Below are positions 1 through 64,000 of a DNA stretch of 64,000 nt, piece by piece; within the stretch, counting starts at the first letter, position 1; each line of letters begins with the position of its first letter. Made by a program: the position numbers and the translations under genes. The notes below the pieces were generated by a model. That model did no database searches and was not told where the DNA came from. It saw only the letters and a program-made list of their open reading frames with translations. This DNA is from Symbiodinium sp. CCMP2592 (taxonomy: Eukaryota > Sar > Dinophyceae > Suessiales > Symbiodiniaceae): positions 62,001 to 126,000 of the forward strand of contig CAJNDT010003380.1 of NCBI GenBank assembly GCA_905221615.1. Direction: 5' to 3'.

Positions 1-15
1 CAGCTTATCAAGGCC

Positions 16-2691
16 ATGGCAGCTGGATGTACCAAGGCTTATTCCGTCACTCTGGTGTGCCTTGATCCTGCGGGAACAGCCCGGGTCCCAGGCCTCGTGA
101 AGGATCAGCTGCAATTCCGCAAAGCCACCACGGGCTTCCTTCGTTCTGATCCGACAGATGCTGTCCCGGCACCTAAGGGTGCCAAGCCCACTTTTGCCGT
201 TGTTCGCAAGCCCTCTGTGGTCCTGCATGCGAGGATCCCGAAAAGCTTTGCCACCGAAAAGCTTTGGGCTGCTGTTGCCAAGACACCCTCCCGTGTCATG
301 ATGCAGTGGATGGCAGACCACCATGTCAATGTGCTGGACGCCTGGGGCTGGAAGGAAGAACGCCTCGCTAAGGACCTCCAGCTGTATGGCCTTCTCAGGG
401 TCAGCGAAAGTGACTTGAAGCCGGTGCTTGCGCTCTCTGGCATGGACGGCATCTTCCTTGAATGCGCTAAGAATAAAGAAGCACCGAAGCTTCCCACCAA
501 AATCACTTGGGTTGAACCTACCAAGGGCGAGGCTCCGGGTGAATACCTTGCTCGCATGCGGCGTTCGGCTGGGGACCTGGGTCTCGCACATCGTGGAGGC
601 AAACTCGGCCAAATTGCACCACTTGCCGACGGCGAGCCCATTGCGAAAATCTGGTCGGTGCCGTGGGTCCCAGCCGATTGGACTGTCGAGCAGGTCACCG
701 ACCTGCTAAAAGCCTCTTTCACAGAAATCGCCATGCTCAGGCAATTGCGCAAGAAAGCTTCCAAGGTGTTCTACTTTCGTGCTGCAGCCAAGGAGCCAGA
801 CCGGGATCTCATTCCCCTCCCGGCCAAGGATGGCGACACTGAGCTGACTTTGTGGGCCGCGGTTGCACCTCCGCGCACCCCGGTGCGACAGCAGAGACCT
901 TTGAAAGCTTCGTCGGTTCTGCCTTTGGCCCCTCGCGCCTCCATCTTTGACCCCCAGCCTGTGTCGGTGCCCAGTGCCCCTGCTGAGAACCCAGATGGCC
1001 AGGACGAACCAAAGGAGGTCAGTGCCCCGAAGCGCTCCAAGACCATGGCCCGACAGGTGCCACAGGGAACCAAGCTGCATCCGCAGCCGCGTGATGGGGC
1101 TTGCATTTTCCACACGGTTTCAGCTGGTCTGACATGGCTGCACCGAGAGGGCAAGAAGCGCATCCCCATTGCACGAGAGTTGCGCGCAACCACCATCGAA
1201 CACTTGAAGAAAAATCAAGACAGGTATGAGCCATACTGGGACCAGATGGGCCCGGATGGCAACAAACTTAAGACGTGGTCCGACTACCTTGAAAAGCTGG
1301 CTTCTGAGTCGGCCTACGGGTCCGACATAGAAATTAGGGCCCTTGCAAAAATTTGGGATATTAGGATCATAGTAGTGCCCGAAGCCCCCGAGCTCTACCC
1401 CGAAGCGTACAATCCACAAGCTGCCATGGGCACAATAGCAGTATGGCTCAGCCACAGACATGTCGACTTGCTCTTGCCAGAAAATGGCACATACCCCAAA
1501 GAGGTCTTAAATGTCAAATCAGGACCAGCTGTCGCCTTTCGGGCCGGGGGGGACTCGAACAGTGATGCTGCCAGCACCTTGAAGCGACCACCCACGGTAT
1601 GGACCCAATCCTCTAGGCGTGGTAGGGCTGCTCTTTCGCAAGCTTCCCAGCCCGCCACCCTTCGGCCTCCCACCACGGTGTGGACCGACATGCCTAAGAG
1701 TAGGGCCTCTCGGGTTTCTAAGGTTCGCCAAAGTTCCAAGGTGCAAGGTTTCGCCCGGGCCCTCGAGGTTCAAGGTCACCCACATGCTGCAGGCAGTGCA
1801 GAGGCTGTTGCCCCAGGCCAGGTGCAGGATGCCGTCAGCGAGACTGAAAGCCAGGACCTGCAGGGTTGCGAGGCTCAGACTGATAAAGCGGTGGTGTGCA
1901 CTGCCAAGTGGAGAGCCTGCCCGTACCGACCTCTCCCGAAAGCTCCCTCCGACCTTACGTTCAAGTGTGATTTGTGCCCTTTCCGCCGCATATGCAAAAG
2001 TGCGACGCAATACTACAACATCCGGCATAAACACAACAGGAAGGCCCACGACGGTGCAAACCTCCCAGGATTGATTCTTCAACCCCGCATGCAGCGGATG
2101 CCAAAAAGACTGTCCTCAGGAGATTGGCGTTGCCCCCTCTGCAAAGAAGGCCTGCGTAAAGAGGTGATGGCTCAGGTCTCCTCATCTGTGTTGTGTGAGA
2201 TTCGCTTCCGACACTGGACGACCAAGCACAAGGATGAGGTCACCCGCCAGCAGTGGACCACCCTCCTCAAGCAGCAAAATCCCCAGACAGGTCCCAAGGA
2301 CAGCGCTGGACACATTCAGGCCATGCGCTTGAGAACCCTCAATAAGCGCGTAATTGCTGAAGTCAGGGCCCCCAGTTTCCCCAGCCTCACCATGTTTGCT
2401 TGGCCCCGCTGCAAGAAAAAGGGCAAATCTGAGCGATTGACTGTGGAGCACGGCTGGTCGTGCAACAGCTGTGGCCGTGCGCTTCGTGGCCGACGTGAGG
2501 CCAAGAAGCATGCCCAAGGCCCATGCATTCCGGCATCCGAGGCGCTGTGTGCCAAATACGAGCGTGAACTGAAGAACCTGAACAAATGGGTCGATGAGCC
2601 GGGGCGTGCTGGCCTCCCGCAGCACATCCATGAGCTGATCACGTCGGCCCTAAAGGCTGTGAGGCGGCAAAAACAGTTGCAGGGTTCGTAA
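16..2691 (+). CDS. LINE ORF1 protein with OTU-like cysteine protease and zinc fingers
   Basis: An 891-residue protein that is the first ORF of the LINE. Residues 1-340 are unrecognised and end in a Pro/Ala-rich linker. Residues about 349-490 resemble an OTU deubiquitinase fold: DGACIFHTV at 360-368 gives the Asp-Gly-x-Cys nucleophile box (Cys363), GSDIEIRALA sits mid-domain, and LSHRHVDLLLP places the likely catalytic His at 482. The C-terminal third has Cys/His clusters (CDLCPFRRIC followed by spaced His, CPLC with a later H-x(4)-H, CNSCGRALRG) that look like C2H2-type nucleic-acid-binding fingers, as expected of a retrotransposon ORF1. The ATG sits in a good context (GCCATGG), but the frame is open to base 1, so the protein could be longer. 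OTU activity is inferred from motifs only. Confidence 0.8.
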   Translation: MAAGCTKAYSVTLVCLDPAGTARVPGLVKDQLQFRKATTGFLRSDPTDAVPAPKGAKPTFAVVRKPSVVLHARIPKSFATEKLWAAVAKTPSRVMMQWMADHHVNVLDAWGWKEERLAKDLQLYGLLRVSESDLKPVLALSGMDGIFLECAKNKEAPKLPTKITWVEPTKGEAPGEYLARMRRSAGDLGLAHRGGKLGQIAPLADGEPIAKIWSVPWVPADWTVEQVTDLLKASFTEIAMLRQLRKKASKVFYFRAAAKEPDRDLIPLPAKDGDTELTLWAAVAPPRTPVRQQRPLKASSVLPLAPRASIFDPQPVSVPSAPAENPDGQDEPKEVSAPKRSKTMARQVPQGTKLHPQPRDGACIFHTVSAGLTWLHREGKKRIPIARELRATTIEHLKKNQDRYEPYWDQMGPDGNKLKTWSDYLEKLASESAYGSDIEIRALAKIWDIRIIVVPEAPELYPEAYNPQAAMGTIAVWLSHRHVDLLLPENGTYPKEVLNVKSGPAVAFRAGGDSNSDAASTLKRPPTVWTQSSRRGRAALSQASQPATLRPPTTVWTDMPKSRASRVSKVRQSSKVQGFARALEVQGHPHAAGSAEAVAPGQVQDAVSETESQDLQGCEAQTDKAVVCTAKWRACPYRPLPKAPSDLTFKCDLCPFRRICKSATQYYNIRHKHNRKAHDGANLPGLILQPRMQRMPKRLSSGDWRCPLCKEGLRKEVMAQVSSSVLCEIRFRHWTTKHKDEVTRQQWTTLLKQQNPQTGPKDSAGHIQAMRLRTLNKRVIAEVRAPSFPSLTMFAWPRCKKKGKSERLTVEHGWSCNSCGRALRGRREAKKHAQGPCIPASEALCAKYERELKNLNKWVDEPGRAGLPQHIHELITSALKAVRRQKQLQGS

Positions 2692-2696
2692 AGGTC

Positions 2697-5600
2697 TTGA
2701 CTGCCAACACCAATCGTACCGGCACTGCAAAGACGCCTTTGCTCGTGAGCCTCATGAGACAGGAATCCGTGCAATTAGCATCTTTGCAAGAAGTGGATGT
2801 CAACGTTGAGTCTGCAGTGGGCTTTTGCAAACACTGGAAGACTCAGGGATTCACTGCAGTACTGGCGCCTTTGGACGCCGAAAGACGCCAACACCGAGTT
2901 GCTCTGATCTCTTCGCTGCCTATCAAGCCTATTGCATTAGGGGGGGTTTTTGACAGCTCCAGGGTTGCTGCAGGTTTGATTGAGCTACAACGTCAAGGGA
3001 ACAAAATGTCAATTTTAGTCCTTGCCGTTTATGGTTACCCTGGGAACCTCCCGAAAACTTCCCTACTTGTTGAAAGTCTTTTTGAAAAAGCGGCTACCTT
3101 CGGAGGCCCTGTGCTGGCCGTAGGAGACTGGAATGCAGTAGAGGAGGAGGGTGATCTCGCTCGCCTCGTGACCTCAGGACACCTGATCCCGCTTGATGAT
3201 GGTGATCGCAGCGACCTTAGGAACACCAATCCCGCCCGCACCAGAAGAATCGATTATGGAGTGAGCACCGCGCACATCCGTGCCGACGCCGTGCTACACT
3301 ACGATCGAGATGACATCTCGGACCATCTGTGCGTCGCTTACAGCTTGGACCTGGAGACCTGGCAACAGTGTGCCGGTATCCCTAGATTTCAGCCTGTGGA
3401 ACAAACGGACCCCCAGATCATCATGAACCGGTTTCGCGAGGCTTGGGAACCAAGAGTTTTTGAGTCCTGTTTGGAAGCTGCTGATGTTGACCAGGCCCTT
3501 GTGCACCTTTATAGAGTGGCCGAAACTTGCTTGCATTCCGGAGATTCGAGCTGTGCCGAGGCCGTCGGCCGTGCGATGCTCTGGGACCCTGTGCGCAACG
3601 TATGCCGCCCTCACCACACCACAACAGAAGGTCATGCCTCCTTGACGTTGCACACCCTGCGTAAATTGGACAGTCAACTGCGACAGCTGCGTTGCCAGCC
3701 TTTTGACCAAAACCTAAGGACTGCGATACGGAAAAAATGCGGGGACCTGCGTCGCAGACTCCCTGACTGCCCTTTCTTTGACCTTAATGATCTTGACGCC
3801 ACTCTCGCTAGTGTTGAAGCTTTGCGGTCGGACTTGACTGCCCAGGAAAAGCAGATCCGCATCGCCAGGTGGAGGACTGAAACCAACAATGTCACTGCTG
3901 CCACTGCCTGGGTCAAGCGGTGGGCCGCGCGCCGTGTCGAGCTCGACACCCCGCCCTGCGAGTTGGCCAAAGCTCCCACTGACATCCACCCCACTTCTGT
4001 CGTCAATACTCAAAGCAGGGTGTGGATGAATAAGTGGTCTTGCGATTCCGAGCCCATAAACCAGGCCGACCTGGCCGCAATCTTGAGTGCCCTCCCCAGG
4101 CCGACTCAGGCTTCAGTGGACTTATCAATCAAAGGGCAGGAACTTTTTGATGCGGTCAAAAGAATGTCCCACAAGGCCGTCGGCCCCGACCAATGGGGTG
4201 CCGAGACCCTGCACCTGCCATCTGAGTGGTGGGACTCCTTGGGACGACTCTGGACACTTGTGCTCTCCAGTGGGCACGTCCCACTGCTGTGGAGACGTGC
4301 GTTGGTAATACTTGTCCCTAAAGCACATACTGAGTACCGCCCCATAGCGCTGACATCCTTCTTTTGGCGCGCGGGTGCCCGCATCCTGTGCAGGCGTATG
4401 CAAGCGTGGATTGCATCGTGGTGCTCGCCCCAGGCCGCTGGAGGAGCCCCAGGCAAAGGCACCACTGACGCTCATGGCGTCATCTTGCAGAGCCGGCACC
4501 AGGGTGCCAAAGCCTACATACAGCAGGATTTATCCGCGTATTTTGACAGCATCAGGCTCCCACAGCTGCTCACCATCCTTGACCACATGCGGGCCCCGCC
4601 ATGCCTGGGCAGGCTGCTGGCCTCTTTTTACAGCGACTCTCAGAGATTGTTTAAAGTCTCTAAGGTCACCAATGAAAGGTGGAGGACGTCAACCAAAGGT
4701 CTCCTGCAGGGGTGCCCTCTTTCTCCCCTGTGCGCCCTTCTGATCGGCAACGTTTGGCATGCATACGTCACCCGTGGCGGTCTTACTAAGGCGCTTATCT
4801 TTGTGGATGATAGGCTTCTATGGGCGCCGCCAGGCGCCAGAGACGTGGAGGCGGCCCTCGCGGATGGGGTGACGAAAAGTAATTTCTTTGATAAGGTCAT
4901 GAATTTTACCTGTCGTCCCTCAAAGTGCGCGATTGTCGAGCCTAAGGCCCGCCCCAAGCTAAGTACACTTGCGGCACAGTTGGGATATCCGACCCGTCAC
5001 CGTTTGGAAATCTTGGGCCTCACTGTTGAGCTTGACAGTGGAAAAACCGGCTTACTTAAGCTGAGTGTTGACACCCTCCAGGCTCGCCTTCGCGCCCTAA
5101 ACATCCTGAACCCCTCTTTCGGTGTGGCAAGGGTCGTGTGTTCCAGTTTGGTTTTCGCTGCTCTGGCTTGGGCTGCAGGCATTGCAGCCCCGGAAACGAA
5201 GGATCTCACCGCCATCCGGAAGTCGGTCCACCGAGCCCTCAAACCTCAGATCACAGGCGAAACTCCGTGGGTCCTTCTAGCCGAAGTCCACGGATGGCAG
5301 TGGGACCCCAAATGGCTTTTGCAATGGAGGGCCTTATGTGCAGTCGGGAGACATGTGACAAGGGGTGCAGCTCAAAGTGACAACCCGGTGCAGGCTGTCC
5401 TCCCCCATGCCGTCAGCACCGCCGCCGACTTGGGCTGGACACTTGAACTCAATGGCGCCGCCATCTCTCGAGTCGACGATGCCGGGCAGACACGACGTTT
5501 TTGGTTCGGGTGGCAGAACAGCCAAGTTTTGCGCGACTGGCTCACCGAAGAGCACCGCAAGCGAGGCATCGCAAGCTGTGGACGTGTCAAGACCTCTTAC

Positions 5601-6608
5601 CACCGTGCAGAGGCAGGCCTTGCTATGGGCCTAAATCTTGATGCACCGTGCCCGAGCATCCGCTTCGCCCTGGCGGGCCACAGACTTCTCGGACAGAGTC
5701 AGACACTTGATGTTCGCCGAGCCTCTCTGGCCACAGGCGGTTCGGCCTGGTACCACCGTCAGCGCCTCCCTGCTGGGCGTGATTCTGAGGTCAAATGCCT
5801 GTGCAATCTCTCCTGGCCCTCGCGAGCCCACGTTACGTGGGTATGCCCAAAGACAGTTGTGCACAGGCAGGGTCTCCGGGCCCCCACGAACAGAGTAGAA
5901 GAAAGGCTGTTTGGAGCCCCCCTGCCGGAATACCCAGCTGCCCCTGATGGCAACCAGGTCCCAGCCATGATTCAGGCCTTACGTGACCACTTCTGCCAGG
6001 TCCTGACACATGGTGCCGGCAACATTCTTGTTGCCAGTGATGGGAGCCATCATCTTGGGGTAGGTGCTTGTGCAGTGGTGACGGAGAGTTCCGAAGACAC
6101 CTTCTCCGCAGGAGATGATGCCGAAGACCAATCTCCCTTTCGATACGAGATGGTCGGTTTGAATGCCCTCCTACAAGCTCTCCCGAGGGGGCAGCGGTAC
6201 AACAACTCCACCGTGACCATCTTGGTCGATTGCCAAAGTGCTTTGGATTCTGTTCAGAGTCCCGGCACTAGCAAGCTCAGGTGCCTGGCGGAGGAGTCGG
6301 CTTCTTTGCTACAGGCACTCCGCCAGGACTACAAGGCTGTCCACCTGGTGTGGGTCCCCTCGCACAACAAACGACTTGATTGGCAACCGCCTCTCAGCTT
6401 GGATGATCGCCGGTGCCGTGACCTGAACGATAAGGCCGACCGGGCAGCCAACCAACGACGTGACTCGCGGGCCCAAGGCTCCTCTCGTGTGGAGTGGCAT
6501 CGCCGCTTTGAGGAAGCTGAGCGATGGGAAGTTGCTGCCATCTCGGCGGCCGCTGCGTCATCTGCCCTTCTTTACGATCACCTCAAACCTTCAGATTCCC
6601 CTCCCTAG
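2697..6608 (+). CDS. LINE ORF2: endonuclease, reverse transcriptase, RNase H
   Basis: A polyprotein of about 1303 residues. The apurinic-type endonuclease (EEP fold) covers residues 3-220: ANTN near the start, LASLQEVD (catalytic Glu32), AVGDWNAV (143-146), RRIDYG (Asp186) and ISDHLCV (His210). The reverse transcriptase spans about 490-800, with QQDLSAYFDS (Asp611), LLQGCPLSPL and the catalytic box FVDD (702-705). A Cys/His knuckle lies near 1034-1050. RNase H spans 1108-1255, with VASDGSHH (Asp1115), YEMVGLNAL (Glu1151), LVDCQSAL (Asp1178) and WVPSHNK. The frame opens at 2634 and has no ATG before the endonuclease; 2697 is TTG. ORF2 is therefore probably translated from ORF1 by a -1 shift or reinitiation. 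The frames overlap by 58 bases, and A5 at 2669-2673 is the only visible slip candidate. Confidence 0.9.
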   Translation: MTANTNRTGTAKTPLLVSLMRQESVQLASLQEVDVNVESAVGFCKHWKTQGFTAVLAPLDAERRQHRVALISSLPIKPIALGGVFDSSRVAAGLIELQRQGNKMSILVLAVYGYPGNLPKTSLLVESLFEKAATFGGPVLAVGDWNAVEEEGDLARLVTSGHLIPLDDGDRSDLRNTNPARTRRIDYGVSTAHIRADAVLHYDRDDISDHLCVAYSLDLETWQQCAGIPRFQPVEQTDPQIIMNRFREAWEPRVFESCLEAADVDQALVHLYRVAETCLHSGDSSCAEAVGRAMLWDPVRNVCRPHHTTTEGHASLTLHTLRKLDSQLRQLRCQPFDQNLRTAIRKKCGDLRRRLPDCPFFDLNDLDATLASVEALRSDLTAQEKQIRIARWRTETNNVTAATAWVKRWAARRVELDTPPCELAKAPTDIHPTSVVNTQSRVWMNKWSCDSEPINQADLAAILSALPRPTQASVDLSIKGQELFDAVKRMSHKAVGPDQWGAETLHLPSEWWDSLGRLWTLVLSSGHVPLLWRRALVILVPKAHTEYRPIALTSFFWRAGARILCRRMQAWIASWCSPQAAGGAPGKGTTDAHGVILQSRHQGAKAYIQQDLSAYFDSIRLPQLLTILDHMRAPPCLGRLLASFYSDSQRLFKVSKVTNERWRTSTKGLLQGCPLSPLCALLIGNVWHAYVTRGGLTKALIFVDDRLLWAPPGARDVEAALADGVTKSNFFDKVMNFTCRPSKCAIVEPKARPKLSTLAAQLGYPTRHRLEILGLTVELDSGKTGLLKLSVDTLQARLRALNILNPSFGVARVVCSSLVFAALAWAAGIAAPETKDLTAIRKSVHRALKPQITGETPWVLLAEVHGWQWDPKWLLQWRALCAVGRHVTRGAAQSDNPVQAVLPHAVSTAADLGWTLELNGAAISRVDDAGQTRRFWFGWQNSQVLRDWLTEEHRKRGIASCGRVKTSYHRAEAGLAMGLNLDAPCPSIRFALAGHRLLGQSQTLDVRRASLATGGSAWYHRQRLPAGRDSEVKCLCNLSWPSRAHVTWVCPKTVVHRQGLRAPTNRVEERLFGAPLPEYPAAPDGNQVPAMIQALRDHFCQVLTHGAGNILVASDGSHHLGVGACAVVTESSEDTFSAGDDAEDQSPFRYEMVGLNALLQALPRGQRYNNSTVTILVDCQSALDSVQSPGTSKLRCLAEESASLLQALRQDYKAVHLVWVPSHNKRLDWQPPLSLDDRRCRDLNDKADRAANQRRDSRAQGSSRVEWHRRFEEAERWEVAAISAAAASSALLYDHLKPSDSPP

Positions 6609-8489
6609 GATGGGTTTTGTAGGGCTGCAACCAACCTGGTTGTCGCAGTGTGCCTTGCCTGCTTGACCATCCCCCTCGTGTGGTTCCCTAGTGTTGGTTT
6701 AGGCCCACCCCTTTAATGCCCGTGTGAGCTCCCGCGAGCTCCTCCTCTTCAGGTTACTCGGGTTTAGGCCCCATCTTTCCCTTGTGTCAATGGAGTGAAC
6801 TCCGATCTGCCAAGCGCGGCCTCGCCCTGCTGCGTGAAGCTGCTGCTGCGGCTGGAGATCCCGCTCCTAGGCCCTATGCGGCTGCAATGTCCTCCCTTTC
6901 CCCTTTGGGTTCCGTTGGGTTTAGGCCCCTCCGTTCCCCCTTAGGGGTCCCAGGCGCACCTGGTGAGAGCTCGGAACCTTGGCTGAGCGCGGCTAGGTTC
7001 ACGTCGTGAGCGAAGCTGCTGCTGGCGAGAGTTCTGGCCCCAGGACTCTTCTTACAACTAACACCACTCGATATGTGGGGCCGTGGCCCCTGGGCAGTGA
7101 CTGCCCTCGCAGTGCAGGACCCCCGACAGAGGCGGTCTCTCCTTTCTTGTGCTTGAGCACCATCCGGTGCACCTCGCGACAGTGGTGATGCTCTCTACAG
7201 CCTGCTGTGAAGAAGCCTTGCCTAAACGTTTCTACGCTGGGCTTGCTTGACAGCGTTTGGAAGCTTGAAACACCCTCTTGTGCTACCTCGTCGAGGCTCC
7301 CCTGTGGCCTCTGCGGCTGCTGCGCTGGGGCTGCTGGCGGCTGCTGCGCTGTGGCTGCTGTGGCTGCTGCGGTCTTCTGGAGACCAAGTCCTGAGTTCCT
7401 GCGGCAAGCCCCACTGAGTACGAGCGTAGCCTGGACGTGTACGTAGTCTTGTAGTTTTCGCCTGGAGTCAACTTGGTCACTCATGCTAAAGTATGGTACC
7501 GAGGACTCTTCGTAGCAGCCTCTGTCATCTCACGACACCTGGCTTTGTTGTATATACTCTCTTTTGACCATCATGCTTCGCTTTGCACTTTTGCAGGGGG
7601 AATGTGGAAGTTGCAAGGCTAGTCGCAGTTACAGTCTCTTTTGCTGTACAGCCGAGCCTTTCGTTGCACAGTGACGAATGGACAACGAGACGACACGAAC
7701 CAGCAGCGGCGAGGGACCTGCGCGCCTGCTCTCCATGGTAGGTGCAAGGGCTCTTGTCGTGACACCACTCTTTACGGAGAACAGGCCCAGCCGGGCTTGC
7801 CCAGCGGCACTGTTCGGAGTAATCGTTTGGGTGGGCGGGGCGGGGCGTCATACTGTTGCTTGGTCCTTCCAGTATGAAGACTTATGAAAAGATTGAAAAG
7901 AGAAGTTCAAAAGATGTTTGATTCTGCATTCTGCTATAGTTGTGCATGCTTTCATTGAACAAAGATTTATCCAACATGTGTTGAGCGCACTGCATCTCAT
8001 CAGTCTCTATGACAGCAGAGCTCAGGCTCAGGAGAGGAAAACTTTGTTACCCACCCATCCCTCCCTGTAGATATTGCGATTTCAAACCACGTGGGCTTTG
8101 AAGGGGGGCAAAGGCACACAGGTGCGCCTACCGTCACGTCAAAGACCATTCGACAATTCGAGAGTATGCCTGCGTGAGCCTGCCGCCACTTGCTTCGAAA
8201 ACATCCGGTGCGCCTTTCACTGCTTGTCCATATTCTTATTCAATGAAAGATATGCTTCAACTAGGTATTGAAGACAGGGGGGTGAGTCCCCAGGTGCGAG
8301 TGAAAGATAGGATCATTTATATCCCACATAGATTTGGGGATACTGCGTGAGCATTTATATTTCCTTTGATTTTACATATTCGCTTTGCCCAGTTTATCAT
8401 TTGGGCAATAAAATTTCTGAAGAGAGAATTGACTTTTGCAAACTTCGCTCGTAGCGCTCTCCCTACCCCTAAGACGTATACGGAGAACA
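6609..8489. other. Non-coding DNA after the LINE, probably its 3' UTR then unique sequence
   Basis: No convincing gene. The first 900 bases are GC-rich, with several short GGTTTAGGCCCC-like motifs (about 6697, 6770, 6918) and a CTG-rich stretch at 7312-7375; this is plausibly the LINE 3' UTR. From about 7900 the base composition becomes AT-richer and looks like ordinary intergenic DNA. Small ORFs here occur in several frames at once and have no recognisable domain. Confidence 0.5.
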
Positions 8490-9235
8490 GTACAGTTAAC
8501 ACTGCCGAAATGCCGCAAAAACCAGCATTTTGCAGAATACATGCGTTTTGAAAAGAAAAACTTGCTAGTTCTAGTGTCTTTTATACACATTTGACGAAAA
8601 TGCTGGTTTTCCCAGCATTTCGGCAGTGTTAACTGTAGTGTTAACTGTAGTGTTAACTGAGTGTTAACTGAGTGTTAACTGAGCGTTAACTGTGGGAAAT
8701 GTAAGGAATTTACACTAAGCCAGAATACACGAGGAGCTCGCCAGTGGGAGTCCCACCGGAGTGCCGCGGAGCTGCATGGAGCAGACTTGGATCGAGGTGG
8801 AGCACCCGGGTCAGGGTGCAAAAAAAGTCGCATCCTGGAAGCCTGCTACCACAGTCGGCTTGCGTGGTCTTGGGTCGTACCTATAGCAACCAGCCGTGCC
8901 AACAAGCTTGCCGTATCGCATTCTTGGACATGTGTAGGGCTTGGTCTGCATGTGGATGGTACCCGTCACAGGAAGCGTGGTACAGTCGAGTGACGACACA
9001 GGCTACTTGGGTGATCTCAGCAAGAAGGATCCTGTCGTACCTTAAACTGTTGTCACAGTAAGCAATATGCAAGTGATGACAAGCCACAATATCGATCCCT
9101 CACCATCTCACCATGTGTGTCGGTGTGTCACTGTGTGTCAAGGACCGAGGTACTTGTAAGACAGATTTTAGGAAACGCAGGTTTTCCTTGCATTTCGGCA
9201 GAGTAATAAGTGTTAACTGCATAGTGTGCCTTTTC

Positions 9236-9483
9236 TACAGTTAACACTCAGTTAACACTCAGTTAACACTACAGTTAACACTACAGTTAACACTGCCGAA
9301 ATGCCGCAAAAACCAGCATTTTGCAGAATACACGCGTTTTGAAAAGAAAAACTGCTAGTTCTAGTGTCTTTTATACACATTTGACGAAAATGCTGGTTTT
9401 CCCAGCATGTCGGCAGTGTTAACTGTAGTGTTAACTGTAGTGTTAACTGAGTGTTAACTGAGTGTTAACTGAGCGTTAACTGT
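9236..9483. repeat. Representative satellite palindrome with 11-bp GTTAAC iterons
   Basis: Two arms of about 90 bases in inverted orientation around a 60-65-base spacer. The outer part of each arm is five 11-bp iterons (CAGTTAACACT in the left arm, AGTGTTAACTG in the right), each centred on the palindromic hexamer GTTAAC. The inner part is CACTGCCGAAATGCCGC on the left and the complement of CACTGCCGAAATGCTGGG on the right. The tip of the right arm is itself a small hairpin (AAATGCTGG, TTTTC, CCAGCATTT). Eleven such palindromes occur in the two halves of the array with the spacer conserved, so the junctions were amplified as part of the unit. The layout resembles terminal inverted repeats with subterminal binding sites, placed head to tail. 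Confidence 0.85.
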
Positions 9484-9829
9484 GGGAAATGTAAGGAATT
9501 TACACTAAGCCAGAATACACGAGGAGCTCGCCAGTGGGAGTCCCACCGGAGTGCCGCGTAGCTGCATGGAGCAGACTTGGATCGAGGTGGAGCACCCGGG
9601 TCAGGGTGCAAAAAAAGTCGCATCCTGGAAGCCTGCTACCACAGTCGGCTTGCGTGGTCTTGGGTCGTACCTATAGCAACCAGCCGTGCCAACAAGCTTG
9701 CCGTATCGCACTCTTGGACATGTATAGGGCTTGGTCTGCATGTGGATGGTACCCGTCACAGGAAGCGTGGTACAGTCGAGTGACGACACAGGCTACTTGG
9801 GTGATCTCAGCAAGAAGGATCCTGTCGGG

Positions 9830-10199
9830 TGACGGAGGAAATCTTGCACCATCTGCCTAGTAACAAGTGACACGACGCTTGAGCATATCCCCACACCCCC
9901 TTTTTAACATTGAAGATGATGGATACGGAGGTGGTGCAAGATTTTTGTTACTGGAACCCACGGCACTTCCGACGATCACCGGTCAATGTTTTGCACCATC
10001 TGCCTAGTAACAAGTGACACGACGCTTGAGCATATCCCCACACCCCCTTTTTAACATTGAAGATGATGGATACGGAGGTGGTGCAAGATTTTTGTTACTG
10101 GAACCCACGGCACTTCCGACGATCACCGGTCAATGTTAAAAAGGGGGCGTGGGGTTGGCTTGGCCACTTAAACTGGTGCAAGATTTCCTCCATCAACAG
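9830..10199. mobile_element. Inverted-repeat MITE in satellite unit, with internal duplication
   Basis: Terminal inverted repeats begin TGACGGAGGAAATCTTGCAC on the left and end GTGCAAGATTTCCTCCATCA then ACAG on the right. This copy is about 140 bases longer than its relatives because the stretch beginning TTGCACCATCTGCCTAG is repeated at 9991, producing a tandem internal duplication. It lies at the GGTACC landmark of the unit. Confidence 0.75.
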
Positions 10200-10991
10200 T
10201 ACCTTAAACTGTTGTCACAGTAAGCAATATGCAAGTGATGACAAGCCACAATATCGACCCCTCACCATCTCACCATGTGTGTCGGTGTGTCACTGTGTGT
10301 CAAGGACCGAGGTACTTGTAAGACAGATTTTAGGAAACGCAGGTTTTCCTTGCATTTCGGCAGAGTAATAAGTGTTAACTGCATAGTGTGCCTTTTCTAC
10401 AGTTAACACTCAGTTAACAGTCAGTTAACACTACAGTTAACACTACAGTTAACACTGCCGAAATGCCGCAAAAACCAGCATTTTGCAGAATACACGCGTT
10501 TTGAAAAGAAAAACTGCTAGTTCTAGTGTCTTTTATACACATTTGACGAAAATGCTGGTTTTCCCAGCATTTCGGCAGTGTTAACTGTAGTGTTAACTGT
10601 AGTGTTAACTGAGTGTTAACTGAGTGTTACCTGAGCGTTAACTGTGGGAAATGTAAGGAATTTACACTAAGCCAGAATACACGAGGAGCTCGCCAGTGGG
10701 AGTCCCACCGGAGTGCCGCGGAGCTGCATGGAGCAGACTTGGATCGAGGTGGAGCCCCCGGGTCAGGGTGCAAAAAAAGTCGCATCCTGGAAGCCTGCTA
10801 CCACAGTCGGCTTGCGTGGTCTTGGGTCGTACCTATAGCAACCAGCCGTGCCAACAAGCTTGCCGTATCGCATTCTTGGACATGTGTAGGGCTTGGTCTG
10901 CATGTGGATGGTACCCGTCACAGGAAGCGTGGTACAGTCGAGTGACGACACAGGCTACTTGGGTGATCTCAGCAAGAAGGATCCTGTCGGT

Positions 10992-11222
10992 TTGACGGAG
11001 GAAATCTTGCACCATCTGCCTAGTAACAAGTGACACGACGCTTGAGCATATCCCCACACCCCCTTTTTAACATTGAAGATGATGGATACGGAGGTGGTGC
11101 AAGATTTTTGTTACTGGAACCCACGGCACTTCCGACGATCACCTGTCAATGTTAAAAAGGGGGCGTGGGGTGTCTGCTTGGCTTGGCCACTTAAACTGGT
11201 GCAAGCTTTTCCTCAAAAACAG
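10992..11222. mobile_element. Inverted-repeat MITE in satellite unit (diverged right end)
   Basis: Same family and same position in the unit as the other array MITEs. The right terminal repeat is altered (GCAAGCTTTTCCTCAAAAACAG instead of the usual end), and the unit body downstream is also more diverged than neighbouring units. Confidence 0.7.
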
Positions 11223-12856
11223 TACCTCACAGGTTGTCACATAAGAAATATGCAAGTGATTGACCAGCACAATTAAACAAAAATCGATCCCTCACCATCT
11301 CACCATGTGTGGCGGTGTGTCACTGTGTGTCAAGGACCGAGGTATTTGTAAGACAGATTTGAGGAAAGGCAGGTTTTCCTTGCATTTCGGCAGAGTAGTA
11401 AGTGTTAACTGCATAGTGTGCCTTTTCTACAGTTAACACTCAGTTAACACTCAGTTAACAGTACAGTTAACACTGCCGAAATGCCGCAAAAACCAGCATT
11501 TTGCAGAATACATGCATTTTAAAAAGAAAAACTGCTAGTTTTAGTGTCTTTTATACACATTTGAAGAAAATGCTGGTTTTCCCAGCATTTCGGCAGTGTT
11601 AACCGTAGTGTTAACTGTAGTGTTAACTGAGTGTTAACTGAGTGTTAACTGAGCGTTAACTGTGGGAAATGTAAGGAATTTACAGTCAGCCAGAATACAC
11701 GAGGAGCTTGCCAGTGGGAGTCCCGCCGGATTGCCGCGGAGCTGCATGGAGCAGACTTGGATCGAAGTGGAGCACCCGGGTAAGGGTGCAAAAAAAGTCG
11801 CATCCTGGAAGCCTGCAACCACAGTCGACTTGCGTGGTCTTGGGCCGTACCTGTAGCAACCAGCCGTGCCAACAAGCTTGCCGTATCGCATTCTTGGACA
11901 TGTATCGGGCTTGGTCTGCATGTGGATGGTACCCGTCACAGGAAGCGTGGTACTGTCGAGTGACGACACAGGCTACTTGGGTGATCTCAGCAAGAAGGAT
12001 CCTGACGGTACCTTAAACTGTTGTCACAGTAAGCAATATGCAAGTGATGACAAGCCACAATATCGATCCCTCACCATCTCACCATGTGTGTCGGTGTGTC
12101 ACTGTGTGTCAAGGACCGGGGTACTAAAGGCAGGTTTTCCTTGCGTTTCGGCAGAGTAATAAGTGTTAACTGCATAGTGTGCCGTTTCTACAGTTAAGTC
12201 AAGTGTTTAACTGCATAGTGGGCCTTTCTACAGTAACACTCAGGTAACACTCAGTTAACACTCCAGTTTACACTCAGTTAACACTGCCGAAAATGCCCGC
12301 AAAAAACCAGCATTTGGGGGGCAGAAATACATATGCGTTTTGAAAAGAAAAAACTGCTAGTTCTGTGTCTTTATACACATTGAACGAAAATGCTGGTTTT
12401 CCCGCATTTCGCAGTGTAAACTGTAGTGTTTTAACTGTAGGCAGTGTTAACTGTAGTGTTAACTGTAGTGTTAACTGAGTGTTAACTGAGTGTTAACTGA
12501 GCGTTAACTGTGGGAAATGTAAGGAATTTACACTAAGCCAGAATACACGAGGAGCTCGCCAGTGGGAGTCCCACCGGAGTGCCGCGGAGCTGCATGGAGC
12601 AGACTTGGATCGAGGTGGAGCACCCGGGTCAGGGTGCAAAAAAAGTCGCATCCTGGAAGCCTGCTACCACAGTCGGCTTGCGTGGTCTTGGGTCGTACCT
12701 ATAGCAACCAGCCGTGCCAACAAGCTTGCCGTATCGCACTCTTGGACATGTATAGGGCTTGGTCTGCATGTGGATGGTACCCGTCACAGGAAGCGTGGTA
12801 CAGTCGAGTGACGACACAGGCTACTTGGGTGATCTCAGCAAGAAGGATCCTGTCGG

Positions 12857-13087
12857 TTGACGGAGGAAATCTTGCACCATCTGCCTAGTAACAAGTGACA
12901 CGACGCTTGAGCATATCCCCACACCCCCTTTTTAACATTGAAGATGATGGATACGGAGGTGGTGCAAGATTTTTGTTACTGGAACCCACGGCACTTCCGA
13001 CGATCACCGGTCAATGTTAAAAAGGGGGCGTGGGGGGTCTGCTTGGCTTGGCCACTTAAACTGGTGCAAGATTTCCTCCATCAACAG
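12857..13087. mobile_element. Inverted-repeat MITE in satellite unit (231 bp reference copy)
   Basis: A 231-bp element with terminal repeats TTGACGGAGGAAATCTTGCA and the near-complement ending CCATCAACAG. Inside there is a second inverted pair, CCCCACACCCCCTTTTTAAC against GTTAAAAAGGGGGCGTGG. Units lacking the insert read CTGTCGGTACC across the site, so the empty site is known. The right end abuts TACC; the expected left-end TACTG is missing. This fits a TA insertion within GGTACC followed by a 5-bp deletion, by comparison with the relative at 38312-38415. Confidence 0.8.
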
Positions 13088-14639
13088 TACCTTAAACTGT
13101 TGTCACAGTAAGCAATATGCAAGTGATGACAAGCCACAATATCGATCCCTCACCATCTCACCATGTGTGTCGGTGTGTCACTGTGTGTCAAGGACCGAGG
13201 TACTTGTAAGACAGATTTGAGGAAAGGCAGGTTTTCCTTGCATTTCGGCAGAGTAATAAGTGTTAACTGCATAGTGTGCCTTTTCTACAGTTAACACTCA
13301 GTTAACACTCAGTTAACACTACAGTTAACACTACAGTTAACACTGCCGAAATGCCGCAAAAACCAGCATTTTGCAGAATACATGCGTTTTGAAAAGAAAA
13401 ACTGCTAGTTCTAGTGTCTTTTATACACATTTGACGAAAATGCTGGTTTTCCCAGCATTTCGGCAGTGTTAACTGTAGTGTTAACTGTAGTGTTAACTGA
13501 GTGTTAACTGAGTGTTAACTGAGCGTTAACTGTGGGAAATGTAAGGGAATTTACACTAAGCCAGAATACACGAGGAGCTCGCCAGTGGGAGTCCCACCGG
13601 AGTGCCGCGGAGCTGCATGGAGCAGACTTGGATCGAAGTGGAGCACCCGGGTCAGGGTGCAAAAAAAGTCGCATCCTGGAAGCCTGCAACCACAGTCGGC
13701 TTGGTGGTCTTGCACCTGCAACCAGCCGTGCCAACGGTACCCGTCACAGGAAGCGTGGTACAGTCGAGTGACGACACAGGCTACTTGGGTGATCTCAGCA
13801 AGAAGGATCCTGTCGGTACCTTAAACTGTTGTCACAGTAAGCAATATGCAAGTGATGACAAGCCACAATATCGATCCCTCACCATCTCACCATGTGTGTC
13901 GGTGTGTCACTGTGTGTCAAGGACCGAGGTACTTGTAAGACAGATTTTAGGAAACGCAGGTTTTCCTTGCATTTCGGCAGAGTAATAAGTGTTAACTGCA
14001 TAGTGTGCCTTTTCTACAGTTAGAGTAATAAGTGTTAACTGCATAGTGTGCCTTTTCTACAGTTAACACTCAGTTAACACTACAGTTAACACTACAGTTA
14101 ACACTGCCGAAATGCCGCAAAAACCAGCATTTTGCAGAATACACGCGTTTTGAAAAGAAAAACTGCTAGTTCTAGTGTCTTTTATACACATTTGACGAAA
14201 ATGCTGGTTTTCCCAGCATTTCGGCAGTGTTAACTGTAGTGTTAACTGTAGTGTTAACTGAGTGTTAACTGAGTGTTAACTGAGCGTTAACTGTGGGAAA
14301 TGTAAGGAATTTACACTAAGCCAGAATACACGAGGAGCTCGCCAGTGGGAGTCCCACCGGAGTGCCGCGGAGCTGCATGGAGCAGACTTGGATCGAGGTG
14401 GAGCACCCGGGTCAGGGTGCAAAAAAAGTCGCATCCTGGAAGCCTGCTACCACAGTCGGCTTGCGTGGTCTTGGGTCGTACCTATAGCAACCAGCCGTGC
14501 CAACAAGCTTGCCGTATCGCATTCTTGGACATGTATAGGGCTTGGTCTGCATGTGGATGGTACCCGTCACAGGAAGCGTGGTACAGTCGAGTGACGACAC
14601 AGGCTACTTGGGTGATCTCAGCAAGAAGGATCCTGTCGG

Positions 14640-14870
14640 TTGACGGAGGAAATCTTGCACCATCTGCCTAGTAACAAGTGACACGACGCTTGAGCATATC
14701 CCCACACCCCCTTTTTAACATTGAAGATGATGGATACGGAGGTGGTGCAAGATTTTTGTTACTGGAACCCACGGCACTTCCGACGATCACCGGTCAATGT
14801 TAAAAAGGGGGCGTGGGGTGTCTGCTTGGCTTGGCCACTTAAACTGGTGCAAGATTTCCTCCATCAACAG
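14640..14870. mobile_element. Inverted-repeat MITE in satellite unit
   Basis: A copy nearly identical to the one at 12857-13087, in the same position of its unit and with the same boundaries. It lies in the unit just before the one that carries the 10-kb retrotransposon. Confidence 0.8.
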
Positions 14871-15660
14871 TACCTTAAACTGTTGTCACAGTAAGCAATA
14901 TGCAAGTGATGACAAGCCACAATATCGATCCCTCACCATCTCACCATGTGTGTCGGTGTGTCACTGTGTGTCAAGGACCGAGGTACTTGTAAGACAGATT
15001 TTAGGAAACGCAGGTTTTCCTTGCATTTCGGCAGAGTAATAAGTGTTAACTGCATAGTGTGCCTTTTCTACAGTTAACACTCAGTTAACACTCAGTTAAC
15101 ACTACAGTTAACACTACAGTTAACACTGCCGAAATGCCGCAAAAACCAGCATTTTGCAGAATACACGCGTTTTGAAAAGAAAAACTGCTAGTTCTAGTGT
15201 CTTTTATACACATTTGACGAAAATGCTGGTTTTCCCAGCATTTCGGCAGTGTTAACTGTAGTGTTAACTGTAGTGTTAACTGAGTGTTAACTGAGTGTTA
15301 ACTGAGCGTTAACTGTGGGAAATGTAAGGAATTTACACTAAGCCAGAATACACGAGGAGCTCGCCAGTGGGAGTCCCACCGGAGTGCCGCGGAGCTGCAT
15401 GGAGCAGACTTGGATCGAGGTGGAGCACCCGGGTCAGGGTGCAAAAAAAGTCGCATCCTGGAAGCCTGCTACCACAGTCGGCTTGCGTGGTCTTGGGTCG
15501 TACCTATAGCAACCAGCCGTGCCAACAAGCTTGCCGTATCGCATTCTTGGACATGTATAGGGCTTGGTCTGCATGTGGATGGTACCCGTCACAGGAAGCG
15601 TGGTACAGTCGAGTGACGACACAGGCTACTTGGGTGATCTTAGCAAGAAGGATCCTGTCG

Positions 15661-15873
15661 GTTCGGTTAATGTATTCGCAGCTGCTTCCTATTTGCAGCT
15701 TTATATGTAATGGAAATACATATAAAGCAAAAGAGTATTCAAATGGAATATTCAAATGGAATTGATGCAGTCACTCGCACAACACTCGCTCCTTTTGTTC
15801 TCTGGCGGGAAATGCAGATCCGAGCTTCAGCAGCAAGAAGCTGCCTGTGAAAAGGGTCTGCATGTTTTCTCCC
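15661..15873. repeat. Split direct repeat B2 of the retrotransposon (left end)
   Basis: 213 bases, beginning GTTCGGTTAATG and ending in TCTCCC, essentially identical to 16195-16407. It forms the outer end of the element next to the satellite sequence CCTGTCG. Confidence 0.9.
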
Positions 15874-16065
15874 CCCCCGATGGGATCGAGGTGCATCAAA
15901 AGGCACCGACCTGCCATGGAGAGAGAGAATGCAGATGGACCGATCCTTTTAAAGGACAGACCATATAGATGCACAAGAGAGAATGCGAATGCAAGCAATG
16001 CTAAAGCAGTGTAAGAGTGCAGACGCCAGCACTTGCACCCAGAAACAAGGGAAGAGGTGGGTGGG

Positions 16066-16196
16066 ACAAAATTTCTGCCCGCTATGCAGGCGAGTTGGCA
16101 GCTGCGAGCCTGCTTGCTGCAATGCACATGGAATGTCATGAATGCAGCAAGCATGCAAAACATTACCAAACACTCGTGAGCAAGCACACATACCGT
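16066..16196. repeat. Split direct repeat A2 (internal)
   Basis: 131 bases ending CACATACCGT, identical or nearly so to 25562-25692. It runs directly into the repeat at 16195 so that the sequence ACCGTTCGG forms an internal copy of the joint expected in a circular intermediate. Confidence 0.9.
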
Positions 16197-16407
16197 TCGG
16201 TTAATGTATTCGCAGCTGCTTCCTATTTGCAGCTTTATATGTAATGGAAATACATATAAAGCAAAAGAGTATTCAAATGGAATATTCAAATGGAATTGAT
16301 GCAGTCACTCGCACAACACTCGCTCCTTTTGTTCTCTGGCGGGAAATGCAGATCCGAGCTTCAGCAGCAAGAAGCTGCCTGTGAAAAGGGTCTGCATGTT
16401 TTCTCCC
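16195..16407. repeat. Split direct repeat B1 (internal)
   Basis: Second copy of the 213-base end repeat. It lies between the 3' end of the Pol ORF and the internal A2 repeat, as expected for split direct repeats. Confidence 0.9.
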
Positions 16408-16476
16408 AAATGCAATCTGCCAGAGAACCGAAGTCGCGCATCAATTCCACCAAATGAAAAACGTGCGACAAGGTGA

Positions 16477-19400
16477 TTAGAGTGCTGCTCCTAATGGAGA
16501 AACACTCGGAACGCGAAAAGGAGGCTTCCAGCCCTCCGGCGAAAGGGAAATGGAAGGCGACGCAGTCCATAATGAGGTTAAAGGAATACGTCGACGACGC
16601 GACATGCTCCACCGATCAGGTAATGGAGCAGGAGGAAGCCAACGGCTCAAAAAGTCCGCTTCCACATTCTTAGGACCTGCAATGTGATGCACGTCAAGAT
16701 GCACACCAGTAAAGCTACTCAAAATGGCTAGTCGCTGCACAAATGCAGCAAGAGGCCATGAAGTCGTAAAAAGTTTGTTTGCTGTGGCCTCGGCACCACT
16801 GTTGTCACACCAGGAATGCATGCGAACAGAAAGCCTGCATCCTGGGTTAACTGCACTCAAAAGCCAAACTAATGCAATCTGACCCAAGCATTCGTAGCAA
16901 GTAATGTCCTTGTGCGCCTCGGACTTAAGAGGAAGCTCTGCAAATGCAAATTCCTCCACAGTAAATCTTTCAGAGAACCAGAATTCCCCAGCCGGTAAAG
17001 CAATGTAGCCGCCAATAGCAAATGTACGGCCATTGCCCATAGCATCGGCGGCAGCCTCCACCATTATAGTGTCAATTGGACGAAGGGATCGCCAGATAGG
17101 GGGCAATGAAGACCACTGCAGCCAGAAAAACAATAAGTTGCGAGAAGCTGGGCTCAATGCACGGCGTTTTGAGGCCGAGTCAGCAATGCGAAGCCAGATA
17201 TCCTTATCACCAATGTTGCAAGACAAAAGTTCGCGCTTGGTGCTAACTTTGCGATGTCGCACTGCAAGCACCTTGCTGCCCACTGTAATGGCGGATCCAG
17301 TGGGTAACCTCACAAGATGCAAGGTATCATTGAGACATGAAATGAAGGATTGCCAGTCGGTTTGACGAACACTGAAGTTGGTTGCACGAGGAGTGTTGAG
17401 GTCCTGGTAAAGTGACCTGAGCCAGGGCCTGGCCAATGGAAAAAGCTTGAAAAGCCATTGCATCATGCCACACAACTTGCTCAATGTAACACGATCCGTG
17501 TATTTACCACGGAGAGCAGTGACTATAACTGAATGCAATCGCTCCAGCTTGTCAGACGGAATGCAAACGCACCCCATGCCAAAATCGAGCTCCCACCCTA
17601 TCCAGCGGATGGAGCAGCCGAACTGCAATTTCTTCCACGACAAAGGAATGGAAAAAGCACCACAGAAACAGAGGGTAATGCAAAAACTCATCTCCGCCAC
17701 CGATGCAGATTGGAAGCCAAGTAAATCGTCCACGTACATGGCGAGGAAATGAGCAATGAAAATCAAGCGATGCAGTGTCCGAACAAAGAATGCACCAAGT
17801 CTAGCAAACCAGAAAGCAGAAAAAGCAGCACCGAATGGACACACTGAATAGAAATAAAGCTTGGGGCCTACCCGGATGCCGAGGAGGCCCTGCTCGGACT
17901 CCCGAACCATAATGGACTTGTGTGCAGCTTGCACATCCAGAGACCAAGCGGCGAGTGGCTCATGTTTCCCACGCAAAGGCCATGAAGTCTGTATAGTCTG
18001 TAAAGTAGGGAGTGCAGACCGCTCAGGAATAAGGCATGATGCATTTGTACCACAAATGGAGGAATCCACCACGAGTCGCGGTTTACGGCCTTCGGAATGT
18101 ACGATATTAAGCTTGCCCACCGCAACATTGGGCCAGATCTGGCGTGCAGCTTCCAAAGACTCAATGCATCGCAGCCAGCCTTTGTCCACCTCGATTTGGA
18201 CAAGTTCTTCGAGGAGGACCGGGTCGTCCTCGGCTCCCTGCCAATTTTCTTCACATACGGTCAATGCATCATCAGAAGCAGTGCGACCTGAAGCGAAAAC
18301 CCCCGAAAGGGGGATGTCGTGTTTGAAGCCAGTGGGAACCCCACTGAGCAATGCATTGAAAAGAGTCATATCTGCATCCTGAAGTGCCGAGGATAATGCA
18401 GACAGAGCATTCAGGCAGTATGGCTGCCCATCCTTAATGGACCAGTCGACATCGGAACAACCCTGAGACGCCAACCAGGTACAAAACAACCCACGAATTT
18501 CGCCAAGCTCAGTGTCAGAGAACAGATGAGCCTCAGAAGGATGCAAAAGCTTATGCCGCAGCCTGGAAGGAATGCATGCCTTGCCACACCAGGTAATCAA
18601 TGCATGACGAAGTGATTTGAAAATGTCCTTAGTGGAGCGGTCCTGGCCACTCCAGTCCGGGCGGCTGTTTAGGCCACCACCATCCACCCAAGCATGTGGT
18701 GAAGCATCGCACTGTTTGACCGGAATGCAGGACCAGGCCTCATCGATGGAGAACTCGCATTGACCTGAGCATTTGCGAAGGTTGGATATCAAAAGTATGT
18801 CGCAAAGTGCATCCACGAATGCAGGAGGATAATCAGAGATCGTGGAGGTCGCACTGCATCTACTACAACAGCATAGGTGCCCCAAAGCAGAGAAAGAAGG
18901 CGACGAAGAGACCATGATCCAGGGGCTACCACCAACCCCCTTGTAAGCACATGCCGGTACCTGCACAATGTTTTGAAGGCCGGTGGAAATGCAGTGTAGG
19001 AAAAGTTGATCGGACCAGCATTGGTTCCAACCAGAAATGTCAAAATGCACCGTTGCACCTGCAGAGTGTGCCACCTTGCAAAGTTGGAGTACCCAACGAG
19101 TGTGGCTCTCGCTCCAGTGGGGTGAATAAACCAGAAAAATGGAGGCAAATACACCCTCACCCGCACAACGAAAAATGCAGTTTCTGGCATGTTCCTGATC
19201 CAGAGACTGAATGCAAACATGAGGAACTCCAGCAGTTGAGAGGCCAGCACGAAGTACCTCAGCATGTTGTGAAGCCAGCAAAAGGCAGAACTTCTTCGGA
19301 AGAACGGGCTGAGGCAGTTCGACCGCTTGAGGTTGAGGCATCCGACGAGGTAAGGATTCGCCAGGCAGGGGAAACCCCCACATACGCAATGCATCAACAT

Positions 19401-20025
19401 CTGATGACTGAAATTCAGCTAAACGCCTGCAGGTGTAGGCCGTAATGACCCACCTGTCGCCCCTGAAGGGCTCAGTGGCGTGCCAAAGACCACCATCAAA
19501 TGCAAGGGGAGAAGACCTGGTGTCAACCAATGAAAAGTTGATGCACTTCTGTAAGGCTTCGACACGCAAGGATTTATCGCCCGATGAAGATTCCAGCAGT
19601 AAACCTCCGCCCGAAAAGTCCCCCAGGGCAACAGTGTAGTTGAGGGTGCCGGGCTCGTTGGATGTATCGCGATGAACTTTTAGCACCTCGTTGTGAGAGA
19701 TGCATAGAGAAGTCCATGTCCCCAATGGAAAGAGCATGCATAACCAAGCATTAAGCCGGCACAAGATGTGCTGGAATTGGAATGTATGATGTGTCAATCC
19801 AAAACGCACCGACTGCGAGAAACCACCGAGGTTAAAGTAGGCGGCCTCTGCACGGTCCCCCTCAATAGCCTGCCATCTGTACTTCACAGTTGTGGATGTA
19901 AAGGACTGCTGAAGCAAGTCAAGAATGTCAGCATCAGATGTAGCTGTATGACCTGCCGATGGAACAGGTGAGGGTGCATGTGTTGAAAGCCCGGAAAACT
20001 GTCCCTCCACAGGTTTCGGGCTGTT
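16477..20025 (-). CDS. Retrotransposon Pol: 2OG-oxygenase-like domain, RT, RNase H
   Basis: About 1180 residues, in frame with the upstream Gag. Numbering from the GTG at 20010: residues 85-200 resemble a 2-oxoglutarate/Fe(II) dioxygenase, with HRD (113-115) as the HxD motif, TLNYTVALGDFSGGGLLLE as the double-stranded-helix core, LWHATEPF with distal His177 and Arg187 ten residues on. Residues 200-600 are unassigned. The reverse transcriptase spans about 600-860: KPRLVVDSS, SLDVQAAHKS (Asp692), PFGAAFSAFWF and MYVDDLLG (759-762). RNase H follows with VEAAADAMG (Asp989), YECLGQIA (Glu1040), WCDNSGAE (Asp1069) and EADFLSRW. The YVDD and RNase H motifs match DIRS-type Pol proteins. The oxygenase is called from motif spacing alone; it could be a degenerate or unrelated fold. 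Confidence 0.85.
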   Translation of the reverse strand, partial: NSPKPVEGQFSGLSTHAPSPVPSAGHTATSDADILDLLQQSFTSTTVKYRWQAIEGDRAEAAYFNLGGFSQSVRFGLTHHTFQFQHILCRLNAWLCMLFPLGTWTSLCISHNEVLKVHRDTSNEPGTLNYTVALGDFSGGGLLLESSSGDKSLRVEALQKCINFSLVDTRSSPLAFDGGLWHATEPFRGDRWVITAYTCRRLAEFQSSDVDALRMWGFPLPGESLPRRMPQPQAVELPQPVLPKKFCLLLASQHAEVLRAGLSTAGVPHVCIQSLDQEHARNCIFRCAGEGVFASIFLVYSPHWSESHTRWVLQLCKVAHSAGATVHFDISGWNQCWSDQLFLHCISTGLQNIVQVPACAYKGVGGSPWIMVSSSPSFSALGHLCCCSRCSATSTISDYPPAFVDALCDILLISNLRKCSGQCEFSIDEAWSCIPVKQCDASPHAWVDGGGLNSRPDWSGQDRSTKDIFKSLRHALITWCGKACIPSRLRHKLLHPSEAHLFSDTELGEIRGLFCTWLASQGCSDVDWSIKDGQPYCLNALSALSSALQDADMTLFNALLSGVPTGFKHDIPLSGVFASGRTASDDALTVCEENWQGAEDDPVLLEELVQIEVDKGWLRCIESLEAARQIWPNVAVGKLNIVHSEGRKPRLVVDSSICGTNASCLIPERSALPTLQTIQTSWPLRGKHEPLAAWSLDVQAAHKSIMVRESEQGLLGIRVGPKLYFYSVCPFGAAFSAFWFARLGAFFVRTLHRLIFIAHFLAMYVDDLLGFQSASVAEMSFCITLCFCGAFSIPLSWKKLQFGCSIRWIGWELDFGMGCVCIPSDKLERLHSVIVTALRGKYTDRVTLSKLCGMMQWLFKLFPLARPWLRSLYQDLNTPRATNFSVRQTDWQSFISCLNDTLHLVRLPTGSAITVGSKVLAVRHRKVSTKRELLSCNIGDKDIWLRIADSASKRRALSPASRNLLFFWLQWSSLPPIWRSLRPIDTIMVEAAADAMGNGRTFAIGGYIALPAGEFWFSERFTVEEFAFAELPLKSEAHKDITCYECLGQIALVWLLSAVNPGCRLSVRMHSWCDNSGAEATANKLFTTSWPLAAFVQRLAILSSFTGVHLDVHHIAGPKNVEADFLSRWLPPAPLPDRWSMSRRRRIPLTSLWTASPSISLSPEGWKPPFRVPSVSPLGAAL

Positions 20026-20028
20026 TCA
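20026..20028 (-). other. Single in-frame UGA between Gag and Pol
   Basis: On the coding strand the Gag frame reads AAG TCC TGA AAC AGC CCG AAA CCT and continues open for about 1180 codons into Pol. It is the only stop between the Gag ATG at 21228 and the Pol stop at 16477. It may be a readthrough site that sets the Gag:Pol ratio, or a single point mutation. The base after the stop is A, which is not the strongest known readthrough context. Confidence 0.7.
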
Positions 20029-21228
20029 GGACTTGTGCATGTAAGCTGGATGATCCTTTCCGCAAGGTCGGCCGCCAACGTCAACAGCACAACCATGTAC
20101 GAATGCACAGTCATCCAACTTGCAACCAGAGCGAAGGTTCCATCGCTTGCACATCTGCTTCTGTACCCCGTTCTCGTAGAATGAAACCATCCACTTGGGG
20201 CCACCCTGGTCTTTGCCGTCCTTGGACTTACCATGTTTGCCCTTGCCTTTGCCACCCTTGCCTTTGGAAGTGGACTTGTCCGGCTGGGTGGTATGACCCG
20301 AACCAATGCTGGGCCGTTTGGGCTTCTGAATGAAAACCCTGGGTTGGAGATGACTCTGTAAAATGCAACGCACTTGCACAATCTCATGTAATGCATCATC
20401 GATGCTCCAACCTTTGTTCACGAGTTCGCAAATGCATTTCCACGCTTCTTTATCCGCCGCCTGCATTTCGGAGACATTTGGGCTTCGCAGCCCAGACTCT
20501 GGCGGCGGACGATGGAATGCAAGCCGAATGAAAAGCTTGTTATACGCCCGAAATGAACTGAGGTGAGCGACTTCCAACAAACAATATGCAAAGGCGATCA
20601 AGTCTAACAAATGCGAAAGGAACATTTGCGACACGCCAGTATCAGCGATATCCCTGCTAGGGACATCGTCAAAAATGAAGTCGTCAAGACGTGTGATCTT
20701 TTTCGGTCTGGAAGATGTAACATCTTCCTGTTTCTCCTCGCTGAGTCGAAACTTCCATGCAATGTAAGAATAGTGCTTGTCCTGCACGTGCTTGTTGCAG
20801 GATGCAAGTAGCCTTGACGAGGGCATGCTGGATGCATCGAGAATTTCGGAGGGATATGAAGCTTCGAATGTAGCTTTCATGGCATTCACTCGATCAATGC
20901 TCAACTTCGCAGGAAACGGCTCTGACCACGAAGATGTACTGAGAGCTCCACCGCCAGTAGCAGGGGGTGCAGACGTGGCTGCAGGTGCGGTCGAAATGAC
21001 CGATGAAATGCAGCGGTGATATGCTGCCTTCAAGCACGCCAAGGTGACAGTATTGAGCAATGCTTGGCCCGGGGCATCCAGGACATCTTTGATGCAATCA
21101 GGTAATGTTTCCACACCTTCGCAGATGCAAGGAAACGAATGCACCGTGAGATGAGAAGTGATCTGCCCAGCAATGAGGTCAGGAACTTTTTCCTCTTTGA
21201 GGATTTGCTCCAGACTGGGGGAGGACAT
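20026..21228 (-). CDS. Retrotransposon Gag-like protein with CCCH zinc finger
   Basis: About 400 residues from the ATG at 21228 (MSSPSLEQILKEEKV); the frame is open further upstream to 21519, but that part is Cys-rich and looks untranslated. A helical, capsid-like middle has no recognisable catalytic motif. The C-terminus is a Lys/Gly-rich basic tract (GKGGKGKGKHGKSKDGK) followed by CKRWNLRSGCKLDDCAFVH, a C-x8-C-x4-C-x3-H finger of the CCCH class, which is a plausible RNA-binding element. Its place directly upstream of Pol in the same frame supports the Gag assignment. Confidence 0.7.
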   Translation of the reverse strand: MSSPSLEQILKEEKVPDLIAGQITSHLTVHSFPCICEGVETLPDCIKDVLDAPGQALLNTVTLACLKAAYHRCISSVISTAPAATSAPPATGGGALSTSSWSEPFPAKLSIDRVNAMKATFEASYPSEILDASSMPSSRLLASCNKHVQDKHYSYIAWKFRLSEEKQEDVTSSRPKKITRLDDFIFDDVPSRDIADTGVSQMFLSHLLDLIAFAYCLLEVAHLSSFRAYNKLFIRLAFHRPPPESGLRSPNVSEMQAADKEAWKCICELVNKGWSIDDALHEIVQVRCILQSHLQPRVFIQKPKRPSIGSGHTTQPDKSTSKGKGGKGKGKHGKSKDGKDQGGPKWMVSFYENGVQKQMCKRWNLRSGCKLDDCAFVHGCAVDVGGRPCGKDHPAYMHKS

Positions 21229-21754
21229 ACTCCCAGAAAGTTCGACCTGGACAAGAATGTGATCAAAATGCAAAGAAAAGGAAATAACCTCAGGCCTGTA
21301 AAAGATGGTGCAAATGCACCGGTCAAGGGAGCCGCACAGCTGCACTGTATGCTCAGAACTGTTGGTATAAGTTACCAAAGAATGAAAAAGTAATCGTGCA
21401 AGGCACACATGGATGCAAGAAAAGCAAACCTCGCAAAGCTCCAAGGCATGACAAGGTGTCAACGTGCTGTGCATGCTCATGCAGAGTGCTGGCAATCGCT
21501 GGAGCCAAGAAAGCAACACGACATTGTAAGAGTTCGCAGACCGCAGAGGTCAAAATCAGCAGATGCAAGCTGAGAATGCAATCCGAACTGATCGAATGCA
21601 TTTTGCTCTCCCTCGCTGGGAGGTCTTGTCTAGGCGCCCAATTGGCTGCCATGAGAATGGAGGATGCTTACCGCTACCTCCAGGGCCGTCAATGGAAAAC
21701 CCGAGCAGCCCAGATTAAAATGAAGAAATGGAAAATGCAAAGCTGAGGATGCAT

Positions 21755-22513
21755 TCAATACCCTCCGCGATGCCAGGACCAATGCCAGCCGGAGTTCCAT
21801 GCAGAATCATCCCACTCCTGATCGTATGCATCGCCCGATGTATCCGTCTGCACAGACGCCTTCGAATGCATACGGGCACGATAGCAATTTTTGCAGGAGT
21901 GCTTGGTCGATGATGCAAGAAAGTGACTATCCTGAGGCACTTCCGAGCTGTAACCACAGAGGGCGTTACAGCCCGGCGTGGAACACTCCGAGCGACAGCA
22001 GACAATTTGTCTGGTCGCAAATGGACACTTGCCAGGCGGTGGCTCAGCTCCATCTTGAATGAAAGTCGGGTTGTGGATCGGATGTATTGGAAGTGCTGGT
22101 GAAGCATTGGTCTGGGATGTAGAAGTCGTAGGCGGCGTCGTGGATGCATCAGGGCTCCCGGAAGATGCATCAGGAGGATCCTTCACCGACGATGCATTCG
22201 CAGTGTCCCCTGCAGTGGAAGATGCACTGGGCAGCACAGCAGGGGATGCATCCTTACTCACCTCTTTCGTACTCGCCTCGGCCGTAGTAGGCGTCTTCTT
22301 TTCCTCCTCGATGCAAGTCTTCTCGGGCTTGGGCTGAGACGATGTAGAAGAGGTAGATGCAGACTGCTGAAAGGACATTGCTGCTATCATGAGCAGCTTT
22401 CGCTGTCCAGAAGCTGGACCGTTGCGAACACACGATACGACTTGATGTATATCGGAGTTGTAAATGAAAGCAAGAGCTTTGCGAAGTTCTTCAGAATCAC
22501 GGATATTGTCCAT
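21755..22513 (-). CDS. Cys-rich accessory ORF of the retrotransposon
   Basis: 252 residues from an ATG at 22513. The N-terminal 50 residues are helical (MDNIRDSEELRKALAF). The middle is a Ser/Thr/Pro/Ala-rich linker. The C-terminal region has a Cys cluster, with GKCPFATRQIVCCRSEC, STPGCNALCGYSSEVP and a later SCKNCYRARMHSK, suggesting a zinc-binding module. It ends in Trp/Asp-rich sequence (WDDSAWNSGWHWSWH). It lies between the recombinase and Gag on the same strand. The family was not recognised; an RNA- or DNA-binding helper is a guess. Confidence 0.55.
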   Translation of the reverse strand: MDNIRDSEELRKALAFIYNSDIHQVVSCVRNGPASGQRKLLMIAAMSFQQSASTSSTSSQPKPEKTCIEEEKKTPTTAEASTKEVSKDASPAVLPSASSTAGDTANASSVKDPPDASSGSPDASTTPPTTSTSQTNASPALPIHPIHNPTFIQDGAEPPPGKCPFATRQIVCCRSECSTPGCNALCGYSSEVPQDSHFLASSTKHSCKNCYRARMHSKASVQTDTSGDAYDQEWDDSAWNSGWHWSWHRGGY

Positions 22514-22813
22514 GATGATGCAAAAATCGCAGAGTCGCGAAATGCACCGTCCAGACTAGAGCCTAAAGTCTATGCAAGAAAGGGTATCACTTGTTCCGTG
22601 CAAAAGTAAGAATGTAAAGGCATGGAAGATGTCAAGAGAAAGCCACATGATGCAAATCCTCCGGCACTACTTCGTCTGAACACTCTGCTGCAGCGGTGTA
22701 CAAATGCAAATGCCCGCACTTGCCGACCAACCCGTCGTATCAGGTGAGTCGAAATCCCTCACAATCGCAAGTGCAAGAAGGGATGCAATCTGTTTGTCAG
22801 GCGCCCGACAAGA

Positions 22814-25447
22814 TCACGAAAGGTTCGTGAGAATAGAAATGCAAGCTTTGGACTTGCAAAAACGTGATCCCTCAGGTGGGTGAGAGACCAAGTGAAAAGT
22901 GCCCCGGCAGCCGCAAGCCGGACGGCCTTCAATGCAAGCATGTATGATGTTGCTGGTGGTTGCACTAAGAAATGCAATCTCCTCCGCCTGGCCAAGATCG
23001 TCCTCAGATGAGGAGGTCTCAGCCTCATCAGGAACCTCCTCACGGGTGGAAGACAAAGGCAATGCGAGCTTTACCGGAGGAGGAGGTGCAACTAAGTGCA
23101 CATCCGATAATGTCGTCGATGAGCCTGGCAATGTATCCAACCTGAAGAAAGTCGGGACTGAAACATGTAAAAGTGCCCCCAAATCGGAGGGCCAATGAAG
23201 CTCGGGTTCGCAGGGCATGAACGAAACACCACGCATCAGCGGGGTTCGCGACTTCCAGCCTGTCCGGACCTTATCAATGAAGCTGTCCTGAGTGATAAGG
23301 AGGGGGGACACGTCGTCCCGCCCATATAAAGCACACGATGCAGAATGTTTGTGGTGGCCCTGAAGATGCCTGGCTTCAAGAGGCATGTTAAGCTGCCTAA
23401 AGAATGCAAGCAATGTAACTTTCATGGAATGTAGAGTGTATTGTAGTTCTTGTCCAGGTGGAAGTTGATTCCACATGCAAAGCAAAGCCCTGAGCTTCGA
23501 GAGGCACTCTGCATAAGTCAAAGGTCTGATGCAACCCGCCTCTATCATAAAGAAAATGTAGTCCGGAATGGATTGGGCTCCGGGCTGGAGATCCAGCAGT
23601 GTCTCAACCGAGAGTAACCAATGAATGAGCCAGCAATGCTGGCGAGGCAACCTCAGCAGACCTGAATGAAGGCAGCCGAAGGCCATGTACTTCTGTGTCT
23701 TTGTGCGGTAGGATGCACCCCTGAAACTGTCGAAGTCAATGTACAAATCCGATAACTGGATGTGTTGGCTGTCGCCAAATCGCAGACTGCACCAAATGCA
23801 AGTCAGAACACTGCCCGCAAAAGCAGTCTCCTCAAGTGTAAACCGTCCAAACACGATTTGTGTTTCCAGCCAAAGCATGAAAGCAAGTGGAAGAGGCAAT
23901 GCCTCTTTGGATGCAGTTTGGGACTGCCAAGACCGGGCATGAAACAAACCATCATATAGGTTGGGGAAGCCAGTCGGGCGAACCGTTGATGAAAACCATC
24001 GCACCGCCTTGAGGACGTTAATGGAATGTACCGACGAATGATGCCGACGGGACAATTGGAGTGTATGGATCGCATCAATTAACTGCACCTGTGTCAGCAA
24101 TGCAATGTCAAAGCCAAGATCTGTGACCGTATGCAACAGCTGCCAGACGACAGCAATGTATCTCACCGCTGTCGTGTCCGACACTCGACGGAGCAATTGC
24201 TCTAATAAAGCACCTTTGTTAGGGCTGCCGAAAACATCACGAAGTAATGTAGAACACGGCAATGCAAAAGCACAAAGTTCACCCCACATGTGTAATGCAC
24301 GTGCCCATTGCTTTGAATGAATATCAGTCTGCTTGACCACTTTAGATCTGTCAGTGGGCTCTCCAGAATGAATAAGCTCGATACTCCGCTTGGCGCCAGG
24401 AGCAGTGGCCTGATGCTTGTGAGATGAAATACCTGGGTTCACAGACGGAGACCACGATAATGCAGCATGCTGAGGGGTAGGCGAGCTCTTAGAGACCGCC
24501 CCAGATTCCTGGGCAGCAGAATGCAATCTCTCAGAAGGGTATGATGCATAAGCGCCACGAGCCGAAGGGACCGGCCGAGGTTTGGGCGAAGCCCTAGGTA
24601 TACCAAGGGATGCTCTGAGTGCAAAAGCTGGACGAGATCTGGCCGACTCACTAGATCTCGCCACCGAAGGATGCAAGGTCGTAGCACGGCATCCGGACTC
24701 ACTGAGACGAACCGGGCGAGCCAATGGAGTGGCCTTCGGTTGGGTGTCCAAAACAGCAGGACAATGTGCAGGTGCCGGCTGAGAAAAGGCCGGCAACAAA
24801 GGATCTGAAATGTCCCTGACAGCATCATCAAAGGAAAGTCGCCCCACACGAAGCGGAGAGAAATGCAAAGGTTTCGGGGCCAAAAGTGCAGGTGGTGTCT
24901 CAGGCACTGGCGAGACCATCCCCCAGGACGTAGACCCAGAGTGCTCAGCTAATGCAGAAAGCTCCAGGGAAACATCCAATGGATCTACCAACTCGTAATC
25001 CGGATCATACACGGGCGATGGTGGTCGCATCTCGCCTGCGTGGTAGTCCAAAGGAAAAGGAGTCTCTGGTTCTTCGCCCTGTGCAGCCAGAGCAAATGCA
25101 GTAGAAGCAGAAATCACAGCTGGCTCATCACTGTCGGAAACCTCTAAAGCTGGGGGTGCAAGGCACTCATCCTGACCATCCTGCAAGGATGAAATCACCG
25201 ATGCAAAAACTGCTGACGAAGGAGAGGCCCCCACCGAGGTAGAAAAATCCTGCTGAGCCGAGGTCCGCTTCTGGAACCGTTTGACGATGCAACGGGATGG
25301 ATCAAAATCAGCAATGTCACTTCCCAATGCAGGATCACCAGCATACTCAGGCACTGACGAATCACTCACAGGCACTGACTGGTTCATAATGCAAATAAAG
25401 CAACCAATGCAACAAAGCACTGCAAAATCAGCTGGCCTGAAAACCAT
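22814..25447 (-). CDS. Tyrosine recombinase of the DIRS-like element
   Basis: 877 residues from the ATG at 25447. The first 370 residues are low-complexity and Pro/Ser-rich. A SAM-like core-binding region lies at about 380-510. The catalytic region follows: SLRFGDSQHI with the box-I Arg at about 556, RTKTQK with the beta-hairpin Lys, TLHSMKVTLLAF giving H673-x-x-K676 where many relatives have HxxR, a GHHKHS segment near 697-702, and ALYGRDD with the presumed nucleophile Tyr708. The Lys in place of the second Arg is a variation to check. It would integrate a circular DNA intermediate, in agreement with the lack of a long target duplication. On the coding strand it is the first ORF of the element. 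Confidence 0.8.
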   Translation of the reverse strand: MVFRPADFAVLCCIGCFICIMNQSVPVSDSSVPEYAGDPALGSDIADFDPSRCIVKRFQKRTSAQQDFSTSVGASPSSAVFASVISSLQDGQDECLAPPALEVSDSDEPAVISASTAFALAAQGEEPETPFPLDYHAGEMRPPSPVYDPDYELVDPLDVSLELSALAEHSGSTSWGMVSPVPETPPALLAPKPLHFSPLRVGRLSFDDAVRDISDPLLPAFSQPAPAHCPAVLDTQPKATPLARPVRLSESGCRATTLHPSVARSSESARSRPAFALRASLGIPRASPKPRPVPSARGAYASYPSERLHSAAQESGAVSKSSPTPQHAALSWSPSVNPGISSHKHQATAPGAKRSIELIHSGEPTDRSKVVKQTDIHSKQWARALHMWGELCAFALPCSTLLRDVFGSPNKGALLEQLLRRVSDTTAVRYIAVVWQLLHTVTDLGFDIALLTQVQLIDAIHTLQLSRRHHSSVHSINVLKAVRWFSSTVRPTGFPNLYDGLFHARSWQSQTASKEALPLPLAFMLWLETQIVFGRFTLEETAFAGSVLTCIWCSLRFGDSQHIQLSDLYIDFDSFRGASYRTKTQKYMAFGCLHSGLLRLPRQHCWLIHWLLSVETLLDLQPGAQSIPDYIFFMIEAGCIRPLTYAECLSKLRALLCMWNQLPPGQELQYTLHSMKVTLLAFFRQLNMPLEARHLQGHHKHSASCALYGRDDVSPLLITQDSFIDKVRTGWKSRTPLMRGVSFMPCEPELHWPSDLGALLHVSVPTFFRLDTLPGSSTTLSDVHLVAPPPPVKLALPLSSTREEVPDEAETSSSEDDLGQAEEIAFLSATTSNIIHACIEGRPACGCRGTFHLVSHPPEGSRFCKSKACISILTNLS

Positions 25448-25561
25448 GCACTCCTCCCCCTATCGCGAGCGGGAGAGGAATGAAGTGAAGCAAAACTCCA
25501 CACAGATTGGAGGCCTCCAGAGCTGTTCTAGAGGGCTTACAAAGAAAGGCCTGTTAAGCCA

Positions 25562-25692
25562 ACAAAATTTCTGCCCGCTATGCAGGCGAGTTGGCAGCTG
25601 CGAGCCTGCTTGCTGCAATGCACATGGAATGTCATGAATGCAGCAAGCATGCAAAACATTACCAAACACTCGTGAGCAAGCACACATACCGT
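25562..25692. repeat. Split direct repeat A1 (right end, 5' on coding strand)
   Basis: 131 bases ending CACATACCGT immediately before the satellite sequence ACCTTAAACTG. It pairs with 16066-16196. On the coding strand it lies about 115 bases upstream of the recombinase ATG, so it could contain the promoter; no defined promoter motif was recognised. Confidence 0.9.
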
Positions 25693-26513
25693 ACCTTAAA
25701 CTGTTGTCACAGTAAGCAATATGCAAGTGATGACAAGCCACAATATCGATCCCTCACCATCTCACCATGTGTGTCGGTGTGTCACTGTGTGTCAAGGACC
25801 GAGGTACTTGTAAGACAGATTTTAGGAAACGCAGGTTTTCCTTGCATTTCGGCAGAGTAATAAGTGTTAACTGCATAGTGTGCCTTTTCTACAGTTAGAG
25901 TAATAAGTGTTAACTGCATAGTGTGCCTTTTCTACAGTTAACACTCAGTTAACACTCAGTTAACACTACAGTTAACACTACAGTTAACACTGCCGAAATG
26001 CCGCAAAAACCAGCATTTTGCAGAATACATGCGTTTTGAAAAGAAAAACTGCTAGTTCTAGTGTCTTTTATACACATTTGACGAAAATGCTGGTTTTCCC
26101 AGCATTTCGGCAGTGTTAACTGTAGTGTTAACTGAGTGTTAACTGAGTGTTAACTGAGCGTTAACTGTGGGAAATGTAAGGAATTTACACTAAGCCAGAA
26201 TACACGAGGAGCTCGCCAGTGGGAGTCCCACCGGAGTGCCGCGGAGCTGCATGAAGCAGACTTGGATCGAGGTGGAGCACCCGGGTCAGGGTGCAAAAAA
26301 AGTCGCATCCTGGAAGCCTGCTACCACAGTCGGCTTGCGTGGTCTTGGGTCGTACCTATAGCAACCAGCCGTGCCAACAAGCTTGTCGTATCGCATTCTT
26401 GGACATGTGTAGGGCTTGGTCTGCATGTGGATGGTACCCGTCACAGGAAGCGTGGTACAGTCGAGTGACGACACAGGCTACTTGGGTGATCTCAGCAAGA
26501 AGGATCCTGTCGG

Positions 26514-26744
26514 TGGACGGAGGAAATCTTGCACCATCTGCCTAGTAACAAGTGACACGACGCTTGAGCATATCCCCACACCCCCTTTTTAAAATTGAAG
26601 ATGATGGATACGGAGGTGGTGCAAGATTTTTGTTACTGGAACCCACGGCACTTCCGACGATCACCGGTCAATGTTAAAAAGGGGGCGTGGGGTGTCTGCT
26701 TGGCTTGGCCACTTAAACTGGTGCAAGATTTCCTCCATCAACAG
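26514..26744. mobile_element. Inverted-repeat MITE in satellite unit
   Basis: A 231-bp copy of the same family at the GGTACC landmark, with the left end reading GGTGGACGG instead of GGTTGACGG. Confidence 0.8.
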
Positions 26745-28364
26745 TACCTTAAACTGTTGTCACAGTAAGCAATATGCAAGTGATGACAAGCCACAATATC
26801 GATCCCTCACCATCTCACCATGTGTGTCGGTGTTTCACTGTGTGTCAAGGACCGAGGTACTTGTAAGACAGATTTTAGGAAACGCAGGTTTTCCTTGCAT
26901 TTCGGCAGAGTAATAAGTGTTAACTGCATAGTGTGCCTTTTCTACAGTTAACACTCAGTTAACACTCAGTTAACACTACAGTTCACACTACAGTTAACAC
27001 TGCCGAAATGCCGCAAAAAACCAGCATTTTGCAGAATACACGCGTTTTGAAAAGAAAAACTGCTAGTTCTAGTGTCTTTTATACACATTTGACGAAAATG
27101 CTGGTTTTCCCAGCATTTCGGCAGTGTTAACTGTAGTGTTAACTGTAGTGTTAACTGAGTGTTAACTGAGTGTTAACTGAGCGTTAACTGTGGGAAATGT
27201 AAGGAATTTACACTAAGCCAGAATACACGAGGAGCTCGCCAGTGGGAGTCCCACCGGAGTGCCGCGGAGCTGCATGGAGCAGACTTGGATCGAGGTGGAG
27301 CACCCGGGTCAGGGTGCAAAAAAAGTCGCATCCTGGAAGCCTGCTACCACAGTCGGCTTGCGTGGTCTTGGGTCGTACCTATAGCAACCAGCCGTGCCAA
27401 CAAGCTTGCCGTATCGCATTCTTGGACATGTATAGGGCTTGGTCTGCATGTGGATGGTACCCGTCACAGGAAGCGTGGTACAGTCGAGTGACGACACAGG
27501 CTACTTGGGTCATCTCAGCAAGAAGGATCCTGTCGGTACCTTAAACTGTTGTCACAGTAAGCAATATGCAAGTGATGACAAGCCACAATATCGATCCCTC
27601 ACCATCTCACCATGTGTGTCGGTGTGTCACTGTGTGTCAAGGACCGAGGTACTTGTAAGACAGATTTTTAGGAAACGCAGGTTTTCCTTGCATTTCGGCA
27701 GAGTAATAAGTGTTAACTGCATAGTGTGCCTTTTCTACAGTTAGAGTAATAAGTGTTAACTGCATAGTGTGCCTTTTCTACAGTTAACACTCAGTTAACA
27801 CTCAGTTAACACTGCAGTTAACACTACAGTTAACACTGCCGAAATGCCGCAAAAAACCAGAATTTTGCAGAATACACGCGTTTTGAAAAGAAAAACTGCT
27901 AGTTCTAGTGTCTTTTATACACATTTGACGAAAATGCTGGTTTTCCCAGCATTTCGGCAGTGTTAACTGTAGTGTTAACTGTAGTGTTAACTGAGTGTTA
28001 ACTGAGTGTTAACTGAGCATTAACTGTGGGAAATGTAAGGATTTTACACTAAGCCAAAATACACGAGGAGCTGTGGGAGTCCCACCGGAGTGCCGCGGAG
28101 TGGCATGGAGCAGACTTGGATCGAAGTGGAGTACCCGGGTCAGGGTGCTAAAAAAAGTCGCATCCTGGAAGCCTGCAACCACAGTCGGCTTGTGTGGTCT
28201 TGGGCCGTACCTATAGCAAGCAGCGGTGCCAACAAGCTTGCCGTATCGCTTTCTTGGACATGTATCGGGCTTGGTCTGCATGTGGATGGTACCCGTCACA
28301 GGATGCGTGGTACAGTCGATTGAAGACACAGGCTACTTTGTCTCAGCGAGAAGGATCCTGTCGG

Positions 28365-28595
28365 TTGATGGAGGAAATCTTGCACCATCTGCCTAGTAAC
28401 AGGTGACACGACACTTGAGCATAACCCCGCACCCCCTTTTTAACATTGAAGATGATGGATACCGAGGTGGTGCAAGATTTTTGTCATTGGAACCCACGGC
28501 ACTTCCGAGGATCACCGGTCAATGTTAAAAAGGGGGAGTGGGGTGTCTGCTTGGCTTGGCCAATTAAACTGGTGCAAGATTTCCTCCATCAACAG
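28365..28595. mobile_element. Inverted-repeat MITE marking the array end
   Basis: A 231-bp copy with left end TTGATGGAGGAAATC, closer to the right-end sequence than in other copies. Its right end coincides with the last base of the satellite array; the usual TACCTTAAAC is absent. Confidence 0.8.
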
Positions 28596-28992
28596 TTTCA
28601 TGGGTTCTATAAGGGTACCGTAAGGGTCCAAAAAGGGGTGCTTTGCAAGGGTTCTACAAGGGTGCCAAAAAATTTCGGGTTCAAGGGTCCATGTACCCAA
28701 ATAATGCATAGTTTGGCCCTGTAGTACCTGTTTAGGGACTGCTTCAAGGACAAAGTACATAATGTCTGAGAGCATGGACGCTTAGGGCAATGACTCACCA
28801 GCTCCTCAGCCTCCGCCGCCAAAAATGCCTAACTGAATCGTAATGATGGTAATGATAAAGGCAACAAGAACAACAATCAACATAATAGTAAGAGTCATCG
28901 TCACAATAACCAAAGTGCTAATATTCTGATAATGCTAACACTAATAATATGAGCTTCAAAGCCTTCACACTGAAGCCCTCAACCGAACAGTA
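28596..28992. other. Non-coding DNA
   Basis: Contains several short AAGGGT-type motifs (28608-28690) and an AT-rich stretch of ATAAT/AACAA character (28845-28955). No gene seen. Confidence 0.5.
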
Positions 28993-29124
28993 CTTGGAGG
29001 GTCGGGGGACTTGGTAACTGGTCATTTTAGGGACTTATAAGTACCATAACCCCAATTAGGGTCCCTTTTAGGGTACTTATAAGTCTACTTACTACCTACT
29101 TACTAAGTCCCCCGACCCTCCAAG
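28993..29124. mobile_element. CTTGGAGGG-family MITE with TA duplication
   Basis: 132 bp with terminal inverted repeats CTTGGAGGGTCGGGGGACTT and its complement, flanked on both sides by TA. Its reverse complement matches the host element at 38199-38436, which shows that the family is mobile or was duplicated. Confidence 0.8.
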
Positions 29125-29563
29125 TACGCCACGGACTCTGAACCTTCGGCCGGCCCACCAGACCCGTACACGATGCACCGACACCGCATCAAAGGCTCCC
29201 TGAAACCTAAACCCAACACCTACAACCCTATTACGGTTTGTGGCTTAGAGTTTAAGTTTTTCTTTTGAGGGTTTAGGGTTTATATGAGGTTCAGGGTAAC
29301 TATACATTAACTACAGCATCAAGCCCCACATCAAAGGCTCTTGCAGCCGGTCGAGCCAGTCGTATCCTGGTAGGTGCCGATACCACAGCGCTTGCAAGTC
29401 TTACTCCCCGCCACATCCTCAAGGCGTCAATGGGTGGACTGAGGAGAAAGAACCACCAAAACCCTAAACCCTACACCCTACAAACCCTACATCTCGAAAT
29501 CTCATAACCCCTTAGCCCCATCAGCTCTTCATCCCTATCTGCCCTATCAGCCCTATCAACATA
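29125..29563. other. Gene-poor stretch with degenerate TTTAGGG/CCCTAAA words
   Basis: Many scattered copies of GGTTTAGGG and CCCTAAACCC-type words in both orientations, none in long perfect arrays. No gene seen. Confidence 0.5.
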
Positions 29564-29567
29564 ATAT

Positions 29568-29656
29568 GGGAGTTTGCGAAAATTAGGGGGTTACCTTATT
29601 TGGGAGTCCTACTATTTAGGGTACTATATTAGGATCCCCTATTTTCGGAAACTCCC
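29568..29656. mobile_element. GGGAGTTTC-family MITE with 4-bp duplication ATAT
   Basis: 89 bp beginning GGGAGTTTGCGAAAATTAGG and ending TTTTCGGAAACTCCC. It is flanked by ATAT on both sides. Confidence 0.75.
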
Positions 29657-29893
29657 ATATACACCCTGAGCCCCTTGCTCTCAAGCCCGACTCCTAGGAA
29701 AGCCCTCCATCCTAATCTCTAAACCTTAAGCCATACCTGGACTTTAAAGAACCTAACTGTTTAGGGGCTCCTTAATATTTATTATATATCCTAAACAAGG
29801 TAGGTTTTACAGGGTCCAGGTAAGCTCACAAAAATGTAAAGAAAACCTGACTTGGAGCTTTCGCTTTGGAGTTTGATTTGGAAGTTTCCAACT

Positions 29894-30004
29894 CTAGGAT
29901 GCCCAGTAACCTAGGAATAAAAAGGGCTCCCTTTTTGGCATTGGGTACCTTGAGAGGAACCTCGGACTACAAAAAGGGAGCAAGGGTACTACTGGGCATC
30001 CTAG
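29894..30004. mobile_element. CTAGGATGCCCAGTA-family MITE
   Basis: 111 bp with terminal repeats CTAGGATGCCCAGTA and TACTGGGCATCCTAG, and an inner inverted pair CTCCCTTTTTGG / ACAAAAAGGGAG. The outer CTAG could be part of the repeat or a 4-bp duplication. Confidence 0.75.
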
Positions 30005-31442
30005 TCTTTGGGTGCAACCGCCCAATCTGCGAAGGGCTTGGAGCTTATCGGGTATATGGTTTAGGGTATAAAAGGCTTATGGGGTGTGGCGAGCCCGGGA
30101 TTATGGTCGATGAGATTTTCGAAGGCCCCGCTCGGGGTTGAGTTTAGGGACTAAAGGGTTCGGGGTTTATGGCTCTGGGGAGGGCCAAGTTGAGGGTTAG
30201 GATGTAGGGGCTTGTAATCATGGTGCCTAAGGTCGTAGAGTAAAGTCCTAAACCCAACGAAGTGGCTAAGAGCGTCGGGTTTCGGATATGGCTAGATGCC
30301 GAAGCTCCCACAAAGCAAAGTTGAATTCTCGATTTGGTGGTTTCAGCAAGCCCCTAAACCCCAAGCTCTGCATTCAGCTCATGCTTAAGTTCTTGAACAC
30401 TGATGTGAGCTCTACGCCTTCGCTGCTTAGGCTTTGGGGTCTTATGGTTTAGCATTGATTGAATTGAAGGGCTGTCTTGCCCCTGAGCAACGAACCCTAA
30501 AGCCTAAACCCGAATAATTCCTTGTGGCATTCTGAGCCCACCCCTCCTGGTATTCACCGGTGCCGCAGGGCTCACAGGACACAGCTGCGCCTGCAGGATT
30601 GCCAAACATCCCAAGCCCTGCGCCCTTAACTCAACCCCAAACTCTGAATGCTAAACCGCGAAATTACTCACAGTGACACTAGGAAGCCGCATTACATCAC
30701 GACAGTGCTAGCCATAGTGTAAACACCAGCTTTCAGAATGCACAACTACAGAGAATGATGGTCTAACAACAGATAGCGCATACATGTCGTTTCTGGCTCC
30801 AGCATTGATGTAACAACGCCCCAGGCAACCAACAGCATCGCAGCATAGAAGCGAGAAACGAATAACGAGACGAAGGTTCATTCTGACAGTGAGACCTGCG
30901 TGCTACACCCATACCTTTACAGAATGGTCATCGCAATCATCATCTACACAAAGCACACTAGTCATTAAGAACAATAGTTGGAGTAATTGTACATAATGTC
31001 AACGGAAATAAGAAAAAGCAATCAATATTAATACTGTACGCCATAAACCATAAATCCCTCTCCAAGTTGCTCGTACTTGAGTTGGCACTCGTATGTGTCC
31101 AAACATACTAATGCTTATACATAGACCGCTTACATAGATACATACAAATATACATATGTATACCTATCTAATGATCTATCTATCTATATCTGTCTATTCG
31201 TATATATACACACAAATTTCTATCTTGGGGCTTGAAGGTCTCCGCTTCAGGGCTAAAGCCTATGGGATTCCAGGCTCGGGGGAATGAGTGTCGTCGGTTT
31301 TCTGCGCCAGGGTTTAGGGTTTAGGGTTAGTGTGGCTTCGAGACAGAGGGTTCGACGGCTTCCGGAATGAAGCCAATGCGGCCTACTCTGAGAGCCTTAA
31401 AGGGGGTTCCTACACAGGCACTTTGGTTACAAGGCATATACT
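30005..31442. other. Gene-poor stretch
   Basis: Dispersed degenerate TTTAGGG words at 30050-30480 and 31312-31328, AT-rich DNA at 30660-31060, and ATCT/TATA-rich simple sequence at 31130-31215. No gene with recognisable content. Confidence 0.5.
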
Positions 31443-31446
31443 ACAT

Positions 31447-31548
31447 GGGAGTTTCAGAAAATTAGGGGTACCTATCTTTGGGCTCCTTATACTAAGGATC
31501 CTACCATTTAGGGTACCATAGTAGGGTCCCCTACTTTCGGCAAATCCC
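31447..31548. mobile_element. GGGAGTTTC-family MITE with 4-bp duplication ACAT
   Basis: 102 bp beginning GGGAGTTTCAGAAAATTAGG and ending TTTCGGCAAATCCC, flanked by ACAT on both sides. Confidence 0.75.
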
Positions 31549-31643
31549 ACATAAGGACATGGACCGCTGCGATTTCGGTGCAGCGAAGGTTCGTTTAGGC
31601 CATGTCGCCGGGTCTCCCGTATGAGTTATGGGAAGACCCTCGT

Positions 31644-31752
31644 GGGAGTTTCCGAAAATTAGGGGTACCTCATTTTGGGGTCCTGATGATAAGGATCCTA
31701 CTATGTAACTATGGTAATTACTATATTTGGATCCCCAATTTCGGAAACTCCC
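31644..31752. mobile_element. GGGAGTTTC-family MITE with 4-bp duplication TCGT
   Basis: 109 bp beginning GGGAGTTTCCGAAAATTAGG and ending TTTCGGAAACTCCC, flanked by TCGT on both sides. It lies only 95 bases after the previous copy. Confidence 0.75.
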
Positions 31753-32189
31753 TCGTCATTGCTTACCACAGCAATCGGCTTATAAAGCTCCTATAGTCCG
31801 ATACTACTCTCACCGCCACTAACCGCCATTTCAATCCGCAGGTGTTCGAATCGCGCGCAACCCGGTTACCAAGCTCGAAAGGTCTAAAGGGTTCGGGGTG
31901 AGGGTGTCAGGCTTCATGGGTTTTTCAGGTCCTCGGGCGTTTGATTGAGGGACTCCTTATTAAACCCAAGACCCTACACCAACAACCCTAAAATGCTAAA
32001 ACCCTTCAACCCCTGAAGTACGAAGTGGATTTACAAACTGATTCCAGCTTCGCTCGAACTTCGGGTTTCAGGGTCATGCCTGAACCATGCAAACTCTTAA
32101 ACGGTTTAGGGCTTAGGTTTAACCTGAGCCTGAAACAAACCCTAGTCGAACATATACAAGGACATCATAATGAAGGCCAAAATGTAGGT

Positions 32190-32329
32190 AAACCCTAAAA
32201 CCCTAAACCCTAAACCCTAAAACCCTAAACCCTAAACCCTAAACCCTAAACCCTAAAACCCTAAACCCTAAAACCCTAAACCCTAAACCCTAAACCCTAA
32301 AACCCCTAACCCTAAACCCTAAACCCTAA
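32190..32329. repeat. Interstitial telomere-type array, (CCCTAAA)n
   Basis: About 140 bases of nearly perfect CCCTAAA repeats with occasional extra A or C. This is the plant/dinoflagellate type TTTAGGG telomere repeat on the complementary strand. It lies inside the window with unrelated sequence on both sides, so it is interstitial in this assembly. Confidence 0.9.
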
Positions 32330-32639
32330 TAGGTACACGACAAGCCTTTTTCATCAGAGCAGGGTTTGGGAAGTTTAACATACTTTGACCGATAAGAAGC
32401 CCTAAGGAGTCATATTGGTCAGTGTCCCGATGTCAATGTTAAATCGGAAAAACCCGAAACCCCAAAACCCTTATATCATAGATCCCGTAAAAGAGCCCAT
32501 AAAGATAGGAGTTCTTTATCAATTACGTAGGAATTTTGGATCGCCGCAGCAGGCAGTGCCTGAAGGTTGACTGCTGCCAGCAGGGCACAGATCGCAGGTG
32601 TGGGTGTAGCCTCGCTGGTCGAAAAGCCTTTGTTGTTTT

Positions 32640-32756
32640 CAAGGCCCAAGAGTAACCTAGGAATAAAAAGGGTGCCCTTTTTGCTTTAAAGGAGCTTATA
32701 AGGGAACCTGATCCCTTAAAAGGGAATAAGGGGCCTACTCTGGGTCCTAGTTTTAG
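32640..32756. mobile_element. Degenerate CTAGGATGCCC-family MITE
   Basis: The body AGTAACCTAGGAATAAAAAG and the right part CTACTCTGGGTCCTAG align with the copies at 29894 and 35808, but both ends are mutated. Confidence 0.5.
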
Positions 32757-33856
32757 GGTGGGTTTACGCTTGTGGGGTTTAGGGACTGGGGGTTTCTGTT
32801 TTGGGGCTTACCTCAACCCCGAATGACCCCTATTGCGAGTGATTTCCGTTTACAAGTCGTCAAGAGGTAGGTTGTTTAGGATCCAGGTAGAGTTTAGGGT
32901 ACCACTACCCCCCGAACACCTTAAAGGCTTAGGAGCCTAGACTAAAAAGCGAACTCAGGGGGGGGTGACCCGTATATCAAACCTCCGAATGAGAGTAGCA
33001 ATTAAGAACTGGTGCCTCCACCTCAAAGTACTATCGGTGCCTTACTAATTCCTGATCAAGTTTTACAGCTTTTGTGTGGTGCATATGTATATATATATAT
33101 ATATATGTATAGAGATGTACATAGACTTCTTGTTATTTAAAGGTTTTTGTAATAAGAAAATGCTTGGCATTCCCTGGCAATGCAAGCATACAGTGACACT
33201 ATGGTGATTCGGCTACTAACTATTCCGACCCCGAGAGTACCGTCGCACTGCTTTGGACGGTGCGTCTTCAAGCAGGGAGCTGTTCCGAGTAGCGCCCAGA
33301 CGAGCATGCTTTGCAGGTGATAAGATCCGCATCTTCTCGGCTGGTTGCATACTGGCCTCCGGCAGTTTTCGGTTTTGATGGGTCCAACTGGGTAAAGACT
33401 TCAAGATCAAGTGGCAATGTTAAGGACGCAAGTTGTGAAACATCGACACATTGAGACGACGCGGGATTGCCAAGATAGCTGGTTTGGAAAATTGCGCGTT
33501 CTCGTCGTGAGAAGATAGGGATGAGGAGTCAATTGACACTGGCATTCCCTCTTGCAGTTGTGGTTCCGGGGGTGGCCCTCGTCCCTCAAACTAGGGAAGG
33601 ACGGGAGTTTTAGCAGGGCTTTCTTCAATGAGAACTTGGTGGTTCGTGAACTCCTTGGCCTGCCAGGATTTAGGATCTAAGGCTTCCAATTTACAATCTC
33701 GTCTCTGTTAAAGTGCAATGGCTTCTTTCTGTTCTTTAATTTAGTTTAAGGCTTAGGATTACGCTTAGCAGTTATGATTTCCTGCAATCGTTCCAACGCA
33801 TGGCGTTCAAATTTAGTGCTAGCGTCCGGACGGACAGACTGCAAGCCCCTGAACCT
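32757..33856. other. No certain gene; TA microsatellite
   Basis: Includes a (TA)n run at 33088-33106. The minus strand of 33216-33380 has a short open stretch that could be an exon, but no family was recognised and no splice pair could be set. Confidence 0.4.
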
Positions 33857-34692
33857 TCAATTTCGGAACTTAAAGTTAAACGCTGAGACCGAACCCTCGC
33901 ACCCGATCTCGAAAATCCAATGCGCGCCTCCAGAAACATTGTGGAGACCGAATCCGGGGCTGCACTGAGTCTCATCGGGGATCCACGATGACCATACAGC
34001 ACGGTGGTTGAGCAGCCACTCGCACATAGACTGGCCAGATTCAACATAGTCGAAGAGAAGCTGGTCGACTACGGCATTTGACACTTCCATTTTGGTGAGC
34101 ATCTCCACCACTGGCGGTGCAAGGACGCTCAAATCCCGAGATACCAATTTTTGGCTGAGTGCTCCTGAAAACATAGTTCGGAGGTCTCCTTGTGCCCATG
34201 CCACAGCATCTTGCGGTGGAAACTGGACAGCAACCATCCGCATGGGCAGGAAATTGAAACCAGGTGCTAGGTTCCAAAAAGCCACCTTGTAGGCAGGTGG
34301 AATTGCAAATCGAGCACTTTGGCCCGTCGGCCTTGAAATGGCAAGGGGCATGTCAAAAGCTGCGCTTTTTTGAAGCATCTGCTGGATATCTCGGCCTCGT
34401 GGTGTAGTCGACGCAATTGAGGGAACGCATCGAGATGGGTTTGCCCTACAGCTCGAGGCCAAGAACCAGAAGCCATCCGGGCAGACGGCCGTACCATCTG
34501 GATTTAAGCCTTCATGATCTCCAGTAACCCTCACGTAGTCTGCCATGAAGTTCACATTACCGAACTGTGTTTCGTTGCAAGGAGTGAGCAACGAGGTCGG
34601 TATCGTGGTGTAGCTGTCGAAATATGCTGAAGGATCGAACCAGGAAGCATTCCAGCTCTGGTAGAATGCGAGTGGCAAGCCTGAGGGCTTTT
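33857..34692 (-). pseudogene. Fragment of a periplasmic-solute-binding-like extracellular domain
   Basis: About 278 open codons on the minus strand with no in-frame stop. Features include WFDPSAYFDSYTTIP, VRVTGDHEGLNPDGTAVC, a run of Cys (CPDGFWFLASSCRANPSRC) and the C-terminal signature CEWLLNHRAVWSSWIPD with two further Cys. The pattern reminds me of algal proteins whose extracellular part resembles glycine-betaine-type (OpuAC) binding domains, often in large multicopy families; this is a weak assignment. The 5' end runs straight into an inverted-repeat element at 34693 and no ATG is present, so the copy is either disrupted there or this is one exon next to a MITE-bearing intron. Confidence 0.45.
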
Positions 34693-34822
34693 CCAAGGGT
34701 AAAAGGAGGAACCCTTCATAAGGACCCCTAGGTATAGAACCTTAATATAGCTATTATATGCCCATTATATGGTCCATTATAGGGTAGGGGTCCCCATTAA
34801 GGGTCCCTCCTTTTGCCCTTGG
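34693..34822. mobile_element. CCAAGGGTAAAAGGAGG-family MITE
   Basis: 130 bp with terminal repeats CCAAGGGTAAAAGGAGG and CCTCCTTTTGCCCTTGG and an inner inverted pair around GGACCCCTA / TAGGGGTCC. It abuts the 5' end of the open reading frame at 33857-34692. No convincing target duplication was found. Confidence 0.7.
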
Positions 34823-35325
34823 AGCTTGCCTTTGGGGCTTTAGCTTCCGGGGCTCAGGTTTCGGGGTTTCGGGTCGAAGCTTAGCGCCATTAGTCGGGCT
34901 AAGAAGGGTCCCCTTTGAAGAGTCTCCTGAATTACTAAACCTACGGTAAACCCGAAATCCCTAAACCCTAAACCACAAACCCTAAACTAAACCCTAACCC
35001 CAAAAGCTAAACCCTGAATGCTATAAGCCCTAAACCAAGGAAAACACCAAGTGCCTGAGTCTCGAAGTGCAGCATCCGCAACAGTTTGGTCGATAAAGAG
35101 ACTGCTAACCTAGTTCATGGGTTGGGTTCAGGGTTTAGGGTTTGAGGCTCAGGGTTTAGGATTTTGGCTTTTTTTAGGGTTCCTTGTTGGGTTTAAGTAC
35201 CCATAAAAAATCTAAAATGCTAGCCAACTGTGACAAAGCAACCCCTTCGTAGCCAAGGCCATTCCCCACAATTTGAGGTGCCATCTTCCCCAAGTTGTAG
35301 AGACCAAGGTCGAAGGACCTAGGTC
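34823..35325. other. Gene-poor stretch with telomere-like words
   Basis: Clusters of CCCTAAACC words at 34965-35035 and GGTTTAGGG words at 35130-35165, facing each other. No gene seen. Confidence 0.5.
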
Positions 35326-35329
35326 GTAT

Positions 35330-35436
35330 GGCAGTTTCCGAAAATTAGGGGGTACCTTATTTAATTTTGCGGTCCTTATAAGAAGGATCCTACTATTCAG
35401 GGTACTACTTAGGCTCCCACATTTTCGGCAACGCCC
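35330..35436. mobile_element. GGGAGTTTC-family MITE, diverged ends
   Basis: 107 bp beginning GGCAGTTTCCGAAAATTAGG. The flanks are GTAT and ATAT, a 3-of-4 match to a 4-bp duplication. Confidence 0.65.
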
Positions 35437-35807
35437 ATATTGGGGCCTTATTATAGTGTAATGTGACCCCTCAAGCGCTGTACCCTAAACAAGCGACCGT
35501 AAGGAACTAGCATTAATTTGTACGAAGACTCCCCCCACACCTTCTTAATGATTCAATGGGGCTTTTGGGGTATAATGTGCTGTAGTTGCATCGCTACTAA
35601 CTACAGGATAGTATTAGCCACTAATTCCGATCTTGAGCTTAGGAAGAAGCTGGCTGCCTAGACTCAGCACAACCCTTTAAATGTGGACATTAGGGAGAAC
35701 TCTAAATTTAAGGTATAGGACCCATAAAAGCCATCCTAAAAGACATCTTTATGGTTAAGGCATTTTCTCACTCTAGGAACCTAGGGTCTACAGCACACTT
35801 TCAAAGA

Positions 35808-35919
35808 CTAGGATACCCAGTAACCTAAGAATAAAAAGGCCTCTCTTTTTGGTATTGGGTAACTTTATAAGGAACCTAGGACTACAAAAAGGGAATAAGG
35901 GTACTACTGGGCATCCTAG
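35808..35919. mobile_element. CTAGGATGCCCAGTA-family MITE
   Basis: 112 bp, with left end CTAGGATACCCAGTAACC and right end TACTGGGCATCCTAG, colinear with the copy at 29894-30004. Confidence 0.75.
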
Positions 35920-36370
35920 AAGATTCCGAAGTTCTGAACCAACGAAACCAAGGATCACTGCACTGGTCATGACGTGGCTCCTCGTGGGTCCGCCATTGCA
36001 GCCTGCAGACCACAGGCCCAGATGTCAAGCCTAATGCGCATCATGGGGGCTTATCCTCCTTCATAGTTATGTGGTACCGAAATCATGACGAGGAACCCGA
36101 AGGTCCAGTTTACTTGCAGTAACTTTTAGCAAGATGGAATCCCCAACCCTACACAAACAGCCTCAAGTCGATGTCTCAGTCACGACAGCGACCATGCAAC
36201 GACCCGAATGTATTTTGCTTGTGTGCGATGATGCAGCATTCAAGGACTGTGTAGACAACCTGAAACAACCTCTGTGACTCTGTCTTTCTCTCTTTCTGCC
36301 CCTCTCTGCCGTTTGCTAGTCTTTTCTAGGCCCCTCCCTGTCTTGCTGTCTCTATCTGCATGTGTCTCCC

Positions 36371-36414
<44 letters not shown>

Positions 36415-38196
36415 GTCTTTCCCGTCTGGTTCTTTGTGTCGCCTCTTGCACACTTTCTCGTTCTCTCTCTTGCATGTCCAGGGTCTTACTTATTTAAGTA
36501 TCTGCCGCCTTGCTCGGAAAACACTGCTACCCCATAAACACCGGAATGCGTTAGCACTTCCACATCCCGAGCAGCATGTTCGTGGTTTTGCTTTATTGTG
36601 TCGTGCTTTCGACATGCATGGTTTTTGTTGTGGTGCTTGTGTTCTAGGCTTTGCTTCCGTCTGTCGCTCGCAAGGTCTCACTTACGGGCCCAACATGGCT
36701 ACCCAGAGGCTACGGTGCAAGGAGATGATGAAAACTGCATGGGTCCAAGTTTTGTAGTGTTAAAGCACTGCACCTAATGCCATGTAGAAGAAACTGGTAT
36801 ACGTACTACAACATACAGTATACTGCAATTCAGAAAGACATAACAAAACATAATGAAATTAATTTGCCAAGACAGACAGTGCAAGTGGCACGATTCAGAC
36901 TGACCACAGAACCAATGATAAGCTACAGCGAAACCTAAAGCCTCAACCTATATGGTGCCATGTAACATGAAACCCGTCGTAGTTCAACTCATAACCAAAA
37001 CCATAATTGGGATGGTCTTTTGGGACCTAATTCCATGATGGTAGTGTATATGGACCCTCTAAGTAACATAAGGCTTTGTCTTCGCAGCCGGAAGATCTCG
37101 ACATTGTCCTGATGACCTCCTTGCCTGAAATCGCGAAGCCAGCAAAGCTCGGCTTAGAAGCCCTTAGCCCAGCAGACGTGACTTTTGTACTTAAGCACAC
37201 ATCCTAAACCCTACCACCTCACATCCCGGTGTACCCAGAACCCCGGACCCTTGTCCCGGAAACCTGCAAATTCGGTCGGCCGTTCGCAACCGGCCAGCTT
37301 GTAAAGCATTATCGCGGCACCTTGACCTGCAGCTTGGCTCAAGGCTGGGGATCTAGGGCTCCGGGTCTTGGGTTTGGTTTAGGGTTTAGGGTTTAGGGTT
37401 TAGGGTTTAGGGTTTAGGGTTGGGGCTTGTAGTTCAGGCTTCAGGGTCCTGAAGTTTAGAGTTGAGGGTTGCGCGATCCAAGCACAACCCCAAACGAGGC
37501 TTCCCAGTACTTAAAATGTACTACAACCAAGCACCATCCAACCGGGACCCTAAACGAGGCATTTCCAGTGCTAAAGTTGTACTTGTGCAAGGGACTAGTA
37601 CGTAGTATTACCAACTAGACCGCGGAATGATAAGACTTAGTGTTTTGTCTTCCCCGAAGGTCCGCCCGCGATTTGCTGACCTGTGTTACGAATTCAGTAG
37701 TTCCCTGTAGACCCGAAACGCCTGAACACCTAAACCCAAAACCCCGAACCCCCTAAAGTCGTAAACCCTAAAACCCTAAAGACCCAAGCCCCTAAAAACC
37801 TAAAGCCATAAGCCCTCAACCCCAAACACGAAACCATAACCGCAGTGCCCTCCCGCCCCCCGCCCCCCCACAAGCACTCACCCACACACTCCGCGCCTTG
37901 TTGTTGGACTTCTAGTTCGACCTCGATGGAAAGCTACTTGGCGACTGGAAGGATGAGAGAGGATTCAGTGGGTTTCGGGGTTATGGGCTTAGGGTAACTA
38001 TAGGGTTTATGGTCTTAGGGTTTAGGGCTAAGGGGATTAAGGGGTTTCGAGTTTGGGGGTTCAGGGGTTTAGAGTTTAGGGGTTTTGGGCTTGTAGGCAA
38101 GTAAGCTTGCAAGTACCTTTAATTGGGGCAATAAGATTTTACGAGGGCATATACCTTACCTGCAACCGCCCTCAGCCCATCGATGTTTTAAGTAAG
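35920..38196. other. Gene-poor stretch with CT microsatellite and telomere-type block
   Basis: (CT)n at 36377-36410 inside a CT-rich region 36270-36480. G-strand telomere repeats (TTTAGGG)6 lie at 37376-37420. Scattered CCCTAAA words occur at 37720-37800, with G-strand words at 37975-38095. ORFs in the CT-rich zone are simple-sequence artefacts. Confidence 0.6.
37376..37420. repeat. Interstitial telomere-type block, (TTTAGGG)6
   Basis: Six uninterrupted TTTAGGG units on the plus strand, opposite in orientation to the block at 32190-32329. Upstream at 37334-37343 is TTGGCTCAAG, the 3' decamer of the dinoflagellate spliced leader. Confidence 0.85.
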
Positions 38197-38198
38197 TA

Positions 38199-38436
38199 CT
38201 TGGAGGGTCGGGGGACTTAGTAAGTAGGTAGTAAGTAGACTTATAAGTACCCTAAACGGGACCCTAATTGGAGTTATGGCACTTATAAGTCCCTAAAATA
38301 ACCAGTTACTACTGCTGATGGACAAATCCTGCATTACCCATTAATTATAAGGAATGTACCATAGTTCCCATAGTTTAGAGTCCTTAGGGTCATGCAGGAT
38401 TTCGTCCATCAACAGTAAGTCCCCCGACCCTCCAAG
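38199..38436. mobile_element. CTTGGAGGG-family MITE containing a nested MITE
   Basis: Terminal repeats CTTGGAGGGTCGGGGGACTT and complement, flanked by TA. It aligns with the reverse complement of 28993-29124, except that a 104-bp element plus one extra TA is inserted at 38310. Confidence 0.85.
38312..38415. mobile_element. CTGTTGATGG-family MITE nested at a TA
   Basis: 104 bp beginning CTGCTGATGGACAAATCCTG and ending CAGGATTTCGTCCATCAACAG minus its first base, with TA on both sides (38310-38311 and 38416-38417). Comparison with the uninterrupted relative at 28993-29124 shows a precise insertion with TA duplication, as made by Tc1/mariner-type transposases. Its ends match those of the 231-bp MITE in the satellite array (CTGTTGATGGAGGAAATC). 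Confidence 0.85.
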
Positions 38437-39044
38437 TAGGGTTGTTGGGAGCGCCGGCCTGGTGTTGGAATAGTGCAGGCCCAGGGTTTTGTGTGTTGAG
38501 GCTTCGGGGTTAACCCTAAACCCTAAACGGTTAGGCGTCTTGGCTGCAAGCGGATAGGTAGTTTCCCTCTGGGTCCCTATTCGCGCTTCGCCATTGACCC
38601 CGCGTGGACACTCAACGTGACCCGCACAGTGTTTTGGCTGCACTCGGTGCCCACTACACTCTGCCTCTTTGGCTCTACGACCGCTGGCTGCTCTACGCCC
38701 ACTGGTTTGTCGAGCCTCCTTTTCCTTACTGACTGTGGTCAGTGCCCCGTTGAGGGCTCCCGGGACGTGTTTCCCCGGGCGGTGCATGGGACGCACCTTT
38801 TTCCAAGTGGCATTCTGTTTTGCCACTGCGGCGATTTTTACTGACGCGGCGGCCTTCAGGGGAAGTGCCGTGGCATCGGCGGTTGAGGAGGAAGAGGACT
38901 ACAGCGAGATTGGTTCTGCAAGGATTTCTGCAGGGCCAGGATATTTCGAGAGATCGCGTGGGTGCTGCGGTACGAGTGTTACAGACACACCACTCCCGCA
39001 GTACACTACCCCAGCAAGCCCTGAGACGCCTGCACGCCTTCAAG

Positions 39045-40169
39045 ATGGCGACGAATGCTGCATGGCGTTGTTCGGCCTGCAAGCAACAGTGCAAGCCAAG
39101 TGCCCGGTTTTGTCAACAATGTGGAGGGCACTGGCAGCAGTGCATGGAGAGTTATGCACCGCAACCAGGACCCGATGGACCGTGGGGTTCTGGTCGACAG
39201 GACGCTTGGACAGGATGGGACAGCCCTCGAGCGAGAGCTTGGTCCCCAAGGAAGCGGGCCCCGAGCAAGGGCGCCCGCAAGGGCAGAGGCAAGGACAAAG
39301 GCAAGGACAAAGGCAAAGACAAGTCCAAGGCCAAGGAAGCCACGGCCCCTTCTGTGGCGCCGCCGCCCTCGCTGTCCTCGCTGCCCAAGCCACCGACACC
39401 TGCGGAAACTGGGCTGGCGCCAGATGCCACCCTGCAGCCGCAACCGCGACCAGGTGGCACGGATCCAGCATTGCAAGCATTGCTGGGAGTTTTGGCCCAG
39501 ACCAGGGACGATCTACCTCAGTCGGTGAAGGACCTTCTGGATTCACATACGCAGCAGGACCACAAGGCCTATTCGAGGTCGTTACACAAAGCCGTGGCTG
39601 CTCAGGTAGCGGCCCGCCGCGAATTGGCGGCCCTACGTGCGGCCAGGCGGGACTACACCAAGGCCTGGTTGACCTATACGGGGGGCCTCTGCGAGATGTG
39701 GACACAGCAAGTTGGCGAGAAGAACAAGGCCATGGCAGGCTTCGCAGAAAACGAAGCCAAATGGGAAACACAGTTGGCTGCGTGCTCACGCACGATCGCG
39801 CAGCTGGCGGCAGGCGAGGGCTCTTCGCAAGGAACGGAGACCATCGACTTGGAGACCGAAGAGATGGAGACACAGGACGCCCAAGACGCTGCAGTGGACG
39901 AGGCGGCGGCCCAAGAGGCCCAGCGCCAGGCGGCCATGGACCACATCATGGAGCAGGAGCAGCAGATCAGTCAGGCATTACAGACAGCGGCACAAGCAGC
40001 GGGTACCCAAGCAGAGATGTATGCGGACCGGGAGAGAGAACGGTCACCCCGACGACGGACCCAGCTGCCTTCCGAGCCTTCGGAGGCCGGACAGGGCGAC
40101 AAAGGCAAGCCCAAAGCTGTCGAAGGAGGCAAGGTACCCAAAGTGCCCCCTCAACAGGCCCCACAATGA
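39045..40169 (+). CDS. Zinc-ribbon ORF1-like protein of a retroelement
   Basis: 374 residues from an ATG in good context (AAGATGGCG). The frame is open upstream to 38820 but the MATNAAWRC start fits the family. An N-terminal zinc ribbon, WRCSACKQQCKPSARFCQQC, is followed by a Gly/Trp-rich part, a strongly basic tract (KGRGKDKGKDKGKDKSKAK), a Pro-rich hinge, and a long Ala/Gln/Glu-rich helical region likely to form a coiled coil (about residues 170-330). The end is basic and Arg/Ser-rich. This architecture is common in dinoflagellate retroelement first ORFs, where it probably binds RNA; that role is inferred. The stop TGA overlaps the next ATG (ATGA at 40166-40169). Confidence 0.7.
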   Translation: MATNAAWRCSACKQQCKPSARFCQQCGGHWQQCMESYAPQPGPDGPWGSGRQDAWTGWDSPRARAWSPRKRAPSKGARKGRGKDKGKDKGKDKSKAKEATAPSVAPPPSLSSLPKPPTPAETGLAPDATLQPQPRPGGTDPALQALLGVLAQTRDDLPQSVKDLLDSHTQQDHKAYSRSLHKAVAAQVAARRELAALRAARRDYTKAWLTYTGGLCEMWTQQVGEKNKAMAGFAENEAKWETQLAACSRTIAQLAAGEGSSQGTETIDLETEEMETQDAQDAAVDEAAAQEAQRQAAMDHIMEQEQQISQALQTAAQAAGTQAEMYADRERERSPRRRTQLPSEPSEAGQGDKGKPKAVEGGKVPKVPPQQAPQ

Positions 40170-41143
40170 GCCACTCGGGTCTTGTGGGGCCGTATGGGCT
40201 CCCCCGTCGTCACAGTGTGACGCTGGAGCACAATTTTGTCTCCCCAGTCCTAGCGCGACTGCTTGGGGTGCGAGGCCAGTTCGAGGCCTCGATTGCACTG
40301 CTGGGAATGGAAAGCTTCAGCTATGATCCACGTGTTGCGGACTTAACTCAGGAATGGGACAGTCCTATCTGCGGACGGACGCCGAGACGAACACCCAGTT
40401 GCCAGGTGAGAGTTGCTCCTTTCTGCCAGCTTTGGCAAACGGCAGGTCTGGGCATTCTTCAACCCGAAGGCAACGACAGGACAAGACGACCGCACAGAGT
40501 CAGTTTCTGTCTGGAAGATGAGCCCTTGGCGGGTGGGGTTTCCCCGCCTCGGGTTCCTTGTGCCAAGTTGGAGCCCTGTGGTTCGGGATTCCAGGCTCCT
40601 TCTGGGCACATGTACACGCCAGAAGTCGAGCCAGACGAGCCGGAGCCCTCGGTACCTCTTGAGCATGATGGACTCGAGGGCGGGAGAACCCGGAACCCAG
40701 AGGCCTTCCCGAGTGAGCGCGCTGTACAGATGTGTCTCTCTGAGCCATCGTGGATGGCTGTACAGGGCGAAGTTAGGGCGGGAAGAGTGAACCTCGAAGA
40801 TGCTACCCCGGCCTCCGCCTACCTAGCGGGCCCCCACGCTCCTCACCATGCGCCGGACGTTGCCGTGTCAGACCCTTGCCTAAGCCTCGCGGCTACCTTG
40901 GCCGACCCTCATGGTTCCAGCAAACCGACAGCAAATGCAGGCGATGCCTACCCGGCTACCTTCCGGGGACTACCTGTTTCGGCCCCCGGCCGTTTTCCCC
41001 CTGTCGCAGCAAGTGCGCCCTGTTGGCGGCACTGCAATCCGTCCTGCCTTGCGTGCCGCTTTCCCTCCGGCCCCGGTCTCCCCGGCGGAGGTTCCACTCA
41101 TCCAGGCATCTCGGCTCATAGACTCCGGTGTGCCTCCTGTTGA
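40166..41143 (+). pseudogene. Start of ORF2, frame broken
   Basis: The ATG overlaps the ORF1 stop as ATGA. The first 75 codons (SHSGLVGPYGLPRRHSV onward) read like protein. Farther on, the coding signal seems to move to other frames: a second frame at 40413-40790 also has an ordered sequence (WAFFNPKATTGQDD and following). Indels have therefore probably broken the gene between about 40390 and 40911. No catalytic motif was recognised. Confidence 0.45.
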
Positions 41144-43496
41144 GTGCACCCGGTCTCAAGCAGAGGAAAGCAACGCTCCAGCTTTTACTGCTACGATTGC
41201 AGGCGTCCCGGGTGACATGCCCTCTGGCCTGGTGAGCCCTAAACACGTGGGTTTCACTGATCTCAGGATGCAGCTGGCTGCAAGGGTACATGTTCAGCCC
41301 GAGCACCTCGACCGCCCGGAGCTCCGTGGCCGTTCTCTGGCGAGCTTCAATTGGCATGCGGGACATAGGCTCTCCGGTGTCAGTTCGCAGGACACGACCC
41401 GTGACCGCTATGTCGTGTTTACCTCAGCGGATCACAGCACGACCCGCCAGCTACCCCACGGATGGAGCATCGATCACATTATTGCCGATCTGCTCAGTGT
41501 CTATCCCAGACTGGTATCGGTCAACTTCCTGCATACTCGACTTGAGCAGCTACCCCCTACACAGCTGACAGCCACCATGCGAGACGATCCCCGTGGTCTA
41601 GTCGTCACCCCTGTCGACTTCCGTAGGGTTCAGGGGCGAGTGTGCACCCTGCCCATAGCGCCGCATGTGAGATTCCAGGAGCTTGTCGAACAGTGCAGCG
41701 CAGACTGCCCACATGACAGACAGGCACAGCAGGTTTATCAGTTGCTTGCCAATGGCAGAGATCCCTTTGTCGAGCTGCGACTAGGGCCAGGTGAGCCTGA
41801 CTACCTGCAAGCTGTGCAATGTGACCTGCCCCCAGCTGAACTGTTGGAGCTGCAGCCAACCTCCACAAGTACAACTTCCCCAGGTCCTGCTGACTATGCT
41901 GACCCTTCGGATCTTGAACTTGCCTTGCAAGGAGTGGCTGGCCGATCACGTCCCCTGTTACCTGCCGTGTTGCAGAACCTCGACCTGCGCCCAACTGGGC
42001 TCCACTTGAGCGCGGCCTTCCATGTGCGGGTCACTGCCTTCCGCATGATACCGGCACTACGAGTACAGAGATCGGATCCTTCAGATTCTGTTTCTTACAC
42101 CGTGTTTGTTGCCGGGCATGACCCGATTCGTGCCCAAGAACATGCTCATTGGACTCTTCAAGACTACTTCCGCGATGGAACCAACTTTGCCGAGGCCAGT
42201 CTCCATGGCATGCAGTTGTTGATGAGCAGCCTGCCGGGGCTTCCTACCCCCCAGCTTGTCCTCTCTGAAGGGGCAAACATCGGCAATGCCCGCACTGTGC
42301 CGATCGACTTGAGGGCACACAAGCAGGGCGTGCTGCCCCTCCTCCTCAGACCGGGCACAAGCAGTTCGGAGCTAATTGAGCAGGTAGTAGCTGGGGCCCC
42401 TGCCTTGCGACACGACATATTGAACCCACTGGCACAGCATCGCTTCTTTTTCAGGGATGCGCATGGGGCGGTTCGTACAGTGCTACCAGAGGACATTGCC
42501 TCTGTACAGTGGCTGGAGTTGTGTCACGCCCCTGTCCCAACGGGGCACATTGACCCCCTAGCCCTGTCTGTGGAGACACACGCTGGAGCTGATGACAACG
42601 CGGCATTACTACAGGTCTCCATTTCAGGTCTCGAGGTCCCAGGCAGTCATGTTGTTGACCGTCCTTTGCAAGCACCTGGCAAGGACGGACCTGCTAATGA
42701 GCCTCCCGCGTTGCTGGGGCGACTTGTGCCCTCGGACATCGCAACCCTCTGTGCCGCTTCTGTTAAAGTCCTGCCTGATTACCTGAGCGGCGAGGCGAGC
42801 ATGAACAAGGAAGTGCTCCTCTCGTCTTGGGGAGGACGAGAGGCCTCGGAAACGCGACACTTCACTGTCTTTGATGTTGTCCACCAGATTAGGGTTCTTG
42901 ATAGGGGCCACAAATCCACGCTCCAGGATTGCGTTGCATTGGCACTACAGGCCACGAGTTTTCCTATTGCACATTTGCGAGTACTCACTGTTCCCGTCCC
43001 GGGGCTACTGTTACCGCAGATTGTTCTACATAGGGCCGCTGACCCAGAGCCACTGGATACGCTCGCTGTCGGGCAGCCAATCAAAACCACAGTCCACCGG
43101 CCTGGGGTGCTCCTTGCGGCTGCGTTGCAATATGTCGATGGCATTCGTCCCTCCCCACCGGGAGTTTACCAGCCTTGGTTCAACGGACAAGTTGTTGCAC
43201 TGGACGCATTAGGGGTCCTCGGTTCGGCTCTCCCCGATGACTTTTCGATGTTGTCCAGCATGTCAGGATCGAGCAAACCCTTGCCACCGGAGCGGTCGCT
43301 GTGCATAGCGGGCTTGCTAATCCCGGCAGGGGCCATCTTCACACGACCGTCACCACAACGAATATGCGGGCCCCACCGTTGCCCCCTGGCCGTTTTCCCC
43401 AATACCACGTGGCACAGGTGCAAGCACTTCGTCTTCGAGTGGTCCGAGGTTTCCATGCAGAGGAGACCGTCGTTGCCCTCCCGTGTGCTCAGGTAG
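40911..43496 (+). pseudogene. Large repeated-module protein, middle part
   Basis: 861 open codons in a frame different from that of the ORF2 start. It contains three related modules beginning near 41406 (RYVVFTSADHS), 42096 (SYTVFVAGHDP) and 42858 (HFTVFDVVHQI). Each continues to a Leu/Pro-rich segment ending in PPTQLT, LPTPQLVL or LLPQIVL. The spacing is about 230 and 254 residues. The family was not recognised. The stop at 43496 is reached only after the frame appears to have shifted: from about 43340 the better protein signal is in the frame of the next entry. Confidence 0.5.
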
Positions 43497-44800
43497 ACCG
43501 TGTGCTTGACTCTCTCGTGCAGAAGGTCGCTACAGTGACAGGGGCCCTGCAGCCTCACAATCGCTTGATGATTGCCAAGGCACAGCCTTTTGACAACGTG
43601 GCCATCCTGGAGGCCAACTTTGTCATCTCTGAGACGCCAGACCTTGTAGTCGCCTTGTGTGATACAAGACACCTTGGTCCAGCGGGTACTTTGGCTTCGC
43701 TCACCTGCCCTTTCAGCACAAGTTGCGCGGATGCAGTCGCTACTGTTGTGCAGGGAACCAGTTGCCAAATTTGCATCAATGGCGCCCCGCTTAGCCTTTG
43801 CCCAAGAGAGCTTGAGCCTGGTGACTATGTCCAACCCGGGACAGCTGACTCGTTCCCGTTACATGTGCCTACCACCGTTGTGCTTGAAGCGTGCCCCCTC
43901 TTAGAGGCATACGCTTATGGTCTCCCACTCCCTGTCTCCCTCGGCGCGAGGCACCGTAGAGCGCAGGCCGGTTTCCACAGGCATGAGGAAGGGCGGTGTC
44001 TCATCCTCGGCCCTGAGCACGCGCCCATGGCGTTCAGGACAAAACATGTCTACGTCGCAAGCCACTCAGAGATGAGGGAAGCCCTCGTGGATCTCGCCGG
44101 ATTCCCTGCTAGGGACTGCGCGATCTTGGGGGCAGGTGCGCAGTTTCGGAATGAGAGGATTACAGCGAGGTTTGTGTCGATCGCACGAGGCAGCACCTTG
44201 TCGACAGTCCTGCTCCCGGCATGCGGATGGGACGATCATTTCGCTGTGCTCTTGGTCCCTCCCAGAGCTACCTCTCTGGGCCCACTGCCCATTGCACCGT
44301 ATCTCCATGTCCTCCCGGAGCGACGATGGCAATCTGGCATGGTTCTGAGGCTCTGCCTCACTACCACGACAACCAGCACACTACACGCTGATACTCCAGA
44401 GCTCTCTACAGATCCCATTGCGCCCGCCACGGCTGATAACCCTGCGTCCCCGTCCTGCACAGTGGGCACTCACACTCAGGTGATGCCAACTGGGTCAACG
44501 GATCAGGTTGGTGTGATACCCGGCCTTCCTGTGGCGTCCGATGGCCCGCACCCTGCCCTTTTGGGGGAGCCGACCGCTGATGGTCATACCGATGCCCCCA
44601 CTGATGGTGTCAGCTTACTGCAGCGCACGGCCTCTGTTCTCCACATGTTGGGTGGACAACCTGATTTCGATCGGGAATACAGCAAACAGGCCTCACAAAC
44701 CATTGCCTCGACTGAGGTACCGCAGGGGGATGTGGACGCAGTTGAAGGCGGTTTCCTGTCGACCCTTCCTGTTTCTAAGACCAAGAAGGTTAAACGGTAG
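43301..44800 (+). pseudogene. Repeated-module protein, C-terminal part (frameshifted)
   Basis: 499 open codons in the third part of the same locus, overlapping the preceding frame by 196 bases. The real junction lies between 43301 and 43496. Content includes LRVVRGFHAEETVVALPCA, VALCDTRHLGPAGTLASL and a Thr/Pro-rich linker, ending in a basic KTKKVKR just before the TAG. No reverse transcriptase or endonuclease follows, so this is either a truncated retroelement or a gene spread by one. Confidence 0.5.
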
Positions 44801-45054
44801 CGAGCCAGCCAAGCCCACCCACCGAACCAATTCGACACACCGATAATTGAGCCACAGATCTCCCACAGAACGACATTCAACCTTGAGCCCAGACCTGACC
44901 ATAGACTAGTAGGATCTAGGCACTCACAGGCTCGCCGCAAGCGAGCCGCACCTAGCTTGAGCCGAAACTTGAGCCAAGACATTCTAGGGTTTAGGGTTTA
45001 AGGTTTAGGGTTTAGGGTTGGCTGGCTCGCTACCGTTGAACCTTCTTGGTCTTA
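44776..45054. repeat. 35-bp inverted repeat around the 3' end of the ORF
   Basis: 44776-44810 (TAAGACCAAGAAGG onward, covering the ORF stop) reappears inverted at 45020-45054 with one mismatch. Between the arms lie block A and a TTTAGGG tract. Confidence 0.85.
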
Positions 45055-45204
45055 TCCTAGCTCAATAAATAATTGAGCCACAGATCTCCCACAGAACGAC
45101 GTTCAACCTTGAGCCAAGACCTGACCATAGACTAGTAGGATCTAGGCATTCACAGGCTCGCCGCAAGCGAGCCGCACCTAGCTTGAGCCGAAACTTGAGC
45201 CAAG
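44844..45204. repeat. Duplicated 135-bp block with TTTAGGG caps
   Basis: Block A occurs at 44844-44978 and 45071-45204 (period 227) with very few differences. Both copies end in CTTGAGCCAAG and are followed by TTTAGGG-type repeats (44985-45019 and 45205-45218). The complement of the block end, CTTGGCTCAAG, contains the last ten bases of the dinoflagellate spliced leader. Confidence 0.85.
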
Positions 45205-45468
45205 GTTTAGGGTTTAGGGGGTTTCTCGGAGGCGTTTAAGGTTTGGGGTTGATTTAGGCGATAGGTTTGGAGTTTATTGTATGTGTGTGACTGTGTAGTG
45301 CGTGTGTGTGTGTGGATTGCCCGATTGTTAAATATGGGAAAATGAATCAGAATATAATATAAGAAAGTTCAAGGCCGCCGCAGAGGCCGGAGAAGTAAAG
45401 GGATGAACCCGGAGCCAGGGTGCCATGACCCCCCGGCTCATGCGGGCGAAAAGAATCGAGGAGAAGGA

Positions 45469-46001
45469 AGTGTGTGTGTGCGTGTGATATTGCCCGAGTG
45501 TTATTATATCGGAAGCAGAGTTACTATATAATAAAAAGATGAACCCGGAGCCAGGTTAGGGCCATGCCCCCCCCGGCTCAGACGGGCGAAAAGAGTTGAG
45601 GAGAAGAAAGTGTGTGTGTGCGTGTGATATTGCCCGAGTGTTATTATATGGGCACGTGGAATAATAAGATAAGTTCGGAAAGGGCCGCCGCAGAGGCCGG
45701 AGTATCGGAAGCAGAGTTACTATATAATAAAAAGATGAACCCGGAGCCAGGTTAGGGCCATGCCCCCCCCGGCTCAGACGGGCGAAAAGAGTTGAGGAGA
45801 AGAAAGTGTGTGTGTGCGTGTGATATTGCCCGAGTGTTATTATATGGGCACGTGGAATAATAAGATAAGTTCGGAAAGGGCCGCCGCAGAGGCCGGAGTA
45901 TCGGAAGCAGAGTTACTATATAATAAAAAGATGAACCCGGAGCCAGGTTAGGGCCATGCCCCCCCCGGCTCAGACGGGCGAAAAGAGTTGAGGAGAAGAA
46001 A
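45469..46001. repeat. Minisatellite, unit about 197 bp
   Basis: About three units with landmarks GTGTGTGTGCGTGTGATATT at 45472, 45610 and 45808, each continuing through ATGAACCCGGAGCCAG to GGGCGAAAAGAGTTGAGG. The first unit lacks about 60 bases. A more diverged unit precedes at 45297-45468. The unit contains a GT-rich run that could drive slippage. Confidence 0.85.
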
Positions 46002-46265
46002 TGTGACTGTCACCTTGCCCCCGGTGCAGCACAGCTGCAGATAGGCATCGTGCTTCCCAGAATTGCGAGGTCATCAATCATATTGCCCAATTGTTATATG
46101 GGCGGCGTTTTATCACATGAACTGATAAATGCAATCCATGTTATGAGGCCCTCGTCATGTCATGCAACACGTCGTTCAACTTGCCATCTTTTCCTCAGCC
46201 AGGCCTTTCTTGTAACGGTGCGGAAGTGGCTCAAAGCGTGCTGGGCCCGCATGGCTAGTCCGCGC

Positions 46266-47468
46266 TTAGGGCAGCTGGGTGTCGTCATTTACTTCTGCAT
46301 CCCAGACCAGGCCCTCTTCCTCATACTCCTCGCCGTCATAATCATAGTTGCCATCATAATCATCATCTCCCTTGCCTGAGGCTGACAAAAAACCAATCTC
46401 ATCTTCAACGTATGTGCAACATACTTGGAGGCCCTGTTGACTTAGTAAGTCTACTTAGTATCCCCTAGAAACCCTATTGTAATCCCCATAACCCACCTTA
46501 CTAACCCTACTTACTACTTTAAGTCAAAAGGGCCTCCAAGTACAATATTCAAGACTTCCAAGAAAAAATCAGCTTAAACCAATACTATGAATTATTGTGG
46601 TTAAGAAGCTGCCCTGGCCCGACTCCGCTTCTGATGCTGCCTTGATCTGGTCGAGGCGACTGGCTTTCAACTCTGCCTGGCAGCAGTACGGAATAGTAAG
46701 AAATCAATGATAGTCAGGTTTACTTAGGGTTTAGGGTTCAGGGTTTAGGGAGGTACTTGCATGGCATTGTAATAATTGAGCACAGCTGCAAGCAAAGCTT
46801 TGCAGGACTCACGGGTGTTGCCAGCCAAGAAGTGATCACGGGCAATGACCTAGGATGAATACGTCAGAGACACGGGACTGATAATGTTCCGAGAACCAAG
46901 GAGCTGGCAATCATTTCCAGGAGCTGCTCCTTCGTGATGGCTTCAGAGGCGCATGCAACGCCAAACATCTCGCGGCCATCGCTCTTCAGCTTGACTGCCC
47001 ATCGGTTCCCGCTCTTGTAATACGTTGGATTCGCCAAATCCGGAGGCTGAGCATTGTCTCCGCCTTGAATTGGCAACGGTTGGATGACATGAAACCCGAA
47101 GCTTGTTATTATTTTCTATGTCCAAGTAGCCTGAGGTAGCATTCACAGCTGCGGCCGGCTTTTTCAGTGGGGCCTGAGATAGAATTATGAATTTGACAGG
47201 TTTAGGATTGAGGTTTCAGGGGGACAACACACAGTGCTGACAGACAAGCAGACACAAACAAACACGGTGGCACACTGATTGCTCAACGAGGTTCTTTGGC
47301 TTTCGCTTTGGGAGTAGACTTGTTCTTCACAGGCTTCACGTCGCATTTCGGCGCAACGTCCTGTAGCGACGATCAGGGCCCTGTCTGTATCAGAGAGAGC
47401 CACAGTCAGAGAGAGAGAGAGTCAGAGAGAGAGGGGGAAACAGAGAGAGAGAGAGAGTGACACAGAGC

Positions 47469-47499
<31 letters not shown>

Positions 47500-50400
47500 G
47501 GATAGAGATAGAAAGTTGCTCGACGAGGTGGTCCTTCGCCGTGGGCTTGGACTTGGTGTTCACAGACTCTGGCTCTGACTCTGCTTTGCGCTTCGGCGCA
47601 GCATCCTGTAGCGAAGTGAAAATCACGGCAATATAATAATGTTTGTTCGTCTGAGAGTTCCATCCTTGAGCTTTTTTCCGAGTTTGTTGAGCACACTTCG
47701 CAAAGGTACCGAGGTTCTCTACTGTACAGATTCAGAAACAGATTGCGGATCTTGAACACTTTGGGTGGATCCGTTCACATCATAATAATAACAAATAGGC
47801 TTGCATTGCCTACACGCTTTGTATCCTAGACGATGTGCTTCACGAGGCGACAGAGGACCTTGCACTGTCTGGGGCTGGACACGGAAGGCTCGCTGCACCA
47901 TGCCGCAGTTTGGGGTGTGGAATCCCCTTCCATTGCCGATCACATAGCACATTTGCACCGGACGGCACACCAGCTGCGAAGTGGAACCAGCATCAGAATC
48001 ATCATCATCAGCGCCAATGCCAGGCAAGCTCCAGGTAGCCGAAGACGAAGAAGTCCATGGACATGTAGTGCTCGATGTAGCCGGAGTCGTAGCGCTTGTA
48101 CCCGAAGGACTGCTCAAAGACAATGTTGGCGTAGAAGTCGAAGACTCTATGTTGATCACGGCCCTGACGGGGTAAATGCTCTGGTCACCATAGTTAGTAC
48201 TTCCATCAGAATTCACCTCCACGGTCACGGTGTACTTGACGCCGCTGATGTAGCCAATGAAGCTGAAGAGGATAACCACTTGAAGCCATGATGTCTTCTT
48301 GTAGTGCTTGACGAAGTTGCTATGATGCTGATGATGACCACTGCCAGCAGTGTAGCAGACTTTCCGCACGATGAAGAGGATCACGAGGATGATAGCCGCG
48401 ATCACCGCTAGAATCGTCTCATGATCAAAGCTTGGCACCATCGCTTCCAGATGCACTTGGAACAAAATCATGCACCCGTCAGAAGCTGAGCTTTAAAAGC
48501 GTCGGTTTGTTTGACACTTGAGGATACACCGCTGTCTTCACGTTACAAGGCGAACAACACACATGAGCCCCACAACACCTTAACTCAGGTTTGAACTTAC
48601 TAACATGATCCTGATGGCAGGGGTTGCGCTTGCAGCATGCGGCCTCTTCTTTCTTGATATCCGGCGTGGTCCTGACCTTCTTTTGGCGACTCTTCTGAAT
48701 CTTCTTCTTTCCTTTCTTTGCTCGGGGCTTTGTCTCAGGATCCTGAACACAAGCTTCCTATGAATTCATGCCCTTGAACGGCTGAAGATGTGCGGCACGT
48801 CCTTGTCTGGAGCACTGGCTGCCGCAGCATCCTGAACGGGGGACATGTTGCATAATAGAAATAGTAGCATGTTATCCTGTTGTTCAGTCGCACGGGTCCT
48901 CGTGTGTGTCATCCTCCTTGAGAGCACTGGGCGCCGCATCCTCAACATGATATGTTGAAAGTTTACTGTAACTTGCACCTATTATAATAATAATAATTAG
49001 TATTATTAATTAGTAGGTTTTCACCCCCCGACCTCGAAGTCTGGCAGCGCAGTCTGACCATCAGCTTCAGATTCACCCGGGGTTGCCTGGAAACTTATGT
49101 GTCATGATTCTTATTGTTTATTGACGATCCACGAAACCCTGGCCTGAACTTTGCGCTTTTTCTTCAAGGCACTTCGGCGTGGTTTGGGAGGAGGCGCTGG
49201 ATCTCCATCCTGCAAGCAGAAACTACTGTAGTTCACGTTCATTTCAAGCCTCGACGTTCGGAAAATCAAAGGAAACAAAGTCTACGAATCCCCCTGGCTA
49301 CAGTCCTCCGAACTAAGTTCTTTGACAGGCGGCAGCACGGGCATGATCTACTACTAACCTGTATGCAATGACAGGGAAAGGCCTCGAGAGATCACTGCCA
49401 TGAAGGCTCATTCTGCTGTTACTTCCATTCAGTCAAGCACTGCCGCGAAAGGCTCATGCTGCAAGATTGCCTTTTTGTTCGTCTTCTGGACAAAACTGCC
49501 AGCAGGTCGTGGAACAGCAGGCCACTCTCGATCTCATGCGCACGTGATTACATTAGAACTCTCATAGTAAGGAACAGGTAACTACTACGTAGCAGTTACT
49601 ACCATGCACAGCTATTTATTATTTTATATTAGTCTAATAAAAAGTTTGGCCATGTGTGCTTTAAAAGCCCTGCTTTACGACTCACGTCTCAGGAGCTCCT
49701 CAGAGGCGGTACCAGGTGTAGGGGTCCAACGACAAGGCGCACGTCAGCCAGATTTTTGGCTTGATCGGTGTCAGACGATTGCCCAAAATGTCTACCTGCA
49801 AGGCTCGTTCATGAAACTGTGCTGCGAACCTCTCCGAAGTAAACTGTGAAACTGATGCATTCTAGAAAATAACACGTCGAGCCTCCCAGAGCACCTGGGC
49901 CTTGAGATTGTCCTTGAGAAAGGAATCGAATTTTCCGTGGAAAGCGGCGCCGATTTGCGAGATCTTGATCGGCGACTCCTCTGAGCATTCCTCAAGTTTC
50001 GTGGGTCGAAACACGTTGGTCTTTTTGGACTCCGTCGGAGAAATGCAGTAGCGATAAGCAACTGGAATCGGATCGGCGCCCTCGGATGCCTCAGCCCAAA
50101 CTTGTGAAATAAACTTGCAAAGCTTGAAGCCCCCAAGCCCTGACATCCCCAAATTAATACGCCGTAACGGTACCGCTAAGAATGGGATTCATTGTGACTG
50201 CCCTTGAACCCAAAAGACTCAGACCAGAACCGGCCCATAGCAGCTCAACTATGCCTTAATAATTTAATTTACCCCAACACAGCCTAATAAACCTAAACCC
50301 AAAACCTTATCTTTAATGTCAAATGAACCCTGTCGATGCCCCAGCAGCCCTGGATCTAGACCCTGAAGCCTCGGGATTGAAGTCAAGGCGCATCATGAAA

Positions 50401-53400
50401 CTGAGGACTCAACTTGTGGTCCACGATCTCGACCTCTGCGATGCCCTTCTCCGTGACGAAGTGGTGCAGCAGCTTGCACAAAGGGAAGACCTGCTTGCCG
50501 TAGACCACCAGGGAGAGGTCGTTCTTCAGGCGCCATGGAATTCCGGTGGTTTCTTGCTCGCCCAAGCCTCAAGCATCATGGATACTGATCTATGCTAAAG
50601 GCTCTCAGGGCAGGACTCCATGACAAACTTGTTGAAACTGATTTCAGTAATATTATAATAATAATGCTGCCATGAGGACCCTCGACCAGTTTCTCCACAA
50701 ACTGTCCGACGTTGAAGCCCGCGAGTTCGCAAGGCCCGCAGTTGATGATTGCATCGGAAGTGTTGCCGAGGAAGAACTCAAACGTACTGGAAACCACCAG
50801 TGCACGGCCCCGCTGTGCCGCGGAGTACATCCTGCAGACTTACTTAGGGTTAATGGTTGAAACCTTCGAGGCTTTAAGTTTCTTAGTAGGGTTTCGGGTT
50901 TAGGGTTTAAGACAGAAGCCCGGTCTAGGATCTGACGCCTTACACTGTGTTAAACACAAGTTAGTAATTGATTGGTTGAATATTCGCATCTCAAAAGAAA
51001 AAGAAGCAAGCTGAATAATAAGTTACTTGTGATTCAAGTTATTGGTTGTGTTGAAAGCTTCGGGGTTGAGGTTCTGAGGGTTAGTTTAGGGTTTAGGACA
51101 GAAGCCCGGTCTGCGATCTGACGCCTTAGACTGTGCAGTAACTGATTGGTTTAAACTTGGCATCTCAAAAGAAAAAGATGGAGGCTGAATCTGAATCAAC
51201 TTGTGATTCGGGTTATTGGTTGAAAGCTTCGGGGTTGAGGTTCTTCGGGTTAGTTTAGAGTTTAGGACAGAATTAATTGCGGTCTGAGATGTGACGCCTT
51301 ACACTGTGTCACTGATTGGTTTGACTTTGAAATTTGGCATCTCAAAAGCATAAAAGACGGAGGCTGGACTTCTGATGTTGAAGCCCCCTTCTCCTTGTCG
51401 CGGTGAACTCGTCGTTGGGGATCGGCGCCAGACTGAGGAGTCGGTCCACATCCAAGGGCGCATCAGCCGAGAAGTCTGGGCTTCCAGTGGCCCGCGCTGG
51501 CTCGCTCGACGTGATCGCTTGTCGGCCGATTGGCGGCGGAACCATGACCTCGAACTCTTTTCGCAAGGCCAGCAACTCCTTGCGTTCAACCGAGTGCTCC
51601 GGAACGGCATTCTCGATGAGATTCGATGGCCAAGTCGGCACGGAGCCGCTCCATCCCAGCAACGCAAAGGGCGGCTTCTCGACGACTGCTTCCTCGCGAG
51701 GTCGCGCCTTTGGCGGAGCATCAGTCGACGAGTCCCAGTGCTTGAAGACGACCTCCTGAAGCCTATCCACCATGTCCCGCTGCAGCGCCTTTGCCAGCCC
51801 CATGTAGCAGATGGGCTTCGAGCCATCGCCGAGGTTCCCCTTCAAAACCGCCTGAGCAAACTCCAAATGCTTGTTTGGCATGAGGTCCAAGACCACAATC
51901 TGATCGTTGGAGCCAAAGTTCATGCCTTGCAAGTACTGGCCGAGGATCTGGTCATGGCACGCAACGCCCTTCCTCAGGCATTTGGATTTCAACTCCAAAG
52001 GTTGAAACTTAGCGTTTAAACCTTCAGGGATTTGGTGAGTTGAACTTTGGAGGCTCTAGATCTGCGTCTGAAGCAGAAAACTTGCACAAATGAAAGCGAA
52101 GCAAAGGATCTGCTCCACCCTGGCTGCAGCTCCCGGGCGACTCTCACTGTCATACCCCATCATGTCTGCAACCTTCACCAGGGGCAAGTTCTCGATGATG
52201 CCATTGCTGATGGCCTCCGAAGCGGACCAAGAGTTGGCAGAGAACTTGGAGTGACCGGAGGACACGACGTGGCACGTCTGAGAGGAAACTCTTTTGTCGT
52301 TCCCACGGTTCTCCGAGTCTTTCTTGAAAATCAAGGAAAGACTGTGCCCGAGGCTAAGATGCCGTGTCATCATGAGGTCCTCCAGCAGCCGCGAGTGTTT
52401 GATTCGCGCTTCCACCGTTGTCTGGGCTTGCAGCACCGGCAGCTGCACGTGCGCTACGCTGTTGGGCATCATGTTGAGGAGCGTGGCGAGGGCGTCCATG
52501 ATTTTCGACAGGTGCATCGCGTCGCTGGGGTAGACTGTGCAGTCAATGGTGATCAGGACGTGCCTGAACACATTGACATGAATGATCTGATATGATTGTT
52601 AGTGTCAGAGAGAGAGCGAGAGAAAGACTGAGAGAGACTGACAGAGAGGTGGGCAAACAAACAGCGGGATAATAAGTTGACATCATACTAAAAAAACCAC
52701 GCAACACTGGACCGGAGATTTGCATGGAGCTCAGCCGCTTGGCAATCTGGCTCACCGCCGTGTTGATGCTCGAATTGTCCGGGCATGTCTGTATCCAGCA
52801 GTGCTGGGACATCCAGTCGCTGACCCAGGCGACTCCCTTCCTGCCAATTTATTATTCAATGCAGTATGCCACTGTTTCTCACAGTTTGACCCCTCGACGT
52901 ATTGTTGACATTCGTGCGTTTTGTTATAGTATTAACATAGCACGCTGTCGAAAATACTCTCTCTTCTCTCAGTCTCTCCTCTGCCGATCTTTGATGTACT
53001 TGACGTCCAAGGCGGCCTCTTTCGCCTCTGACTGCTTGTCTAGCAGGCGGGACTTCATCAGCTTGAAATCGCTGACGAGCTTGCTGCGAATCTGTTCGAA
53101 CGTTGCCTGCGCGACTCGGGCTGCAAGCTCCTGCTCCTGCTGTTCATTCTCCAGAATTGTCCGTGCACGAACTTCATCAGCCACCTTCCTGGGAACATGC
53201 AGTTTTTTCGTGGGACATGCTTGATAGTAGTAACAGTACCTGTATAGTATCATTCAGGGTTTGTGCACAAGAGGATCATAGCGACTTCAGGAAAGGGACA
53301 CTCTGAGGTCTAGAACTGGGGAGGTTATCAATTTAAATTAAATCAGTCGTACTACTAGTAAATAGCGTAAGAATTCAAAGCAGCAGTTGTGGGAGTGGTA

Positions 53401-56400
53401 GGAGTGGCTAGGATCACCAACTCGATTAATAAACTACGTCCAGCCCTCAGTCGCATTCCAGACTCCCTAGCCTAATGGTTTTAAGTACACACCACCAATC
53501 CTTGACGATGTGAACTACTACCTGCGTGTTACTTCTTAGGTCAAGCTGCCTGAACATGCCCACGGACATGACGTCACCCGGCGGCACAGTGAAGCTCAAG
53601 AAGTGCTCCAGCTCTGGATCCATGCACCCAGACAAGAATGCAAGCTTCAGCTCCGGTTCCGAGCGCAGAAAATCTGACTCGGGAATCGCAGATTTCAGCA
53701 GCTTGATGAGCTGGAGGTAAGCACCACAGAAGCCGTGGAGCGTAACGGCATCCTTGAAGTTGAGCGCTTTCCGAATGCTGGCCGGGGTCTTGTCATGCTG
53801 ACCACACACTCGGAGCCAGAAGAATTCAGTCTCGGTTGCAAAATAAAATCTTCAAGATTCTAGAATGATAAGCCTCATAATGCCACACTGTCCCCATCAT
53901 CTAGCCGTCCCGGTTCCTTCCCCCCGACCTCCACCACCCCATCCCTCCCATCCTCCCCTGAACCCCAAACGCAGATAGATGATCAACTGGCTTGAGAGCG
54001 AAACCGCCATCGTTGCCTACTAACATGTACAGACAGCTCACCACGAAACCACGTGACCCTGCCTTTAATAGGACATACTAATCATTGCCACATAGTAGCC
54101 AAGCCGTTATCTGCTGTGTTCGTCAGCTCGTTGTTCCATGACTCCCATTTGTCTTTGCCCGAACTGAAGCCGAGGTTGAGCACATCTCGCGCCAGCATTT
54201 CATGGGAGATGAAGCTCCGCATTCCGCGTTTCCGCACTGAATCCGATACCATCTTCAGGATCTCCTTCGGGACCTGGCACTTCAGATTGCTGACGGCGGC
54301 CGATTCGTGTTTTCCTATCTGGAAGGCTTTCGCCACACTGCTCGCATTGTCCCAGTCCTTGGCTGAGTGGTAGCACCAGGACACTGCGGAGTAGATTGAG
54401 GGGCTTTGGATGGACATGTTTAATAACAGACACTAGCTATTGGTTTAAGATTATTATGAAGTCGCTGCTTCCAAATAGACATCCAACAAGGTCTGCCAAA
54501 CATGGCAATGCACAACCTGAGCGCTGTGAGTAGCTTTCCCCCGTTCCAATACTTCCAGCTGTCGCAAGAAGTTGAAACAGTTCGGACTTCTCCTTGTGCT
54601 TGTTGCGGCCATAGTGATTCCTGCCGCACAGCTCCATTGCTTTTAAAAACGGTTCCCTACATGGGAAGGAGGAGGCTTGGAAAGTTAAAGGAGGCTTGGG
54701 CGCCAACAGTTTGCGGTTAAGTTAGGGTTTAGTAGGCTTTAAGGGTTTGGGGTTGAGTTAGGGTTTAGTAGGCTTTAAGGCTAGGGTTTATTAAGCTTTA
54801 TAAGGGTTAGGGGTTAATTTAAGGTTTCGTAGTAGGCTTTAAGGGTTTAGTGCGTATTTAGGGTTTAGTAGGCTTGAAGAAAATTTGGGTAGTAGGAGAC
54901 CCGCCCAAGAAGGGGGCCCCAAGAAAGGAGGCCCAATTTCATTTGCAAAGGAGGAGATTTCGGAAAAAGCCTCGCTGAACAAGGACACCAAATTTCGGGC
55001 GGAGGGGGCTTGGGAAACAGGCCCGGACCCCAAAAAAGTACCCAAATTGGGAAGGACGAGGAGGCTTGAGAAGGATGACAGAGTGTGACAGTCCACGATG
55101 TGTTGAAGTTAGTTGTCAATCAATGAATCTCTAGTTACAACACAGAAACATTCCTAACGTCCTACTATCTGAGTCGTCCTCGGGCAGCCAGGACCTTGTC
55201 TTTGACATCCTTGAAGTGCCCGACCGTTCCGTGAATGGTGGCGACGGATGCCTGTTGTGACATTCTGACATGTCTGAGATGCCCTGTAATGCCCGAAGGG
55301 GATGGTATGCTGCAATCGAAGCTCAATTCGTTCAATACTGCTCCTGCCTTGAATCCATGCGGAAGCGACTCAGGCTGGACGCCCAACTCCTTAATCCCCT
55401 GTAACAGAATCAGCATGGCAACGCTGCGCCGGTAGCCCTTCACATAGGCTACGCTGAAGGGTGGCAGCAGCCCACCTTAGATCGCAGCACGTGACTTCCA
55501 GTTCTGATGCCTTGGCCCTGATGAGATACATGTTAGCAGTTAGCATTGCATAATAATTAATAATGATAAGTGATAAAGACAAACAATAATCTATCAATTT
55601 GAGACAGGACACTGTACTCATCGCAGAGGACAGGCACTGGCGTCCATGGACTATTGAGGAATTCTGTAGAGACTTTGGTCACAGCAATACGTTCAACTCC
55701 AGGCAAGTCCGCACTCGTTCTCATCCTAGGCTGTGCACCCGTTCATCTGCGCTGGTGCTACGACTACGATCTTGGATGATTGCAGGTGGGCCTGGGGATA
55801 ATGTTTGCTAAGCAGCCCCTCTGTTGCAATCAGTTCCAGAAGTCTCTCTGTTTCTTCGGGTTCCCAATACCCACCGCTGAGTCCGGCGTCGTTGCGGTAC
55901 GACATCTGCCAAGGACGAAGCATCACCGGTCCAGGTCGTTCCAGCGACACGACATCACCGTAGGTGATCCTGAGGCAGTAGCCGTGGGACATAACACAAA
56001 ATCTAAGTGACAGTCACAGTCTCAGTGTGGTCAGACATCAGATTGACAAGCGGAGCCAAGCTGCAAAGGATCTGGAGGGTACTGCTCATCCAGGAACCGT
56101 GCGAAGTCTGTTTTCGCGGCCTGTCAAGAACAACCCTCTGAACCCTTACCCTGAACTCCGAAACCTAAGCTTCAAAACCATCCCCCCAGAAGCTGCAACT
56201 TGCAGGGAGAAAGGGAAGCAAGCGACCTAGGCCAGGATGGGGTACACAGAATTTCGGCTGTTCTCTCTCAATCGATGTCTTGCACAAATTCAAAGGCAGA
56301 CACATAAACCTAGAAAACCGGACCCCGACCCCAAACTGTAAACCTTGGATGGACTCTGAAACAACTAAGTTCAAACCGGCCTGCGATGGATAGCGCTGCT

Positions 56401-56673
56401 CAAGGTACATGTCCGGTCCGCCAGCTGGCATAACCTCCAGCCGAAACCTCAGAAATGCTTGACCACATCATATTCTTTTCACGAGACACACTTCGGGATG
56501 TTCCTGCCGTGTTTGACTGACATTGAACACGATGGGTTCCATTTTGATCTGAGGGACCAGTCTATCACATTCTGCACCCAGGTCGGCTCCAGATTTTCGG
56601 TCGATCTGGCCTTCACCTTCCCCTTTCCGATTCCATCCCCGGACTTCCTCTTCTTGGGAAGCACACCGCTCAT
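46266..56673 (-). CDS. Unrecognised multi-exon gene or genes, minus strand
   Basis: Exon-like open stretches on the minus strand, ordered 5' to 3': 56673-56479 (MSGVLPKKRKSGDG, possible start and NLS), 55992-55760, 55443-55165, 54417-54090, 53809-53520, 53253-52975, 52571-52060, 51998-51370, 50820-50670, 50580-50390, 50120-49870, then short Lys/Pro-rich exons at about 49210, 48960, 48830, 48745, 47610 and 47360. A further exon lies near 47075-46900 (YYKSGNRWAVKLKS), and an acidic last exon (GDDDYDGNYDYDGEEYEEE) has its TAA at 46266-46268. Short exons tend to start after AG with GATGC or GACGT codons. No enzyme family was recognised; the 53809-51370 part looks like dinoflagellate-specific proteins. 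One gene or several cannot be decided by eye, and boundaries are approximate. Confidence 0.4.
46424..46540. mobile_element. CTTGGAGG-family MITE in an intron
   Basis: 117 bp from CTTGGAGGCCCTGTTGACTT to AAGTCAAAAGGGCCTCCAAG, flanked by TA. It lies just upstream of the inferred last exon on the minus strand, so it is probably intronic. Confidence 0.75.
47401..47513. repeat. GA-rich microsatellite
   Basis: Interrupted (GA)n over about 110 bases, within an intron of the minus-strand gene. A shorter similar tract lies at 52600-52650. The TCTC-coded Ser/Leu runs in ORFs here are artefacts. Confidence 0.9.
47719..48471 (-). CDS. Intronless ORF with membrane segments and Ada-like zinc motif
   Basis: 250 residues from an ATG at 48471. 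Residues 18-35 (ILAVIAAIILVILFIV) are a clear membrane helix; a second hydrophobic segment lies near 64-78 (VVILFSFIGYISGV). After a Ser/Thr/Pro-rich linker comes CYVIGNGRGFHTPNCG, then EAHRLGYKACRQCKP. The His-x3-Cys then Cys-x2-Cys pattern resembles the small zinc domain of Ada and of proteins carried by bacterial and dinoflagellate mobile elements. It sits between small exons of the larger minus-strand gene and has no sign of introns, so it may be a nested retrogene or mobile-element remnant. An internal exon of the larger gene is also possible. Confidence 0.55.
   Translation of the reverse strand: MILFQVHLEAMVPSFDHETILAVIAAIILVILFIVRKVCYTAGSGHHQHHSNFVKHYKKTSWLQVVILFSFIGYISGVKYTVTVEVNSDGSTNYGDQSIYPVRAVINIESSTSTPTLSLSSPSGTSATTPATSSTTCPWTSSSSATWSLPGIGADDDDSDAGSTSQLVCRPVQMCYVIGNGRGFHTPNCGMVQRAFRVQPQTVQGPLSPREAHRLGYKACRQCKPICYYYDVNGSTQSVQDPQSVSESVQ
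50898..51360. repeat. Tandem repeat, about 170-190 bp units
   Basis: Three diverged copies with landmarks TTTAGGACAGAAGCCCGGTC at about 50906, 51092 and 51261, followed by GACGCCTTACACTGTG and GCATCTCAAAAG. Each unit starts with a TTTAGGG-derived word. It probably lies in an intron of the minus-strand gene. Confidence 0.8.
54720..54880. repeat. Degenerate TTTAGGG-derived minisatellite
   Basis: About five copies of GGGTTTAGTAGGCTTTAAGG with spacing near 30-40 bases, between exon-like stretches of the minus-strand gene. The following 54881-55090 is GC-rich, with no recognised content. Confidence 0.7.
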
Positions 56674-56826
56674 TGCCCTGACTTCGAGGCGCTCGAGAAG
56701 GCAGCTGCAAGCTCAGTCAAGTGATTCCTGTTGGCTGACAGCATGGAAATCTCTACAGCAAGCAACAGTTGCATCGGAATGACGAGACTTTGCCCGAAGC
56801 AAAGGAATGTAGAATCACTGCTCCCA

Positions 56827-56827
<1 letters not shown>

Positions 56828-56858
<31 letters not shown>
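56828..56858. repeat. CA microsatellite
   Basis: A nearly perfect (CA)n of about 31 bases. Confidence 0.95.
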
Positions 56859-56864
<6 letters not shown>

Positions 56865-56973
56865 AAGTTTCAGTCAGTGTTCCAAGCACTCTCAACCAGA
56901 CTGAAGGCAAGGACAGTCAACACAAGTTTTGAAGAGAAGCAGCTCCGAGGAGAGGTCCACGGCCAGGGGAGAA

Positions 56974-57185
56974 ATCCGACACTTCCCGGCTCCCGCGCCG
57001 AGGGGCCACGAAGTGTCGGATCCAGGGTCGGATCCGACACTTCGTGCTGGTTCAGGCGCACATCCTTCATAATGAAATTCTTGCATTATAGCAAAGTTTC
57101 CTGCAGATGCAGGACGAAGTGTCGGATGCGACCCCGGATCCGACACTTCCCGAGCCGCGCCGGCAAGTGCTATGAAGTGTCGGAT
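56974..57185. repeat. Paired 72-bp inverted blocks with six AAGTGTCGGAT motifs
   Basis: Block 1 (56974-57045) and block 2 (57114-57185) are imperfect inverted repeats of each other. Each holds three copies of the 11-mer AAGTGTCGGAT or its complement in alternating orientation, including the perfect palindromic joint GGATCC. The blocks are separated by 68 bases of AT-richer sequence. Confidence 0.8.
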
Positions 57186-57191
57186 ATGAGC

Positions 57192-58010
57192 GCCTGTTTT
57201 CTTCTTCCAGGGGGCGGGCCCCCCCTAATGTCCATGCCGCACCCCAATTTTTTTCCATTTTGCACCACCCGATTCGTAACCTCGGCCAAAGTGCAAAATC
57301 CATTAGGAGCACGGGAATCCAGGAATCTGCAAAGTTGCAAAAGACAAGGACTGTTCTCAATAATTCCACGCGGCTGATTTTCGAAATGTCGGAAACGACG
57401 TTTCCGCCACTTTAAAAGTCATCGCGCTAGGGAGTCATTGGCCTGACTCGGAGCCGTGCAAGCAAGTACCACGAAGCGTTTCATCCGCCGCCTGTTTTGT
57501 TCCTTCCAGGGGGAGGGCCCCCCTTAATGTCCATGCCGCACCCCAATTTTTTTTCATTTTGTACCACCCGATTCGTAACCTCAGCCAAAGTGCTTAAATC
57601 CATTAGGAGCATGCAAATCCACGAATTTGAAAAGCTGCAAAAGACAAGGACTGTTCTCAATAATTCCACGCAGCAGGTTCGGCAATCTCGGAAACGACGT
57701 GAGCACCACTTTAAAGTCATCGCGCTACGGAGTCATTGGCCTCACACAGAGCCGTGCAGGCAAGTGCCACAAAGCGTTTCCTCCGGTTCCTGTTTTAAAC
57801 TTCTTCCAGGGGGAGAGACCCCCTAAATGTCCATGCCGCACCCCCCTCGATTTGTAACGTTGGCCATCATGTAACATGCATTAAGGAACAAGCGAATCCA
57901 CGACTTTGGAATGCTGCAAAAGACTGACAAGCACTCTTGTCCTGAAATCGTACCCGCATTTTTTCCATGTTGGAAACAGCACCGGTAACACTTTGAGCTC
58001 GTCAGCTTGT
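57192..58010. repeat. Tandem repeat, unit about 297 bp
   Basis: Copies at 57192-57489, 57490-57786 and a partial copy to about 58010. Landmarks are CTTCCAGGGGG, CCATGCCGCACCCC, GACAAGGACTGTTCTC and CATCGCGCTA. The third copy is truncated and diverged. The repeat begins within a few bases of the inverted blocks just upstream. Confidence 0.85.
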
Positions 58011-58215
58011 CATTGTTCAGGCATTATCACTGCCGAGACTGACACGAAACAGGATACCAGACCGAAGTAGAATGGACATCTCAGTAACGTACAACCAAGA
58101 AGTAGACGAGTTGTATTCAGTAGTATAATTACAATATAATAATAATAGCATTAAATACCCTTGAGCCTTACGACAATTAGTATGGCCACCACAACATCCA
58201 TTCCATGTCGGCCTG

Positions 58216-61200
58216 TCAGCCTGCACGCGCCTGTCGTGCACGTCCCTTTGGGATTGCTTTGGGCTTGGCCGAAGCTTTGCTGATTGCATTCGAACAGATA
58301 CTCAGAGCTTCGGCCCATGGCACACCGTGGCTCCATGCACGTGCTGCTGATTGGAAAATCAATTGCTCTTTGGATCTCTGCACGTACCGCACTGCATCCT
58401 TCCTGTCATCTGGCCCACGCTGAAGCCTCAATGCGTGAGTCACTGCTTAGAAGCTGAATGTGAAACCTTCAAGGCTCCGGCGAAACGGGTTTTCCCGGCA
58501 CATCGAAGCATTGCAGTCTGCCAACATCAGCATCGTACTGTTGCGGACCTGGAGTGACCATACACCTGCAGGCAAGAAGACACTGCCACAGGACAAGCAA
58601 GCAGCAGCGACAGCAGCAAGAGAACATGAAGCACACATTTAACATCAGTCCAGGTACGCAGAGACATCAAGCAGGGGGTGTTGCTCCAAAGTGCCCTGCA
58701 TCCATCCCTCGAGATAATCGGCAGCCCGTGACAGGTTGTAGCTGCGCAGCAATGGCAGGCACTTCTTCAAGTGATCTGCATAGTCCTTGCCGATGGGGTT
58801 GCGAGGCTGTAGTCCTTTCAAGGCTCAGTGTCTGCTTCTGTGCTTGACTTCGTGATTGCAATGCCACGGAAAGCCTGCAGGAAGACCCATGGGGTGGCGT
58901 TGCAAGGCAACCCGTCGAGGGAAATAGAGGAAACTCTGGCAATAATCGGTGCTGGCCATGTAGCGCTTGCACCTGCACGACATGGACGAGAACAACAACA
59001 AAAAAACAAAACAACTGCTTCAGATCGATGACTGAACGTGCATGTGCATTTAAAGAAGTGCCCACTTCTACATGGCGCCTGAGAATCACATCGCGTGGTG
59101 AGGGCGGCACCCTCCAGTACGGATCGTCCACCTTCTGCAAATCGTCGGGACCTGACATCATGATGGTATAGAAGGCTACCGGTAACTGTGTGACACGTGC
59201 GTAGGCCACGGAAAAGGTGAATGCAACAACCCTGAGCAGCTGGCTCAATTGCTCTCGGCGGGACATGTGCAGTGTGTGCGGTGCGCCGGGTCCGTTGAGG
59301 CCTTTGATCATGATCGGGACGGCTTCTGACAAGAATCCTTTCCTTGGCTGATTCCAAGTTCAAAATCTGATCTCAGGCTTCTCGTCCAGAAACTGCAAGC
59401 AACATACAACTCAAATCGACGTTAAGTGATACGAGTACAATGCTGAGACCTCCTGACGGTTACCTTCAAAGCATAGCAGATGGTTAACTACATCCTGCAA
59501 GCAAGCAACCAATCTCGGACTTTGTCCACCTGCGCGACCACCCGTTGCCGCTCGTATGGCCGGTCAACCTTGTTCAAGAACTCCTGTAATATCTCGAGCA
59601 AATCACCGGGTGTCTGAGCGGTTCTGCCATACCGTGCCAACCACTTCGCTGCCCTTCCGAACAGCTGGTCCACGTCTTCATGTGAGTGTCCGCTGCGCAA
59701 ATTGCGCAGCGAACACTCCCTCAGGTTTCCTCAATTCTGAAGTACTCTGAGGACTAAAACTAGGACCGAAGAGAACGTTCCCCTAGCATCTCAAAACATG
59801 CAAGGACCCTGTTGCTTGCAAATGCGGCTCCGTGCGAGACTAAACTGGCCATCCACTTGGCAAAGGGATTGTTTTTCATCTCTCTGACCGTATTGTCAGA
59901 TTGTATGTTCAACGAAACATACTTCAGCGCACACTGCTGGGAGATCACGGTCAACGCATGACTCATCATCTCGATCATTGCAGAACTATTCTTGGGTTGG
60001 TTGTGCTCCGAGAGGAACAAAAAGATAGCAAAGCCGTGGATTATGACGGCCGTGATGTGGCACTTCGGACGTTGCATGTTGCTGAGATCCTGCCAAGAAC
60101 TGATCTGAGTCACAATGGGAACTCTGTTCATACCGTTACCCCGACAAGCTTTTTGGGAGCCACGTGCCTTCGATTTCATGCAGGCCCCTCTAGGAAGACA
60201 GGTCTTGCTTTGGTCCATGGAGTCGATGATGGCGGTGATTGAAGCACCGCCGCGAAGGCGGCTTTCACCGCGTAGCGACCAGTACGTCATCCTGTCCATG
60301 TACTGGTCTTTCAGGTGGCTATGATATCGTTTGACCTGCTCCTTCCTGGCCAGCAAATGCCCTGACAAATCTTTGATCAGCATTTTGTGGCGCAAACAAA
60401 CACTGCAAGTGGCGTGGTTGGACTGCGCTCGAAACTTCAGGAAAGCGAAGTCCTGATACCATACCTTGGTTCAGACGCCCAAGCACGTCGGCAGCACGAA
60501 GCAGCAAGTCTGCATGGGAAAACACACCGCAGCCTACTGACTTCAAGTCTCGGGACAAGAAACCACAAGCAACTTGAAATATGTGCAAAGTGGCTCTCCA
60601 GAAGAAAGCAAAGCTGACAGGCTTCGCAGGTTCACGCTGGCAATTCAACTGTTCCCAGTATTCCTTCATGGTACCTGGAGGAAGGTAGCGGATTTCCCCC
60701 TCGGTCCGCCGGATTTGGACCGACCTCTTCGGATTCCGTGTTTGCTTGCTATTTTTGAAGGTCCTGATTTGCTGCAGATTCTCCATAGTGCAAGCATAGT
60801 CATCCTGCCCATCACTCGCGGCATGTTGCATAAGTTGGACCGAGGCATCTTCGTTCGGCTCGAAAGTGTCATCTCTCACATCAGGCAATGTTTCTGCCGT
60901 TGAATCGTACAAGCCCTGCAGAAAGGACACAATCTCGGAACGAACATTCTCAGGCTCACAGCCGACTTGTGCGGGTCGCTGCAGGTAGCGAATGTCGGCT
61001 GGAGGGGCAATCTTTCCTGCACGTGCTGCTTTGCTGAGCCTCGAAAATCTGCTGGCACCTCAGAGCAATTCTCCACCAGACAGTCTCAGACCAAAGAGGG
61101 TTCTTCCACATCACAAAGTTTCATTCCGAGCTGCCCAGACTGTGCAACGATTGAAAGGCACGGACACAAACCGGTTCATCAAGGAACTTCCATTGCATGC

Positions 61201-61807
61201 GTTCCTCGCGAGCAGCTTTGGACTCCGTGATCAGGCACACCATGGTCTGGAAGGCCTCAAATATTGCGCAGAGCATACTACACTCAGGAGAATCAAGGCC
61301 CGATCGGATTCACAAGCACACTGCATGAAGTTGATGAAATAAAGAAGCGATTCAGACTAGCCACCACATTGTCTTGGTCAAGCTTGTGAAGCTGTTGCCA
61401 CTCTTTGCGGAAAGCCAGGAGCGCATCTCGTCTCGCCGGAGCACAAAACTTGGCAAGGCACAGCCTTTTGCATTTCGTGCTGCATCTTCTTCTCAAGAGG
61501 CTATCGACCTCTGATGTCGGATTGCGCTCGGTGGACCGAGCACGCTTCTTGCCACGGCCTCTGGGCTGGGCCTTCGACTGCCGATCCTGGATGCGGCCAT
61601 CATCGTGGTCAAGACTTCTTGCAAACACAAAAAAACATCACGAAAGCTCCCTTCAGCTCTGCTTCCACCATGACGCGACTTAGACTTGAAACTTAACACC
61701 GATGCAGCAAAACCCCACGTGTAACAGCAGTATAAAACAGTCAAAGCTGCTGTGACTTTGGCTGGTTCCTCTTCGTCACTTAAATCGTTCACTGGGGGCA
61801 GAGGCAT
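58216..61807 (-). CDS. DUF7869-like multi-exon gene
   Basis: Exon-like stretches on the minus strand, 5' to 3': 61807-61760 (MPLPPVNDLSDEEEP, possible start); 61620-61340 with a basic tract and STKCKRLCLAKFCAPARRD; 61050-60650 (RFSRLSKAARAGKIAPPAD, then RYLPPGTMKEYWEQL); 60450-59830 with HATCSVCLRHKMLIKDLS, a DQYMDRMTYWSLRG box, IIDSMDQSK and IQSDNTVREMKNN; 59705-59500 with SGHSHEDVDQLFG; 59340-59050 with IKGLNGPGAPH; 58845-58667; and 58420-58216 ending RQARAG. IIDSMD, SDNT and GHSHEDVDQ are the conserved core of DUF7869-type proteins, a large family in dinoflagellates and some animals. The spacing of acidic residues resembles an RNase-H-like nuclease or transposase, but this is inference. 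Exon ends are approximate. Confidence 0.6.
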
Positions 61808-62019
61808 CCATGAAGTAGCCGTCCCACACAGCTGGTTTCAGCTGCTGCTGCTGCTGGCACAGGCATTTTGAGGCACTCAGCTTAACAATAATAATAGCAG
61901 TCACAGGCGAAGGCCACTGTTCTGCAACAATGGGAAACGGACTATTTGGCACTGCTTCCAGATTCGCGATCAAAACCGGGGCGCCTGTAGCTAATTAATG
62001 CTGTCACTCTGCGGGTGCC

Positions 62020-63015
62020 TCAAGTCTTCGACCGAAGCATGTGATAAAACACAGACATCGCAGCATTTGCCTGCCGTGGAACTACAACGTTCCCCAGCAT
62101 GTGCACGCGTTTGGCATCCTCAGGTGTCCTGGCTTCAGACAACCACTTCTGCATTGGCAGAGCCGCCAGAGGATTCCAATCTCCCGTCGTCAAGTGCTCC
62201 AGGGGCAGGATGGCCTCGACCATATTGCAGACATGCAGAATGATGCTGAAATCGCAACATGAGAAGACCACAGCCTCAGGGAATCCAGAGATGTCCGGAC
62301 TCGCCGCCAGCAAAAAGACCCGGCGCCTGCAAGCCTCGGAGGTTGCATCTGAATCTTCAGGAGCCTTGCAAACGAGAGCGTGCTGGGTCCCGAGCAGGGA
62401 GCCCGCATTGTGCCAGGGTCAAACTGCACCAATGGAGCTGGAGATTGCGCTGGGAAGCGGCCTGTCGGTAGGAGTTAAAAGCAAGAGCATGTAACGGCCG
62501 AGATTCACCCAACTAGCCTCTTGAATGTACAGGAACACCTTTCTGCAGTTACTCTGCTTGTGCAGCAGAGCACCGACATTCTCAATCAGCATGAGTCTCC
62601 TGCAAGCAGTGGGGTGGCATCTAAGCCGCAAAACATGCACTGTGCAGCCCAAAATGTTCTCCAAAAAACGACAAGCTGCGCATTGGGCAGCTTGTCGAAG
62701 CAGTGGAAAGCACATCGAATCAAGGAGGATCTGTCATCGCCCATGCCCTTTTGCGCGCCGGCGGCGCTAACCCCCTGACGATCGCAGAATGAAGAAACAT
62801 AATTCATGAAAGCATGGACAGGAACCATCATGTTTCACTACAACATGCACGTGGAAGCCGGCCTGACAGGGGAAGCCGGCTAGAATTGCTTCTGCTTCGA
62901 GCCCCATCACAGAAGGCTGGTACGTTTCAATGTCCGGATGGATCTCACAGCATGGGAGGTTGCCTTCTGCCATTCGTGCCTGTAGCACCTTTTGGCAGTC
63001 GCTGTCCCTCTCGAC
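62020..63015 (-). CDS. C5 cytosine DNA methyltransferase (5' exons not found)
   Basis: Minus-strand gene with recognisable C5-methyltransferase motifs in order. The exon 63015-62863 holds VERDSDCQKVLQARMAEG (motif II-like, the acidic SAM-binding region) and ILAGFPCQ (motif IV with the catalytic Cys). The exon 62774-62680 holds GVSAAGAQKGMGDDRSSL. The exon 62599-62518 holds RLMLIENVGALL (motif VI, ENV). Later exons give CGLPARDPARSR, RRVFLLAAS (motif VIII) and, near the end, HMLGNVVVPRQANAA (motif X), then TGA at 62020-62022. Introns 62862-62775, 62679-62600 and the one after 62518 all start with GC and end in AG, typical of dinoflagellates. Motif I was not found between 63016 and 64000, so 5' exons may lie beyond the window or this copy may be 5'-truncated. 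Boundaries of exons between 62461 and 62100 are not fully resolved. Confidence 0.75.
62863..63015 (-). other. Methyltransferase exon with catalytic PCQ motif
   Basis: 153 bases, 51 codons, phase 0 at both ends. The acceptor is CTTAG before GTCGAG; the donor is CAG followed by GCCGGC. It joins to GGGGTTAGC so that PCQ continues as GVSAAG. Confidence 0.75.
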
Positions 63016-64000
63016 CTAAGGGATTAAAACCATTGCAGGCGAATCTGTTTCGACAGTGAGCGGCCAAGCACCCTGCCATGTCCACAGCGTGGAACCACCT
63101 CAAAGCACACCGGACCAACACACACCGAAGCCTACTTGTCAACTGTGCAGCACACAGCAGCCGCAGATTCTCCCAAGAAAGAGGAAACAGCAAGAGACAT
63201 CATAGCGACTGGAGAACTTTCTCATGGCTGCGTCTTCTGGTCACAGACTTCAACATGTCGATTGGCGCACTCAGTTCTCCTCTTCTTGCTCTGGTCAGCA
63301 TCTCCATGCACCTGCAGTCGACCATGCAACGGTATCCACATAATAATAATATATTTTAGCCGTGCGACGACTACTTACTATTACTACGCACCTTGACATG
63401 TGAACAAATCACATGCAGAAGCCGAAGCACGTTAAGTGCCTCGGCGCCCTCATGGATAGACTCTTCTGATGTCATCGTCCAGGCTCTGGCCTTGAAGTCC
63501 CAGAGCCACCTTAAATTCCGCAGCACATGAACCATTAACAGTAACAACAGGCACCGTTGTCTAGAAAATGATCTCCTCAGTATGCATTGCAAGCGACACG
63601 GCACCTTTCCAACGGCACCAAACAACCGTGTCCGGGGCAACCCTGGCGCAGACTCTCTCTTCACTTCGTAACATTGCACCTAAGGCGCAAACTATTTAAA
63701 GTTGGACTTGAATTGCCATCGACGGACTGACTGAGTTCTGGGCTTCACCTGATTTACGCCAACGGTCGTCACCGTACGAAAGTTATGTCCCTGCATGGCG
63801 CACGATGCCCAGGAGAGGAGATGAATGCTGAAACAGAAAAGTGTCTACTGCTTGACAGGCAAATGCTACAGTAAGAAAGAAGCAGCAAACGGCAATCATC
63901 AATGAACATGTCAACGTCAAATCAAAGCTCTGGCACGAATGACAACTGGGCCTCGCACGGGGCCAGACCGACTTCGAGCCCGGCGACGCCCGTGAAAAGG
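63016..64000. other. No resolved exon
   Basis: If the methyltransferase continues upstream, the exon with motif I (FxGxGG) should lie here on the minus strand or beyond 64000. I could not find it. Short open stretches exist in several frames without recognisable motifs. An ATAATAATATA-rich spot lies at 63340-63358. Confidence 0.4.

Follow-up and report, generated by a model that had tools for sequence, protein, structure and literature searches.

A predicted TET/JBP-like oxygenase domain fused to the reverse transcriptase of a DIRS-type retrotransposon in Symbiodinium

TET/JBP oxygenases are known from hosts and phages, and CcTet, NgTet1 and human TET2 are, as far as is known, stand-alone enzymes of their hosts. 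Mobile elements with such genes have been described in fungi, where DNA transposons (Kyakuja and others) and Helitrons carry them; a 2025 survey of fungi reports TET/JBP in no retrotransposon and offers a possible reason (PMC12730594). A retrotransposon bearing an Fe(II)/2-oxoglutarate (2OG) oxygenase has been described in orchids. This Ty3/Gypsy element is an LTR element that encodes a protein of the AlkB family in a separate ORF, for which m6A RNA demethylase activity has been shown in vitro (PMC9289625). SymbioDIRS-Dnmt3 (de Mendoza et al. 2018, PMC5890265) is characterized by A-coding-B-A-B repeats of the DIRS type, a separate tyrosine recombinase ORF and an accessory domain, DNMT3, fused to the reverse transcriptase (RT) in Pol. 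The terms 'oxygenase', 'oxoglutarate', '2OG' and 'TET' are absent from the main text of that article, the first also as part of a longer word. Searches of the open-licence literature listed no report of a 2OG domain, TET/JBP included, in retrotransposons of the DIRS class or of dinoflagellates.

The element described here lies in a 64,000-nt stretch of the Symbiodinium sp. CCMP2592 genome (the window) and consists of the following parts.

15661..25692, minus strand: whole DIRS-type retrotransposon, about 10.0 kb, delimited by split direct repeats and by the uninterrupted target site elsewhere in the window
25562..25692, minus strand: repeat A1, element 5' end, 131 nt, 100% identical to A2
22814..25447, minus strand: 877-aa ORF, likely tyrosine recombinase (Arg, H-x-x-K, His and Tyr recognized by eye)
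21755..22513, minus strand: 252-aa ORF with no credible family match
20026..21519, minus strand: Gag-like ORF with a Lys/Gly-rich stretch and a CCCH-like end, named from its place and composition
20026..20028, minus strand: UGA stop, in frame between the Gag-like ORF and Pol
16477..20025, minus strand: Pol open frame, 1182 aa, with its earliest Met only at residue 97
18742..19296, minus strand: decayed methyltransferase-like domain, without FxExxSG, PPC or ENP motif
17446..18228, minus strand: reverse transcriptase with YVDD
16606..17163, minus strand: RNase H-like region (D, E, D, D pattern, by eye)
16195..16407, minus strand: repeat B1, 213 nt, 100% identical to B2
16066..16196, minus strand: repeat A2, 131 nt; the B1-A2 junction reads TTAACCGAAC and then GGTATG
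15661..15873, minus strand: repeat B2, element 3' end, 213 nt, identical to B1

The order A1-ORFs-B1-A2-B2 is that of split direct repeats, and the B1-A2 junction was found in all 20 loci examined, two of which have one B-side base changed. The empty target site is present within the window in two exact copies (13805-13826 and 27525-27546) and in one copy with a single mismatch, and the window insertion, the one examined, has no target-site duplication. Because of the split repeats and the missing duplication, assignment of the carrier to the tyrosine-recombinase (DIRS) class, as in the initial annotation, is supported, whereas the likely recombinase of 877 aa was itself recognized by eye and had no match in Pfam or PDB searches. 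The Gag-like ORF gave a weak Pfam match to zf-CCCH_12 (E 0.05, below cut-off), and the UGA between it and Pol is identical in 20/20 loci (L001-L020, L001 being the window copy). Within Pol, a predicted oxygenase domain is fused ahead of the RT, as had been claimed: RVT_1 was matched at residues 694-812 of the same 1182-aa frame (E 5e-4, under the curated cut-off), and YVDD is kept in 29/29 genome copies. Pfam gave no match for the RNase H-like region.

The element shares with SymbioDIRS-Dnmt3 the repeat order and a Pol in which an accessory domain is joined to the RT, and its likely recombinase is also encoded in a separate ORF, but it has a predicted oxygenase and only a decayed methyltransferase-like part (compared with the main text of PMC5890265). 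Like the fungal elements it carries a TET/JBP-type oxygenase, here a predicted one fused to reverse transcriptase, and like the orchid element it is a retrotransposon with a predicted Fe(II)/2OG enzyme. The earlier statement that DIRS elements sometimes carry methyltransferases but are not known to carry oxygenases has to be supplemented by the orchid Gypsy AlkB (PMC9289625) and the TET/JBP genes of fungal DNA transposons (PMC12730594); neither of these published carriers is a tyrosine-recombinase retrotransposon.

The oxygenase domain and its predicted functional residues are located as follows.

19381..19938, minus strand: Pol residues 30-215, forming the TET/JBP-like Fe(II)/2OG oxygenase domain predicted from the model, fold matches and family sequence signal
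19666..19674, minus strand: predicted HxD metal motif His118-Arg119-Asp120; His and Asp in 22/22 aligned sequences
19657..19659, minus strand: Asn123 (His118+5), position of human TET2 Asn1387; Asn in 22/22 aligned sequences
19480..19482, minus strand: His182, predicted distal metal ligand; 21/22 aligned sequences and 28/29 genome copies
19453..19455, minus strand: Arg191, predicted 2OG-binding Arg; 22/22 aligned sequences and 29/29 genome copies

The HRD motif, the GGGLLLE core and a distal His 64 residues on are present as first noted, and the Arg placed ten residues after this His actually follows at nine. The alignment comprises the window sequence and 21 relatives, 18 of which are 30-41% identical to it. 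Since the HxD/His/Arg pattern of predicted ligands is invariant or nearly so across these 22 diverged sequences, it is not due to chance. HxD and the Arg are likewise kept in 29/29 genome copies, the window copy included, and the distal His in 28/29, so that the sibling copies do not show the loss of these residues that would have spoken against an oxygenase. The distal His is replaced by Arg in one genome copy (L022) and in three of the 34 database relatives having that position (P0020, P0023 and P0032), and part of the copies are therefore probably catalytically dead. The element family has many near-identical copies in the genome, and 39 stop-free Pol matches were scored. As judged from the coding sequences, the oxygenase domain is under purifying selection (dN/dS 0.04-0.16). 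Scans of viral contig and genome contig collections gave no relatives.

A confident AlphaFold2 model (pLDDT 86.3) was obtained with an alignment of 27 sequences; with ten sequences pLDDT reached only 39, and the more diverse alignment was needed. The model contains the double-stranded beta-helix for which a structural check had been proposed, and the predicted Fe(II)/2OG oxygenase fold is supported by Foldseek and VIA-align matches. Foldseek returned 117 PDB matches at E <= 0.001, and the 50 listed are all 2OG oxygenases. Among the matches listed, CcTet is first, followed by E. coli AlkB/ABH2, and NgTet1 is also among the closest solved folds. In VIA-align, TET, AlkB, ALKBH5, P4H and PHD2 are tied at Z values of 10.0-11.1 with AlkB first, and because of this tie the choice of TET rather than AlkB or P4H cannot be made from the fold by itself.

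In sequence searches, the window domain alone had no match among the 2OG families of Pfam and NCBIfam or among PDB entries, and Pfam and PDB searches named no oxygenase family for its close relatives. The family signal comes from other members. L072 from the same genome, which was compared by its oxygenase domain without its surrounding frame and is linked by sequence to the window family at 3e-17, matched Pfam Tet_JBP (PF12851; E 1e-7, 31.8 bits against a curated cut-off of 34.9) and, in the PDB, TET2. Tet_JBP was furthermore reported for two of the 22 family members, and L069 matched it at E 0.0029. All these matches lie under the curated cut-off, which was exceeded by 0/93 in the genome scan, and one of 14 control genomes (E. 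coli) was also matched below it. In single members, Pfam matches to PilZ (3/19 close relatives, best E 0.0026) and NT5C (2/22 members, best E 0.12) are about as strong; these were taken as chance, as were those to Vanin_C, YiiM and PRIMA1 and, in PDB searches, to CalG3, neuropsin (E 0.5) and an 'Enzymatic polyprotein' that covers the RT part.

In Tet enzymes, a polar side chain at H+5 contacts N4 of 5-methylcytosine (Asn1387 in TET2, Asp234 in NgTet1 and Asp350 in CMD1), and CcTet has Gly at this position, according to PMC11040006. All 22 sequences of the window family have Asn there. The first rank of CcTet in Foldseek, this invariant Asn and the matches of L072 to Tet_JBP and TET2 place the predicted domain in the TET/JBP branch, which is more precise than 'oxygenase'. 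By sequence it has metal, cofactor and base-contact positions in common with CcTet, NgTet1 and human TET2, the last being close through L072, but identity is 17% or less and these enzymes are not fused to RT.

We assign a probability of roughly 0.62 to the reading that the N-terminal domain of Pol is a TET/JBP-type Fe(II)/2OG oxygenase that hydroxylates the 5-methyl group of pyrimidines in the element's own DNA copy. In this reading the domain would be active, with DNA as its substrate and 5-methylcytosine or thymine as the base. Nucleic acid or capsid had been considered as target; the strongest match that sequence comparison gave for the family, TET/JBP, favours nucleic acid and, most probably, the bases of DNA. 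A prolyl-4-hydroxylase-like enzyme acting on Gag or a host protein would agree with the tied VIA scores of P4H and PHD2 chains (Z 10.0-10.1), with the compact size of the domain and with its His-to-Arg spacing, which we take to fit that of PHD2. It is nevertheless improbable, as no P4H family occurs among the Pfam matches, the family signal is that of Tet_JBP and sister families have a methyltransferase-like domain next to it, in one case a DNMT3-like one.

Slightly better placed, though still unlikely, is N-demethylation of element RNA or cDNA by a domain of the AlkB type, for which orchid Gypsy elements with a working m6A demethylase provide a precedent (PMC9289625). AlkB has the top VIA score (Z 11.1, 146 aligned residues) and E. 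coli AlkB/ABH2 come directly after CcTet in Foldseek, but structural-alignment identity is lower for AlkB (10% against 17%), Pfam names no AlkB family in any of the 22 members but Tet_JBP in two of them and in L072, and the invariant Asn occupies the Tet base-contact position. The least probable of the alternatives is a catalytically dead domain whose remaining role in Pol is structural or the binding of nucleic acid. The missing distal His of some copies and the decay of the adjoining domain in the window family would fit, but in sequences that mostly differ by 60-70%, few alignment columns are invariant and the residues predicted to bind metal and 2OG belong to them, which is unexpected for a scaffold.

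The neighbouring domain bears on how a TET/JBP-type oxygenase might be used. The decayed region of the window Pol aligns with its motif-bearing sisters (hhalign probability 93%, E 2.6e-7), and a motif-bearing methyltransferase-like domain follows the oxygenase in 13 of the 18 related frames read. One of them (L061/L071) has a DNMT3-like domain (E 1.7e-6) in the same frame as the reverse transcriptase and so matches the plan of SymbioDIRS-Dnmt3 as given in PMC5890265; a DNMT3 domain in Pol is present in L061 and absent from the window Pol. From its motifs, a C5 methylase had been considered for the PPC-type neighbour. However, Pfam and PDB searches brought up nothing relevant for this group, nor could it be aligned with the DNMT3-like domain, and it is therefore called methyltransferase-like only.

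In the proposed mechanism, Pol would likely be made by UGA read-through after the Gag-like ORF, and reverse transcription would then proceed inside a Gag particle. Held close to the nascent cDNA by its fusion to the reverse transcriptase, the oxygenase would oxidize the methyl groups there, either ahead of integration by the tyrosine recombinase or shortly afterwards. In sister families, the fused methyltransferase-like domain, DNMT3-like in one, may produce 5-methylcytosine beforehand; as this domain is decayed in the window family, the oxygenase would rely there on host-made 5-methylcytosine or on thymine. The element could benefit in that its cDNA looks like host DNA or avoids being silenced. 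Phages modify their own DNA, and by this parallel a one-polyprotein cassette that writes and then oxidizes may tentatively be envisaged, at somewhat less than even odds: a DNMT3-like methylase would make 5-methylcytosine on fresh cDNA, the fused TET/JBP oxygenase would convert it to 5-hydroxymethylcytosine (or thymine to 5-hydroxymethyluracil), and the retrotransposon would enter the genome with host-like modified bases, the window family keeping the oxidizing half only and living on host-made marks. In Symbiodinium microadriaticum, 5-hydroxymethyluracil has been reported in place of 12% of thymine (PMC11071213).

The Pol of a large group of retrotransposons thus contains a predicted TET/JBP-like domain, and at least one relative has a DNMT3-like domain next to it, which suggests that the published DNMT-bearing elements also carry an oxidizer. 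Some of the modified bases of dinoflagellate DNA might come from such elements, a possibility open to direct testing, and the purpose of a retrotransposon methylase becomes a question that may be answered on one protein.

The oxygenase-like domain is encoded in a retrotransposon of about 10 kb, the anatomy of which is DIRS-type. The features concerned are:

15661-25692, minus strand: retrotransposon of about 10 kb with DIRS-type repeats
22814-25447, minus strand: ORF of a probable tyrosine recombinase, motifs read by eye
16477-20025, minus strand: Pol, an open frame of 1182 aa with the oxygenase-like domain ahead of the reverse transcriptase (RT)

The genes follow the order probable tyrosine recombinase, 252-aa ORF, Gag-like ORF and Pol, and the split direct repeats are arranged as A1, ORFs, B1, A2, B2, with both the A copies (131 nt) and the B copies (213 nt) being 100% identical within the pair. 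The host sequence is repeated and satellite-like, and the window contains two exact copies of the uninterrupted target site and a third with a single mismatch. Thus, the element inserted without target duplication, with the two bases AC shared. Among the 20 best-scoring Pol loci, including the window copy L001, the B1-A2 junction was present in all 20, the terminus CCGAAC in 19 (L013 has a variant), and 18 flanks were distinct. A short insertion at 14630-14890 with the inverted ends GTTGATGGAGGAAATCTTGCACC / GGTGCAAGATTTCCTCCGTCAAC (read by eye) occupies the satellite-unit position at which the retrotransposon entered another unit.

Elsewhere, the window contains a LINE-like element (16-6608, plus strand) with a first ORF encoding an OTU cysteine-protease domain (E 4.7e-11) and a second encoding an endonuclease and a reverse transcriptase. 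Three long overlapping open frames of 824, 861, and 499 aa (38669-44800, plus strand) have no credible Pfam match, and a TAAACCC internal telomere-like array of about 19 copies lies at 32189-32329.

A Pol search of the 1.098-Gb assembly holding the window gave 6049 candidates, of which 39 matches were scored. None of the 39 frames contains a stop codon; residues 1-1182 are spanned by 38 of them and residues 47-1182 by one, with an identity of at least 97% in 35 and of 91% in four. As the relatives that bear a name are Symbiodinium, the genome is likely that of a dinoflagellate. For loci L021-L024, synonymous divergence from the window Pol is 0.06-0.15 across the oxygenase part but 0.6-2.0 across the methyltransferase-like part, the linker, RT, and the RNase H-like part (assigned by eye). 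These copies look like mosaics, as would result from an exchange of the 5' portion of Pol between subfamilies.

An in-frame UGA (20026-20028 in the window) separates the Gag-like frame from Pol in every one of the 20 window-family loci (L001-L020) and in all six loci examined from other families (L033, L035, L041, L045, L047, and L058, a subset of 30 fetched), two of which have a short upstream frame (170 and 96 aa). Counted along the Pol frame, the window family does not have a Met before residue 97; elsewhere the first Met is at 207 or 285, and in L058 it is at 18. As the UGA occurs in all examined loci and Pol mostly lacks an early Met, Pol is likely produced via stop-codon read-through.

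The domain that the initial annotation had likened to 2-oxoglutarate (2OG) oxygenases comprises Pol residues 30-215, with HxD at 118-120, the distal His182, and Arg191. Three database searches yielded 37 relatives. A genome search with 4595 candidates added 147 scored places, many of which lie in open frames of >1,100 aa (longest 1759). In a 22-row alignment the His, Asp, and Arg, an Asn five residues after the first metal His (H+5), and six further positions are invariant, and the distal His is retained in 21 rows. The Asp of HxD is lost in one (P0010) of the 31 database relatives having HxD, and in P0011 the stretch before this Asp is non-homologous. The distal His is replaced by Arg in three of the 34 database relatives having the position and in one of 29 genome copies. 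These changes at residue 182 occur in four separate sequences (L022, P0020, P0023, P0032), from His to Arg every time. With dN/dS values of 0.04-0.16 in 9/9 comparisons with the window copy, the domain is under purifying selection.

When 22 members were scanned one by one, the sole 2OG family reported by Pfam was Tet_JBP, for L069 (E 0.0029) and L060 (E 0.076). Alone, these matches are weak because PilZ, taken as a chance match, reaches 0.0026 in close relatives. Stronger evidence comes from a Tet_JBP profile search across the genome, in which 150 places were scored and 93 matches had E <= 1, the best at 2.2e-4. None of these passed the Pfam cut-off; the frames in which the leading ones recur are 1283, 1285, and 848 aa long, and one of 14 control genomes (E. 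coli) also matched, under the cut-off. The best genome match, L072 (361 bases examined), reads ...AHRDTHNM...LHATLPWSG... and matches Tet_JBP as the sole Pfam family (E 1e-7). Its three best PDB sequences are human TET2 (E ~0.02), with the similarity confined to two weakly matching segments, one at HRDTHN and one at LHAT, and it matches the window-family profile at 3e-17 (database size set to 177,635). This chain of sequence matches ties the window family to TET/JBP through relatives rather than directly. In fold scores, TET tied with AlkB and P4H. H+5, which is Asn in 22/22 rows, is the Tet base-contact position; according to PMC11040006, it is Asn1387 in TET2, Asp234 in NgTet1, and Asp350 in CMD1, each of which contacts the N4 atom of 5mC, and Gly331 in CcTet. 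Weak Tet_JBP matches also occur in open frames of ~2,800-3,290 aa (contigs C282:219771, C317:222622, C740:127744 of assembly G000, and others), which may represent a further type of polyprotein bearing this domain. One more Tet_JBP match, in an 848-aa frame at C3380:45637-45921, lies on the contig of the window, about 16 kb beyond its boundary.

The region behind the oxygenase was read in 18 related frames as far as sequence was fetched; the oxygenase is present in all 18 by construction, since they were found with it or the window Pol as query. By eye, 12 frames continue into a methyltransferase-like domain of PPC type, recognisable by FLDxCSG-, SPPC-, and ENP/EQP-like motifs, of which L045 and L069 have one in altered form; a motif-less region follows in three (L021, L065, L070). 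In the window family, the counterpart of the methyltransferase-like domain shows homology to the PPC group (hhalign E 2.6e-7, probability 93%), the motifs being lost. In two frames (L067, L068) the oxygenase is followed by RT without a methyltransferase-like domain (RVT_1 in L067, E 0.051). The remaining frame, L061, has a DNMT3-like domain (DNMT3C, E 1.7e-6; TIGR00675, E 3e-4, below its cut-off; PF00145, 0.26 only) in a single open frame with oxygenase, DNMT3-like domain, RT with YFDD, and RNase H-like domain, the last two by eye.

The frame order of L061 corresponds to the plan of SymbioDIRS-Dnmt3, Symbiodinium DIRS elements known from excerpts of PMC5890265 to carry DNMT3; the terms 'oxygenase', 'oxoglutarate', '2OG', and 'TET' are absent from the main text of that paper. 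AlkB is known in orchid Gypsy elements (PMC9289625, in part). No earlier report of a TET/JBP-like domain fused to RT appeared in literature searches restricted to open-licence papers.

After read-through, the oxygenase would be the first part following Gag and would be carried along with RT, where its predicted activity would be the oxidation of 5-methyl pyrimidines in the element cDNA. A close functional parallel to this proposed chemistry is the pairing of phage C5-methylases with TET/JBP enzymes, which jointly build protected cytosines (PMC12730594, in part). In dinoflagellates, 5-hydroxymethyluracil takes the place of a large share of thymine. According to PMC11071213, this share is 12% in Symbiodinium microadriaticum, and in Breviolum the modified base shows enrichment among multimapping reads. 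Therefore, either 5mC or T would be a sensible predicted substrate of the retrotransposon's oxygenase.
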